From contig JBCFYV010011135.1 in assembly GCA_039000515.1 (NCBI GenBank), positions 19,550,178 to 19,614,177 on the forward strand: a stretch of DNA of 64,000 bases, in the 5' to 3' direction. Positions 1 to 64,000 of the stretch are shown here, piece by piece; the first letter of the stretch is position 1; each line of letters begins with the position of its first letter. The stretch comes from Timema cristinae (lineage: Eukaryota > Arthropoda > Insecta > Phasmatodea > Timematidae). The notes under the pieces were generated by a model, which had not been told where the DNA came from, searched no databases, and was given only the letters and a program-made list of their open reading frames with translations. Both the position numbers and the translations under genes were made by a program.

Positions 1-406
1 TTGGACTGTATATTCATTTTGTTATATGGCACCCACTAAGAAAGTATTTTAGAAAATTCCACCCCAAAGGGGTCAAAATAGGGGATGATAATTGTATTAT
101 AATATGTATGATAATATGTATGAAAGTCCGTCATTTTGAAAGTTACATAAACAAAATTTTGTATTTCGGTTATTGACGTAAAACAAATAAATACGTGTTT
201 CAGGAATTTTGGAAATTTTATTTAATAAGGGATGAAAAAGGGGGTGAAAGTTTGTATCGGACTTGCATTATTTTTGATCTGAGGTCAAGTTATGGTCATC
301 AACGTAACGTAATACTTTAAATTAATCTGTAAATACATATGTATATTTTCGTATTTGTATATAATCAACTTCCACGCGAGCAAAGCCGCGGGCAACAGCT
401 ATCTAG
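1..406 (+). mobile_element. Helitron-like element, copy 1 (5' end outside window)
   Basis: It ends with the CG-rich hairpin region CCACGCGAGCAAAGCCGCGG and then GGCAACAGCTATCTAG followed by T, the CTAG/T 3' terminus expected of Helitrons. The whole stretch matches the complement of 34507-34880. Comparison with that complete copy shows that roughly 105 bases are missing at the window edge. There is no coding sequence, so it is non-autonomous. Family assignment rests on termini only. Confidence 0.65.
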
Positions 407-616
407 TAAATAATATAATTACACTTGCATATGTGAATGAGCAAATTAAGATTATGTAGTGCTGGAAGAACGAAGTATTTTATATGAATAAAAATTACAT
501 ATTAATGCATTATATACTTTTAATTGAATTTAAAACTATCTTATTCTTAATTTAAATTTATTTCGTCTAGAGGAATATAGAATACATAATATGTTATAGT
601 ATTTCTACATTTTCAG

Positions 617-810
617 GTGAAAGATATTGCGTTGTAATACATGCAAATCAACCGAAAAGCTCATATTGGATTCATGTTAAACCAGTAGGTTTGTGCACGA
701 ACATTAATAAAGAAATATCTCAAAGTGCAATTTTAGTCTACAACAGTGATCAGACCATAATTCCCAAGACACCAAGACCTAACATGACCAATGGTTTCCC
801 AGAAGGTTAC
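617..810 (+). CDS. MCO gene 1 exon: end of cupredoxin domain 2
   Basis: Acceptor TTTTCAG ends at 616 and donor GTAAGT starts at 811. The exon opens with two bases of a split codon and ends on a complete codon (phase 0). It encodes [20 protein letters not shown] and continues to [13 protein letters not shown]. The GERY..V..ANQP..SYWI pattern is the usual signature of the second plastocyanin-like domain of insect laccases. Confidence 0.88.
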
Positions 811-3800
811 GTAAGTAAATTATCGATATTAATAGTCAATCAAATTAAACATCTGAGTATGTTCTTTATTTAGTTTATGTGGCTCTTCATATGGTGTATT
901 AAAATATCACATCTTGTAATATCTAATTCCATCAATCAGTTTTTAAAAATGTGATATGCTGATTTAATCAACAAATTAAATGTTTTGTTAATACTCAAAC
1001 TCAGCCCGTAGAATGACTTGTCAGGATAGCCTATTACGAACTGTAGTCAGCTGCAAATAACGTCGGGGTTCGTTTTGTTCTTGTTTATTGAAGTAAATTA
1101 AATTATTCTACCAGTGTATAAATGAGATGTAGGTCTTAGAACTATTTGAATAAGTTTTAGAAAAAAGGTCCTCATAATATGAACGTCCCTACTCGGCAGT
1201 TGGTGTCCAAACCTATATTTGGTGTTATGACTCTAACTGATCTCGAACACACGGCCACCTGGCGCTGCGCGGTTATTTTCTGATTCAGACTTATGATATG
1301 GTTGGCGCGTCCATTTCAGTACAGAATAGAGACTCAAGCTGTAGGATATTCTCCTCACCATTAAGCTGTATATTATTATGTAAAACACTTCGAAAAGGCC
1401 CCTTAAAAACTGGTTTCCTTCTCTTGGACCCCCTATCATGAAAAGTTATAGTAGTCGTTGTTATATACTAACAAAGAATGGGGGTTTCCCCTAAGTTACT
1501 AGTTTTTACAATACTCAGTTATGTTATGAAACTATTAACTGGTACGGATATGTAACTGCTAACTCAGAACAATAGACAGTATGAGTTATTAAGATTACGC
1601 CATTATTCCATGCTCTAGAGTAATTAAACCTGCAAGCTACGACAGTATATTAAATACAGATATACCCCGTATCGGCAAACGCCATTGATCCAGAGCAAGT
1701 AGTATACAGAAAATGTACCTTAAAAAATTAATTCGTGTACTGTACTGCAATCATCATACATGAGAGTAAGGTACGTAAGTAATAACACATGTATAAATAA
1801 AGTAGGCAATCAATGATTTAATTTTAAGAAAGATTTAAGCACTGATTCAATTACACCAAAAACAGTAAACTGGAAAATAAAAACGTTAGATATGCACTTA
1901 TTCACTAAATTGTAAAACATTTACACATAGAAACGAAGCGAAGCGTGTTTGAAAACAAACTGACGTAAGCGATACCGGTATGCAAGTACAATCGAGTCTC
2001 GGAATCTCGACACTCGATAACTCGACATTCCGTATAACTCGACACGTGCACTTGCACACAGTTGTTGACAACAGTCATCACAATACAAGGTGATTACACT
2101 GTATAACCTCTCACTTTGTTTGTGGAACAGTCGTGCTATGGTGTTTTTACAAATGCTGTGTTTGTTAGTTTACCAATTTATTTAACGTATGTGTATACAC
2201 CATTATATTAACACGTAATATAATGTACTGTATATATACAGTACATATATATAATACTGTTACTGTACTGATTTGAAATCAATGAATTCAAAAATATTCA
2301 ACCAAAAAAATCTGACTATATAAGATTACTGTTGTAAGAAACAAATAAACTATATTTTATATAGACTAAATTGTTATAAATGAAATCCTATCATTAAGTA
2401 ATTTATTTTGGTAAAACATTCAATGAAATAATTCATTTAAGGTTTTATATAGATTCCAAAGTTGGACTAAAATTAAAAGAAAAATTATATATTTAAGTAT
2501 AAAAATTTTAAAAATTACTAAATATTATGTAATACTTTTATTTTACCTAAATAATACAAACTAATGACTAAATAATTCTGGATAAAAATTTAACATTTAT
2601 TTTACTAGGCAAATTATTGATTTATCAATTTTCACTATAAATGTATGTTACCAAGGAAATTATTTAATTATTTCTAGTCATTGAATAGTAAATGAAGCAA
2701 ATATCTTGATGTAAAAAAACGGTGTGATTATTTGTTTTGAGTATGATATTAATTCATTGAAATTGAAAACTTTACCTAATTATTTTTTTTAGTATAAATT
2801 GTTTAAGTAATATTTATACTTTTATGTATTTGAATAAGTTTTAAAATTTATATTAACTTTATATACAATATTATTTCAACGATAGCATTAAATGTTAGTA
2901 TTTATTTAAAAAGTAAACTTCATTCAATGTTGACAGTTATGTTTGATATAAAAATTCTATCAGGTAAATAACTATGGAATACTGATATTTAATTTGAATA
3001 GTAATTATTACAAGTACATATTATAGATATATAGCTAGCTAAAAATAGTATGCAATCATTAAGAAATCAAAATTAACGCATTTATTAAAATAGTTTAAAA
3101 ATCATGATTCAAATCCTTGTTTTATGTTAAAAGTATTATCATTTAAAAAAAATAAATAAAAGTTAACATATGTTTACCTGTGTTTTGGTTAGTAAACATT
3201 TATAATTCTATATGCCACGAAATTTTTATTTTTCCTCCTAAACCATGTACTGAAATGAGGATTAGTTACAATAAATTAGCAAGAATAAGAATTTAGTTTT
3301 TTAAAAATGCTCATTTAAAATAAATTATATTCTATATTTGTTCCTAAACACGTAAATAAATATATTATTTTATAGTTATTATGATATCATATTCAAATTT
3401 TGTTAAATTCATGGTTGATCATGTTTTTTTTTTTTTCAGAATCTTAACCCTCCAAATTGCAAGTCAAATAAAGACTATATATGTGTAACAGAATTAAGCT
3501 ACAACGGGATAAATGATCCAGATTTCTTCATAAGAAAAGCAGACACTGTTCGATATTATGAAATTAAGTTTGTCAATAATTCTATTGATAATTTCTTCAA
3601 TCTAAACAACTATTACCCATTTAGACGTAAGTAGACTTAGCATAGCCATTCGGTGTTTGAATGGTCTATGGCATCACTTACGCAATCTATTGAAAGGCCA
3701 GTGATTGGTATATTGGTGCTCAAATCCATAATATTGGGAATGTTTATGGTGGTTTTTCATCAATTATATTTCAGTCTACCTTCACGCTTGTATTAAAATA

Positions 3801-6800
3801 ATTCCTCTAAATTCCCACCAACCTAATCCTTATAGGCTCGGATTCCTCTCTGGTAGGATATATTGTTTAAAATGAAATATATATATTCTGGTATGAGCCA
3901 GATAAAGCTGCTCCTTCTATTGATCTTTCTCCTTCTGGTCAGATATATTGTTTAAAATAAAATATATCTTCTATCTATTAAAATAGCATAGATTCTAACG
4001 ATATTAGTAATAATATACAAAATTCAGTCCATCACTGTGAAATGGAGTGATAATGTTACTTGTAGGGTCAGCAAGTGTATACATTACTGTGGGCCTTGGC
4101 AAACTGGTGTGCAATAATACATTCAGGCTCAGTGAGGAAGGCAATGGGAAACTTCCTCACTCCTTATTTCCCTAGTACGCTTCACCAGTATTGGCTATAC
4201 TCTACAGAAGATGATGGAACTGTTGAGTACCCAACCAAATTTACAAAAAAATAACCCAGTAGCATAATTATTACCTCTATGTATAACTTGAACTGATGAT
4301 AAGACAAAGTGAACAAAACAAATTTTGATAGATAATATAAAACCTGAGACACCTGGATAATGATAATACCGGGTACAACTTTAGATTGATTTTTAGGTTC
4401 AATACTGCATGATTGAATCAACATTCCTCAATATCTCGCACTTTACAATCGTTAAATCCCCGCAATGGTGTCCATGGTTACACAACAAATAATATATTTT
4501 AAACATTTAAAACTTACATCATCAATTTACACAGAAATTATCGGTTTGCTGGACCGCATAAATAGGCAGACTATGATTTTGTAAGCGGTGAAAAGTCATC
4601 TCAAGCTGTAAGCTATTAATCACTCTGAGAGCACACCATGTGATCTTGATATCAATATAAAATTAGCCACCTAAGTTAATTCACTATCTCAGATGTTCGT
4701 GTCTTTGACAATCAAGATATTACTGTATTTTGTAAAAAAATAATGAACAAGAGTATCAATGTAAAGATCTGATGGTTTTTCTACACTTTTATTACTATAG
4801 TTCATCACATATCTATTGGGGAAAGAATAATATATAGTTCGCTATATACGAGTAAATATTAGACTTTATAATATTGTGTAACATCATACAAAAATAAAAA
4901 GTTTAGTGCAGAAAGTTAAACAATGTTTTGACTATGTGCTAGGTTTTTCCAATTGTATTTATGAATATACACTTAGGCAACATCTTTGGGTTTATAGCAC
5001 TTTCCTGAATAATTTTGCCCTCACTTACTCACTATATGCCATAAGGAATTAGAGAGCTAGTTGCCGCACCTACACAAGTAAGCCACCTATCCCTATTTTG
5101 AGCTATTTCTTTACAGTCCATCTCATTACAGTTATTTACTATCTTGAGCTAGTTATTTCAAGTCCATCTCATTACAGTTCATTACTATCTTGAGATAGTT
5201 CTATCCAGTCCACCTCATTACACCCTATCCCTGGCCTGATCTATTTCTTTCCATTCCATCTCATTACACTTCATTCCTATCTTGGATAGTTCTATCCAGT
5301 CCACCTCATTACAACCTATTCCTATCCTGATCTAGTTCTTTCCAGTCCATCTCATTACAAATTCATTTATATCTTGAGCTAGTTCTATCCAGTCAACCTC
5401 GTTACAACCTCCCCCTAGCCTGAGATAGTTCTATCCAGTCCACCTCATTACACACTGTACTTTTCAAATCTATTCTAATGTTATCCTCACAAATTTGTCT
5501 CTATCCTGCCAATGGTCTCTTGCCATTGTGTTTGCCGGTCAATACTCTAAGAACGGTTCTAGATGTGTCCACTAAAGCTGCGTGGCCTGCTCACCATAAT
5601 ATACTAGACTTGATTATCCTTACAATATCTAGTGATGAGTACAATCTATGTAATTTATTATTATTCTACCAATAGAGGCTTTAATGTAAACACTGGCCAT
5701 AAGAACGCTAAACAATGGTGAATAGGAGGACAGGGTTAAGATAATACTGTATATTTAAAATAAACATTTAGGAAAAAAAAAGCTTGGAATATATAAAACT
5801 GGATTTAAAACTACACTTCCCCTTTTTATTAAAACCAGACCTATTGAGACCAAATTTTATTGCGTGGGTACACCAATGCAAGCTGTAACCTGTTAAAGTT
5901 CGTAAAATATTATAGATTGAAATATAAACATAACATTATAAAGTAAAAAAAAAAATTGTTTTATAAAACCTACATAATTTCTGAAAAATCTATTATATTC
6001 ACAAAAGGGCTAACAAGCATTATCGCTCATAGTCCTTACCACCTTATAGTAAAATTAACTTCCTATTACTGTTGGGTCACTCATTTTCATATTGAGGTTG
6101 ATCTCATTCGTGTGTAGTCGTACCCAAGTCTGTCATGAGAGCATATGTTTATTCAACCGACCATTACTTTTAGTCTCTACAATTGGATGCATGTATCATG
6201 GTATCATAAGGTGTCATTTTTAATTTAAAAGAATATGATATTTGGATGTGGCTATATCCGTATCTAACAACTATATAAGCTTGTTTATTTAATCCCTCTG
6301 TTAAGCAAATTCGTAGAGTTGTAATTATTGTAAAATTAGTAACATAAAACCCTCTTGAGTCAAAAATGTCTGTGTTACTTGATAGCTCTTAAATTTATTT
6401 TGTTTTTATCACCACGTCTTACTATCTGTCCAGGTTATACGTACATGTACTAAATATGCAACCGAATTAAGGATAAGGAATGATGCATTTCAAGGAATTG
6501 TACCAGTATTTGCATAGAGAGAGAGTGGAAAATACATTTTGTAAAACCCTACCGGGATACAAGCCCCTATTTTCCAGTAAATGGCAGTTTAGACTAACAT
6601 GACTCTTTGTGCCATGCGGCCACAGAAATATGTGAGAACTTAATTGATCACTCATATATAACTGATGATTTACTCACGTCCGTCACAGACTCTGCCTTAA
6701 AATATAAGTGAATAATCACCCTGGGCACAGGATGAATCCTGGATGGCTAAATGGTTATAGCATTGGCTAACTAAGACAAAGGTCTCAGACTTGACTCCCG

Positions 6801-9602
6801 TGTCAAGATATCATTTTTCAATATTTAGAGAATACATTTATCTTCGACTTTGGCTATTCTTCAAATGATTCAAGCCTCACATCTGCTAATCCTTATATTT
6901 TAAAAAGTGATCTTAATATACCCTAATAATTAGAATAAAATAATTTTCTAATCTTCTAATGCCGAGTTCTAATACTGGTCTCGATAGGTATTTTTGCTAT
7001 AATTTATTCTTAGTAAATGTAGGTAAGGTAGGAATTTTAATTAAATTAATATGGTAAAAATAAGAAAGATGGTATCTAAGGATGGATTACCAAAATTTGT
7101 TTAGGTGGGTTTATAAGGTACGCGAGAAACAATTTATTGTATTTACAGATTTTTAAGCAGAACAGATTTTTGATCAAAATAAATCAAATATTGATTCATA
7201 AATATAAAATTTTTTTTTTCATATTTTGACCTTAATAATTCGAGAATATCTGTCGATGATGTCCTGGAAATTAATGACAACATTTCTCTTCATTAAAAAG
7301 TTTATCATCTAATCTTGCTATTCTTATGAAAGATATTTAACATCATTTAATCATCATGTGAAGAAAATGTTTTTACTAAAACCATATTTTATTTATTTTT
7401 GCCAAACAAATGTTTTACTATAAAAACTGCAAATGTACTGGTCTTTTCTCACGTCCCCTGCATCCATTCTTAAAGTACTTAAGTACTAATTATTAGAAAG
7501 CTATTTAGTTGTCGGGGCGGGGGGGGGGGGGGGGGGCGCACACACAATGCACATGGATGGAGTCATAATTAAACTATCCCCGTTACATGCAAACAAAACT
7601 ATGGGATCTTTTCGCTTAGTCCACATTTACGCATATGCGGGATCAATTATTGTTCTCCTTAGTTTCAACAACAAAGATAGGTTATAATTATAAATTGATA
7701 TATTTCATTATATTTTATATAGAAAATTCTTCCCGTAAAAGATACGAGTCATTGAGTTATGTAGGAAAGGTATGTATTTGTAAAGATTCCGATTATAATA
7801 TTGGAGTGATAAAATATATTTTTTACAGATCAACGTTGATTACACCATCAACCACTAAGCGCTATAGTTTATTAGTGAGAGGGAAAGGAGATCTGAAACC
7901 ATGGTTGTTGATTTGTTGTAACACATGTTAATGTTGCTGGTGTTTACGTCCATAAGCTAAATAATTTAACTCAAATTAAAAAAAAAAATAGAATACATCA
8001 GTCAGACTCTTTTCACATAATTGTAAATAATCCTTCACACTCGCTAAGCTTATATCAGAATTTACTATTTAGCTATAAGAGTCCCCGGTTTACTCCTGGG
8101 ATTTTTGAAAAAAAAAAATGTTTTTCAGAAAATATTTTGTTCATTTTGTTTATTTGTGGTAGTTAATATGCACTTTCTGAACCCATTTAAATCAACACAA
8201 ATATAATTATTATTTTGATTAAATCTATAACATAAATAACACCCAGCTCTCAACAGTTAATTGATCACTATGAAAGGGTATGGTAAAAATAAGAAAGAGG
8301 GTATCTAAGGATGTATTACCCAAATCTTTTTAAGGTGGGGATATAAGATACGCGAGAAATAATTAGTGTATTTACAGATTTTAACAGGTTTATCTAACAA
8401 AGGGCGTAGGTTGGGTAAATTTTGAATAAAGTTAAAATTTATGAAGGAACAACTTGCTCCAGTATCGATAAGTCCAAAACATGAAACACCTATAATATCA
8501 ATTTTAATGATTGTATCCAAGGTACATGGCATGTATTTGCTGGCAGCCGGGGTTCAATCCTCGGTCCCGGCACAGATTTATCTGATTAACAAACCCTTCC
8601 TTCACCTCTGACAAGACATCTTGTGAACGTGGGGAATGCCAGGCCTCCACCGTGGTTCGGATTCCACGTTAAGCTGTAGGTCCTTCATTTCATCTCACAA
8701 TCACCCTACCATTATACATTAGCGTAAGTGCGTATAACCCAAATGGGTAGTAAGACATGGTGCAAATAATAATAACAATAATAATAATAATTAATGGCAT
8801 GTATTTGCGGTCCCCAGCTAAGCAATGTCTCTGCTGGTGCACTACTAGATTTTTGACCTACACTGACTATATTTCTATGAGGCCCAAAAATTACCCATAC
8901 TCTATCTGATAAAGCTTTCACAGTGGTGGTCGCTTTCATGTTCCTAAGGGGAATTATCACAACCAATTTAGAAAAACCATCAATTAGATTCAGAACTCAG
9001 GTATTCCCACTGGTAGAACGAGTGATAGGACCTACGAGATCCACAAACACAATATTCCACGGGTTATGAGCGACATCTTCAGAGTGTAGCCCAAAACAAG
9101 TGTTCTGAGAGGGCTTGGCCCACTATTCATCAAAGATAACATTTTCGGCTATGCTAGGAATCAAACCCCGAGCTCTAATTTTGTAGACTGACAGGATAAC
9201 TAATGAGCAATGTAACTAACCATTAGGGAATGTGACTTCCATATTCACAGTGAGGATTTAACGGCTGGGGGACAGTTATTTATTTATGTTCGATAATTAA
9301 GTTATTTTGTAAGTAGGAATAAACTATCGGGAATACCTCAAAGCAGATGGGAACAACACTAAAGTGAACCTGAAAGAGACAGGGTGTAATAAAGTAGACT
9401 GGATATAGCTAGCTCAAGATATGTTGTATCAGGTGGACTGGATAGAACTAGCTCAAGATATGTTGTATCAGGTGGACTGGATAGAACTAGCTCAAGATAT
9501 GTTGTATCAGGTGGACTGGATAGAACTAGCTCAAGATATGTTGTATCAGGTGGACTGGGTAGAACTAGCTCAAGATAGAGATATGATGTAATAAGGTAAT
9601 TC

Positions 9603-9700
<98 letters not shown>

Positions 9701-12700
9701 TACTAGCACCGAGTATTAATATACGTTTGGGTTGAACGGACGCTAATGTTAAAATGTAGGGTGACAGTGAGATGGAAAGGAGGGCCTACAGTTTAACGTG
9801 TGATCCGAACCACGCTTGAGGCCTGGAATTCCACACATTCACAAACTGTGGTTAATACACGTCTTGTCAGATGTGAAGGAAAGGTTTGGCAATCAGATAA
9901 ATCTGTGCCAGAACCTAAGATTGAACCCCGCACACACGAGGTCACCTGGTCATTCCTAATGCCAAAGAGTAAGTAAATATTTCGATATAATCAGTTTGTT
10001 TGAAAATTACAATTTAAATACTCAAAATAGTTAATAAAACTAGGAAAATATTCTCGCGAGGAAATCAAAGGAAAATTCTATCAAACGGTTATATTAGTGT
10101 ACAAAATAAACTCACAAAGAAAAAAAAGTTGTATATCATATCTCTAATATTAACTCAATCATCTGTTAAGTTGGATCTCCGGGAAGATTTGCTCCTGAAA
10201 TGGGCACCATAAACGACAAGACCATGCTGTTCCCCTCTTCGCCACCTCTCAGCCAACCCATAGACCCTCTGACTATCTGCAATAAATCTCAGATCCCTGC
10301 AAAATGCCAAAGGAGCAAGACTTGCGCATGCCCGCACATCGAGTCTATAGACATGGGCTTGGTCGTGGATTTGATTGTTGTCAACAATGAAGGTAAGTCA
10401 ATTTCTAACAATAGTAGACTTTCTAAACATAAAGTTAGAGCTTATCTTGAACTATATAGAAAATGTTAATATTTGGAATAGCAGGGAAAAATCTAAACAT
10501 GATTTTAAGAGTAATAAACAAATGGTATAACACAATCTAATAAACTTTTTTCATATTATATTATTTTTTTTTCCCTCATAAAAACAAGTATATCATCTTA
10601 AAATTCAAAATAAAGAATCTTCTAAAAATATGATGCAGAAATAATGTTTGTTTAGATATTCGAAACCTTAGCTCAGTCGGTAGTGTGTATACCTACTTAA
10701 CTAATGGTCCCAAGTTTGATCCCCGCCATGGCCAAAAAATGTATCATTGATGAAAATATTGGTCTAAACTTTTTCATTGATAAATTAATGGCCGGAGACT
10801 GGATGTTGTGACTTTCCTAGTCTTAATTTAGATTATAATTTATAGGCAGCTACAACAGGGCTAGCAAGCTGGTAGGTTGAAAACATATGGCCTGAATAAA
10901 AATCTGACCCAGGCGACAGACCGGAAACAGTATTAAATTTATGTAAATGTTAGACCATAAATATTAAATACCTGAACTAAACTAAATTTAATCTTAACCG
11001 TATGGTAGAATGATTTCGTCCTCTAAGTAAGAATATTAAAAAATTTGAAATTTTTAAAATTTGGTATTGGGAAATAGGGTGTCTTAGAGGATATAGACAT
11101 AGAAAAAACCTAATAGGGTGGTTAGCCGGCAGGTATGAATACCAATTTCAAATATACAAATAGGTCTTAAAATTTAATATTTCAAATTTGTATTTGTTAA
11201 AATGGGTTAGGGGGTTCAAAAACCTTTCAAAACTAGCATATATCTATCCTTTCACTAAAATAAAACAACTTACAATGGGGGCATAAACTTAAACTCTACA
11301 GGAAGACTAAGGGATAGCCCCAAATGTAAAAAAAAAAAAGAAAAAAAAGTCTGATAATTATGTCAGTATTAAGGTCTATGTGTATATCCCTGGGGATGGA
11401 ATCGAAATAACTCTGTTCGTGGTCCATATCTAAATATATTTATTATAAGCCTACCACTACCCTTATTAAATTCAAATACGTTTACTTTTATGGGAATTTT
11501 AAAACGAAAATTCGCTAAAAATTTTATGAGAGTTTTTTTAAAATTATATTTTACATTATTAACAACACAAAATATTTGCCTTTTGGTAAACAATTCGTTC
11601 ATATATAGTTAACTGAGTCATTTTTAAAAATTGTAAAATTTCCGAAATTGTCTCTCGATTTGTTTAAATGATTGATTTTTTTTTAAATATTAAATACATA
11701 TAAAAATGTGCCAACGAATTTGTTCAAAATGGGTATGCAGTTTATTTTCTTAAAATACAAATAATTTTGTGTATTTTATTAAAGATTTTTTTAAAGTAAT
11801 AAAGAAATTTCAAATTTTAATAAAGTTTTTTTAATATTCCTTGTGGTTTTGTTCACAATTGTTATCAGGGAACCATTTTACATGTTATACAATAATTTAT
11901 ATTTGTATTTTCAAACTAATTAATAGGTAACCCAATTTTAAAAATTCGGTATCTTTTAAAAAATATTTGAACAGAAATGTTAGAAATCATATATATCATA
12001 ATTATTAACTGTGATTAACAAAATAATACTTTAGTCTTTTGAATAAAAATTTACTTCAAGAACGTTTATTATAAACATTTTTTTTTAAATATCTGTCCCA
12101 TATTATAACAATTTTTATTGGAGCGTTTGTATTATTTTGTCATAACATACAGTATAAATAAACTTTGAACGTTGCTAAGACGTATAAACAAACATACATG
12201 GTTTATCCCAGTAAAAATACATGTACTGGCAGAATATTTGATTTGAGCATATACATAATTTAATGTTATTTAATAAATATTATTATTTTAATATTTTACC
12301 CCGTCTAAATTCCCATCCAATTTTTCCGCAAATTTATATTTCTAGTATAGGGTGGAAGAAAATAGAGGTTTAAGTAGATCTTCCTGCACTCAATAGCAGA
12401 GGAATGGGACAAACTTTCAGTGAAAAGCACCTAAGAGTATGTCTGTAAATATGCACCAGTGAAAAAGGAGGAGGTCACATAAACTATTATTCATATACGC
12501 TGTACTCATCATTTCTGGGTAAATAATAATAATAATAATAATAATAATATTTAGCACCGCGTCTTACTACCCATTCAGGGTTATACGCTTTAAGTACTAA
12601 TTACGCTAATGGATTAAGTATTAGGAAGGTTGAATTAGAGGAAGTGATCCCGCATTTGCGAGGAGAGAGAGTGGAAAACCATTTAGGAAAAACCACCCCA

Positions 12701-15700
12701 GTTCACCCGACCGAGATTCGAACCTCAATCTCCCCGTCTTCAGCAGTCGAGCTCAACACGACATGCGCGTTAGCCAACCACGTCACCGAGGCGGGTTTCT
12801 GGGTAATTAAATCTCAAATGATACACTGTGCTAATGATAGAAACCAGAAACTTGTTCATGATAATTACTGACATATCTAATTGGAAGAAACCAATAAATA
12901 TTGAGAAAACCTAGATTCAAACGAGAGGGAAACATTATAATAGACTTTAAAATGATAAAAGTGATAAGTTTGTAATGGGGATGAATCTAGTTCAAAATTA
13001 AGAATAGGGTGTAATGAGGTGGATTGTCTGTAACTATCTGAAGTTAGGGATAGGGTATAATGAGGTGGGATGAATATAATTAGCTCAAGATAAAGATAGG
13101 GTTATATGAGTTGGATTTGATTGAACTAGCTCAAGATAGTGATAGGGCGTGGTGGATATAATTATCTAGAGATAGTGATGTGGTGTAATTAGGGGTACTG
13201 GATTGAGCAAGCTTTAGATAAGGATAGGGTGTAATTTGGTGGACAGGATAGAACCAGCTATAGATATATATAGGGTGTAAAAAAGTGCACTTGATAGAAA
13301 AAGCTTTAGATAAATATAGGGTGTAATTAGGTGAAAAGGATAGAACTAACTTAAGATAGCGAGATGGTTATGTTGATATAGCTAGCTAGAAATAGAATAG
13401 GGTGTAATGAGACGCACTGGATGTAGCTAATTATAGATAGTGATACGTTGTAATTACTTGGAATGGAAAGTACTAGTTCATTATAGAGATATGGTGTAAT
13501 ATGATGGGTTGGATGGAACTAGCTTATGATAGGGATAAGGTGTAATAAACGAGACTAGAAATAGCTAGCTAGAGATAGGGATAGGGTATATTGAGGTGTA
13601 TTGGAAAGAATTGGCTTTATGTAGGGATATTTTACATATTTTTGTAATTGAGGCAATTAAATTTACTGTTATTATTATTATTAGCACCGCGTCTTACTAC
13701 CCGTTCGGGTTATACGCACTTACGCTAATGTGTAATGGTAGGGTGATTGTGAGATGAAATGAAGGACCTACAGTTTAACGTGGAATCCGAACCACAGTGG
13801 AGGCCTGGCATTCCCCACATTCACAAGATGTCTTGTCAGAGGTGAAGGAAGGGTTTGGCAATCAGATAAATCTTTGCCGGGACCGAGGATTGAACCCCGG
13901 CCGCCAGCATAGAAGTCTGACACCTTACCCCTAGACCACCAGGTCACCAAATTTACTGTTCATTATGCTATATAGTAGTTACAAAATGTTTGTAAGAAAC
14001 GTCGCTTAGACTCTCATATTTACATTCCTTTTGTAAAAAAAAATAAATACCTTTAAGTTTTATATGTGTGTACGCATTGAGAAGTGTTGAAGACCTTTGT
14101 AAAAAATGGGCAATGTTTTTAAGAGGTTTTATATTTTTATAAATATAGATTTCAAAAAAATTTTAACATAAGCTCTAACTAAATAAATAATTAATTCATC
14201 AACCTTAGCTTAATAAAATTTATGTGTTTTAGCTGACATAAAACTTATCCATAAATCTCATATTATCTTAAAATTTCCTTTTGTGAACATAACAAAACAA
14301 TACTTTATTTGATAGAGGACCTCTATATATAGATTTTTAAACTTTTTATCCATTATTAGACGTAGAAATATTTTAAAAGGGCGTCGTTGAATTTTTTTTA
14401 AATTGTTTAAAATTCAAAATTGAAGCATAAACTAGTCAGAAAACCTTTGATAATTTATTTACATTTTTCTGAAAAATATAGTTTTAAATATCAAATACCC
14501 TTTTAAATTATTCAGGACTTCTGAGCATCTGAAACGCGTTTTGGTGCCCTACAGGTGCCTGCAGGTGGGATGGAACTGTATGCAAGTAAAATCCAGTGTT
14601 TTTGCACTTTTTATGGTAAAACATTTTTATTTTGAAAATAAATACTAATATTTCTCCAGTACAAAAATATAATTTTATTTTATTTACATGGTGACCTAAA
14701 AATGTCTTGAATATCGGTCAAATGTGTTCTGGAATTTAATTACAACATTTAATTTTAATTTTAGAAATTTAGTTAGATAATGCCAGCATGCTCATGATAG
14801 ATATTCATGTACTGTACATATCGCCATGTGAAGAAAATTAATATTATATATATTATATATTATATATATTATATATATATTATATATTATATATATAATA
14901 TATTATATATTATATATATATTATATATTATATATATAATATATATTATATATATTATATATTATACATATATTATATATTATACATATATTATATATAT
15001 ATTATATAAATATATTATTTATATATAATATATATATTCCAAATTAATTTTTAGCCATAAGAATATTAATAAAATATAAACCTTTATATATTTTACATTT
15101 GGTTTGACAGAAACAAATGATGTAAATAATCACCCCATGCATCTCCACGGCCATTCCTTCTTTGTCCTTCTAATGGGACGATTTCAAGAAAAATTCGTAT
15201 TTAATGAGAAGACTATCACCCAAATGTACGCTACAGGAATGTTGGGAGAAAAATCTAAACACCAACCCCCTCTCAAAGACACGATAGTAATCCCCAGTCA
15301 TGGATTTGCAGTAATCAGATTTTACACAAACAATCCAGGTAAGTAAGTCTACTAATGAAATAGGAATATAAATTCCACTATAGACACAGTCGTCTCTGAA
15401 TAAATATTTCAATTAAATTAATTACAGTTTGAAAAATGACAGTTACATCAATGGAACTCTGGGAAATAAGCTAAACGGATCTTTTACCTCACATAACCAA
15501 ATAAGTTTTAGGGTGTTCTGAAACAAGGGGATTGGGAAGATATTTGATTCATTAAGTGTATAATTTACTGAGGATTGGAATACATTACATATTGATGAGT
15601 TGCATATCTTATCAGAAAAAATCTTTAGGATAATCAGGTCCGGTAGATTACATCGGTCAGAGTATACAGTGGTATTGGATGAATCTAGAGCCGGGTTCAG

Positions 15701-15825
15701 ACTATTGACTGGCAAAACCAGTGGTAAGAGACAATTGAGAAGACCCAGACCTAGAAGGGTGGATAACATTAAACTGGACCTGAAAGTGATCTGGTTTAAT
15801 GAGGTGGACTGGGTAGAACTAACTC

Positions 15826-15863
<38 letters not shown>

Positions 15864-16345
15864 TATATAAATATATATATAAATATATATATATAAATAT
15901 ATATATATTTGCATACTTATTTTATTACTGCTGTTCCTTATTTATTAGGTCTATTAGAAATTAAGGTGAAAATTCATGTCTTTTAGATACAAAAATAAAT
16001 ACAAATTAAGTGAATTGATATACTTTTGGGAATTATACATACAAATTGTTTGTTGAAAAAATATTGACTCTCCTTATATTCTGGTTAAAAAATCTATTGT
16101 AAAATCACTACCACCCATTGTTCCAGCATACTTAAATTAAATAAACAAATATGTATTTTGCACAAACTTTGTTTTCTAATGACATTGAATGTATTCTTTG
16201 TTTTCAGGTTATTGGTTATTTCATTGTCACTTCCTTTTACACCAGTCACTGGGATGGCGATGGTTTTTAAAATGGGGACCAATATATGCTACCTCCTGTA
16301 CCTCAAAACTTCCCAAAATGTGGCAACTTTATGCCCACCATATAA
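617..16345 (+). CDS. Laccase-like multicopper oxidase, gene 1 (3' half, five exons, 5' end outside window)
   Basis: Secreted-type multicopper oxidase that couples oxidation of phenolic or catecholic substrates to reduction of oxygen. Five exons join in frame through consensus GT/AG sites: 617-810, 3440-3626, 10171-10392, 15111-15338, 16208-16345. The joined product holds the end of cupredoxin domain 2 ([20 protein letters not shown]), then domain 3 with HPMHLHGH (type 2/3 copper ligands) and HCHFLLH (type 1 Cys plus type 3 His). The first exon starts with two bases of a split codon, so at least one exon lies upstream of the window. A second MCO gene starts 20 kb downstream on the same strand, which suggests a tandem family. 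Oddity: the last exon needs two frame changes (near 16246 and 16275) to read through to the expected GNFMPTI end and TAA at 16343-16345. All other exons and splice sites look intact. Family assignment is firm; the laccase subfamily is not. Confidence 0.9.
811..3439 (+). other. MCO gene 1 intron, 2.6 kb
   Basis: Very AT-rich, above all 2200-3420. Apart from the weak pogo-like repeat at 1970-2075 I see no gene, RNA or repeat. 1233-1439 contains a minus-strand open frame with no recognisable family. Confidence 0.7.
1970..2075 (+). repeat. Possible pogo-like terminal repeat
   Basis: Repeats of ACTCGACA/AACTCGAC (CAATCGAGTCTCGGAATCTC, GATAACTCGACATTCCGTAT) recall pogo-type ends. No matching partner or transposase is seen. 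Confidence 0.3.
3440..3626 (+). CDS. MCO gene 1 exon: linker between domains 2 and 3
   Basis: A long T tract and CAG end at 3439, and donor GTAAGT starts at 3627. Phase 0 in, phase 1 out. The product runs from [20 protein letters not shown] to NLNNYYPFR. The pattern LNP..C......ICV..L and the later YYPF match the inter-domain stretch of insect laccases. Confidence 0.85.
5085..5680 (-). repeat. LINE C-terminus with about eight tandem repeats of its coding end
   Basis: On the minus strand 5680-5470 reads [14 protein letters not shown], stop, [13 protein letters not shown], then [13 protein letters not shown]. This is the 'GKRP.GRPR..W.DNI..DL' and 'DWI.LAQDR' end of insect non-LTR retrotransposons. 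From there to 5085 the segment coding for [14 protein letters not shown] is repeated about eight times with a period near 46 bp, in decayed form. Confidence 0.78.
6403..6560 (-). mobile_element. SINE-B relic
   Basis: The tail motif ATCACCACGTCTTACTATCT and body motif GAGAGAGAGTGGAAAATACA keep the SINE-B order with heavy divergence. Confidence 0.65.
7048..7165 (-). repeat. Second copy of the post-protease retrotransposon segment
   Basis: ATGGTAAAAATAAGAAAGAT, GGTATCTAAGGATGGATTAC and TACGCGAGAAACAATTTATT match 8280-8395 in the same orientation. A piece of the same decayed LTR element. Confidence 0.7.
7516..7542 (+). repeat. Poly-G tract
   Basis: GGGGCGGGG followed by an unbroken run of G, exceptional in this AT-rich DNA and able to form G-quadruplexes. 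Confidence 0.9.
8280..8525 (-). pseudogene. LTR-retrotransposon aspartic protease fragment
   Basis: The minus-strand frame holds [20 protein letters not shown], with the DTGAS active-site motif of retropepsins, followed by [20 protein letters not shown]. Its 3' part (8280-8395) is repeated at 7048-7165. Fragment only. Confidence 0.72.
8541..8793 (+). mobile_element. SINE-A copy, 5'-truncated, inside a gypsy relic
   Basis: It has the B-box-like GGGGTTCAATCC, the family body and the shared 3' tail ending in (AAT)n. It is flanked by an exact 15-bp target duplication ATGGCATGTATTTGC at 8526-8540 and 8794-8808. The A-box end is missing. Confidence 0.93.
8809..9120 (-). pseudogene. Ty3/gypsy-type integrase fragment
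   Basis: The minus-strand frame reads [22 protein letters not shown], stop, [20 protein letters not shown], then [20 protein letters not shown]. This is the amino half of an integrase catalytic core: the W..I..D.VGP block with the first catalytic Asp, the D.FSK block and the FG.P..I.SD block. One in-frame TGA. It lies upstream of the protease fragment in reading direction, the reverse of gypsy order, so the two pieces are rearranged. Confidence 0.8.
9395..9600 (+). repeat. LINE-end minisatellite, 39-bp period
   Basis: About five units of 39 bp (13 codons) read [13 protein letters not shown] in one open frame and finish [13 protein letters not shown], stop. An (AAT)n tract follows at 9604. 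The units are nearly identical, so this is the youngest of the arrays. Confidence 0.85.
9604..9698. repeat. (AAT)n meeting (ATT)n
   Basis: An AAT run switches to an ATT run near 9646. It fits the tail of the plus-strand LINE array meeting the tail of the minus-strand SINE-A. Confidence 0.92.
9646..9952 (-). mobile_element. SINE-A copy, diverged
   Basis: Minus-strand copy. Its (ATT)n tail abuts the (AAT)n tract that follows the LINE-derived minisatellite at 9395-9600, so two tails meet head-on. The head near ACCAGGTGACCTC is partly lost. Confidence 0.8.
10171..10392 (+). CDS. MCO gene 1 exon: start of cupredoxin domain 3
   Basis: The acceptor (TTAAG, ending 10170) has a weak pyrimidine tract, but it restores phase exactly: C from the previous exon plus TT gives Leu. 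Donor GTAAGT starts at 10393 (phase 1). It encodes [20 protein letters not shown], then PSSPPLSQ, a Cys-rich [15 protein letters not shown] segment, and [14 protein letters not shown], matching the 'IN...F..P..PLL' and 'G..V.L.L.DE' blocks of laccase domain 3. The ATG at 10200 is an internal Met, not a start. Confidence 0.83.
12523..12795 (-). mobile_element. SINE-B copy
   Basis: On the minus strand the head is ACCCGCCTCGGTGACGTGGT, with a tRNA-like B box (GAGGTTCGAA), a body with GAAAACCATTTAGG (plus-strand reading), and the tail shared with SINE-A. Exact target duplication TTTCTGGGTAA (12512-12522 and 12796-12806). Confidence 0.94.
12955..13640 (+). repeat. LINE-end minisatellite, about 46-bp period
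   Basis: Roughly fifteen decayed units with the consensus core GGATAGAACTAGCTCAAGAT followed by AGGGATAGGGTGTAATGAGG. Period varies from about 40 to 47 bases. Confidence 0.8.
13671..13948 (-). mobile_element. SINE-A copy, full length
   Basis: On the minus strand it starts GGTGACCTGGTGGTCTAGGG (A-box region), then GGGGTTCAATCC (B box), the body, and the tail GTAGTAAGACGCGGTGCTAA with (TAA)n. It has an exact 12-bp target duplication AAATTTACTGTT at 13659-13670 and 13949-13960. It serves as a family reference here. Confidence 0.95.
14845..15045. repeat. (AT)n-rich microsatellite with TATTATATA variants
   Basis: Almost pure A/T built from TATATTA and TATATAT words, in the intron before the HPMHLHGH exon. 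It ends about 65 bases before the splice acceptor. Confidence 0.95.
15111..15338 (+). CDS. MCO gene 1 exon: HPxHLHGH copper-binding exon
   Basis: Acceptor TTTGACAG ends at 15110 and donor GTAAGT starts at 15339 (phase 1 in and out). It encodes [28 protein letters not shown] supplies one type 1, one type 2 and one type 3 copper ligand in this family. Later residues [22 protein letters not shown] match 'KDTV.VP..G....RF...NPG'. The exon lies between an (AT)n-rich stretch (14845-15045) and a LINE relic. Confidence 0.93.
15600..15830 (+). pseudogene. LINE C-terminal fragment with a single terminal unit
   Basis: The frame from about 15601 reads [20 protein letters not shown], then [27 protein letters not shown] and [10 protein letters not shown]. 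This is the conserved end of an insect LINE ORF2, with one copy of the NEVDW.EL unit and no tandem repeat. An (AT)n tract follows at 15829-15907. Confidence 0.78.
15829..15907. repeat. (AT)n microsatellite
   Basis: An AT dinucleotide run with ATAAAT interruptions directly after the LINE fragment. Confidence 0.95.
16208..16345 (+). CDS. MCO gene 1 terminal exon with HCH motif and two frame breaks
   Basis: Acceptor TTTTCAG ends at 16207 (phase 1). It opens with [13 protein letters not shown], holding the type 1 copper Cys and flanking type 3 His residues. The next conserved block, GMAMVFKMG with the axial Met, is one base out of frame: only TC lies between CAG (16243-16245) and ACT (16248-16250). 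The final block [18 protein letters not shown] is again one base out, at the G run 16274-16277, and runs to TAA at 16343-16345. Both breaks look like single-base losses. Without correction the frame ends at a TGA near 16371. This is either a young pseudogene or uncorrected indels in the assembly. Confidence 0.85.
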
Positions 16346-16503
16346 TTGTATGATAATACCTAGTTGTATGGCATTTTAAGATAAAATGTAATCTGCCAAT
16401 AACGGGCCCTTCGTTAAATGTAAATTTGTCTTAAACGGAAACATTTTCCGTAACCTTGACTCTAGGGATGAGGAACATATTAAATTCCTTCAACTAAACA
16501 GAA

Positions 16504-16509
16504 AATAAA
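16504..16509 (+). terminator. Possible polyadenylation signal of MCO gene 1
   Basis: An AATAAA hexamer lies about 160 bases after the inferred stop codon. In DNA this AT-rich such hexamers occur by chance, so the call rests on position only. Confidence 0.3.
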
Positions 16510-17129
16510 AATAATCCTTTTAACGGAAATTTTCCAATGTTCCTTAGTGCATCGTTTTAAAAAAAAATTAAGCACCTTAAACATTATAAAGATATTTTTT
16601 TCCTCTAATTCTTCAGTTATTTTAAGAAGAGTATAAATGTGAGGTTGGGTATATTTTCATTTTCCTGCGTGGTTCTTTTTATCCCTTGCTTACACAATTG
16701 TGTATTGTAGTTACTGTGTATTATTATATCTGCTCTTCTTAATTTTTACGTTAATGACTTGTCAATCACCTTTAGAATTCAGCTTTTAACAGTACATCAC
16801 TAATTGTAATTTCTACATCCAGTAGTGTTTCTAGATTGTGGCCTGGGACAGTTTATTGTACAAATAATTTGTTTTCCACTCTTGTAGCTTCATATGCCTT
16901 AACTTGACCCTATGACAGACACAAAATCCATTCCCCAACCATTAACTAATCACTATGAAAGGGTAAACCCACATTTCATCAAAGATAAATTTTTAGGCCA
17001 TGCTGGGAATCCGATCTTATACTTCAAGTCAATAGAGAGACACAAAGTTAAGATGTCAGATAATAAAAACTATATTGAAATTAAATTGTTTGTTCTTTTA
17101 GGAGATTTTACTCAATAAAGGCTCTAGTC

Positions 17130-17475
17130 CTACATTTTTTACTCTAGTCTGAAAGTTGTCATTGTGGCTTCAGAGACAAGAGTTAAGCTTGATCTTTACA
17201 TGAAAGAGAAAGTGATTCTAGCGAATGAGCTAGATTAGTTGTCTTTTAAACAAATCATAAAGTTGTTCAACTTCGGGAAAATTCAAGTGTACGAGTCTTA
17301 GAAAAGAAAATGGAAATTTGAAGCTGTGGGAAAATTGTGATATTTAAAAAATAAAAAGAGCATTTAAGAAAACTGCAAATGAAGACATTAATGAAACAGT
17401 TTAGGAGTGTTTTGTCAGTATCAGAGCAAACAATTACTGCGTTTTGGGTTCTAGGGTCCAAGAATATGCACGACT
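17130..17475 (+). pseudogene. pogo/Tigger-like transposase amino-terminal fragment (decayed)
   Basis: With stops the frame reads KVVIVASETRVKLDLYMKEK, then SFKQIIKLFNFGKIQVYESL EKKMEI and KKTANEDINETV, stop, ECFVSIRANNYCVLGSRVQE YAR. Order and spacing resemble the CENP-B/Tigger DNA-binding domain ('L..K..I......G.S...IA...NI.KSTV..I.KK' and '...V..WF...R....PVSG...QEKA'). No catalytic domain follows. Confidence 0.6.
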
Positions 17476-17639
17476 ACTGGATTTTTTTTTTTAGAAAAAT
17501 GAGTTTTTTAACTTCGGTCTAATGTTTATATGTGTTGACTTATAGTGGGAATAAAAAATGTGGAAAGTATTTTATTTTATCTCTATTGCCTACATGTCCT
17601 TGATTTAATTTTGATAGTACACCTTTATTGAAAGTAAAC

Positions 17640-17705
17640 ATGGCTTTAGCGAAAAATATCCTAGACTTTTACGATTCCGATTAGCGTAGGTTTTACTGTA
17701 AATAG
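17640..17705 (-). repeat. pogo/Tigger-like terminal repeat
   Basis: On the minus strand it reads ACAGTAAAACCTACGCTAAT CGGAATCG, close to the CAGT.AAACCTCGCTAATCCG ends of Tigger elements. It closes the fragment at 17130-17475; the left end was not found with confidence. Confidence 0.5.
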
Positions 17706-18030
17706 TGTTATGGTAATGGGGCTGTATATAATTAGCTCAATGTAAGGATAGGGTGTAATGAGGTGGACTGGATAGAGCTGGATCAAGATAGGGATAGTGT
17801 TTAATTAGGTGAACTGGTTAAGACCAGCTTAAGATATAAAAATGGTGTATATAAGTAGAATGTATAGAACTAAATCAAGGTAGGAATAGGATGTAATGAC
17901 GTGGTTTGGATATAACTATATTAAGAAAGGGATATTATGTATTGAGTTAGCTTGGATAAAACTAGCTCAAGGTAGGGAGAGTATGTAATTAGGTGAACTG
18001 GATGGAACTTATTCTATGAAGGGATAAGTG
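17705..18030 (+). repeat. LINE-end minisatellite, decayed
   Basis: About seven units such as AATGAGGTGGACTGGATAGA and GCTGGATCAAGATAGGGATA. Same family as 12955-13640. Confidence 0.75.
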
Positions 18031-18139
18031 GTGGAATTGTGGAATTTTGGCACTGAATTTTCAATGCCTAATGAAGTATAGTAATCAAAGTAAGTAAGTA
18101 AGCTACTCAACAAAATATTACTACTATCTACCAGGTCTA

Positions 18140-18290
18140 AACTCTATATAACCACGCCTTATTGCCAGATATTAGGAAGGTAGGATTGGCAGACGACGAA
18201 TCTGCGTTTTCGTGAATTAAATGTGGGAAACCAGATCGGTGTAAAGCTCTGCACCACTTGCTACCAGCAAACCACAATCGATAGTATTGA
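18140..18290 (-). mobile_element. SINE-B relic
   Basis: AACCACGCCTTATTGCCAGA, ATTAGGAAGGTAGGATTGGC and GTGGGAAACC keep the SINE-B order on the minus strand. Confidence 0.6.
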
Positions 18291-18757
18291 GGTTTGGTCC
18301 ACATACTCACACATGTGGTTATTTATCTAAATCATGATTTAACTAACACCACAGCCAGAACTGTCTTCTAGTGAAGGTATGGGAAACTCTAGACATTTGA
18401 GTTACTTCATTTGAACTTTTGGCATTTTTTATCGACTATGTCTTCATAATATTAAATAACATATTCTCAAATTGCATGTATTTTTCCCAATTAAAAAAAT
18501 TACTTTCTTTTAAACATAATGTAAAAAATATTATCGCTCGTATCGATCGTTCTATCTACTTTTCTATTGAGGTTGCTCTCAAACTATTCATCTTTACATC
18601 TATAGTGTGAGCATCATCATATTATTTTGAGAAAATGTGTTGTTATTCATCAAGAAAATTAAAAATCAAGAGTACCGGAGAAAATTTTGGGATTGGATAG
18701 CCGATTGACTTCACCGATATCCCATTAAACCCTCAAAAATTTGGGTATACTTCGTAA

Positions 18758-19032
18758 ATTATTATTAGCACCGCCTTTATTACCCGTTCGGGTTATACGC
18801 CCTTACGCTAATGTGTAATGGTAGGGTGATTGTGAGATGAAATGAAGGACCTAGAGTTTAACGTGAAATCCGAACCACGGTGGAGGCCTGGCACTCCCCA
18901 CATTCACAAATGTCTTGTAGAGGTGAAGGAAGGGTTTGGAAATCAGATAAATCCGTGCCAGGGACCAAGGATTGAACCCCGGCCGCCAGTACAGAAGTCT
19001 GACACCTTACCCTAGACCACCAGGTCACCGAC
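18758..19032 (-). mobile_element. SINE-A copy
   Basis: Full-length minus-strand copy with target duplication TATACTTCGTAA (18746-18757 and 19033-19044). It carries several single-base deletions relative to the copy at 13671. Confidence 0.92.
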
Positions 19033-19149
19033 TATACTTCGTAATAACTAAACAACTTAACCCCTAAAATCATCAACTTAACTAGTTCTTACTACAAATT
19101 CGAGTTAATTTGTTTAAATACTAGCTAGGTAAGCTAATCATTTTAGGGA

Positions 19150-19300
19150 TTTGACAGTACATTTTTACATGAAGTGTACCCAAATTGGATAAGAAAAGGA
19201 ATTTAAAACCAGTTTGAAAAACCACTCTCAGTACATCCTAACGAAATTTACCTTGGTCTCCCTTTCATAGGTGGTCTAATCTACTACGAGAGTAGTACGT
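19150..19300 (-). mobile_element. SINE-B relic, body and head only
   Basis: The stretch with AACCAGTTTGAAAAACCACT, CAGTACATCCTAACGAAATT and TTGGTCTCC resembles a decayed SINE-B body and B box on the minus strand. Confidence 0.45.
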
Positions 19301-21304
19301 CAGATCTTGTGGGCACCAACGTGGCTTAGGGAATTGCATTCGTATTTGATTGGATTGCAGATAATGGAAGGTGCATATTTTAATTTGGGTTGTGTGCTAA
19401 AAGGGTTTATCTTCATGATATAAATATCTAGAAATTTTTTCAATCTATTCTCTGGCACGCTAAAAGGGTGCATTAACTCTAAGCGTTCTCCTTGACAATG
19501 AGTCTTAGATGAAGTAGATACTATCTAGATTGTTAAAATAAGTAACATATTTAGCAGAAAGTGTAAATATAGTACATTTTTGTATTTATTTATATTTTTG
19601 TAGCTTGTTTTTATTTTTAGATTTTCTTCCTTTTAATATTGCCACAACCATCAAGTTTAAAAACGTATTTAAATTAATTGTGTTTTGTAGATAAGGTTTG
19701 AATTTCCAGCATTTTTTTATGGAAAAAATAAGAATAAATTAATTAGAACCCCCAACAGGACACATTGAAAGAATTCAAACCATGGTATTTCTTATTACGT
19801 TAAAACCAGACAAGACGAGCTCGATGCCTTAGGCTGCCCAAACACTGGTGAAATTGCCAGATTTATTAATTTAAAACGCGTATGTTCACTATATATAGAG
19901 TTTATAATAGTAATCTTTATTCATTTAAATTTGTATTTTTAAATTAAAATAAAACAAATCTTAGTCAAAAGTTTTAGTTATAAGAAGGGATGTTTTAGGG
20001 AAAGTATTTCTATCATTGTTGTAAGAGGGTTTAGAGAAATAAGGGTTAGATCACATCTGAGATCTACCATTAGTATATCCCACCGTATTTGTAGAGTGAT
20101 ATCTAGTTTTCATTAATCCTTTTTATGGCGAGTATAACACCTTACACCACGTGATCAGAACTGTGGATACCCTTTGAAATCAAATGTCCTATTGATCCAC
20201 ATAACCTGTATTCCATTACTTTTGTTGTTTAAAATAAGTAGTCTTGCCCCATAGAATTTTTGAAAAAAGGATGTTCTATATTCTAGAATATATTTGTTAA
20301 AGTTCTTTGTATGAGGATTTTGGAAAAATACGGGACCTTAGAAGCCATTCTTAATGATAATCTAGCAAATTTTTGAAAATTATATGCGTTTATAAGATAT
20401 TTGAAATATTAGTCTCCCTACAAATTTTTGAAAATTGGATGCCTCTTATTATGTGGAGAAAATTTAAAAAAAAAAAAAATCATCCCATGAAAGTGCGACA
20501 TCTTTTTATGTGACGAAAACATAGCTACATAGATTTTATTAAATACGATACCAATGAAAATACACATTACTGGTTACATCATGAAGTATGAAAACATGTC
20601 CAGTATCCACAACCAAATAATATGCGAGATGAATTAAATTACCAAGGTCAAGATACTTTATTTTAATATATTTGGGTTAATCCCGTAGTTCTTTCAGCGT
20701 TGAACCCAAAATACACCCCAATTTATTTTCTTCCATCAACCTAAGATTATAATAAATCAAGAAAAACGTATAAAAAGGTGGAAAGCAAATACATCTGCCT
20801 TGTAATGTTCAACCAGGAAATGAATATGAGCTTGTCACGTGCCAACAAAAGAGAAGTATGAAGTCTTGACTGAGATGTATAGAAATACTAAGCTATAAAT
20901 TAAGAAACACTCCCTAGAAGTTATTTAGAGTAGTATTTTTCTGACAAATTTGAAAATTAATTTGAGCACCTAAGTAGGGGACAAATGGCTTAATCCCCCC
21001 CCTTACATCCTCCCGTGGTGCGCCACTGAATGATGAAGGCAAGGAATTTGGGATTTTAATCTTGTTTGGATGTACCGAGGTTTCTTTTTCCTAACAGTTT
21101 TAATCTCTCCTTTGATTCAAATGCGGGTAAAATTCCTCCAAATTTATTCTTCCACATCTCCAACACATATGAATAATGCATGCGTTTAGTCTGAATGTAT
21201 TTTAAGATTTAGTTTTATAAACAAAAAAAAAAAAAATCAAGATTATATCAGATTCAACTTGTAAAATAAACTTAAATAATTTCACTGACCTTCTTCACTC
21301 GCTG

Positions 21305-21443
21305 CAGGGTATAAGGCGTCACTCTCGTGATATACCAGACTGCCAATCACGGGAAGATAGGGTTTCGAGCCCAAGTTGGGTGTACTGAAGGTTTTTTAAA
21401 ATTGGTTTTTCCCTCTCCCTCCACGCAAATGTGGGTCTAAATT
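21305..21443 (+). mobile_element. tRNA-headed SINE fragment related to SINE-B
   Basis: A different tRNA-like head (GTCACTCTCGTGATATACCA, then GGGTTTCGAGCCC as B box) is joined to the SINE-B body (TTTTTCCCTCTCCCTCCACG, CAAATGTGGGT). It has no 3' tail. Confidence 0.6.
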
Positions 21444-21531
21444 AAATCTTTTTCAACATAGTTTATTAGTTTAATAAGTAGTTATGCGTATAGCTTGAGC
21501 AGGTAGTGAGGTGGTGTACCAAAAAATATTA

Positions 21532-21532
21532 C

Positions 21533-21569
<37 letters not shown>

Positions 21570-22025
21570 CATATATACATATACATATACATATATACAT
21601 ATACATATACATATATATATACATATATATATATATATATGTACATATATACATGTACATATATACATATACATGTACATATATACATGTACATATATAC
21701 ATATACATGTACATATATACATATACATATATACATATACATGTACATATATACATATACATGTACATATATACATATATATGTATATATATACATATAT
21801 ATGTATATATGTTCATATATATATGTATATATGTAAATATATATATATATATACATATATATATGTATATATGCACATATATGTATATGTACATATATGT
21901 ATATGTATATATGTATATATGTATATATGTACATATATGTATATGTATATATGTATATGTATATATGTATATGTATATATGTATATATGTACATATATGT
22001 ATATGTATATATGTACATATATTTT
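21532..22025. repeat. Palindromic TATAYA microsatellite, about 490 bp
   Basis: The left half is built from ATATAC/ATGTAC words (ACATATACATATACATATAT) and the right half from their complement (ATGTATATATGTATATGTAT), switching near 21785. It is open in several frames on both strands without coding meaning. Confidence 0.95.
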
Positions 22026-22987
22026 TATGACAATTGCGTTGTGTATTAATAAAGTTCATGCCATGAGGGAGGTTATATTATGAATATCTTTACCAGAATG
22101 CTTGCGAGTAGGACTTAGACATTCTCTAGCTAGTATAACAATTTATATGGACACTCCACTTAGTTTTAAACCCCAAACTACCCATCATAGATAAACTGGA
22201 GTAAAATAGTTTGTCATTTTGTAGGCACGTGTTCACTATAATGCAGTTTTTACCATGTTTCTAATTCAATTTGATGTTTGTATTTCTAGCTTTTGTTTTT
22301 ATAATATCTGTTGAGTGAATATTGAGATAATTAATGACCAATATGACTTCAAGTGTTGTTTGAATTAAATAATGTAATTGACTATAAATGTATTGTTTTT
22401 TGTATAATGCACTTTACAATTAATAAATCTGATTTATTCTAGCTTTTAGTAGCTTCTACAGATATGTTGGCATTCCTATGATTTATTATTTAAAATGTAT
22501 TAAAACAAACATATTCAATAAATAATATTTTCCCTATGGTTTTATTAATTCATCTTTTCTCAATGTATTGGAATATTATGTTTTATTTGTTCTAACATTT
22601 GATATATTGTGGATTTTAAATGAATAAACTTGATAACATCTTTAAGCCATATTAAAATTTCATAAATACAAAGTATTTAATATGAAACCTTAAGAAAGAT
22701 AAATTAATAATTTTTAATTTATCTTTCGAATATAATAACTGTTCAAAACAAATCAGTTTCAAAATTTTTATCTATAAATATTCCTATAAGAAAAATACTT
22801 AAAAGAGAAGGTGGGGTACATTGGTGGTCTAAGTTTACTGAAATAAAAAATTGGACCTTTCGTAAGACAGAACACATAAAAATTATAATTAATTAATTTA
22901 GAAAATATGTATACCTTTCTATAGTAATCATTATTTCGAAAGGCCCGAAACTATGTAGTATATGCCACAACAACTATAATATCTATA

Positions 22988-23239
22988 TACCCGCCTCGGT
23001 GGCGTAGTTGGCTAACACCCTTGTCGTATTGAGCTCAACTGCTGAGGACGGGGAGATCGAGGTTCAAATCTCGGTTGGGTGAACTGTGGGTGGTTTTTCC
23101 TAAATGGTTTTCCACTCTACTTCCACGCAAATATGGGTTCACTTCCTCTAATTCAACCTTCCCAATTCCTAATACATTAGCGTAATTAGTACTTAAAGCG
23201 TAAAACCCTAACTGGTAGTAAGACGCGGTGCTAAATAAC
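22988..23239 (+). mobile_element. SINE-B copy
   Basis: Plus-strand copy beginning ACCCGCCTCGGTGGCGTAGT, with B box GAGGTTCAAATC, body and shared tail GTAGTAAGACGCGGTGCTAA. Target duplication ATAATATCTATA (22976-22987 and 23240-23251). Confidence 0.94.
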
Positions 23240-23815
23240 ATAATATCTATAACTCAAATTTAATTGTACTGAGTAATTAGCATTGCGCATCTAGCACCAA
23301 AATAATGTTTATTCTTATTTTTATTTTTAGATATTTAACGTACACTTTTTTAACTGACTGATTATATAATCATACAAAAATATATATATGAGCGAGAGCT
23401 AAAGGCATACTAATCTTTCAGGGAAAGGTATTTTCACATACATTTAAGGGTTATTTCACATGCCACATCTAACATGGGACCAATGGTTTTACTGCCCCTC
23501 CAAAGGAGGTTTTGCTACACACTTATATCACTCAATAAATAGATTTTGACCACATTTGGGTTTGAAACAAGACCATCGAGGTCAAAATATTATTTATAAA
23601 TATTACTAAAAGCTTTTATTCTTTATAGATATGTGTTTTCTCTCCCTTTATACCGTGTGAATGAATTGAGAATTTTTGGAAACAATTTTCTGAAACTATA
23701 TTTGGACCAAAAAAGAATTAAAAAAAAACAGTTTTATCTAAAGTGTTACATAACGAAGAAACTCATGATTTGTATGAATCCTGAAACATATAAAGGATAG
23801 TCAATATGTGCAGGG

Positions 23816-24320
23816 TCTATCTCGTGGCTCTTGAAGTAAGGTTCTAGCCTCAGAACCTTATGTTCTAGGGTTTAAAACCCACCGGGGTCAACGGATTTAT
23901 CTTGATCGATACAATTCCATAGCACAACTTCCCTCAGAGGGTAAGTAAGGCCATGAGTATAATATGGATTTTGGTGTGTAAAGTAACACCGGAAAATATG
24001 TGAAAATACCTTCTCCCAGGGATGGCCCGAGGAAAATTTTGCATCCAACAGGATTGCTTTTTGGTGCCTCCTGTATAACTGGGTGATAGTAATCAATATG
24101 AAAATAGTCCCCAAACTTAACATAATCTTATCAAACTCAGATTACTTTAGGTAAAGTTGGTAGTTTGTTTAGCGCCCCCCTTGAACCGACGCCCCGGGCA
24201 ACCATGCAGTTCACCAGCCCTTAAGCCGCCCTGTCTTTCTCAGCAAAATGGTTAGGCCTTTTCATTCTCACTCATAGAAATGTCCGAGTGCATTTGATAT
24301 GAGTTGGTTCAGAACGTGCA
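23816..24320 (+). mobile_element. SINE-C-like copy, diverged
   Basis: A tRNA-like head (CGTGGCTCTTGAAGTAAGGT, then GGGTTTAAAACCC) is followed by TCCATAGCACAACTTCCCTC, GAAAATACCTT and ATTCTCACTCATAGAAATGT, in the same order as 26875-27150 and 27585-27850. Boundaries and possible internal insertions are uncertain. Confidence 0.6.
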
Positions 24321-24954
24321 CGTTAAAAACCTCAAATTAATAATATAAAAAAAATAATCTAAGGCTTTGTTTGGGGTGTTATATCGAATGTAAGGGTTAC
24401 TATAGGGTTATATCATAAACTAAGTTAGAGGATCCTGAAAATACAAAACTTTAATAGGTTTTAAGACCTCTTTGTAGAACAAGAGGGTGATAGGAGAATA
24501 ATATTAATAAGAGTTTAAAGGAGGTTGGGCTTCAGATTAAAGATTGGGTGGAAGTGTTTCAGAATAGGGTTGACCATTGAGCCTACGTGATGGCACCCAT
24601 AATGTTTCAAACTCTTTAAAAGCAGAGAATTATTTTGATATTTACAATTTTACAAATGATTATAAAGAGTCATTTTTTGCTGTACAATCTGTAAAATCTA
24701 ATCGTTTAGCCTCCCCATACCTTTATAATTTTAATAGAGAGCGCTCTTATTAATTTTACATAATCTATAATAGTATTTTACACCAATTATATTGAACAGC
24801 TAGCACGTGGATAATATATTTGTATCATCTAGTTTTAACTAATGCTGTTAAGAGATTATGTTTTGACTACACGCCAATATTGTAATTCATGTGCTTTTCT
24901 AAGATTAGGCTCGTCACCTAGTTTCTTTTTTATTCCAGGTTGTGTTCAAATTTG

Positions 24955-25440
24955 CGGACAAGATTTGGGGTGTACGATCTGGTTTCACGCTATGTAGAGC
25001 TTGCGTGGACCAGATATTTACATTTCATCAAGTGTTTTATTGATTTATTGCAGTGAGTAAAGAAGTTTATTGTGCATTCGTTGATCTGGAGAAATCTAAC
25101 TATCGGGTTTGTAGGGAAATATGGTACGAAATGATCTGAGAAAGTGTGATGTAGATTCAAGATGAGCTAATGTAACAATGGTGTTATATGCTGGAAATAA
25201 AGAGTGAGTTTATGGGGATGCAGCTTTGAGCGAGTGGTTAGGCACTGAACATGGTGTTAGACAAGATTGTGCCATATATCCATGGTTGTTTAGTGTATTG
25301 TTTGATATGTATATGAGTGATGACCGTGAGGATTTTAGTTTGGTGTACAAATGGACAATGTGACTGCAATTGTGCTGCTATTTGCATATGGTAACGTATT
25401 TATTGTTGAGAATGTGGACCAGGATGGCTTAAATTAGATG
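24955..25440 (+). pseudogene. LINE reverse-transcriptase fragment (decayed)
   Basis: With stops and frame changes the translation shows GFTLCRACVDQIFTFHQVFY, KEVYCAFVDLEKSNYRV, GVRQDCAIYPWLFSVLFDMY and LLFAYGNVFIVENVDQDGL. These are the 'C..QIF.LRQ', 'AF.DLEKAYD', 'GVRQGC..SP.LF' and 'FADD' blocks of non-LTR reverse transcriptase. The catalytic DD is YG here. Not functional. Confidence 0.83.
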
Positions 25441-25731
25441 TTTAGCTATTTACACCGATTCTTGCCTATGCCATAAGAGGAGGGCTTTATTAGATATGTA
25501 TGTATTCATGTAGCCATACGCGTATATAAAACTATATATATAGATTTAGTAAAATCTCTTGTGGTTTAAACCTTAGGGAAACTCCAGTTCGGAAACCAAA
25601 GGTCTAGCTAGGTCCATTGAAGCTTGACAATCCTTAAAGTGCAATAAATGTTGGTGACAGTTAAATATCATGTTTGAAGGCTACAACAAACCAGTGGTTT
25701 TCAAAGGCTGTGCCATGCATCATCAGTGTTA

Positions 25732-26031
25732 TTATTATTATTATTATTATCACAGCGTCTTAATACCTATTTGGGGTGTACGCACTTACGCTAATGTGTA
25801 ATGGAAGGATGATTGTGATATAAAATGGAGAACCTACAGTCGAGTTTGGAATCCGAACCAAGGTAGAGACTTGGCATTCCACACATTCACAAGTTGTGTT
25901 TAATACACGTCTTGTCAGAGGTGAAGGAAGGGTTTTGGTAACCAGATATTTTTGTGCCAGGACCGAGGATTGAACCCAGAACCCCCAACACAGAAGTACT
26001 ATACCTTACCCAGACCTGCAGGTCACCCTGT
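25732..26031 (-). mobile_element. SINE-A copy, diverged
   Basis: The (ATT)n tail, the shared tail motif and the GTCAGAGGTGAAGGAAGGGT body are recognisable on the minus strand. The head reads as a decayed GGTGACCTGCAGGTCTGGGT. Confidence 0.87.
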
Positions 26032-26554
26032 ATACCAGTGTTCCCGTTAAATGATAAGTTAAAGAGTTGAGTGGAAATAATTAAGAAATTTAGATAGACA
26101 TTTATAATTTTAAAAAAAATTAATTCTTTTTCAACTAGAGGACAAACACACACGTATTTGATGTTCAACTGTGAAAAGTCTCTATTCACGCGCTTAGCCA
26201 AGTCTCCCATAGAGATTCCAACTCTCATCTTTGGTGTGCCTCAATAACTCAAGTGAAAGAATTGTGTGCCAAAAAAACAAAAATCTGATTAATCAAGAAT
26301 CAATGCATTTTGAAAAAAAAAAAAAAACCTTTTTTAATACTTTAGCTACGTCTTACTTTTCTTATCGTTTAACTGCATATTTGAACTTATAAGAATAGGA
26401 CGAGTAAAATATTATATAGAGGAAATATATCAGATCTGGTTTAGAATGAAAATGGGAAGATGATTATAATTAAAACAAAAGCTAATCTCACAAAACCGGG
26501 CTGAGATTTGAAAGCTTACCCTCCCATTATTGGTATAGATAAGCCTGAGACTTA

Positions 26555-26756
26555 GGGCCAGTTTCATAGTCAAATTTAGTACGCCTCAAGTGCGGCGCTA
26601 CACTAAGTACATGACGACACCTACCTAAACCAGAATGGAATGGGCCGTTCTCACATATGAAACTGGCCCATTCCATTGAATTTCAGGTAGGTGTCATCAC
26701 TTACTTAGTGTCGCACCGCACTTGAGGCGTACTAAATTTGACTATGAAACTGGGCC
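26555..26756. mobile_element. Foldback MITE, PIF/Harbinger-like, 202 bp
   Basis: Almost the whole element is an inverted repeat: the left arm GGGCCAGTTTCATAGTCAAA is mirrored at the right end, with arms of about 90 bases around a short centre. TTA stands on both sides (26552-26554 and 26757-26759), the 3-bp target duplication typical of PIF/Harbinger. No coding capacity. Confidence 0.85.
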
Positions 26757-26874
26757 TTAGTCTACATGTTCATCTATACATTAAAGAGATGCTGTTTTTT
26801 TATTATTAAGGGTGTTAATTTATTGAATATCTTCATACGGTTTTATTTCCAATGGAATTATCAACATCCATAGT

Positions 26875-27150
26875 TTTGGGGTACAGTGCTTGCCATGGGA
26901 TCAGAATATCATGGGTTCAAATCCAGCATTATGTTGATGTATTTGTATCGAGTGGTAAATATCCATAGACCAAATTCCTTTGGAGACTAAGTAAGGCTGT
27001 CAGTCCCATTTTGGTTGTGGAATGTAAAAGAATCTTGAAAAATAATGTGAAAATACCTTTCCTGGCAAAATTGGTTGACTCTTTCGCTTTCGCTCATTTA
27101 AAATTATCGTGTACTGATACAATCAGTCGTTTCAGACAGTGCAAGCAAAA
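26875..27150 (+). mobile_element. SINE-C-like copy
   Basis: Head GGGGTACAGTGCTTGCCATG with B-box-like GGGTTCAAATCC, then GTGAAAATACCTTTCCTGGC, CTTTCGCTTTCGCTC and ATTATCGTGTACTGATACAA. Shares blocks with 27585-27850. Confidence 0.68.
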
Positions 27151-27584
27151 TATAAAAAATAAATTAAATCTTATAAAGGGATGAGTCTGAAAATTTAAAA
27201 CAATTAAAAATTTCTTCTAATATAAAATATTAAAACCTTGTGAAATTATTACACTTAGATTTAAATGCTAATTGGGGGGGGAAGGGGGAGAAGAAAGAGG
27301 GTAAGAAACTATAATTTGTTTTCTGGTTAGTTACTTTAATTTCACTATTAGGTTATCCCACGTGAAGAGTAATTGAAAATGAGAATTTTTCATTGATAAG
27401 TAATAGTTTTATAAATCATAAAATTTGAAAACCAAATTTGAAGTAATTAAAGTAAATTTTAATACCCAACAGTTAGCGTTTGCTGTATTTCTTAAGAAAA
27501 TAAATAACAAACCTTTTCTTTAATAACTTGGATTTCTTCAATGCTTCCCAACGCTCCATTATGTGAGCCTATATTAGTTAGGTC

Positions 27585-27850
27585 AACACCGGTGGTCTTG
27601 GGGGTAAGTGCTGGCCTAGGACCCGATATTCGTGAGTTCGAACCTAACCGGGATGAAAGGATTTTTTTCTTGAGCTATACAAATCCATAGCACAGCTTAC
27701 TTTGGAGGGGAATTAAAGCTGTCGGTATTATTTTGATTGTGGTAGGAATGTATGTGAAAATACCTTTCCTGGCAAAGTTAGTAGGCCTTTCGCTATCGCT
27801 CATAGAAATTATCGTGTACTGATACAATCAGTGGGCTCAGTAACTTAACA
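27585..27850 (+). mobile_element. SINE-C-like copy
   Basis: A-box-like ACCGGTGGTCTTGGGGGTAA, B-box-like GAGTTCGAACC, CCATAGCACAGCTTACTTTG, GTGAAAATACCTTTCCTGGC and ATTATCGTGTACTGATACAA. Its tail differs from SINE-A and SINE-B. Confidence 0.72.
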
Positions 27851-27874
27851 TTGGATATCTTAATTAAATAAAAA

Positions 27875-28153
27875 AGTGTCATCTGGTGGTCTAGGGTAAG
27901 GTGTCGTATTTCTGTGCTGGGGGTCCGAGGTTCAATCCTCAGTCCCGGCACAGATTTATCTGATTACCAAACCCTTCCTTCACCTCTGACAAGACATCTT
28001 GTGAATGTGTGGAGTGCCAGACCTCCACCGTGGTTCGGATCCCATGTTAAACTGTATGTCCTTCATTTCATCTTAAAATCACCTTACCATTACACATTAG
28101 CGCAAGTGCGTACAACCCAAACGGGTAGTAAGACGTGGTGCTAATAATGATAG
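27875..28153 (+). mobile_element. SINE-A copy
   Basis: Plus-strand copy from GTGTCATCTGGTGGTCTAGG to GGTGCTAATAATGATAG, flanked by TAATTAAATAAAAA (27861-27874 and 28154-28167). The head has lost one G of the A box. Confidence 0.92.
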
Positions 28154-28426
28154 TAATTAAATAAAAATAACAAAAAAGCTTTAGTTATATTGTAAGACTT
28201 ATGCTGAAGATTATTCCTTCGTGCTTTAAATGTTATGTTAAATGCATGAAGTAAAGTAAGAAACAAGCTTGGTTAAGAATTATCCGAGTGTCTGTGATCA
28301 ATCACATTATGAGGTGCAGACCATTTCACACGGTAAGCGTGAAAGAATTAACGGTAATGATGCCATTCGACTTAAACAGAGTGTTTAAAGAAGGGCTATG
28401 AACACACATATTTTCTAATGATATTA

Positions 28427-28690
28427 CCCGCCTCAGTGGCGTTGTTAACTAACGTGCTAGTCGTGTTGAGCTCGACTGTTGAGGACGGGGAGATCGAGGT
28501 TCGAATCTCGGTCGGGTGAACGGGGGGTAATTTTTCCTAAATGGTTTTCCCTCTCCCTCCACGCAAATGCGGGTTCACTTCCTCTAATTCAACCTCCCTA
28601 ATTCCTAATCCATTAGCGTAATTAGTACTTAAGAGCGTATAACCCGAATGGTTAGTAAGACGCGGTGCTAAATATTATTATTATTATTCT
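28427..28690 (+). mobile_element. SINE-B copy
   Basis: Plus-strand copy with head CCCGCCTCAGTGGCGTTGTT, B box GAGGTTCGAATCTC, body and shared tail ending (ATT)n. TTCTAATGA occurs on both sides. Confidence 0.92.
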
Positions 28691-29242
28691 AATGAAATTC
28701 AAACACTTGCTTGTAAACTAGCTGACGTCAGGGAATAATGGTTAATATTCCTGGATCCTATTCCAGAGGTCCTGGGTTCAATTCAAAGCAGTACCGCAGG
28801 TAATCTTCCCTAACGAGAATTGTTTCCACGTTAACCATGTTATTTCTAATAAATTTTTACGAGCACCGCATATTTATCAAAATTGCTATAGTAATAATCA
28901 CATAATTTCATAGTCACATAGTAACCACATTTATTCCCCAGACCAAACGACGGATACATATCCACCATTGATAGTAAAAAACCTTAAATTTCCAAACAAC
29001 AGAACCAGCAGAAGAAATCTAAAGTAAATATATAAATCATTAAATAATCTATGGTTTAATTACAGAATATAAAACATGGAAAATAATTATTTCATTTTCT
29101 TTATAAACAAATTTGAATATATGATTAAAAATTCTCAAATATAAAAGTATATCTCTAAAAATATTTTATAAAACCTGTTATAATCACAAATATTTAAATT
29201 TTATCACAATATATTAGACATTCCTTTTAAATTAATTTCGCC

Positions 29243-29402
29243 AGGCCTCCACCGTGGTTCGGATTCCACGTTAAACTGTAGGTCCTTCATTTCATCACAC
29301 AATCACCCTACCATTACACATTTGCGTAAGTGCGTATAACCCGAACGGGTAGTAAGACGCGGTGCTAATAATAATATAATAATAATAATAATAATAATAA
29401 TA
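29243..29402 (+). mobile_element. SINE-A copy, 5'-truncated
   Basis: It begins in the body at CCAGGCCTCCACCGTGGTTC and keeps the complete tail plus (AAT)n. The tRNA-like head is absent, as expected from incomplete reverse transcription. Confidence 0.9.
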
Positions 29403-29610
29403 AATTAATTTCAGTAAAAAATAATAATTTTGAATTGGAACCCTAAAAAAGAATAATTTTATTTTACTGACCTACAAAATGAGGCATGGCTTACGTCAAA
29501 TATATACATATATTTTAATCAAAGTATCATTAAATACATTACTGTATATTATCATTGTAGACCATATTTACCATTAATACCCAAAAATAAACCACACCCG
29601 ATTTTAGGCA

Positions 29611-32600
29611 AGGGTCAAACAAGTGGTGTTACATGTGACATGGGGTTCTCAAAGATTGTGTTACAGGAGATACCAGGGTAACACAGGTTGTGTTACATGT
29701 GACATGGGGTTCACAAAGATTGTGTTACAGGAGATTCAAGGGTCACACAGGTTGTGTTCTACGAGATAAAAGGGTCACACAGGTTGTGTTACATGTGACA
29801 CGGGGTTCACAAAGATTGTGTTATAGGAGATACAAGGGTCACACAGGTTGTGTTACATGTGACATGGGGTTCACAAAGATTGTGTTACAGGAGATACAAG
29901 GGTCACACAGGTTGTGTTACATGTGACAGAGTGTTCACAAAGATTGTGTTACAGGAGATATTAGGGTCTCACAGGTTGTGTTACATGTGACACGGGGTTC
30001 ACAAAGATTGTGTTACAGGAGATACAAGGGTCACACAGGTTGTGTTCTACGAGATAAAAGGGTCACACAGGTTGTGTTACATGTGACATGGGGTTCACAA
30101 AGATTGTGTTCCAGGAGATACAAGGGTCAAACAAGTGGTGTTACATGTGACACGGGCTTCTCAAATATTGTGTTACAGGAGATACAAGGGTCACACAGGT
30201 TGTGTTTCATGTGACACGGGCTTCACAAATATTGTGTTACAGGATATACAAGGGTCACACAGGTTGTGTTACATGTGACATGGGGTTCACAAAGATTGTG
30301 TTCCAGGAGATACAAGGGTCAAACAAGTGGTGTTACATGTGACACGGGCTTCTCAAATATTGTGTTACAGGAGATACAAGGGTCACACAGGTTGTGTTTC
30401 ATGTGACACGGGCTTCACAAATATTGTATTACAGGAGATACAAGGGTCACACAGGTTGTGTTACAGGAGATACAAGGGTCACACAGCTTGTGTTACATGT
30501 GACATGGGGTTCACAAAGATTGTGTTACAGGATATACAAGGGTTACACAGGTTGTGTTACATGTGACACGGGGTTCACAAAAATTGTGTTACAGGAGATA
30601 CAAGGGTCACATAGGTTGTGTTCCAGGAGATAAAAGGGTCACACAGGTTGTGTTACATGTGACATGGGGTTCACAAAGATTGTGTTACAGGAGATACAAG
30701 GGTCACACAGGTTGTGTTACAGGAGATAGAAGGGTCAAACAAGTGGTGTTACATGTGACACGGGTTTCTCAAAGATTGTGTTACAGGAGATAAGAGGGTC
30801 AAACAGGTTGTGTTATATGTGACACGGTGTTCACAAAGATTGTGTTACAGGAGATACAAGGGTCACACATGTTGTGTTCCAGGAGATAAAAGGGTCAAAC
30901 AAGTGGTGTTACATGTGACACGGGCTTCTCAAAGATTGTGTTACAGGAGATACAAGGGTCACACAGGTTGTGTTACATGTGACAGAGTGTTCACAAAGAT
31001 TGTGTTACAGGAGATACAAGGGTCACACAGGTTGTGTTACATGTGACATGGGGTTCACAATATTTTAGGTATGGTTACAGGATGTTAATTAGGGTCATCA
31101 CAGATTGTGTTACATGTGACACGGGTTCACAAAGATTGTGTTACAGGAGATACAAGGGTCACACAGGTTGTGTTTCCAGGAGATAAAAGGGTCACACAGG
31201 TTGTGTTACATGTGACAGGGGTTAACAAAGATTGAGTTACAGGAGATACAAGGTCAAACAAGTGGTGTTACATGTGACACTGGCTTCTCAAAGTTGTGTT
31301 ACAGGAGATACAAATGTCACACAGGTTGTGTTCATGTGACATGGGCTTCACAAATATTGTGTTACAGGAGATACAAGGGTCACACAGTTGTGTTACATGT
31401 GACATAGGGTTCACAAAGATTGTGTTACAGGATACAAGGGTTCACACAGCTTGTGTTCCAGGAGATAAAAGGGTCAAACAAGTGGTGTTACATGTGACAC
31501 GGGCTTCTCAAATATTGTGTTACAGGAATACAAGGGTCACACAGGTTGTGTTTCAATGTGACAGCGGGTCTTCACAAATATTGTGTTACAGGATATACAA
31601 GGGTCAACAAGGTTGTGTTACATGTGACATGGGTTCACAAAGATTGTGTTCCAGGAGATACAAGGGTCAACAAGTGGTGTTTACATGTGACACGGGCTTC
31701 TCAAATATTGTGTTACAGGAGATACAAGGGTCACACAGGTTGTGTTTCATGTGACACGGGCTTCACAAATATTGTATTACATGGAGATACAATGGGTCAC
31801 ACAGGTTGTGTTACAGGAGATACAAGGGTCACACAGCTTGTGTTACATGTGACATGGGGTTCACAAAGATTGTGTTACAGGATATACAAGGGTTACACAG
31901 GTTGTGTTACATGTGACACGGGGTTCACAAAAATTGTGTTACAGGAGATACAAGGGTCACATAGGTTGTGTTCCAGGAGATAAAATGGTCACACAAGTTG
32001 TGTTACATGTGACATGGGGTTCACAAAGATTGTGTTACAGGAGATATTAGGGTCTCACAGGTTGTGTTACATGTGACACGGGGTTCACAAAGATTGTGTT
32101 ACAGGAGATACAAGGGTCACACAGGTTGTGTTCTACGAGATAAAAGGGTCACACAGGTTGTGTTACATGTGACATGGGGTTCACAAAGATTGTGTTCCAG
32201 GAGATACAAGGGTCAAACAAGTGGTGTTACATGTGACACGGGCTTCTCAAATATTGTGTTACAGGAGATACAAGGGTCACACAGGTTGTGTTTCATGTGA
32301 CACGGGCTTCACAAATATTGTGTTACAGGATATACAAGGGTCACACAGGTTGTGTTACATGTGACATGGGGTTCACAAAGATTGTGTTCCAGGAGATACA
32401 AGGGTCAAACAAGTGGTGTTACATGTGACACGGGCTTCTCAAATATTGTGTTACAGGAGATACAAGGGTCACACAGGTTGTGTTTCATGTGACACGGGCT
32501 TCACAAATATTGTATTACAGGAGATACAAGGGTCACACAGGTTGTGTTACAGGAGATACAAGGGTCACACAGCTTGTGTTACATGTGACATGGGGTTCAC

Positions 32601-33984
32601 AAAGATTGTGTTACAGGATATACAAGGGTTACACAGGTTGTGTTACATGTGACACGGGGTTCACAAAAATTGTGTTACAGGAGATACAAGGGTCACATAG
32701 GTTGTGTTCCAGGAGATAAAAGGGTCACACAGGTTGTGTTACATGTGACATGGGGTTCACAAAGATTGTGTTACAGGAGATACAAGGGTCACACAGGTTG
32801 TGTTACAGGAGATAGAAGGGTCAAACAAGTGGTGTTACATGTGACACGGGTTTCTCAAAGATTGTGTTACAGGAGATAAGAGGGTCAAACAGGTTGTGTT
32901 ATATGTGACACGGTGTTCACAAAGATTGTGTTACAGGAGATACAAGGGTCACACATGTTGTGTTCCAGGAGATAAAAGGGTCAAACAAGTGGTGTTACAT
33001 GTGACACGGGCTTCTCAAAGATTGTGTTACAGGAGATACAAGGGTCACACAGGTTGTGTTACATGTGACAGAGTGTTCACAAAGATTGTGTTACAGGAGA
33101 TACAAGGGTCACACAGGTTGTGTTACATGTGACATGGGGTTCACAATATTGTGTTACAGGAGATATTAGGGTCTCACAGGTTGTGTTACATGTGACACGG
33201 GGTTCACAAAGATTGTGTTACAGGAGATACAAGGGTCACACAGGTTGTGTTCCAGGAGATAAAAGGGTCACACAGGTTGTGTTACATGTGACATGGGGTT
33301 AACAAAGATTGTGTTACAGGAGATACAAGGGTCAAACAAGTGGTGTTACATGTGACACGGGCTTCTCAAAGTTTGTGTTACAGGAGATACAAATGTCACA
33401 CAGGTTGTGTTTCATGTGACATGGGCTTCACAAATATTGTGTTACAGGAGATACAAGGGTCACACAGGTTGTGTTACATGTGACATGGGGTTCACAAAGA
33501 TTGTGTTACAGGAGATACAAGGGTCACACAGCTTGTGTTCCAGGAGATAAAAGGGTCAAACAAGTGGTGTTACATGTGACACGGACTTCTCAAAGATTGT
33601 ATTACAGGAGATACAAGGGTCAAACAAGTGGTGTTACATGTGACACGGGCTTCTCAAAGATTGTGTTACAGGAGATACAAGGGTCACACAGGTTGTGTTC
33701 CAGGAGATAAAAGGGTCACACAGGTTGTGTTACATGTGACATGGGGTTCACAAAGATTGTGTTACAGGAGATACAAGGGTCACACAGGTTGTGTTACATG
33801 TGACACGGGGTTCACAAATATTGTGTTACAGGAGATACAAGGGTCACACAGGTTGTGTTCCAGGAGATAAAAGGGTCACACAGGTTGTGTTACATGTGAC
33901 ACGGGGTTCAGAAAGATTGTGTTACAGGAGATACAAGGGTCACACAGGTTGTGTTCAACTAGATAAACGGTCACACAAGCTGTG
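29611..33984. repeat. 4.4-kb minisatellite of 32-bp half-units (64-bp pairs)
   Basis: The common unit is 64 bp and splits into two related 32-bp halves. One begins GGTTGTGTTACATGTGACAC and ends GGGGTTCACAAA; the other begins GATTGTGTTACAGGAGATAC and ends AAGGGTCACACA. A variant second half (GGTTGTGTTCCAGGAGATAA) often follows in tandem. A stretch from about 29937 to 31063 recurs unchanged, as far as I can read, at about 32023-33149 (offset 2,086 bases). All three plus-strand frames contain stop-free runs of about 80 codons purely because of the repeat. Confidence 0.95.
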
Positions 33985-34033
33985 TTTACGATTCCTTTGG
34001 ATTTACTAATATACATATTTAACTAAATAATAA

Positions 34034-34317
34034 TTTTAGTATCACGTCTTACTACCCGTTCTGGTAATATGCACTTACGCTAATGTGTAATGGTAGTGTG
34101 ATTGTGAGATGAAAATGGAGGACCTACAGTTTAACGTGGGATCCGAACCACGCTGGAGGCTTGTCATTCCACACATTCACAAGCTGTGGTTAATACACGT
34201 ATTGTCAGAGGTGAAGGAAGGGTTTTGCAATCAGATAAATCCATGCCGGGATCGAGGATTGAACCTTGGACCCCCAGCTTTGAAGTATGACTCATTACCC
34301 CTAGACCACCAGGTCAA
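34034..34317 (-). mobile_element. SINE-A copy, diverged
   Basis: Minus-strand copy with tail (ATCACGTCTTACTACCCGTT), body and head. It lies just after the 29611-33984 minisatellite and 190 bases before a Helitron-like element. Confidence 0.9.
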
Positions 34318-34506
34318 CCTATAAATAAATCGTAGTCATTGCTAAGAGACACTGTTTAAAACATAATAAAAACTGTGTAATTTTAAACTATTTATTAATA
34401 CAACATTTCATTCTGAATTCAAAAGTAAGTTAAGTAAGCTATTAAAGGGCTTGCCTCTTCTTCAGCCCTAAAACAACTGCATCCATAGAGTTTCATTTAT
34501 CATATA

Positions 34507-34986
34507 CTAGATAGCTGTTGCCCGCGGCTTTGCTCACGTGGAAGTTGATTATATACAAATACGAAATATACATATGTATTTACAGATTAATTTAAAATAT
34601 TACGTTACGTTGATGACCATAACTTGACCTCAGATCAAAAATAATGCAAGTCCGATACAAACTTTCACCCCCTTTTTCATCCCTTATTAAATAAAATTTC
34701 CAAAATTCCTGAAACACGTATTTATTTGTTTTACGTCTATAACCGAAATACAAAATTTTGTTTATGTAACTTTCAAAATGACGGACTTTCATACATAATA
34801 TCATCCTCTTTTTTGACCCCTTTGGGGTGGAATTTTCTAAAATCCTTTCTTAGTGGGTGCCTACATAACAAAATGAATAAACAGTCCGAATTTCATGCTT
34901 GTAGCCTTGATAGTTTGTGCTCGGCGATGATGAATCTGTCAGTCAGTCAATCAATCAATCAGGACATGTTATTTTATAAGTATAGA
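34507..34986 (-). mobile_element. Helitron-like element, copy 2 (complete, about 480 bp)
   Basis: On the minus strand it begins A/TCTATACTTATAAAAT and ends with the hairpin region plus CAGCTATCTAG/T. That gives the 5'-TC, 3'-CTAG, A/T insertion pattern without a target duplication. It is the same family as 1-406, in opposite orientation, and non-autonomous. A run of TGAT/TGAC repeats lies near its 5' end (34935-34965). Confidence 0.68.
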
Positions 34987-35576
34987 TAAGCTAAATTGGA
35001 AATTGAGTAGTATTTTTTTTTTTATAACTCTGGTCCAACCCTCTAATTTCGCACAGCTACAGCTGATAGGGGGTGGTTCTAAACTGGAAGTGAAACGAAC
35101 TGCTCATACCTAATGAATAGCTTCTGAGCAATATAATCTAATATTTAGTCGATTTAACTTTTAATATAAACCAAAACAATTTTAATAAATCCTAAATCAA
35201 TTTAAGGTTTGTGGTATTTAAAGTGGACTTTTTTTTTAATATATATCAGAAACATCATCCATCACCCTTGCCACGGAAAGGGGGGGGGGGGACATCAGGA
35301 TGAATAAATTCGTACATAGCTTTTGTTATCTTGAGTTATATTAAACATTTAGAGAAGCATTCCCCCTTCTACTCCAAATGTGCTGGCTTATCCACCCCCA
35401 AGGCAAAATATAGTGCTCAAAGCCTTCAGTGACTTACTTTAAGAAAGGGAATACACACAACACTTTTTAACTAAGGCTAGAATCAATCCTAGGACTCTCG
35501 GTTCAATGAGCAGTTAAGCTATCTATTGAGTTATATTTGTCTCCTGTAAGAAAATAAAATATATTTTTCTTCGGTC

Positions 35577-35840
35577 CCTTTTTTTTTATTGATATGGTTT
35601 TTTCTCTCATATACCTATTTGTCTGGAACCTTTTTTTTTTATTGATATGGTTTTTTCTCTCATATACCTATTTGTCTGGAACCTTTTTTTTTTATTGATA
35701 TGGTTTTTTCTCTCATATACCTATTTGTCTGGAACCTTTTTTTTATTGATATGGTTTTTTCTCTCATATACCTATTTGTCTGGAACCTTTTTTTATTGAT
35801 ATGGTTTTTTCTCTCATATACCTATTTGTCTGGAACCTTT
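35577..35840. repeat. Five-copy tandem repeat, unit about 50-53 bp
   Basis: A T run followed by ATTGATATGGTTTTTTCTCT and CATATACCTATTTGTCTGGA ACC is repeated five times. The 43-base body is unchanged between copies; only the T run varies, from about 10 down to 7. Confidence 0.92.
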
Positions 35841-36410
35841 TTGTTTGGTTTTGTTTAGTAAGATCCATCTTGATGGACATGCACACTAGTAGCATATAAT
35901 TAATGGTTGACTGGGATAATATTATATCTGGGTAAATAATTTTCCCAATATTTGGACTGTACCGTCCCAGGTGAAACACTTGGCTTGACAAATTTGCTCT
36001 GCCAGGTGAAGTACTTCCGTGATGACTGGATATTGGGATTACCAAAGAATGACACAATTAATACTTTATTGCTTTCAAAACTTGTTTAATATTTCCGTGT
36101 TATACAAACACTCACGTGTCTTCGTTAACGCATAACCACCAACATGTCGTTTACTTATATGCTAGTAGTACCTCTTGATGGCCAAACTCTCCTGGGCTCA
36201 AACCACCGACCTTCTAAGCCACGCTACGTTACACTAAACTGTTGCAATATAGAGGTGACCTCACAAACGCTTGAATCACAAGTAATTCAATATCGCAAAC
36301 AAAATATACAGTATCTAAAATAGGTAAATTGTGATTGTATTTTACTGCAATGTCTTTTATTTATCTTATTTATAAATAAAGGCACATTTTTACCAAAGTT
36401 ATATCTTCCT

Positions 36411-36476
36411 CACACCTAATCCATTTGTGTAAATAAACGGATAATCCGGTCGAGTTGAAAGACGCGGTTAGAATAA
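36411..36476 (+). mobile_element. SINE 3'-tail relic close to the start of MCO gene 2
   Basis: CACACCTAATCCATTTGTGT, then GATAATCCGGTCGAGTTGAA and AGACGCGGTTAGAATAA follow the order of the SINE-B tail. It ends about 140 bases before the ATG. Confidence 0.5.
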
Positions 36477-36613
36477 AAAACAGTAGATAAATTATCAAGA
36501 GTTATGACTTCACTGTGAATGGCTGAATAAGCGTGAAAGGCAAACGCAAAACTATCCACTTCAACGGAAGAAAATGCGTTTCCAAGCACAGTTATTGTTC
36601 ACAGTATCCTGAG

Positions 36614-36695
36614 ATGATTTACTTACTAACGATCACATTTTTTGCTTCTGCTCTGGTCCATGGATTCATTGGTGAACCAGAAATTGATATGTCTG
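36614..36695 (+). CDS. MCO gene 2 exon 1: start codon and signal peptide
   Basis: ATG at 36614 (context CTGAG ATG ATT) begins [17 protein letters not shown], a hydrophobic secretion signal with likely cleavage after VHG or nearby. It continues [10 protein letters not shown] and stops at donor GTAGGA (36696, phase 1). The donor is weaker than the others. This exon has no copper motif and is assigned because its phase fits the next exon and laccases begin with such a peptide. Confidence 0.72.
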
Positions 36696-39600
36696 GTAGG
36701 ATAGTAACATTATTTTATTTTATTTAAATACTTATTTTAATGCTATGCAATTATAGCTTTTCATTAATTTATATTTAATTAAAATAAGTTTAATACATTA
36801 TAATATTAGATTAAACCATTTATAAAAACCATAATATTAGAAATTTAAAGGCTTATAAAGGTCTCTTTTATAAATAGCATCATCAATTTGAAACAATCTG
36901 TCTTCAGATTAAATCTATTTTGAAGGGTTTTTGTACCACACATATTAATAAACATATGGTGTATCAGTATGTTTATACAATTAATGGATAGTATAATAAA
37001 GGTAGAATTTAGATCAAATACGACCACTTTCGTTTGGATAAAAGGTAAGAAACAATATAGTGTACAAGTATCTAAGTAAATCCAAGACCCAGCCACCCTT
37101 CCACCAATGCATCAGCCACCGGATCCGATCCGATCCGATCGTATCCACCAATATCGTTTGAAAATAAATTCATAAATAGTAGTTTAAATAAACTCTAAAT
37201 ATAATAGGTAATATGTATGTACGTATTAAATTAGTATTCTTGTATTTTAACTGCCGTAATTCAATACCGTATTCTATTCCTAAAAATTATTACAGTAACT
37301 ATTTATATAAATATGTGGCAAAGATAATGAATTTCCAGATATATCACCCAGAAATTACTTAGCCACTTTATTTTCAAATTTATGTTTAAAAAGTATAAGC
37401 AATTACTTATTAAGAAACAAGGTATATATTAAAAAAATTAAAATCAAATGCCTGTGAAAAAAGACTATTCAAAAATCTTTACAGATGCTGAATATAAAAA
37501 AAAAGGAACCTCTGCTACCTGTGTTTGTACAAAACTTATATTCTTAATATGAATAATATTGTGTGGTAGTAAAGTATGATAAACTAAGTTTGGGGACATT
37601 CTATAATGATAATTTATATTAATGAGATAGCCATGAAAGTTGTTAGCATTCTATTTAAAGATATGATGGAAATTGATATCTGGTTTTCTTTACATTCTCT
37701 ATAGTTCCATTTCTTGGAAGGTTCTTTGATGTACGTTTCATATAAATATAGTTTTTCTGGAGATTTAAAAAAATCCAATGAGAGTGAAATAAACACAGTT
37801 TGCATACTTGTTAGTGCATGTTCATCCTCATATTATTATTATTATTACTATTTAGCACCGCGTCTTACTACCCGTTGGGGTTATACGCTTTAAGTACTAA
37901 TTACGCCAATGGAATAAAAATTGGGGAGGTTGGATTAGAGGAAGTGAACCCGAATTTGCGTGGAGGGAGAGTGGAAAACCATTTAGGAAAAATAACCCCC
38001 AGTTCACCCGAACGAGATTCGAACCTCGATCTCCCCAGCCTCAGAAGTCGAGCTCAACACGTTAGCCAAATACGCCACCGAGGCAGATCTCATATTATAT
38101 TATTATTATTAGCACCGCGTCTTACTACCCGTTCGGGTTATACGCACTTACGCTAATGTGTAATGGTATGGTGATAGTGAGATGAAATGAAGGACCTACA
38201 GTTTAACGTGGAATCCGAACCACGGTGGAGGCCTGGCATTCCTCACATTCACAAGAAATCTTGTTAGAGGTGAAGGAAGGGTTTGGTAATCAGATAAATC
38301 TTTGCCGGGACCGAGGATCGAGCCCCGGCCGCCAGCACAGAAGTCTGACACCTTACCCCTAGACCACCAGGTCACCCTCATATTATAGAAGTTGACTATA
38401 ATAATAATTGGAAATAGATTAGTGTCCCACCACCTTATGTTTAGTCGACATTCTTGCCTAACGCCTACTAGATCACGAATGAAACTCAAATAAGTTTGGC
38501 CCCAACACGATTGTGGCATGGGGCTGATGACATCACAGGCAGTGTCCACGACTCTGAAGCTTTCATTCCCTACCCAGGACTACCTTCAGGATAAGTTATA
38601 TATTTGGGATACCATATAACACTTGTCTGTCACCTTTTAATAAGTGAGAGATTTTTCAAGTTGGAAAGTCATCTGTCATACCAGGTTTGTGCTTACACTT
38701 GTCTGGGAAACAAACAACATTCCGAAGTCTCCTCCAACCCGTCATTGCTGGGGTTTTTTTTCGAGCGTAGCTATGCATTATATGTGCGCAGTGGTCAGTT
38801 TAGGGGACCGACATTCTCAATGTTATCGTTGACCCTATCATCACCGGAAAACTTGGCCAGCTTTATCAGTGAAAGGAATTGGTGACCTGGTGGTCTAGGG
38901 CTAAAATGTCGGACCTCTGTGCTGGGGTCCGGGGTTCAATCCTCGGTCCTGGCACAGATTTATCTGATTACCAAACCCTTCCTTCACCTCTGACAAGACA
39001 TGTATTAATCACAACTTGTGAATGTGTGGAATAACAGACCTCAACCGTGGTTCGGATCCCACGTTAAACTGTAGGTCCTCCATTTCATCTCACAATCACC
39101 CTACCATTACACATTAGCGTAAGTGCGTATAACCCGAACAGGTAGTAAGACGCGGTGCTAATAATAATAATCAGCGTAAGAAGTTGGTTCCTTCTTCCGC
39201 GTGAGTGCAAGATTCTTACTTAGGGGCGCTTACCCTTTGGGGGAGGTCAGGCTCCCAGCCTCAGGAATCATTACAAAGAGCTTTCAACCTGATTTGCCCA
39301 GCGTGGAACTCATGGAGATATCCTGATCAGTTTTTTTGGAAGGTACTAGTTACCAACTGCTTAGTGTGTAGTAAGTAAGGGGTGCCCACCCACCTCTCGC
39401 ACAGATATCTCAACAGAGATCTATTCACCCATTGGTGACGTTGTCCAGGGTTGCCACAAGGAGGGTCTCTGCCAGCAATTTCTGACGAGGAATGACCCCC
39501 AAGCAAAGAGGAAAAACTCATGTCTGATCAGGGTAAATATAGTCACCAGAAGGGCGAACCCTATATAAAAAACACCATGATCTTCCAATCCCAACACAAA

Positions 39601-42600
39601 CTTTTCCTATTTGACGTTGGTATGCTTTGAAATGTATAAATCCTACATGGTATTTTCCCACTATGTTGTAGCAAGTAAAATAGGCCCATAGTTAATCCGA
39701 CAATGTAAGACCTACTCATTTCAGGGTAAATAAAGTGAACACTCAATTTTACCTGAAAGAATGCAGTCTTACCTTGACCTAATAATAGTGTCCCACTATA
39801 TCCTAGCTGCGCAATAATGTAACCTGTCCAAGTAGTTTTTCTAATTTTTAGTACAAGCTGAGTGTACGCTACGTGTGTTGGGTAGGCGCTAAGTTGCAAA
39901 TAAATCCTGCTAATATCAAATTTAACTCTATATTAAATGTATCGTGTCATATGAGATTAAAGAAAACTTTGCATTTTCTATTTAACCACAAAAGGAAACC
40001 AAACCATTCCTAATCCTTCTCCACGTTATGCCATTATGACATAAAGTTAAACTATACCTATAATAAAATAGTAAAAGTATTCGTATATTCATTTACGTCT
40101 GTTTGTTTGTTTCCAGTAAATTCAAAAATTACTCATTATCTTTTGTACACGTTATATTTAATATTAGCTGATCTCACCATTACTCGCCAAGGAAATTTAT
40201 AAAGTAAAATTTTTTATTATATAATATAAACCAAGGTAATCATAACGAAATCTTAAATCATATTTAGATATTAATCGTTTATAATTTTAAATTGTGGTAC
40301 AAAAATATGAGATTAGGTTGAATAATACATGATGTCAAAATAGATATATAATTTGTACGTATTTTAAAAGTTCACGTTTCTTTCAAAGACTAAATTAGAA
40401 CTTCCCTATATACAATAATTTGAACGTTTGCTTGTTGGTGTTAGTAAAAAAGAAAATTGTCATAACATAAAAAAAATTGGCTGCTAAAATGTTGTAATTA
40501 AATTCAATAAAAAGTATTCTGGATTTTTTTTTACACATGTATCCAGTTTAACCTTTCCATCCCGTTACCCGATTTGCCATTTTGATTCGTTTTAACCTAT
40601 TTCTTCACACTTGCCTATCTTTTTATACGCCATTCACCTCATCATCATCCATATACCGAGCAATACATGCTCTTTTATTTTTTAAATATTAATGTTTCTC
40701 TTTTTCACACATTATGCTACAACATTAAGCCACGCCTAACATTGTCTTCTCCTTCCTTTTAATACACACTTTACATTCATATATTTTTTTCGTTATTTGA
40801 TCCAAACTCGTCTTCTCAACATGCCCAAATAATTCAATAATACTTCTTTCACGTTAAACTGTTGTATTTCATTTTAAACTGTAATCATTCAGAAACCATT
40901 TACTAATGACTCTGTCCATACGAGATTTTTTCACATACATTTCTTAAATAACTCATTCTGACTGCATTCACCTTGATCTTGTGTTCTTCCTGACAAACAC
41001 ATATATAAAACAATGTTGGCGTTAACACATTTGTATAAACTGGCATCTTTGTCTCTTTCAAAACTACTCCATTCTTTGCAATAATCCACATACATACGAC
41101 CATTATCCGAGATGATATTCACACGTATGTAAATTTAACCATCTATACTTCAATTTAAAAAAAACATATCCTGCCCAAATAAAACCATAATATAACATTA
41201 ATAATAATCATAATAATAATATTTAGCACCGTGTCTTACTAACCGATCGGGTTATACGCTTTAAGTACTAAATACGTTAATGGATTTAGGAATTGGTAAG
41301 GTTGAATTAGAGGAAGTGAACCCGCATTATCATGGAAAACCATTTAGGAAAAAACCACCCCCAGTTCACCCGACCGAGATTCGAACCTCGATCTCCCCGT
41401 CCTCAGCAGTCGAGCTCAACACAACTAGCGCGTTAGCCAACTACGCCACTGAGGCGGGTCATAATATAACATTAATACAAAAATTTACTGTGACTGCCGG
41501 TAATATTTTTATCTCATTCAATACATGTTTTGTGTCTTTGTCAGGTATTCCAGATATAGGAGGCTATGAGATGAGGAATGGGAAGCCTGCACTATTTACT
41601 GACTGCACTAGGGAGTGTCGCGCTGGGGCACCAAGACGAATTTGTTACTATGTATTTACGATTGAACTTTACCATGCAATGGGGGCGTAAGTATACAATT
41701 CCATAGTCATGCCCTTATGTAACCTCGCTCTTATTTTCCCAAGAATTAATAAAGGTGGGTACACAATATAAGTACAAAAAAAACAAAAAACAGACAATAA
41801 TTGTATAGGAGCCAATAGGATATCATATGACAAATAGGCCGTACTCGGGCATATAGGCCATTCTGCTTCCATGAACTTACTCTACAAACATTATTTGTAG
41901 GACTTGAAAGTTAGCAAAAAAACTGGGATAGAGGACGTGATAGTTTAAAAATATATAGGTTCATACCTATGAGAAGATAGATTTTCACATTTGATATTAT
42001 TATTTAGATAAACAGTAGATAAATAAACATATAAAAATGTTAAAGTTAAATAGTGGGATAGATTCATGAACATTACTATATATCATAAGGATAAATCCAA
42101 TCGTTTACAATTAACAATCCCTCATGATTTAAAAAGGAGAAATATAAATGGATATATATATAATGTAGAATATCATAACTATTACAACGATATGCCTCAC
42201 TCGACATCCCAAGCTAAATATCAACACGTAGCTACAATTAGAAAATTTACAACAATGGGTCTGTCAGATTTGAATACTAATATATAACATTAGAAACTTA
42301 GCTCAATAGGTCTCAGTCGACCGTTCCCAATAGAATTACAGACTTTCATAAAAGTAAACAAATTAGTCATTACGACCATTTACAAAAGGGGAATAGTTCC
42401 CGAAATATTGAGAAGTAATAATTTAACTTTATGGCCAGATGGGCTCTAAGTTTCATATTCTTCCAAAACCTAAACATTTTACACCACACGGGGTATACAT
42501 TTTGTGTGACAAGGAACATGTCCATTACCTATTTTTGATATCAGTTCAAATATACACATCTGAATTCCCGTGTTCAAATAAATAGTACTATGTATTCATT

Positions 42601-45600
42601 TTGACAACTTAACAACTTGCACAAATGATTTACTATCGCTAATCAAACCAAAGTTAAATATTCTGTTCCGAACCATGATTATATAAATTAATTTTAACTA
42701 ACAGCAATAATAACCGAAACGTAATTTTGACAGTATAAAGGCCAAAATATGATTTTATACCTTTTGTTCATCCTCGACACCTGATGTGTCCAAGGACGCT
42801 ATCCTGACAAGAGTAAAAGCCAATACAGGTTACATGATTATATACGATTTCTATTCTAGCTCGTAAAGGGGGAGAGGGGATGACAACACATAGGTGAACA
42901 TACACAAAGAGGGGTGGGAAGGGGTAACCAGACGGATATCGAAGGTTCGAGCATATTGTGGATGACTATCGAACAATAGTTTCCCGGCCACATCATCACT
43001 TTATACGTCATGCTTTCCCAGCATGCCTCACGCTAATTCCTGGTACGAGTCTACACACTGCTCGCTCAGTTAGTTTGATGTTATTGTTCGCTGAAAGTTG
43101 TGCGTGAAGTTCACTGGGGAGGGGCCACTGCTGAATGGGGCTTGGTGAGTTGAATCTTTTAGTTAATTTAGTCTTGTAGGTTTATACTTTATTGTAGTTT
43201 TATGCCGATAAATGCCACAGTGTTAATTCAGCCTTGAAGGTTTATTATTTATTGTAGCTTTATGCCGATAAATGCTACACTTAAATTATCTATATTTACA
43301 TCCATGATATTTGTTTTTTCTTCATTTTTTTAAGTTTAATTGTGTATTTTTAACTTTGTTTGCAGATTTTTATCTACTAATGTTAACACTAGGCTTGATG
43401 AATGCACGCTCCAATTACTCTGAAATTTAGCAATCTTAAATTAACGGATTAAATTAAGAACATATTTTATAAGCTATGCCATAGTGTAATGAAGCAAAGT
43501 AAGCTCGTTACTTTACAAGGTAGAAGGGGGTGGGGTGGGGGTAAAAGTAAACCTTGTAATGATAAATATGCTCTGTTTATCACGAATAATAGCTTGTCTT
43601 ATATGCATTAAGTTACTACGTAATGAAACCAAGCTAAGAAACCTTACCATATCCAAGCATCAATGGAAGATGTAAAAATTTTATTTTGCTACCCTATAGT
43701 GTCACTTAGAAACAGAGTTAACAGTAAAAATAAAGAAAGAAGAATATCTGGTATAAAACAATTTAATAAAACTACATTCACCTATGGTTTCATCATGTCC
43801 TGTGATCTACAGCTTTAACGTTTGGTAGATAATTTAAATACCTATAGTATAAGCAAATAAATAGTGAATTTATTCGCATTTTCACTAAATTGATTTTAAT
43901 TATATAGTATATAAATTTCTTACAAATATATTCTTATTGTACTTTCAGCTTGCCCAGAAATGTAAAAAAAAAATCCTTAATGTGTTTAATTAATATGTTA
44001 CTTGAAATATAGTTCCATAATGTATTCAGTTAATATGATTCTGTTTCTTTTTAGGTTAGAGTCAGTTAAAAATAAATATTTTCAACTCCATTTTTTTTAA
44101 TGATAGCAGTATTAGCATGACTGATAAAACAATGGCTTTATATAATTTTCCACTTTATATTGAATCCCAAAAATTTGGTTTGCAGGGTAGACTGAATCTG
44201 CCTTAAACGATAAAGATCCCTCATCATAAGGGCCATTCAAGTATTACGTAAGCACCTAAATGGGGGAGGTAGGTTAGATGTTTAACTATTTTCTGACAGA
44301 AGTTGTGGGTGAGTGATCAGAACAATGTTTACGTAAGACAAAAAGAGAGAGGAAAAAATAGCACGGTAAGTCATCAACCCCAAATGGGTCTACAGTAATT
44401 AAAAGTGTTAAGAAGTGGATTCAAAGATATTGGTTATCAAATTTAAAGTAGGTTAAGGATTTATTATTATTATTATTTGTTATGTCTTAGGACAGGTAAA
44501 ATTCCTCTTGTCAGCGAACTTAGACTATGAATGGGACCTTTCCTCTCTGCCTCCTTCTTCAGCTCCCAGAAATTTTATCTTCTTTAAGTTGTATAAATAT
44601 AATAATTTATGTATTCAATAAAAATGTGATTTTTATAATTTAAATTCAAGGTAAATTAAATAGATTTTTATAATAATCTTTAACAAATTTAAAAATTACC
44701 TATTTTGCAAAATATATTTAAATTCATTTACAAGATTGTTTGTTGATATGTCTAAAATTAAGGGTGAATTGCACTCTCACACTTACTCATTAAGCACCTT
44801 TTATACCCAAACTCTGTACCTGGAAAATTGAAATTTAGTGTGAAGTTTCCTCGTAGGCCCTAGACAAGAGATTAGATGGGATTTTGTGAAATTCGAACAA
44901 TAATGAGTGATATAGGTTATTATTATTATTATATTATTATTTATTATTATTATTAGCACCGCGTCTTACTACCCGTTCGGGTTATACGCACTTACGCTAA
45001 TGTGTAATGGTTAGGGTGATTGTGAGATGAAATGAAGGACCTACAGTTTAACGTGGAATACGAACCACGGTGGAGGCCTGGCATTCCCCACATTCACAAG
45101 ATGTCTTGTCAGAGGTGAAGGAAGGGTTTGGAAATCAGATACATTTGTGCCAGGACCGAGGATTGAACCCCGGCTGCCAGCATAGAAGTCTGACACCTTA
45201 CCCCTAGACCACCAGGTCACCGGTGATATAGGTGATTGAATTTCTGTTTGTTTAATTCACTGATGTGTCTCTTGAGACTTATATCCATAGTGCCTTGAAA
45301 TCTAAAATGAATGTTTCTTTTAGAAATATAGATTTAGAATTTTTTTGAGGATTTTTCTTATTTCATTCCCTAAGAGAGTGAGGTGGGAAGAAAGTTGTAC
45401 GACCACTTACCTACTTATCACCGTATTTACCCAACTTCTGGACCTAGAAACTTGAAATTTGACTTGAATGCAACATTGCGGAACTACCCAATATACTCAG
45501 AAATAATAGTATTGATAATTTTAAAAATTTAATTTCAGGAAGTAAGGGGGCCTATAATTTCAAAAAAAAACTTTTTATATGAAGTATCTAAATATCTTAA

Positions 45601-48600
45601 AAATAGAATACTCTAAAAAGTAAATGGAGGAAAACTTAAATTTGGGAGGCAGGTAAAAAAATAAAAATAATCCCAATAAATAATAAATGATGAAAATTTT
45701 AGAATTTTAATTAGGACGTCAGGTAGGAGGGGGGGTGAGGTCTTAGTAGAAAACACTAATTAATGTTTAGCAGAAAAATTATGATTGAAAGGCAGATATA
45801 AATAAAACAGCAGATTATTAAAATTAATATTAATCTGATTATCATCATCATCATCATAATTACTATTTGGTGTTCTATCTTACTACTGGTCCATTCCTTT
45901 TGTCAGTGAACTTAGACTGACAATGTACCCTAGCTTCTACCTCCTTTAGTAAATATTAAATTTTAAAATTTCTACTAAAAACTACTATTTTTCCGTGTAG
46001 TAAAAAAGATTGACAAAGGTTATAAAAAACACACCAAATAACCATAGAATACATACAATTTTAAATTTGTAAAAATAGAGGGTGGGGGGAGGAGAGGAGG
46101 GGAGAAATTTTAGTCTAGGCAGAGAATTTAATTTTTCTATAAATGTAAAGAATACCATATTTTTATATCTATTATTTAAAAAGGGGTCTAATGAAATTGA
46201 GGTTTTAAAATTCTCAAGAATTTTTTTTTCTGTTGTATACGATTTAAATATATCAGGGGGGAAATAGCTAGTTCTAATAATTTTAAATCAATAAATTTCA
46301 AAATTATTTAAGAGATAATGGGGAAGGAAGGATTCTCTCAATCTTCATAAAAATAGAAAAAATCACACTTTAAGTGTGATATAAGATAAAAGTTTAACAC
46401 CTTAGGAAATATTCAAGCCTGGAATAATAAAAATGAATCTGAATATATCAAATTTCTATATTTTTTAAGCCTGTGATTTATAAGATTTCATATTATATAG
46501 GATTATTAAAGAAAATTACTTTCTGTATGATTTTTTTGCCTCTTTTAACACTTACATAATTATTAGTCTTACTATATTTAATTTTAGCCTTTTTTTTACA
46601 ATTATTTCCTTTAGCCATTAAATTTCTTGCTCTTTTATTTTCCTTTATTACTACCCACCTTTAATTTTTTTTATATAATATTTTACAACTTTCTCCCCTT
46701 TTTTGATCTTTATACCTGATTAAATGTGAAAATAGTTAAAAAAATATTTTTAATAAAGAGTAATAAATTAAAAAAAGGGTGAAATGTGTAATAAATATTA
46801 AAAAATAAAAATAGACCAAATGGCCTATAGGTGAATAAAAGCCAATCTGGTAAAAGGACTAAAGTGACAAAAGGTTGAGTAAGGAATAAAAGTGTAGAAA
46901 ATTTCTATTGGACAAAGAGGGTAAGAGAAGGCTAGATATGAATTATTTGAGAAAGGTTATAAGGGCAAAATTGTAATTAGTGCAAAAAAGGTAATTAGGG
47001 CAAAAGGGGTATAAATTTTAAAATGTGTTGAAAAAATTAAATAGGGCAAATAGTGCAAAAAGAGTAAAATGGCTAAAAATACTAACTAAAACGAGGTAAG
47101 AAATATAAACTACAATTTTTTTCTTTTTAGACTTAAGTTAATACATATGCCCTTACACATTTATAGAGTTTTAATATTTTTTACACATTTTATCCTGTTT
47201 GTTTAACATTTAAAAAAATATATTTTATTTAACCTTTACCATTTCTTTCCTAAACAAGTTTTACTGGGAAAATCCAGGTTATTCGTGATAACTGTGAATA
47301 AAATGAAATTACTATTAATTTAAACCTTTACGTTAATTTTTGAAAAACTTTGAATGGTTATTAAGGAAGGTTTAAGAATATTTATACAAAAAATTCTTTT
47401 TTTTATGGAGGTTCAGTTGTACAATTATATTAATTTAAAGTGAAAGACATAAATGCGTTTTGTGATTTATTGATATAATACACAATATTTTATAATACTT
47501 GGAGAGATTGGTAATAATAATTACAAGATAAGACATTAAAATAAAGAAATCTTAAAGTTATAACAAACACCTATGAGATTAAAAAAATTTAAAAATTGTA
47601 AACTTTTGTGCAAATTACATTTCAAATTATGATTTTACAAAACAAAGGATAATTTAATAATGCATAAATTTTGTATCTCTGTATTATATTGAAAGTAAAC
47701 AGAACAAGTAATATTATTTGAGAAAATATAAAGAAATATAGAAATATAATTTGTTTCTTATCTGAATTCCCTGTTCCAAAGGTATTCAAGGAACAGGGAA
47801 TTCAGATAAGGTACAAATTACATTTTTATATTTCTTTATATTTTCTCAAATCTTATAACCTTTTCTGTTTACTCTTAATATAATAGAGAGACACAAAATA
47901 TATCTATGATAAAATCATTTTTAGTTTTGTAAAATCTTAATTTTATATATAACCGACTCAAAAGTCCACAATTTTTAAAATATATTAACCTTTTTTATGT
48001 TTGTTAACATTTCAAGATATCGTAATTATAATGTGTCTTAACATTTCAAGATATCTGTATTATAATGTGTCTTAACATTTCAAGATTTCTTTATTATAAT
48101 GTGTCTTAACTTGTAATAATTACTACCAATCACTCCAAGTATTAATCAAAAACTGTGCATTCATATTACCATATTACATTACGATTTTTTTTCTTTCAAG
48201 TTAAATTAATAAAATTATATAACTGAATATTACTAAAAAAATGAGTTCTTTGTATAAATAATCCTTACGTTAATGATGGTTAGCATTAATATTTTAATGA
48301 TTGCATGAAAACAATTGTTATTTCTGGGAAAGTATTTTAAAAAATAAGTCGACAAATATAACCCAAGTATTCCTGGGGGGTATGGCCGTTTGCTTATTTT
48401 TGCTTACAAGGGGCGGGAGGGAGGGGGTTCAAAATGCCCAAAAACGCGCTTACGTAATAATTGAAAGTCACATAAATCACATCATGGTTAAACCTAGTAA
48501 AGTGTGGTTGCTAAATACTAAACAAAGTTGTTTTTACACAGAGCTTGTGGAAACTGCTCCAAGGGTGTGTTAAAAGACTGCCTGCTACCACAGTGCGTGA

Positions 48601-51444
48601 CAGGAGACGGGATATCACGTGGTTTTTTATCAATCAACCGCCTATTTGAATCACCATCCATTAACGTGAGTGGGTCTTCATTGTGTGTGTTTATTTGGAA
48701 ATCAATTACTGCACTAACCTTACATCCTATCTTTAAATTTTGTGACTTTTTTTTTCTCTGATAGGAAAATTCAACGCCAACAATAGTTATCTAGGAAGCA
48801 AGAATTTGAAAGATAGAGGAACTGCGCATGCTTTAGGGATGGCAGTAGCTTTATTATAAATTGAGAGAGACACTTATTAGTCAAACAAACGTTGCTTTAT
48901 ATATAATAGGTTGAACTATAAATGTGTATAAATTAAGTATGTCAGTTTATATTGTAACGGGCACGTGACCTGGTACTTGGTCATTCACACGTCACCGTCG
49001 GGGCTGCGGGCTCTTTTCAGGATATTTAGTTATGATGCTGATGAATCAAAATGGAAAATACACATTGAATATTAAAGGTTTTTATAATTATAAATAAAAC
49101 GTCACATACAATTACTAATCTATATTAAAGCAAGTCAATAAATCAAATAATAATTAACACCGCGTCTTACTACCCGTTAGGGTTATACGCTTTAAGTACT
49201 AATTACGTTAATGGATTTAAGAATTGGGAAGTTTGAATTAGAGGAAGTGAACCCGCGTTTGCGTAAAGGGAGAGTGGAAAACCATTTAGGATAAAACACC
49301 CCCAGTTCACCCGACTGAGATTCGAACCTCGATCTCTCCGTCCTCAGCAATCGAGCTTAACACGACAAGCGCGTTAGCCAACTACGCCACCGAGGCGGGT
49401 ATAATATATCAAATAAAAATAATCATATATATATATATATATAAATTAATGAGCGAACTATATTAAATAAAAATGGCTAATGGATTAGAATAATAAATTA
49501 CTAAATAAACATTTCAATTTAAGAATTTTATATTATTTACTCACTGTCCAATTCACTGTCAAAATCTAAGTAACTTCTTTACACCACAACTGTTCCCCTT
49601 GCACAACATACAGTGATGACCCCCAATAAACGGACACTAGAAACACTTATTCACTTCCGGACATGCTAGCCCACTCACAGGACATGCTGGCCCGTTCCCG
49701 AACACGTAAGTCCACTCAATTTAATATGAGAAAGTAAGAAAATAGCTTCAAATAATTTATATACAAAATCATAAACAGAATTTTTAAGTTAAAATTAATC
49801 TAAATACAAAAAATAGTGTCTGTTGAATGATTTTAGTACATAACGATAGGCCGAAAATTTATATTTGATAAAACCATAAATATACCAACTTATAATTAGA
49901 ATGTTATCGGTACTTTATTCATAGCGTTATATGAATGAAAATCCTGTATATTAACAATAGTAAAATCAGCTATCAAATATTTTTTAAAATAACATTCCAA
50001 TTATTTTTATTATTATTATTAGCACCGCGTCTTACTACCCATTCGGGTTATACGCACTTACGCTAATGTGTAATGGTAGGGTGATAGTGAGATGAAATGA
50101 AGGACCTAGAGTTTAACGTGGAATCCGAACCACGGTGGAGGCCTGGTATTCCCCACATTCACAAGATGTCTTGTCAGAGGTGAAGGAAGGGTTTGGTAAT
50201 CAGATAAATCTTTGCCGGGACCGAGGATTGAACGCCGGCCGCCAGCATAGAAGTCTGACACCTTACCCCTAGACCACCTGGTCACCTCTAACATTCCAAT
50301 TGCCCTAAACAATTTGCCAAATTTGTTTTAAATATCCTAAAATAACCTCTGAAAAACATGTGTTGGACTTAAATTAACATTAAATTTGGTTATTTTATAC
50401 ATTTTCATGTTGTTAGTTTTATTAAGTTTTAATATGGCTAGTCTTCACAGAAATATTGGAACTATTAAAATATTAATTATTCGTACATCTCAAATGTTAT
50501 TGGGGCACGAATAATTATGTCCAGTTTTCAACAATAAAAATAAATATGTATTGTTACTAATATCTTACTATAATATTATAAATGCGAAAGTTTGTGTGTT
50601 TGGATGTTTGTTACTCAATCACGCCAAGACTGCTGAACGGATTCGAATGAAACTTTGTACGTTGGTAGAACATGTCCTGGAATAACATATAGGACTATTC
50701 TCAACCTTTGATTTTAAATAATAATAAATATATGATTATAATGTGTTTGAAATGATGTTATTTAAGAATTTGTGTTTTAATATTTGGTAATTAAAGTAAA
50801 TAGTAATTAGTGTGACGTAGTTTCATACTAATAAATAATAAATCCGATTTTTTTTAGCAATATAGTTCGAAAAAAATATTATTTCATTTATTTATCTTAC
50901 TAATTATGAAGGTAAAAATTTAAAAAAATTATAATTGATAACTTAAACAATATATATTTCTTTTATTACAAAATATTTAAAAGTGAAAATTAAAATACGG
51001 CAAAATTATTTACAGCTAGAACTGAGAAAAACGCATAGATATTTGAAATTTTTTATTTTTTTATTTATGTCCAAACCAGTTTAGCTAAAAATTAAAAGAT
51101 TTTATCAATTATTGTGGGCGAAGCCGCGACGGGTAAAAGCTAGTAATCAAATAAATGTAACCACATTTTATATTTTTTTTCAGGTTTGTAAAGGGGACCT
51201 AATTGTAGTCGATATGAACAACGTAGCACAAGGATTTCAAGAATCAATCCATTGGCATGGACTTTTTCAGGATGGAAGTCAGTATTATGACGGGGTACCA
51301 ATGTTGACGCAGTGTGCTGTACAATTCCCTGATAGCTTTCGATATCAGTTCCACGTGAAACAATGTGGAACATATTTTTACCATTCCCATGTTGGTAAGA
51401 TATTTGTAATAACAAGTCTTAGCTGGGTTTTATTTAAGTCTTGG

Positions 51445-51488
<44 letters not shown>

Positions 51489-54400
51489 CTTATTCTATCT
51501 TTTTGATCAATCTTAATTTTAATTAATTATAAATTTAAATAGTATTAAATAATCTCCTCAAAGATACCCATAGTATTGTATTCACTCAAAAAATATGAGA
51601 ATAATACGTACAATGGTAAATTATCATGTATTTGAGATTAATATTAATTATAAGTATATTGGGTGACCTGGTGGTCTAGGGGTAAGGTGTCAGACTTCTG
51701 TGCTGGCGGTTGGGGTTCAATCCTCGTTCCCGGCAAGGATTTTTCTAATTTCCAAACCCTTCCTTCACCTCTGACAAGACATCTTGTGAATGTGTGGAAT
51801 GCCAGGCCTCCACCGTGGTTCGGATTCCACGTTAAACTGTAGGTCCTTCATTTCATCTCACAATCACCCTACCATTAAACATTAGCATAAGTGCTTATAA
51901 CCCTGAACGGGTAGTAAGACGCGGTGCTAATAATAATAAAAGTATATTATAAACACATTCTGAAAAATTTCAACTTTCAAAGATAAAAAACCATCAGTAT
52001 GTTGCTACACCTAGTCCCATGGACGATGTGTTAGCATTGAATAGTGGGCTGGACATAGTAGTAACCTTGGTAGATATCTCAGAAAGAGTGATCTCCTTTA
52101 GCACTCACAATGGCATATATTCGAACAGTTTCCCAGAGAGGGGAGGGTAGGGAACGTGAAATAAAAGAAAATCAGGGGTAGACCATGGTAGGAGAATGTA
52201 CCACAAAGACCGGACGTGACGTTTGTTTTTCAATGTGGTGCACCAAACTGGAACAGCAAAATAAAGCCACCTTGACTTTTCTCGAAGGTATAAGCAAATT
52301 AAATGGCTTACGCTCTTAGAATGAACTACTTCGTCTTGGAGTTTAACAGGTCGGTTTAAATGTGGATCATATGGCTGAAATTATGCCCCATGGGTTGAGG
52401 GTTAGTGGCAGATAGACGGTTCGGGAGAACACCATGAAAATAGGGTGCATGTAAAATTTTATTGTATATAATATTACCCTATCAACTATTATTTGATGAT
52501 CATATTAATAGTATTAGACTTATAGCTCGGAACGACAATACACTTTTAACTCCATTTAACACTTGTACCCTTTATTTTTAATAATTATTTGGTGCTTTTA
52601 TAAAGGCCTACGATCTTTCACCTTTTAATTATTATAGCAATTCTATAATCTTTTTGACATTTTTACCAATATTATATATTTTCTTTTTTTCTTCCTTATT
52701 GATCAATAGCACATTTTACCATCTCTATGTTTATTATACTTTTTATTTTGTTTTACTTGCCCTTTTTTAGAAATGTATTAATAATCTTATATTATAATTT
52801 ACTCTTAACACACTTACCACCATCTTGCTTCTTGCAAATTTTACAGGTTTATAAGCTTTTCAAAAGTTTTAACTAAAATTTTCTACGGGACTTGGCCGGA
52901 TATTTAATGTAAAATTGTGTAAAAAGTCAAAATAAAATGGCCAAATATGTTAAAAAGTAAATCTAATATTAACTTTATAGAAAGGGTTGACACTAAGGAC
53001 AAAATTGCAAAAATGTTAAAATTATAAAAAAAACATTGTAAAATTGCTAAAAAGGGCAAAAAGTAAATTGAATTAAAATAAAATAATACTAAGGATAATT
53101 AATAAAAGGGATCAAAGGAATGAACTGCGTAATAAATGCCAAAAACATTTTAAAAAGGTGAAAAGATGTAGAGAGAGTAAAAAAGGTAAAAATAGTTTAC
53201 AGGGAAGATATAAAAAAGGGGGTGAAGGGGTAAACGTTTTAAATTGAGTAAAAAATATAGATTTTTATTGAATTTACTTTTAACCAATTGATCTTTTTGA
53301 AACTTTACGGATTTTTAACCTGTTTTACCCCTTTCATCATAAAATTATACCCTTTTTTTTCCCTTAATGTCCTTCGTACACTTAATTCCCTTTAAAATAT
53401 TTAGAAATTTTACTTTGAAAACAAAAAAAGTATTTAATTGGGTATACTTTGTACTCTCTCTGCAATTTTTACACATTATAATCTTTTTACCTTAAATCTA
53501 GCTCTTAAACGTCATAAAATAGTTGGAATAACAGAATTAAATTCTACATAATGGGTATTGGTTATGTTTTAACACTCGTGCGATAAATTCTATTAACAAT
53601 AGTAAAATCAGCTATCAAATATTTAAAAATAACATTCCAATTGCCCTAAAAAATTTGCCAAATTTGTTTTAATTATCCTGAAATAACCTTTGAATGTTCC
53701 TGTCTCCGTATTAAATAGTAAACATGGAAAAAGCAGAAAGAAAAATTAAATTATATGAACGGGAGTTAAATTAAGAGTCACAACAATGGGTCGACCAAAT
53801 TTTCCTTAAATTGAAATACATATATATGATTGAGCATTATTAGTATTCCACTCTAGTGCTTACTAACCTGTGTCCCGTGTATTGGCACCTATCTATGGGC
53901 TTAATGTCATCGGTTCACAAATAAATGATTACTTGAAATTATTTGAATTTTAGAAACGTGTGCATAAACTTCTATAGCATCATTTTACTGAGAATAAATA
54001 CGAGGGTCATCCAGAAAGTAAGGTTACAAGGGGTCCTAAGGCCTGGGGAAATTTTTTGTTTCAAATTTGGCACACCTGACGTGTAGGGGGGATCTTAACG
54101 GTCAGTTTGTTTGGTCCCGCGTGTTTGTCGGCCATTTTTTTCAGTCACAGTAAATTCTTCCTATGGAGAGGTCGTCGCGCGCTCCCGCCACCTCCCGTCC
54201 GTGCGAGATCCGCGCGGTCATCCGTTTTTTGACTTTGCAGAACAATACCGCCGCGAATATCCATCGGAAGCTCGTGGAAGTTTATGGTAGTGATGTGATG
54301 AGTCGACAACATGTCACGAAGTGGGTTAGGTTGTTCAGAGAAGGCCGTACTGATACTCACGACGAGGCAAGGAGTGGGAGACCATCAGTGATTTCTGACG

Positions 54401-57400
54401 AACTTGTGCGAAAAATTGAAGAACAAGTGCGAAATGACCGCCGTGTGACGCTTGATGACCTTCACGAAAAATTCCCTGACATTTCTAGAAGTCTCCTTGG
54501 TGATATTGTGTCGGAAAAACTTGGTTACAAGAAGTTGTGTGCGAGATGGGTGCCCAGAATGCTCACACCGGAGCACCGTCAAAATCGCGTCACCACCGCG
54601 CGTGAATTTTTGGATCGTTTTGTACAGGAGGGAGAAGCTTTTCTGGACTCTATCGTGACAGGGGATGAGACGTGGGTGTGTCACTACACCCCAGAGACCA
54701 AAAGACAATCACTTCAGTGGCGTCATTCATCTTCCCCAGCCACCAAAAAGTTCAAGACAACCCATTCAGCCGTAAAAGTCATGGCATCTGTTTTTTGGGA
54801 CCGTAAGGGCGTCCTTTTGGTGGATTTTATCCCCAAAGGGACTACCATTAATGCAGAGGCTTAATGCAATACCCTAAAAAACTCAGAAGAGCCATTCAGA
54901 ACCGCAGAAGGGGAATGCTGACCCGGGGAGTCAGCCTCCTGCATGACAACGCCAGGCCCCACACCGCGCGAGTTTCACAGGAGCTGCTGACATCATTTGG
55001 ATGGGATATTGTCACCCACCCACCCTATTCACCCGACTTGGCGCCTTCGGACTATCACCTTTTCACTAAACTAAAGGAGTTTTTGGGTGGGAAACGTTTT
55101 TCCAACAATCAGGAGGTCGAGGAATCTGTGAAGAAGTGGCTGAAAGAGTTGGTGACAGAGGTCTATGACACTGGCATACAAAAGCTGGTGCCCCGACTAC
55201 TGAAATGTCTTGATCTCGACGGCGATTATGTTGAAAAATAGTATAATATATTTCTGAAGTATCCTGTGAGTTTCAATTAAATACAAGCATTTTTCGATTC
55301 TAAATAAATGTCGTAACCTTACTTTCTGGATGGCCCTCGTACATTATATTGTTAGTTTAATCTAAATTTGTTTTTAGCACCACGTCTTACTGCCAGTTCT
55401 GGTCATACTATTATGTACTAAGTGTGCTAATGGTTCTAGTGATTAGAAAGTTTTATTAATTAGAAAACTTGTACCAATATTTTCATGGAGGGTGAATGGA
55501 AGACAATTTTGAAAAAAAAAAAAAAACTCTCAGTACAACTGACCGAGATTTGAACCTCAATCTCCTCCTCATCAGCACCATTATGCCACCAAGGCAGGTA
55601 AAGTTAAAAGTTTACTTTTGTTAATACAGGGGTACCCACAAGGGAGTGGGGGGGTGGGGGGGGGGAGTCATGACGCAGAATGCGTCATTCGAATTTTTTT
55701 TTTGTGGGAGATTTACGAAACAAACTTGGAGGCATAAAAAATTATAACTAAGTTACAATAAATATTATTTTTTTTATTTTAAAAAAATGCATGTTTTGTT
55801 AGTGAAGAATGGAAGCAAACATTGAATTTTTTCTAAATAAAAATATTAATTGTAGGAAGTCAAATGTTCAAAGAGGACAAATCATGGTCGCCGACACTCG
55901 TGATAGGTGGCCCTAGACGGACGAATGACGTACCACAAGACCAGTGGCGCGCAAAATCGTTGTCATAGCGACGCATGAGACGCCAGCACTGAATGCGTAC
56001 TACAGGGCCATTCCGTGTTCCATATTCAGTGTGTAGTTGTCTAATATAGATGTTTGTGCTATACAAATTTTACAAATAGTTAATACTGACTTATAAAGCT
56101 AAGTAACATAATTTAGTTTGCTTGTTTTTATTGAGCATCGGTGTTTTAAAATGTTTTGTTGGAAATACATTATTGGGTATTAATAAAAACTTAAAGTTCC
56201 CTCGAATACCAAAGCAGTTCAAATATAAGTGTTTTGGGAAATCATGTGCAATGCTACAGTCAGGTACGACAAATGGTTAGAACACTTTAAAAACAATATA
56301 AAGTTATTTATCGTCTTCGCAAAGGAATAAGTTACTCTGCCGAATATAAGCCACAGCAACCAGGATTTCATCAAACCATTATTATTTCAATTTTTCATTC
56401 TTTACAAAACACAGTGTTGGTATTTTGATCCTTTCATTAAAATATTGTCTTAAAATATTAATTTAACCTAATTAGATTTGTATTATTTATTTAATTTCAA
56501 ATAAGTAATTTATTTGCAAACTGTAACATTTTTAGCCTTAGTCTATTTGTAATAAAATCTAATTACAATGACATTTTATTTGAGCTTGAAATACCTTTTC
56601 TTATCATTAATCATGTTTGTAGGGGGGGTTGAGTCATCATCCTGGGAGGATGGGGGGGAGGGGGGGAGCTACCCTGGTTAATGTGTTGGTAACACAAGTT
56701 ATCATTCCTTTAAATTTACATAAACCTTAATATTACATGTTTATGAATTTATCTACCCATTTACTTGTTTGTTGTAATAGTTATGTCTAAAATTAAACTT
56801 ATCCTTTTTGCGTAATAGTTTAATTGATTAATATAAATAGTCTTGATTAGAAATATCAATAAACTAAGAGCTCGAATAAGTTTATAAATCGTATTAGTTT
56901 GTGGGACTTGGTCTAGTATAAAGTTTCAAAACAAGTTATGTCCAATTAGATAACTCTCTGCCCCTAAGGAACTTGAAATTCAGGCTTCAGAAAGTATCCG
57001 TGTCATTAAAACCTAACCTGAGACATTTCGATCTAATCCATGTTCGGAAACCCTATCTATTTCAGAAATGTTTACATTTTCCACCTAGTGACATTTTAGC
57101 TTACCAACGAGTCTTGTAACTTCTGGTTTCTCAACTAAAAATCTTGTGTTTACGCCTTTTATCAACCATACGTACGTATACCACCCAGCCTCACCTTCCT
57201 CTAAATAAGATATGCTATGAGAAAATATAGACTTGACATAAACTATGCTCACTATGATGATATTTGCTCTTTACCTAGTTTAACTAAGCTATGGAAAAGG
57301 CTAGGATTGGCACAAATTATTGCCTGCTATTATTAGTTCTTGCCTTGAGATTTATCAGTGTTTGTACCTTTCCTCTCTTTCATACAGAACACATAATATT

Positions 57401-60400
57401 ACCAATTCGTTAATTATAGAAATAAAAATCTCATTTTTTTTTTTTTTTTTTAGGTTTTAATAAACCTGATGGTATACATGGACCTCTAGTGATCAGATGC
57501 CCTGAATCAGAGGAGGTACACTGTCATTTGTATGACTATGACCTACCATGTCATACCTTGAGTATCACAGGTTGGACACACAGGCCTGCTACCATGGATA
57601 TGCATCCTGGAACTTCAACTACTTTAAGTGGAATACCAGATAACCTGCTTTTCAATGGGAAAGGACAGTACACTGTGAGTTTGTGTTGTGTTAATATTTG
57701 TCATATTATTTCTTAAATATAATAAAACTATACATATATATCAATGGATCCACATCATGGAGTTACACATTGTATCAATGGTACACCAGATAACCTACTT
57801 ATCAACGGAAAATAACAGTATTAATATAATTCAACAACCCAAAGGTTGTTTTTATGTGATTTATATTCATAATTATGGAGCTAGGCAGGAATTCAGTACC
57901 TTCAGATAATTTGAACTGCCTGTATCAACTAGAATCTAGATTGACTCTAATATACTAGGGGAATTCTGAAAGTGTGGTGGTTCTAAGTGTCCTTATAAAG
58001 TTAATTTATATGAGCACGCGTGTAAGGGCCTACTTACAACTTACCTTGTAAGTTATTTTATATTATTATACCGTGCATTTCGGTTACATTCTGAGGGAAA
58101 AGTTCCTCAGAGATTTCCTCAATGCGCACGAAGCTGAGGCAAAGCAAGGGCAAGCTCCCTTGCAAACATTGAGGAATCTTTGCTGTTCTACATTCAACTT
58201 TATACTACCAGGTTCACTAGATACTATTTCAGATATTTCTATAACGTTACAAGACTGAATGTCATTTGTTGTCTGTATAATCGTACTTTCATGCCTTTTT
58301 TTTTTTATTACATATACGTTTGCCTCAACTGACACATTTATCCCTCATTCAAGGATAAATGGGCTAACACGTTTAAATTTCTTATCAACTTCTTATCAAA
58401 ATATTATCTGGAAGTGGGTCTGGGGACGTCAATTCCTGGAGTTTTATAACGAAAAATTGATTCGACGGCCTTGTCAGTTTCCGCCCTTTTTGATTAAAAA
58501 GCCCCAGAGAGGGGCTTAGCAATAGGTTGCCATCACGGTTTGTATAACGGTGTCGGTGGACAAAAAAAAAGTGTCAGCTTTGACAATATATTCAGCCATG
58601 CCTTTTGGAACAAGATGCAAGGTACTCGTATCATAGACCCATTGTGATCCTTACTGATACTAGCACATAAAATTCTTTTTAAGTATCCCAATAGGGAGCC
58701 CAATTTGATGCTAGATGTGAAAACCTTATCATGGAGCATCACCAGAAGAGATATCATCCTAAAAAATTGATGTAGGAAGTGCCAATTTAATGCTTGAAAC
58801 CCTCACTAACGCAGTCGATTTTTTTCCCCCAAATTAGTCTAACTTGTTATTTTCAGACTTAGGTTCCTTTTACCAAGATATTGCAACCAGCACACTTCAA
58901 TGATGGAACCCAATTGGAGTGGTGATCATTATTGTCCAAGGGGAACAATATGTTAGAAAGGTAATCAAAAGTGGGTTTCTTAAAGCTTCCGCACAAGTCT
59001 GAACAGCAGTAAAAGTTAGGAAATAAGAAACGAAAAAAGTATAAAGAGGAAGTGCATGCGAATATATGGGAAAGCTTTTTCCACTGTACGTCCAGTATAG
59101 AAGCTTCCACTTTGAGTCGCCTCTTACAATAGGCAGAGAATACTGCAAGAATATTCTATACCCTATCTTAAAGGGAAAATAGAAGTTGTTGTACATACAT
59201 TTTTATCCTCAAGAAAAATACATCGAGCTTTGAAGGGCTTAAATCCACGAGAATTGAGTCCTGATACGTGCACTTTATTCAAAGACAATTGCGGGTGACG
59301 TTATGTATATAATAAATTGTTCAAACAGGCCTTTTATAATACATTGTGTATGCTTTTACATTAAATTGTATGTTTTTTTAAAAAAATTGTGTACACTACA
59401 CGAGATTAAACAAAATGAACACCACTGAAATCATAAATGTTTACGGATGGACCAAGATACTTAAAATAAAATGTACATTAAGTCATCTTTTCATATTTTT
59501 TTTAAAAGATAAGCGTTGGTTAGTGATTTTATAATTGCAATTAGCTTACCCATATTTGTGGCTGGAATGTGAGCTTTTGGGCTTTATGTAGACATTAAAA
59601 ATTTAGCACAGCGTCTTACTACCATTTCGGGTTATACACCTTAGTACTAATTACGCTAATGGATTAGAAATTGGGAGTGTTTAATTTAGAGGAAGTGAAC
59701 CCACATTTGCGTGGAGGGAGAGTGGGAAACCATTTAAGAAATACTACCCCCAGTTTACCCGAACGAGATTCGAACCTCGATATCTCCGTCCTCAGCAGTC
59801 GAGCTCAACACGACTAGCGCGTTAGCTAACTAAGCCACACAGGCGGTGTATAAAGTCAGAGGGTAAAGTTTCCTCAGGTATAAAGATAATAGTCGGTGAC
59901 CTGGCGGTCTAGGGGTAAGGCGTAGGACTTCTGTGCTGGGGTTCGGGGTTCAATCCTCGGTCTCAGCACAAATTTATCTGATTACCAAACCCTTCCTTCA
60001 CCTCTGACAAGACATCTTGTGAATGTGGGGAATGCCAGGCCTCCACCGTGGTTTGGATTCCACGTTAAACTGTAGGTCCTCCATTTCATCTCGCAATCAC
60101 CCTACACTACACATTAGCGTAAGTGCGTATAACCCTGATGGGTAGTAAGACGCGGTGCTAATAGTATAAAGATAATAGATCTAACAAAATGGTCATCTTG
60201 TGATCTTGTTTAAGGTTGGTTGAACTAGACTGAGGTCGTGGACACGACCTCGGATTTAAATATATTAAATATGTAGATTAATTTGTAAGAGATGTAATAC
60301 AATGTTTTAGCTTTATTTTAAATATAATTGTAATATGTATAAATTAATCCACACAGAACAAATATTAAAAGTAAAATTTCACATTTGCAATTGCCTAATA

Positions 60401-61306
60401 ATGTATTTTGTATGAATAGAAAATGATTTAAAATACATTTTAACATTCTTATATATATATTAATATTAATTATGTATATATATACTAGTTAGTTTATTTA
60501 ATAGTTATGGTATATTAAATAATACATACCTAATATTATTTAATAACTTTATTAATTGATATAATGTAAATATATAAAATATATTCAATAATAAATTCAT
60601 GGGAAGTTGTTTGAAACTGAATTATAAGTTATTAATAAATAACTACTTTATACAACACAAACTCAATAAATATAAAATTGCCAACTTATTTACAAACCCT
60701 TAAAGCATGCTCTAAATTGTAAATGATATATATAATACAACATTTTCTATTAAATATGTGATGAATCGTCCAAGTTACATTATATTGGTTTCAACAGAGA
60801 TCTTCCATTAAAGTAATATATTACAGATTAATATCAAACTTAGAAACAACCATAGGAGTTCATCTTTAAATATATAAGACTACTCTTAAAATGCAAATGT
60901 ATTTATTTTAAATTTTTTTAATTATTCGAAAAAAAGTTATATTTATATTTGTTGTGATTTTAATAATATGGTAAATTTATTTAACCGATTTTAATATTGG
61001 TTTTAACAAAGACCTTTCATAAAATTAATACATTACAGGCCTTAGAATTAACCATAGGAGTTCATTTTTCAATATATAAGACTACGCTAAAATTACAAAA
61101 TTATTTAGGGCAAGTTTTCTGAATTATTCTAAAAATATTTATATCTATATTTTTTGTGATTATAATAATATGGTAAGATTAGTTCACTGATTTTAATATC
61201 CCTGAGCTTTTAAAAGTTGTGTATACATATATATATAGATATACACAACTTTTAAAGCTCAGGGATATTAAAATCAGTGAACTAATCTTACCATATTATA
61301 TATATG

Positions 61307-61337
<31 letters not shown>

Positions 61338-61360
61338 TATATATCGAGCTTTGAAAAGTT

Positions 61361-61398
<38 letters not shown>

Positions 61399-64000
61399 CC
61401 ATTTGTATGCAGCTAACCTTGGGGTGAGAAAGGCTCTTAAAATCACAGCTCACCTGAAAGGAATTATCTTTACACTGCTGAATTTCTAATGACATTTCTG
61501 AAGCTTCAAAACAACTAAACAAACATTAGCAACTATCTTGATATGTTATATCTTAACCCTAGTAAATATATATATTATTAAAATAAATATTATATTTATC
61601 TATTTATATGAGGACTATGGTTATATTTTTAACTATTCACAAAATTCTCACAATAGCAAAATATAATGTAAAGTTGCGTTGAAAATGAAATTTTTGAAAT
61701 ATTTTAAAATAAAAAAATTATATCTTTAATATTTAAAATATCTATACTTTTCCCTTTAATTTTGGCTTGAAACAAATTATTATCTAACCAACTAATAATT
61801 GTTTAACATGGAGATTCATTAAATCATCAAAATATCTCGACTATTTCATAGGTAATCTTATTAAAGCCATTCGTTTCCATTCGTTTATATTGATATCCGC
61901 CTCGTTGGCATGGATAACTAACGCGCTAGCTTCATGTTGTGCTAAACTGCTTAGGAGGTGGAGATCAAGGCTAAAAACTCGCTCGGATGAACTAGGGGTG
62001 GTTTTTCCCGAATATTTTCACATTCTCCATTCACGAAAATGCAGGTTCACTTCCTTTATATTCAACCTTCCAAAATCATAACCCATTATCGTAATTGGTA
62101 CTTAAGCGTATAACCTGAATGGGTAGTAAGACGCGGTACTAGAATTAAGTCTTGTTTGTTTGTATAGCTGTAAAACAAGGATTCCAAATTTTGCCTTTGA
62201 AATTTAACTTGTAATATTTAAAAATGTTAGGAGGTCTGGATGATTTATAGTGCTATTTTTGGGTATAAATAATTATAATATATATTAATTAGTAAATGAT
62301 GGCTACTTAAACAGGTCTTTTTCTTTGCCTATGCGAATGTAGATTCTTTGGGTGGCCCTCAAATATTAGGTATCTCAAAAGTTATATTTAGTTTCGGTTT
62401 TCAAGCCATTTAAATAATTAACTATACAAATAAAATCATTTTTCCTATTTATTAAAAGTATTAATAAAAATATTAGTAGGTTTATTTAATGCCTTTTACT
62501 TTATAAAGACTGTTATCCAAACTTTCTTCATGATAAGCTTCTTAGGTAGAGAAAAGATATTCAGGATTTTTAAGAAACATGTTGTGCCTTTCTCAATGAA
62601 ATCTCCCATTACATACGAGTATCTCCTTTCATATTTGTTCTTATATACAATTTAAAGTATCTGCTTAACCCAATTGTAATTTATCCAGTGCCAAAATATT
62701 ACTCCGATCTATATTCATTTATTAACGAGCTCTAAAATTTTTTTTTTTTTAGTAATTATATTTTTTCTAGCTTCCCTATATGGGGTTTAGGTTTAACCTG
62801 ATATACAGTGTAGCACCATTTGAAAAGTTTGAGTTTTTTTTTCTGGGTACACACATTCTACAGTTTGCAGAGGAACAACAAATAAGCTTATCAAAATGCT
62901 TTATATAAATAAGGAATTCACAAATTATTTAATAATTGGTTTGTTTTCTAAGTGTGGATCAATTCAATATCATAATAATATTATAAGAGTTAAATCTGAT
63001 TATTAGCAACGACGTTTAAAGGTAAAAGTCGTAGAATTACTATCAAAGTGAATGGTTTAATTTATCGATCTCGTTCTACTTACTAAATAAAGTTAATTTA
63101 AGTAACCGCTATAATTTAAATAAACGTGAATATTATATTAATGCACCTAATTCCTCAACATTTTTATTCCCGTATTTATTGAGGATATTTCTTTTCAATA
63201 TTTTAACTACCTTAATAACTTGAAATAAAAATACCAGTCTTTTCAATTTATTTTAATATATAATTATTAAGAATAAACGTGCTGGCGGCCGGGGTTCAAT
63301 CCTCGGTACCGCCACAGATTTATCTGATTTCCAAACCCTCCCTACACCTCTGACAAGACATCTTGTGAATGTGTGGAATGCCAGGCCGCCACCGTGGTTC
63401 GGAGTCCACGTTAAACTGTAGGTCCTTCATTTCATCTCACAATCACCCTATACCATTACACATTAGCGTAAGTGCGTATAACCCTAACGGGTAGTAAGAT
63501 GCGGTGCTAATAATAATAAGAAACTATATAACCTGGCTAAAATACTAATCATATACAGTAATTGAAATATAGTATAAAATCTATTTTATATATATTCAAA
63601 TAAATATCCTGTCGTGTGTCACACAGTGTAGATTTACAAGCCAAATACCTCACTTTGAGAAGGATTTTTTTTTTAACGGCGTCTTACTTTATTTTAGAGC
63701 TCTCAACATATACTTAAACGACTTAAGAATTAGGAAGGAATTAATTTTGTCCCTTTTTTTTTCCCGAATGTAACACAGATAATAAGTAATGTATTAGAAT
63801 TTTTTGAAAATGTAAATACATTTGTAATATTGTACATTTTTACAGAGCCCAGATGGTAATACCACTCGCACGCCGTTAGCCAGATTCAAGGTGACGTACG
63901 GAAAGAGATACAGATGGCGTTTTATTAACTCAAGCTCGTTCGTATGTCAAATTCAATTATTTATAGAAGATCATAATATGACAATCATCGCAACTGACGG
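36614..64000 (+). CDS. Laccase-like multicopper oxidase, gene 2 (5' half, six exons, 3' end outside window)
   Basis: Secreted multicopper oxidase. Exons 36614-36695, 41545-41686, 48542-48665, 51184-51394, 57454-57674 and 63846 to beyond 64000 join in frame at consensus splice sites. In order the product shows a signal peptide ([17 protein letters not shown]), the laccase amino-terminal block [29 protein letters not shown], then cupredoxin domain 1 with [15 protein letters not shown] and YFYHSHVG (type 2/3 copper ligands), [10 protein letters not shown], and the beginning of domain 2 ending ...IATDG at the window edge. The start is the first ATG in the open stretch; the same frame is open upstream to 36533 but has no earlier ATG. 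It lies 20 kb downstream of gene 1 on the same strand and covers the part of the protein that gene 1 lacks here, so it is best read as its tandem paralogue. No frame break is seen. Confidence 0.9.
37836..38088 (-). mobile_element. SINE-B copy
   Basis: Minus-strand copy with (ATT)n tail and head. It is flanked by CTCATATTAT on both sides; a SINE-A then used the right-hand duplicate as its own target. Confidence 0.92.
38100..38378 (-). mobile_element. SINE-A copy inserted at the edge of a SINE-B copy
   Basis: Full-length minus-strand copy. The target duplication CTCATATTATA before and after it is the same sequence that flanks the adjacent SINE-B (37836-38088). Confidence 0.93.
38881..39170 (+). 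mobile_element. SINE-A copy
   Basis: Plus-strand copy from GGTGACCTGGTGGTCTAGGG through the B box GGGGTTCAATCC to the (AAT)n tail. It carries an extra segment (ATGTATTAATCACAACTTGT) shared with the older minus-strand copies at 9646, 25732 and 34034, which marks a subfamily. Confidence 0.93.
40590..41130 (-). pseudogene. LINE reverse-transcriptase C-terminal fragment (decayed)
   Basis: On the minus strand it reads [40 protein letters not shown], then [29 protein letters not shown]. These match the 'Y..V..P.LLYG.E.W', 'EM..LR...G' and 'WFGHV.R' blocks upstream of the LINE C-terminus. Several stops. It may belong to the same LINE type as the arrays, but no overlap allows a test. Confidence 0.75.
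41203..41459 (-). mobile_element. SINE-B copy
   Basis: Minus-strand copy with an exact 17-bp target duplication CATAATATAACATTAAT (41186-41202 and 41460-41476). It sits 85 bases before MCO gene 2 exon 2, so part of that intron end is recent. Confidence 0.95.
41545..41686 (+). CDS. MCO gene 2 exon 2: Cys-rich amino-terminal laccase block
   Basis: Acceptor TTTGTCAG ends at 41544 and donor GTAAGT starts at 41687 (phase 1 in, phase 2 out). It encodes [18 protein letters not shown], then [20 protein letters not shown] and ELYHAMGA. The pattern C.R.C..G.P..CYY.F..E.Y...GA is diagnostic of insect laccases. A SINE-B copy ends 85 bases upstream. Confidence 0.92.
43160..43282. repeat. Two-copy tandem repeat, unit about 58 bp
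   Basis: TTAATTTAGTCTTGTAGGTT...TTTATGCCGATAAATGCCAC is followed by TTAATTCAGCCTTGAAGGTT...TTTATGCCGATAAATGCTAC. Confidence 0.85.
44230..44345. repeat. MITE-like end, GGGCCATTCAAGTATTACGT type
   Basis: GGGCCATTCAAGTATTACGT AAGCACC with a G-rich run, and TTTACGTAAGAC at the other side. Related to 48380-48475. Boundaries unclear. Confidence 0.4.
44465..44575. repeat. Dispersed repeat D, copy 1
   Basis: An (ATT)n run, then ATGTCTTAGGACAGGTAAAA, CTCTTGTCAGCGAACTTAGA and CTGCCTCCTTCTTC. It shares its order with 45838-45955. The layout resembles another SINE tail, but no head is visible. Confidence 0.5.
44918..45222 (-). mobile_element. SINE-A copy
   Basis: Full-length minus-strand copy with long (ATT)n tail and exact target duplication GTGATATAGGT (44907-44917 and 45223-45233). 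Confidence 0.94.
45838..45955. repeat. Dispersed repeat D, copy 2
   Basis: An (ATC)n run, then GTTCTATCTTACTACTGGTC, TTTTGTCAGTGAACTTAGAC and TTCTACCTCCTTT, matching 44465-44575. Confidence 0.5.
46540..47240. repeat. Strand-biased, short-period block (pyrimidine then purine)
   Basis: 46540-46720 is rich in CCTTTTTTA/ACCTTT words on the plus strand. 46735-47100 is the opposite, rich in GGTAAAA, GGGCAAAA and GTAAAAAG words. 47110-47240 returns to pyrimidine words. No open frame. Similar architecture to 52530-53480. Confidence 0.55.
47455..48165. repeat. Large imperfect inverted repeat (foldback), about 700 bp
   Basis: The core is a perfect 21-bp pair: CTTATCTGAATTCCCTGTTC C against its complement, around a 12-base loop at 47778-47789. 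Similarity continues outward with indels for about 320 bases on each side (ATATAAAGAAATATAGAAAT and TTTATATTTCTTTATATTTT). In the right arm the unit TTAACATTTCAAGATATC plus TAATTATAATGTGTC is present three times (48003-48110) against once on the left. Confidence 0.78.
48380..48475. repeat. MITE-like fragment with G-rich run and complementary end
   Basis: GGGGCGGGAGGGAGGGGG followed by GCGCTTACGTAATAATTGAA, resembling the complement of the end at 44230. It lies about 65 bases before MCO gene 2 exon 3. Confidence 0.4.
48542..48665 (+). CDS. MCO gene 2 exon 3: C..C....C..Q...DG block
   Basis: Acceptor TTTTTACACAG ends at 48541 and donor GTGAGT starts at 48666 (phase 2 in, phase 0 out). It encodes [20 protein letters not shown], then [21 protein letters not shown], matching the laccase block 'AC..C..N....C..PQC...DG..R......NR..PGPSI'. 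The usual PGPSI is SPSI here. Confidence 0.9.
49153..49400 (-). mobile_element. SINE-B copy
   Basis: Minus-strand copy from the tail TTAACACCGCGTCTTACTAC to the head GAGGCGGGT. ATCAAATAA occurs on both sides. Confidence 0.92.
49950..50355. repeat. Duplicated sequence carrying a SINE (partner at 53594-53695)
   Basis: ATTAACAATAGTAAAATCAG, CTATCAAATATT and AACATTCCAATT before the SINE, then TGCCCTAAACAATTTGCCAA after it, match 53594-53695 without the SINE. Confidence 0.88.
50003..50289 (-). mobile_element. SINE-A copy with an empty-site counterpart at 53641
   Basis: Full-length minus-strand copy flanked by AACATTCCAATT (49991-50002 and 50290-50301). The flanking sequence occurs again at about 53594-53695 without the SINE, so the insertion can be seen directly. 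Confidence 0.96.
50563..51143 (+). mobile_element. Helitron-like element of a second family (about 580 bp)
   Basis: It starts A/TCTTACTATAATATTATAAA, then TGCGAAAGTTTGTGTGTTTG, and ends GCGAAGCCGCGACGGGTAAA AGCTAG/T. Termini follow the TC...CTAG/T rule. The 5' 'aatgcgaaagtttgtgtg' and 3' 'gcgaagccgcg' ends are familiar in dispersed insect repeats. There is no coding capacity. It ends 40 bases before the splice acceptor of MCO gene 2 exon 4. Confidence 0.62.
51184..51394 (+). CDS. MCO gene 2 exon 4: cupredoxin domain 1 copper motifs
   Basis: Acceptor TTTTTTTTCAG ends at 51183 and donor GTAAGA starts at 51395 (phase 0 in, phase 1 out). It encodes [13 protein letters not shown], then [26 protein letters not shown], and [15 protein letters not shown] and HSH are the first two trinuclear-cluster histidine pairs. 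The usual YWHSHSG is FYHSHVG here. A Helitron-like element ends 40 bases upstream of this exon. Confidence 0.95.
51451..51487. repeat. (AT)n microsatellite after exon 4
   Basis: A clean AT run 55 bases after the donor of MCO gene 2 exon 4. Confidence 0.95.
51661..51946 (+). mobile_element. SINE-A copy
   Basis: Full-length plus-strand copy in intron 4 of MCO gene 2, flanked by AAGTATATT before 51660 and after about 51949. Confidence 0.92.
52530..53480. repeat. Second strand-biased, short-period block
   Basis: 52530-52840 is pyrimidine-rich (ACCCTTTATTTT, TGCCCTTTTTTAG). 52915-53250 is purine-rich (GTAAAAAGTCAAAATAAAAT, AAAAAGGGCAAAAAGTAAA). 53280-53480 is pyrimidine-rich again. Confidence 0.55.
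53594..53695. repeat. Empty-site partner of 49950-50355
   Basis: ATTAACAATAGTAAAATCAG runs through AACATTCCAATTGCCCTAAA with one copy of the 12-base target and no SINE. The matching part is only about 100 bases, so this is an old dispersed repeat rather than a large duplication. Confidence 0.88.
54001..55339 (+). mobile_element. mariner-family DNA transposon, near full length, flanked by TA
   Basis: The left terminal inverted repeat begins CGAGGGTCATCCAGAAAGTA; the right end, complemented, begins CGAGGGCCATCCAGAAAGTA. TA flanks both ends (53999-54000 and 55340-55341), the expected mariner target duplication. Its 1,339 bp length is normal for an autonomous mariner. The local GC content is well above the surrounding intron, consistent with a comparatively recent arrival. 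It lies in intron 4 of MCO gene 2, in the gene's orientation. Confidence 0.95.
54163..55241 (+). pseudogene. mariner transposase, broken by one stop and one frameshift
   Basis: DDD34D transposase of mariner type, which cuts and pastes the element at TA sites. ATG at 54163 opens an amino-terminal helix-turn-helix region ([20 protein letters not shown], then [13 protein letters not shown]). The catalytic residues are present: D in TGDETW (54664-54666), D in [11 protein letters not shown] (54945-54947), and D in [13 protein letters not shown] (55050-55052), with 34 residues between the last two. Two lesions lie within 20 bases: a TAA (54862-54864) where mariners usually have Tyr, and a run of six A (54876-54881) where seven would keep frame. 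The rest is open to TAG at 55239-55241, giving about 350 residues, the usual length. The break falls between the first and second catalytic Asp, so the protein is inactive as read. Confidence 0.93.
55373..55599 (-). mobile_element. SINE-B copy, diverged
   Basis: The tail (TAGCACCACGTCTTACTGCC), body and B-box region (GAGATTTGAACCTCAATCTC on plus) are recognisable with many changes. It lies just outside the mariner. Confidence 0.82.
57454..57674 (+). CDS. MCO gene 2 exon 5: domain 1/2 junction
   Basis: A long T tract ending TTTAG closes at 57453 and donor GTGAGT starts at 57675 (phase 1 in, phase 0 out). It encodes [20 protein letters not shown], then [19 protein letters not shown] and [15 protein letters not shown], matching the laccase blocks 'DG..G.L.VR', 'YD.DLP.H...I.DW.H' and 'LINGKG.Y'. 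A decayed copy of its 3' end lies 70 bases downstream (57744-57820). Confidence 0.92.
57744..57820 (+). pseudogene. Degenerate duplicate of the 3' end of MCO gene 2 exon 5
   Basis: In one frame this reads [20 protein letters not shown] followed by NGK and a stop, against [23 protein letters not shown] in exon 5. The TACCAGATAACCTRCTT core is nearly identical in DNA. The copy has a TAA directly after NGK and no donor at the matching place. It looks like an old tandem duplication of the exon end, now inactive, inside intron 5. Confidence 0.7.
59602..59847 (-). mobile_element. SINE-B copy
   Basis: Minus-strand copy, tail TTAGCACAGCGTCTTACTAC to head CACACAGGCGG. The (ATT)n run is missing. Confidence 0.9.
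59893..60163 (+). mobile_element. SINE-A copy
   Basis: Full-length plus-strand copy with an exact 15-bp target duplication GTATAAAGATAATAG (59878-59892 and 60164-60178). It inserted next to a SINE-B copy of opposite strand. Confidence 0.95.
60785..61185. repeat. Diverged tandem duplication, unit about 200 bp
   Basis: ACCATAGGAGTTCAT at about 60848 and 61051, the ATATATAAGACTAC blocks and GTGATT..AATAATATGGTAA recur in the same order about 200 bases apart. Confidence 0.75.
61166..61298. repeat. Nearly perfect palindrome, arms about 60 bp
   Basis: TAATATGGTAAGATTAGTTC and the following bases to AAAAGTTGTGTAT are repeated in complement from 61238 to 61298 with about one difference, around an AT-rich centre near 61232. 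The left arm continues the tandem duplication at 60785-61185, so the right arm is an inverted copy of it. Confidence 0.9.
61296..61400. repeat. (AT)n microsatellite
   Basis: AT runs on either side of CGAGCTTTGAAAAGTTGG, directly after the palindrome. Confidence 0.93.
61896..62143 (+). mobile_element. SINE-B copy, diverged
   Basis: Plus-strand copy with head CCGCCTCGTTGGCATGGATA, a weakened B box and tail GTAGTAAGACGCGGTACTAG. Confidence 0.85.
63279..63518 (+). mobile_element. SINE-A copy, 5'-truncated
   Basis: It starts at GTGCTGGCGGCCGGGGTTCA just before the B box and ends in (AAT)n. It lies about 330 bases before MCO gene 2 exon 6. Confidence 0.9.
63672..63775 (-). mobile_element. SINE-B relic
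   Basis: AACGGCGTCTTACTTTATTT and AAGAATTAGGAAGGAATTAA fit the SINE-B tail and body on the minus strand, strongly decayed, 70 bases before exon 6. Confidence 0.5.
63846..64000 (+). CDS. MCO gene 2 exon 6 (cut by window end): start of cupredoxin domain 2
   Basis: Acceptor TTTTTACAG ends at 63845; phase 0 in. It encodes [30 protein letters not shown], then MTIIATDG, the laccase 'F.V..G.RYRFR.I......C...I..H...VIATDG' block. The reading frame is open to the last base (51 codons plus 2 bases). Confidence 0.9.

What the first reader, a model, noticed from the sequence alone, without database searches (positions are those of the whole stretch)
5085..18030. Minisatellites made from the C-terminal coding end of a LINE
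Four arrays (5085-5470 on minus; 9395-9600, 12955-13640, 17705-18030 on plus) repeat a 39-46 bp unit whose translation is [14 protein letters not shown]. The same peptide occurs once, directly after the conserved LINE block GKR..RRP...VDNIKLDLK, at 15690-15825, and at 5680-5470 the LINE block runs straight into an array. So the tandem repeat seems to be grown from the last codons of a retrotransposon ORF, repeatedly or once and then spread. If the arrays travel with the LINE, the element has a variable-length repetitive C-terminus: the 9395 array is 39 bp, an exact 13 codons, and open throughout. A LINE whose protein tail is a minisatellite would be unusual. All copies lie within 13 kb, in introns of MCO gene 1 and just after it.
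Basis: partly seen in the sequence, partly recalled or inferred. Interest (0 to 1): 0.75.

Follow-up and report, generated by a model that had tools for sequence, protein, structure and literature searches.

The report
Jumping gene with built-in tandem repeats
Four stretches of a repeated 46-base DNA word sit inside four decayed copies of the same insect (probably stick-insect) jumping gene, close to its end; at least two of them look as old as the copies that hold them, so the repeat probably travels with the jumping gene rather than lengthening its protein, an ordinary kind of repeat birth in an interesting place.

Summary
The arrays are real: four arrays of a 46-bp unit (one re-amplified with a 39-bp period), at 5086-5452 (minus), 9385-9597, 12961-13629 and 17713-18031. 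All four lie inside copies of one LINE subfamily: LINE sequence precedes each, and LINE C-terminal codons (A, C, D) or a probable LINE tail (B) follow. Three sub-claims fail. The unit is 15 codons + 1, so an ideal array has stops in every frame: not a protein tail. The AAT tails belong to SINEs, one inserted into LINE copy C with a 12-bp target-site duplication. About 20 LINE codons still follow the repeat. Inferred origin: a GATAGG direct repeat, 46 bp apart in the LINE coding end, seeded the duplication. In arrays C and D, within-array unit distances equal between-copy flank distances, so these arrays seem as old as their insertions. Predicted proteins of Timema tahoe and T. monikensis carry two and three tandem units, so the array occurs in other Timema; the host is probably Timema. 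The host genome could not be searched. Verdict: new member of a known kind, a LINE-derived minisatellite, probably carried by its element.

The parts
5086..5452 (-). array A: 8 units of 46 bp with partly alternating subtypes (92-bp higher-order period)
   Evidence: TRF; wrap-around alignment; mean distance to own consensus 0.137
5020..5665 (-). LINE copy A holding array A: upstream block [14 protein letters not shown]...[20 protein letters not shown], downstream [20 protein letters not shown] and a GTAAG-like tail
   Evidence: tblastn of P0015 and others, E 1.6e-20; translation; downstream alignment
9385..9597 (+). array B: four units with a 39-bp type junction (three of them identical), one unit with a 46-type junction, and a partial unit
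9352..9384 (+). LINE block directly upstream of array B ([11 protein letters not shown])
   Evidence: tblastn matches 9352-9420, unit 1 included: E 3.5e-5 with P0016, 8.2e-5 with P0015, 2e-7 with the typed consensus
9598..9985 (+). SINE with (AAT)n/(ATT)n run inserted after array B, followed by a probable LINE tail CCTAATGCCAAAGAGTAAGTAAAT; possible 8-bp target-site duplication with one mismatch
   Evidence: SINE match 9740-9930; joined flank; duplication and tail read by eye
12961..13629 (+). array C: 15 decayed units of 46 bp, including two similarly shortened units 220 bp apart
   Evidence: mean distance to own consensus 0.206
12895..12960 (+). LINE block upstream of array C ([17 protein letters not shown])
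   Evidence: E 0.004; DNA distance 0.34-0.35 to flanks A, E and D and 0.295 to B, against 0.57-0.76 to random segments (alignments of 20 columns or fewer count as 1 in the random value, which raises it)
13629..13985 (+). LINE C-terminal end of copy C ([16 protein letters not shown] then HYAI**), split by a SINE at 13671-13948 with target-site duplication AAATTTACTGTT at 13659-13670 and 13949-13960
   Evidence: SINE
17713..18031 (+). array D: 7 decayed units of 46 bp (edges uncertain by about 10 bp)
   Evidence: mean distance to own consensus 0.190
17645..17712 (+). degenerate LINE block upstream of array D
   Evidence: aligns with the flanks of copies A (31/45) and C (38/58); not found by tblastn
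18031..18100 (+). LINE C-terminal end and (GTAA)n tail of copy D
   Evidence: local score with A reached by 3 of 2000, and C-D score by 12 of 2000, random window segments
15459..15829 (+). LINE copy E of the same subfamily, cut inside the first unit by (TA)n: uninformative about the array
   Evidence: (15480-15821, E 1.6e-20 to P0015)
23674..24601 (+). LINE copy of another subfamily (GLQIKDWVEVFQNR) running to its C-terminal end without an array
   Evidence: (24386-24601 E 1e-6 with P0114; 23674-23817 E 2.5e-4 with P0071)
57012..57144 (-). possible very old LINE remnant without a visible array
   Evidence: E 0.032 to 6; weak

Best explanation
A LINE subfamily, probably of Timema stick insects, carries a 46-bp minisatellite inside the last part of its coding sequence, about 20 codons before the stop and the (GTAA)n tail. 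Shown: the four arrays lie within LINE copies; the unit equals the LINE codons [16 protein letters not shown] less a few bases, with a period of 15 codons plus one base; arrays C and D are as divergent inside as the LINE copies are from one another. Inferred: a short direct repeat in the coding end (GATAGG at codons E-I-G and again at D-R, 46 bp apart) allowed the first duplication by slippage or unequal exchange; the array became part of a source element, where it puts a stop after DRDRV and cuts off the last ~20 codons, and was copied to new sites by retrotransposition. Afterwards copies evolved locally: A formed partly alternating subtypes, B lost 7 bp in one unit and re-amplified it, C and D mainly decayed.
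For: 4 of 4 arrays have LINE sequence upstream; A, C and D have LINE C-terminal sequence downstream and B a probable tail. The array-less copy that can be read through (24464) is of another subfamily. Unit distances C-C 0.324, D-D 0.314, C-D 0.329 match flank distances C-D 0.316 and 0.345 (57-58 aligned columns each), so amplification in C and D did not clearly postdate insertion. The C and D consensuses differ from the typed reference unit, itself read from the window, at 1 and 0 of 46 columns (A 2, B 4). B and C share linked variants (0 of 500 shuffles reach the observed value; one of six pairs tested). Timema tahoe P0128 has the LINE block plus two units; T. monikensis P0164 has three. NEVD occurs in 6 of 9 proteins named as Timema and in 0 of 233 other fetched proteins, most of them without an organism name. 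Continuation into DRxxW is in 201 of those 233 and 1 of 9 Timema proteins. The short-direct-repeat origin is an established model (Haber and Louis 1998, as cited in PMC6947457, passages).
Against: Only one 64-kb window was read; the genome search did not complete. Linked shared variants were found for only 1 of 6 array pairs; A-B, A-C, A-D, B-D and C-D gave none beyond shuffles. Pairs with B do not fit simple decay: unit distance A-B 0.180 and B-C 0.251 against flanks 0.386 and 0.295. The flanks are short, so the distance match in C and D is rough. The GATAGG seed upstream is a majority reading of five decayed flanks (GATAG[G/T]G), perfect in none; a random 46-bp boundary in this window has 6 bp or more of microhomology with frequency 0.013, window repeats included, so it is suggestive only. 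Homogeneous arrays of insertion age could also arise during target-primed reverse transcription. The protein lists are capped (120 of 7951 and 120 of 1089 shown), the query contained DRDRV, and the Timema proteins are unverified gene models, one of which (P0002) has W at the DRDRW position.
Confidence: 0.66

Rival explanations
1. Independent expansion in place: every copy carries the same seed (direct repeat 46 bp apart), so arrays grew separately after each insertion.
For: The seed fixes the junction, so equal periods need no common descent; B was clearly re-amplified locally (units 3-5 identical), and A has within-array distance 0.210, below its distances of 0.310 to C and 0.287 to D; nearest neighbours lie in the same array for 15 of 35 units against 9.6 expected, though permutations reach 20; only 1 of 6 array pairs shares linked variants.
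Against: C and D show no excess similarity within the array over between arrays or over flanks; in the window every copy of the subfamily that reaches the site has an array (4 of 4); B's last full unit keeps the 46-type junction, so an older array preceded the 39-bp one.
Confidence: 0.2
2. Generated at insertion: the reverse transcriptase slipped repeatedly on the GATAGG repeat near the RNA 3' end during target-primed reverse transcription, giving each new copy its own homogeneous array.
For: The array lies close to the 3' end where reverse transcription starts; arrays C and D look homogeneous at insertion.
Against: Linked variants shared by B and C suggest pre-existing unit diversity; no direct evidence of slippage.
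Confidence: 0.1
3. A LINE protein with a variable repetitive C-terminus.
For: The 39-bp unit is open in two of three frames; two Timema gene models include units; 9 of 126 related proteins hold the larger C-terminal block twice, 31-95 residues apart.
Against: 46 bp is not a codon multiple and an ideal array has stops in every frame; unit 1 of B has a stop in the LINE frame and no LINE open reading frame precedes it; gene models are unverified predictions.
Confidence: 0.03

Closest known systems
Minisatellites born from transposable elements through short direct repeats (Alu, SINE B1, MaLR; Haber and Louis model; passages of PMC6947457)
   Same: Unit bounded by a likely short direct repeat inside an element; array flanked by the element on both sides.
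   Different: Here the parent is a LINE coding end and the array seems to be carried by the element to new sites.
LINE-derived satellites: PROsat and Pvc20 from L1 ORF2, Common Cetacean Satellite from the L1 3' UTR, HinfI/SCR1 from CR1 (table passage in PMC9659126)
   Same: Tandem repeat made from LINE ORF2 or 3' sequence.
   Different: Those are listed as satellite DNAs; this is a short 46-bp minisatellite of 5-15 units still inside LINE copies.
Elements that carry a VNTR: SVA and LAVA (PMC4432496, start of abstract in a search listing); tandem repeats riding on a Xenopus MITE (title of Hikosaka and Kawahara 2004 in a reference list)
   Same: Tandem array that moves as part of the element.
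   Different: Those are composite or MITE elements; here it is the coding end of a LINE, and carriage is inferred.

Membership tests
TE-derived minisatellite | unit homologous to part of a transposable element | tested here: met
TE-derived minisatellite | array flanked by the rest of that element | tested here: met
   upstream 4 of 4 (D weak); downstream A, C, D, probable in B
TE-derived minisatellite | short direct repeats at the unit boundaries in the parent sequence | tested here: inconclusive
   majority reading GATAG[G/T]G upstream and GGGATAGG downstream (copy A), from decayed copies only
element-carried VNTR | array present at the time of insertion | tested here: inconclusive
   fits for C and D by distance comparison; not for B, partly for A; origin during insertion not excluded
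element-carried VNTR | array present in most copies genome-wide | not testable with these tools
   The genome search unanswered 18 times; 4 of 4 informative copies of the subfamily in the window
LINE with reverse transcriptase | reverse transcriptase and endonuclease domains in full-length copies | not tested
   no copy recognised in the window reaches that far; Pfam gives no family above its cut-off for the C-terminal piece; LINE identity rests on recalled knowledge of the motif and on C-terminal relatives
satellite DNA | long arrays at centromeres or heterochromatin | tested here: inconclusive
   arrays are only about 0.2-0.7 kb in this window; no genome-wide data

The most novel reading that the evidence does not exclude
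A genus-wide Timema LINE lineage in which a frame-breaking 46-bp minisatellite has replaced the normal end of the ORF: the element kept moving with a protein ending at DRDRV and a variable-length non-coding 3' repeat, scattering VNTR loci and, in some genes, supplying exons.
Probability: 0.3. Interest if true: 0.5.

Novelty: new member of a known kind. Interest (0 to 1): 0.36.

Why it matters
It is a readable case of minisatellite birth in which parent sequence, likely seed repeat, arrays and later local turnover (decay, partly alternating subtypes, a re-amplified 39-mer) stand side by side in 13 kb. If the array moves with the LINE in Timema, a genus with sexual and parthenogenetic sister species (recalled), array length and unit order at orthologous insertions would give a direct test of minisatellite turnover with and without recombination.

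Tried and rejected
Protein-tail reading: rejected for the 46-bp arrays by frame. AAT tail of the LINE: rejected by the 12-bp SINE target-site duplication in copy C. A standing satellite unrelated to the LINE: rejected by flanks on both sides. Clear unit-order inheritance between arrays: not found; linkage tests positive only for B-C. Other collections: the array D DNA had no match in the phage records and an 18-base piece of the unit none in viral contigs. Paper searches (two returned no paper) listed no title about this Timema array, but they cover only the open library and those terms, and most listed papers were not opened; Repbase/Dfam were not available. The Timema douglasi centromere paper PMC11691646 (passages only) reports centromere motifs of AACCT, 63 to 384 bp and about 1400 bp; the terms '46-bp' and 'minisatellite' occur 0 times in its main text.

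Dropped rows: one search left out pseudo-units A_1 and A_2 and units with more than 12 gaps, leaving 35. In one search the upstream pairs E-D (1/1 aligned) and B-D (8/12) carry no information and were not used. Corrected on checking: plus-strand units at 2-11 edits are 24, and the 39-bp unit is open in two frames, not one; neither changes the odds.
Full report
Observation. The four arrays exist where reported. A wrap-around alignment to the 46-bp consensus gives array A 5086-5452 (minus), B 9385-9597, C 12961-13629 and D 17713-18031, with 8, 5, 15 and 7 usable units. Hits of 11 edits or fewer to the unit core occur only in the arrays (8 on minus, 24 on plus) and once at copy E; three shuffles never scored below 12.

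What the arrays sit in. Translations show LINE peptide on both sides of array [45 protein letters not shown] before it, and [20 protein letters not shown] with two stops after it. Relatives from a protein search (P0015, P0117 and others) end ...LYCSPNIVRVIKSRRMRWAGHVARMGE...[48 protein letters not shown]; P0015 matches copy A (5665-5408) and copy E (15480-15821), each with E 1.6e-20. Upstream of B the block is short ([11 protein letters not shown]). C keeps [17 protein letters not shown] before and [16 protein letters not shown] after; D keeps RDKWWNCGILALNFQ after and a degenerate block before that only a DNA alignment shows. Downstream flanks of A, C and D match one another better than nearly all random window segments (4, 3 and 12 of 2000 random segments reach the scores of A-C, A-D and C-D). 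So 4 of 4 arrays are internal to LINE copies, with B's downstream side only probable.

The tail. In copy C a SINE with (AAT)n tail is inserted at 13671-13948 with a perfect 12-bp target-site duplication. The LINE sequence resumes after it as CATTATGCTATATAGTAG, matching CTTATGGCATATAGTGAGTAAG in A and CCTAATGAAGTATAGTAATCAAAGTAAGTAAG in D. The AAT runs therefore belong to SINEs, of which two families sharing a 34-bp end are dense in the window, and the LINE ends in a GTAA-type tail.

Coding. The unit is 46 bp, 15 codons plus one. An ideal array reads [15 protein letters not shown] then stops, and has 12 stops per frame in six units; the real arrays A, C and D have 9-29 per frame and B 3-11. 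The 39-bp unit is open in two of three frames, but in the LINE frame its first copy has a stop and almost no LINE frame precedes it. The arrays are not a LINE protein tail.

Age and spread. Between-array unit distances are A-C 0.310, A-D 0.287 and C-D 0.329; within C 0.324 and within D 0.314. Flank distances are A-C 0.34-0.37, A-D 0.30-0.31 and C-D 0.32-0.35, on 45-65 aligned columns. In C and D the units of one array are as different from one another as from those of the other copy, and the copies' flanks are equally different: the arrays look homogeneous and already present when the copies were made. A (0.210 within) and B (0.072 within) have had later turnover, and pairs with B have unit distances below their flank distances (A-B 0.180 against 0.386; B-C 0.251 against 0.295). 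B's last full unit keeps the 46-type junction, so its 39-bp units grew out of an older 46-bp array. Linked variants are shared by B and C beyond 500 of 500 shuffles but not by the other five pairs, so unit-by-unit descent is only weakly supported.

Other species. Nine proteins named as Timema were among those listed. T. tahoe P0128 holds the LINE block and two units; T. monikensis P0164 holds three, one in another frame, ending DRDRV. DRxxW continuation is in 201 of the 233 and 1 of the 9 (P0002). The lists were capped (120 of 7951 and 120 of 1089), the query contained DRDRV, so its selection is biased, and these are unverified gene models. The host assignment to Timema is inference from this shared LINE.

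Mechanism. The array junction GGGATAGG|GTGT joins what precedes W in the LINE end (GGGATAGG-TGG, copy A) to what precedes the unit (majority GATAG[G/T]G of five flanks, perfect in none). GATAGG copies 46 bp apart would seed the duplication as in the Haber and Louis model, quoted in PMC6947457 (passages). A random 46-bp boundary in this window has 6 bp or more of microhomology with frequency 0.013. This step is inferred.

Known kin. TE-derived minisatellites and LINE-ORF2-derived satellites are established (PMC6947457 passages; PMC9659126 passages with part of its table). The finding is a new member of that kind, of moderate interest because the array seems to be carried by the LINE.

Limits.

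Noticed in passing
29609-33986: Large tandem array (TRF periods 64, 96 and 160; a 32-bp basic unit by eye) with an internal long copy at offset 2086: ten successive 100-bp blocks starting at 30001 to 30901 are 100% identical to their partners 2086 bp on; recent segmental duplication or assembly artefact.
   Followed up: partly
8538-8747, 13671-13948, 18783-19021, 27885-28125, 38128-38368, 44972-45213, 50038-50278 and others: Two dense SINE-like families (15 and 11 matches in 64 kb, the queries themselves included) that share a 34-bp end next to an (AAT)n tail; the second is at 12555-12795, 22990-23230, 49158-49399 and others. ARAGORN finds no tRNA in the window.
   Followed up: partly
54154-55241: Mariner-like transposase: Transposase_1 and HTH_48 hits at 54154-54864; it seems to go on in another frame to 55241 (by eye).
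   Followed up: partly
P0008, P0009, P0010, P0011, P0012, P0013, P0014, P0017, P0025 (proteins without an organism name): 9 of 126 related proteins carry the larger LINE C-terminal block (GKRPLGRPRRRW.. to AQDRDRW) or part of it twice, 31-95 residues apart; the search ranking favours such duplicates.
   Followed up: partly
35577-35846: 53-bp tandem repeat, 5 copies at 96% match, each with a T-run.
   Followed up: no
P0164 (Timema monikensis): A protein named lysozyme by its source starts with three LINE-array units; possible exonisation or gene-model error.
   Followed up: no
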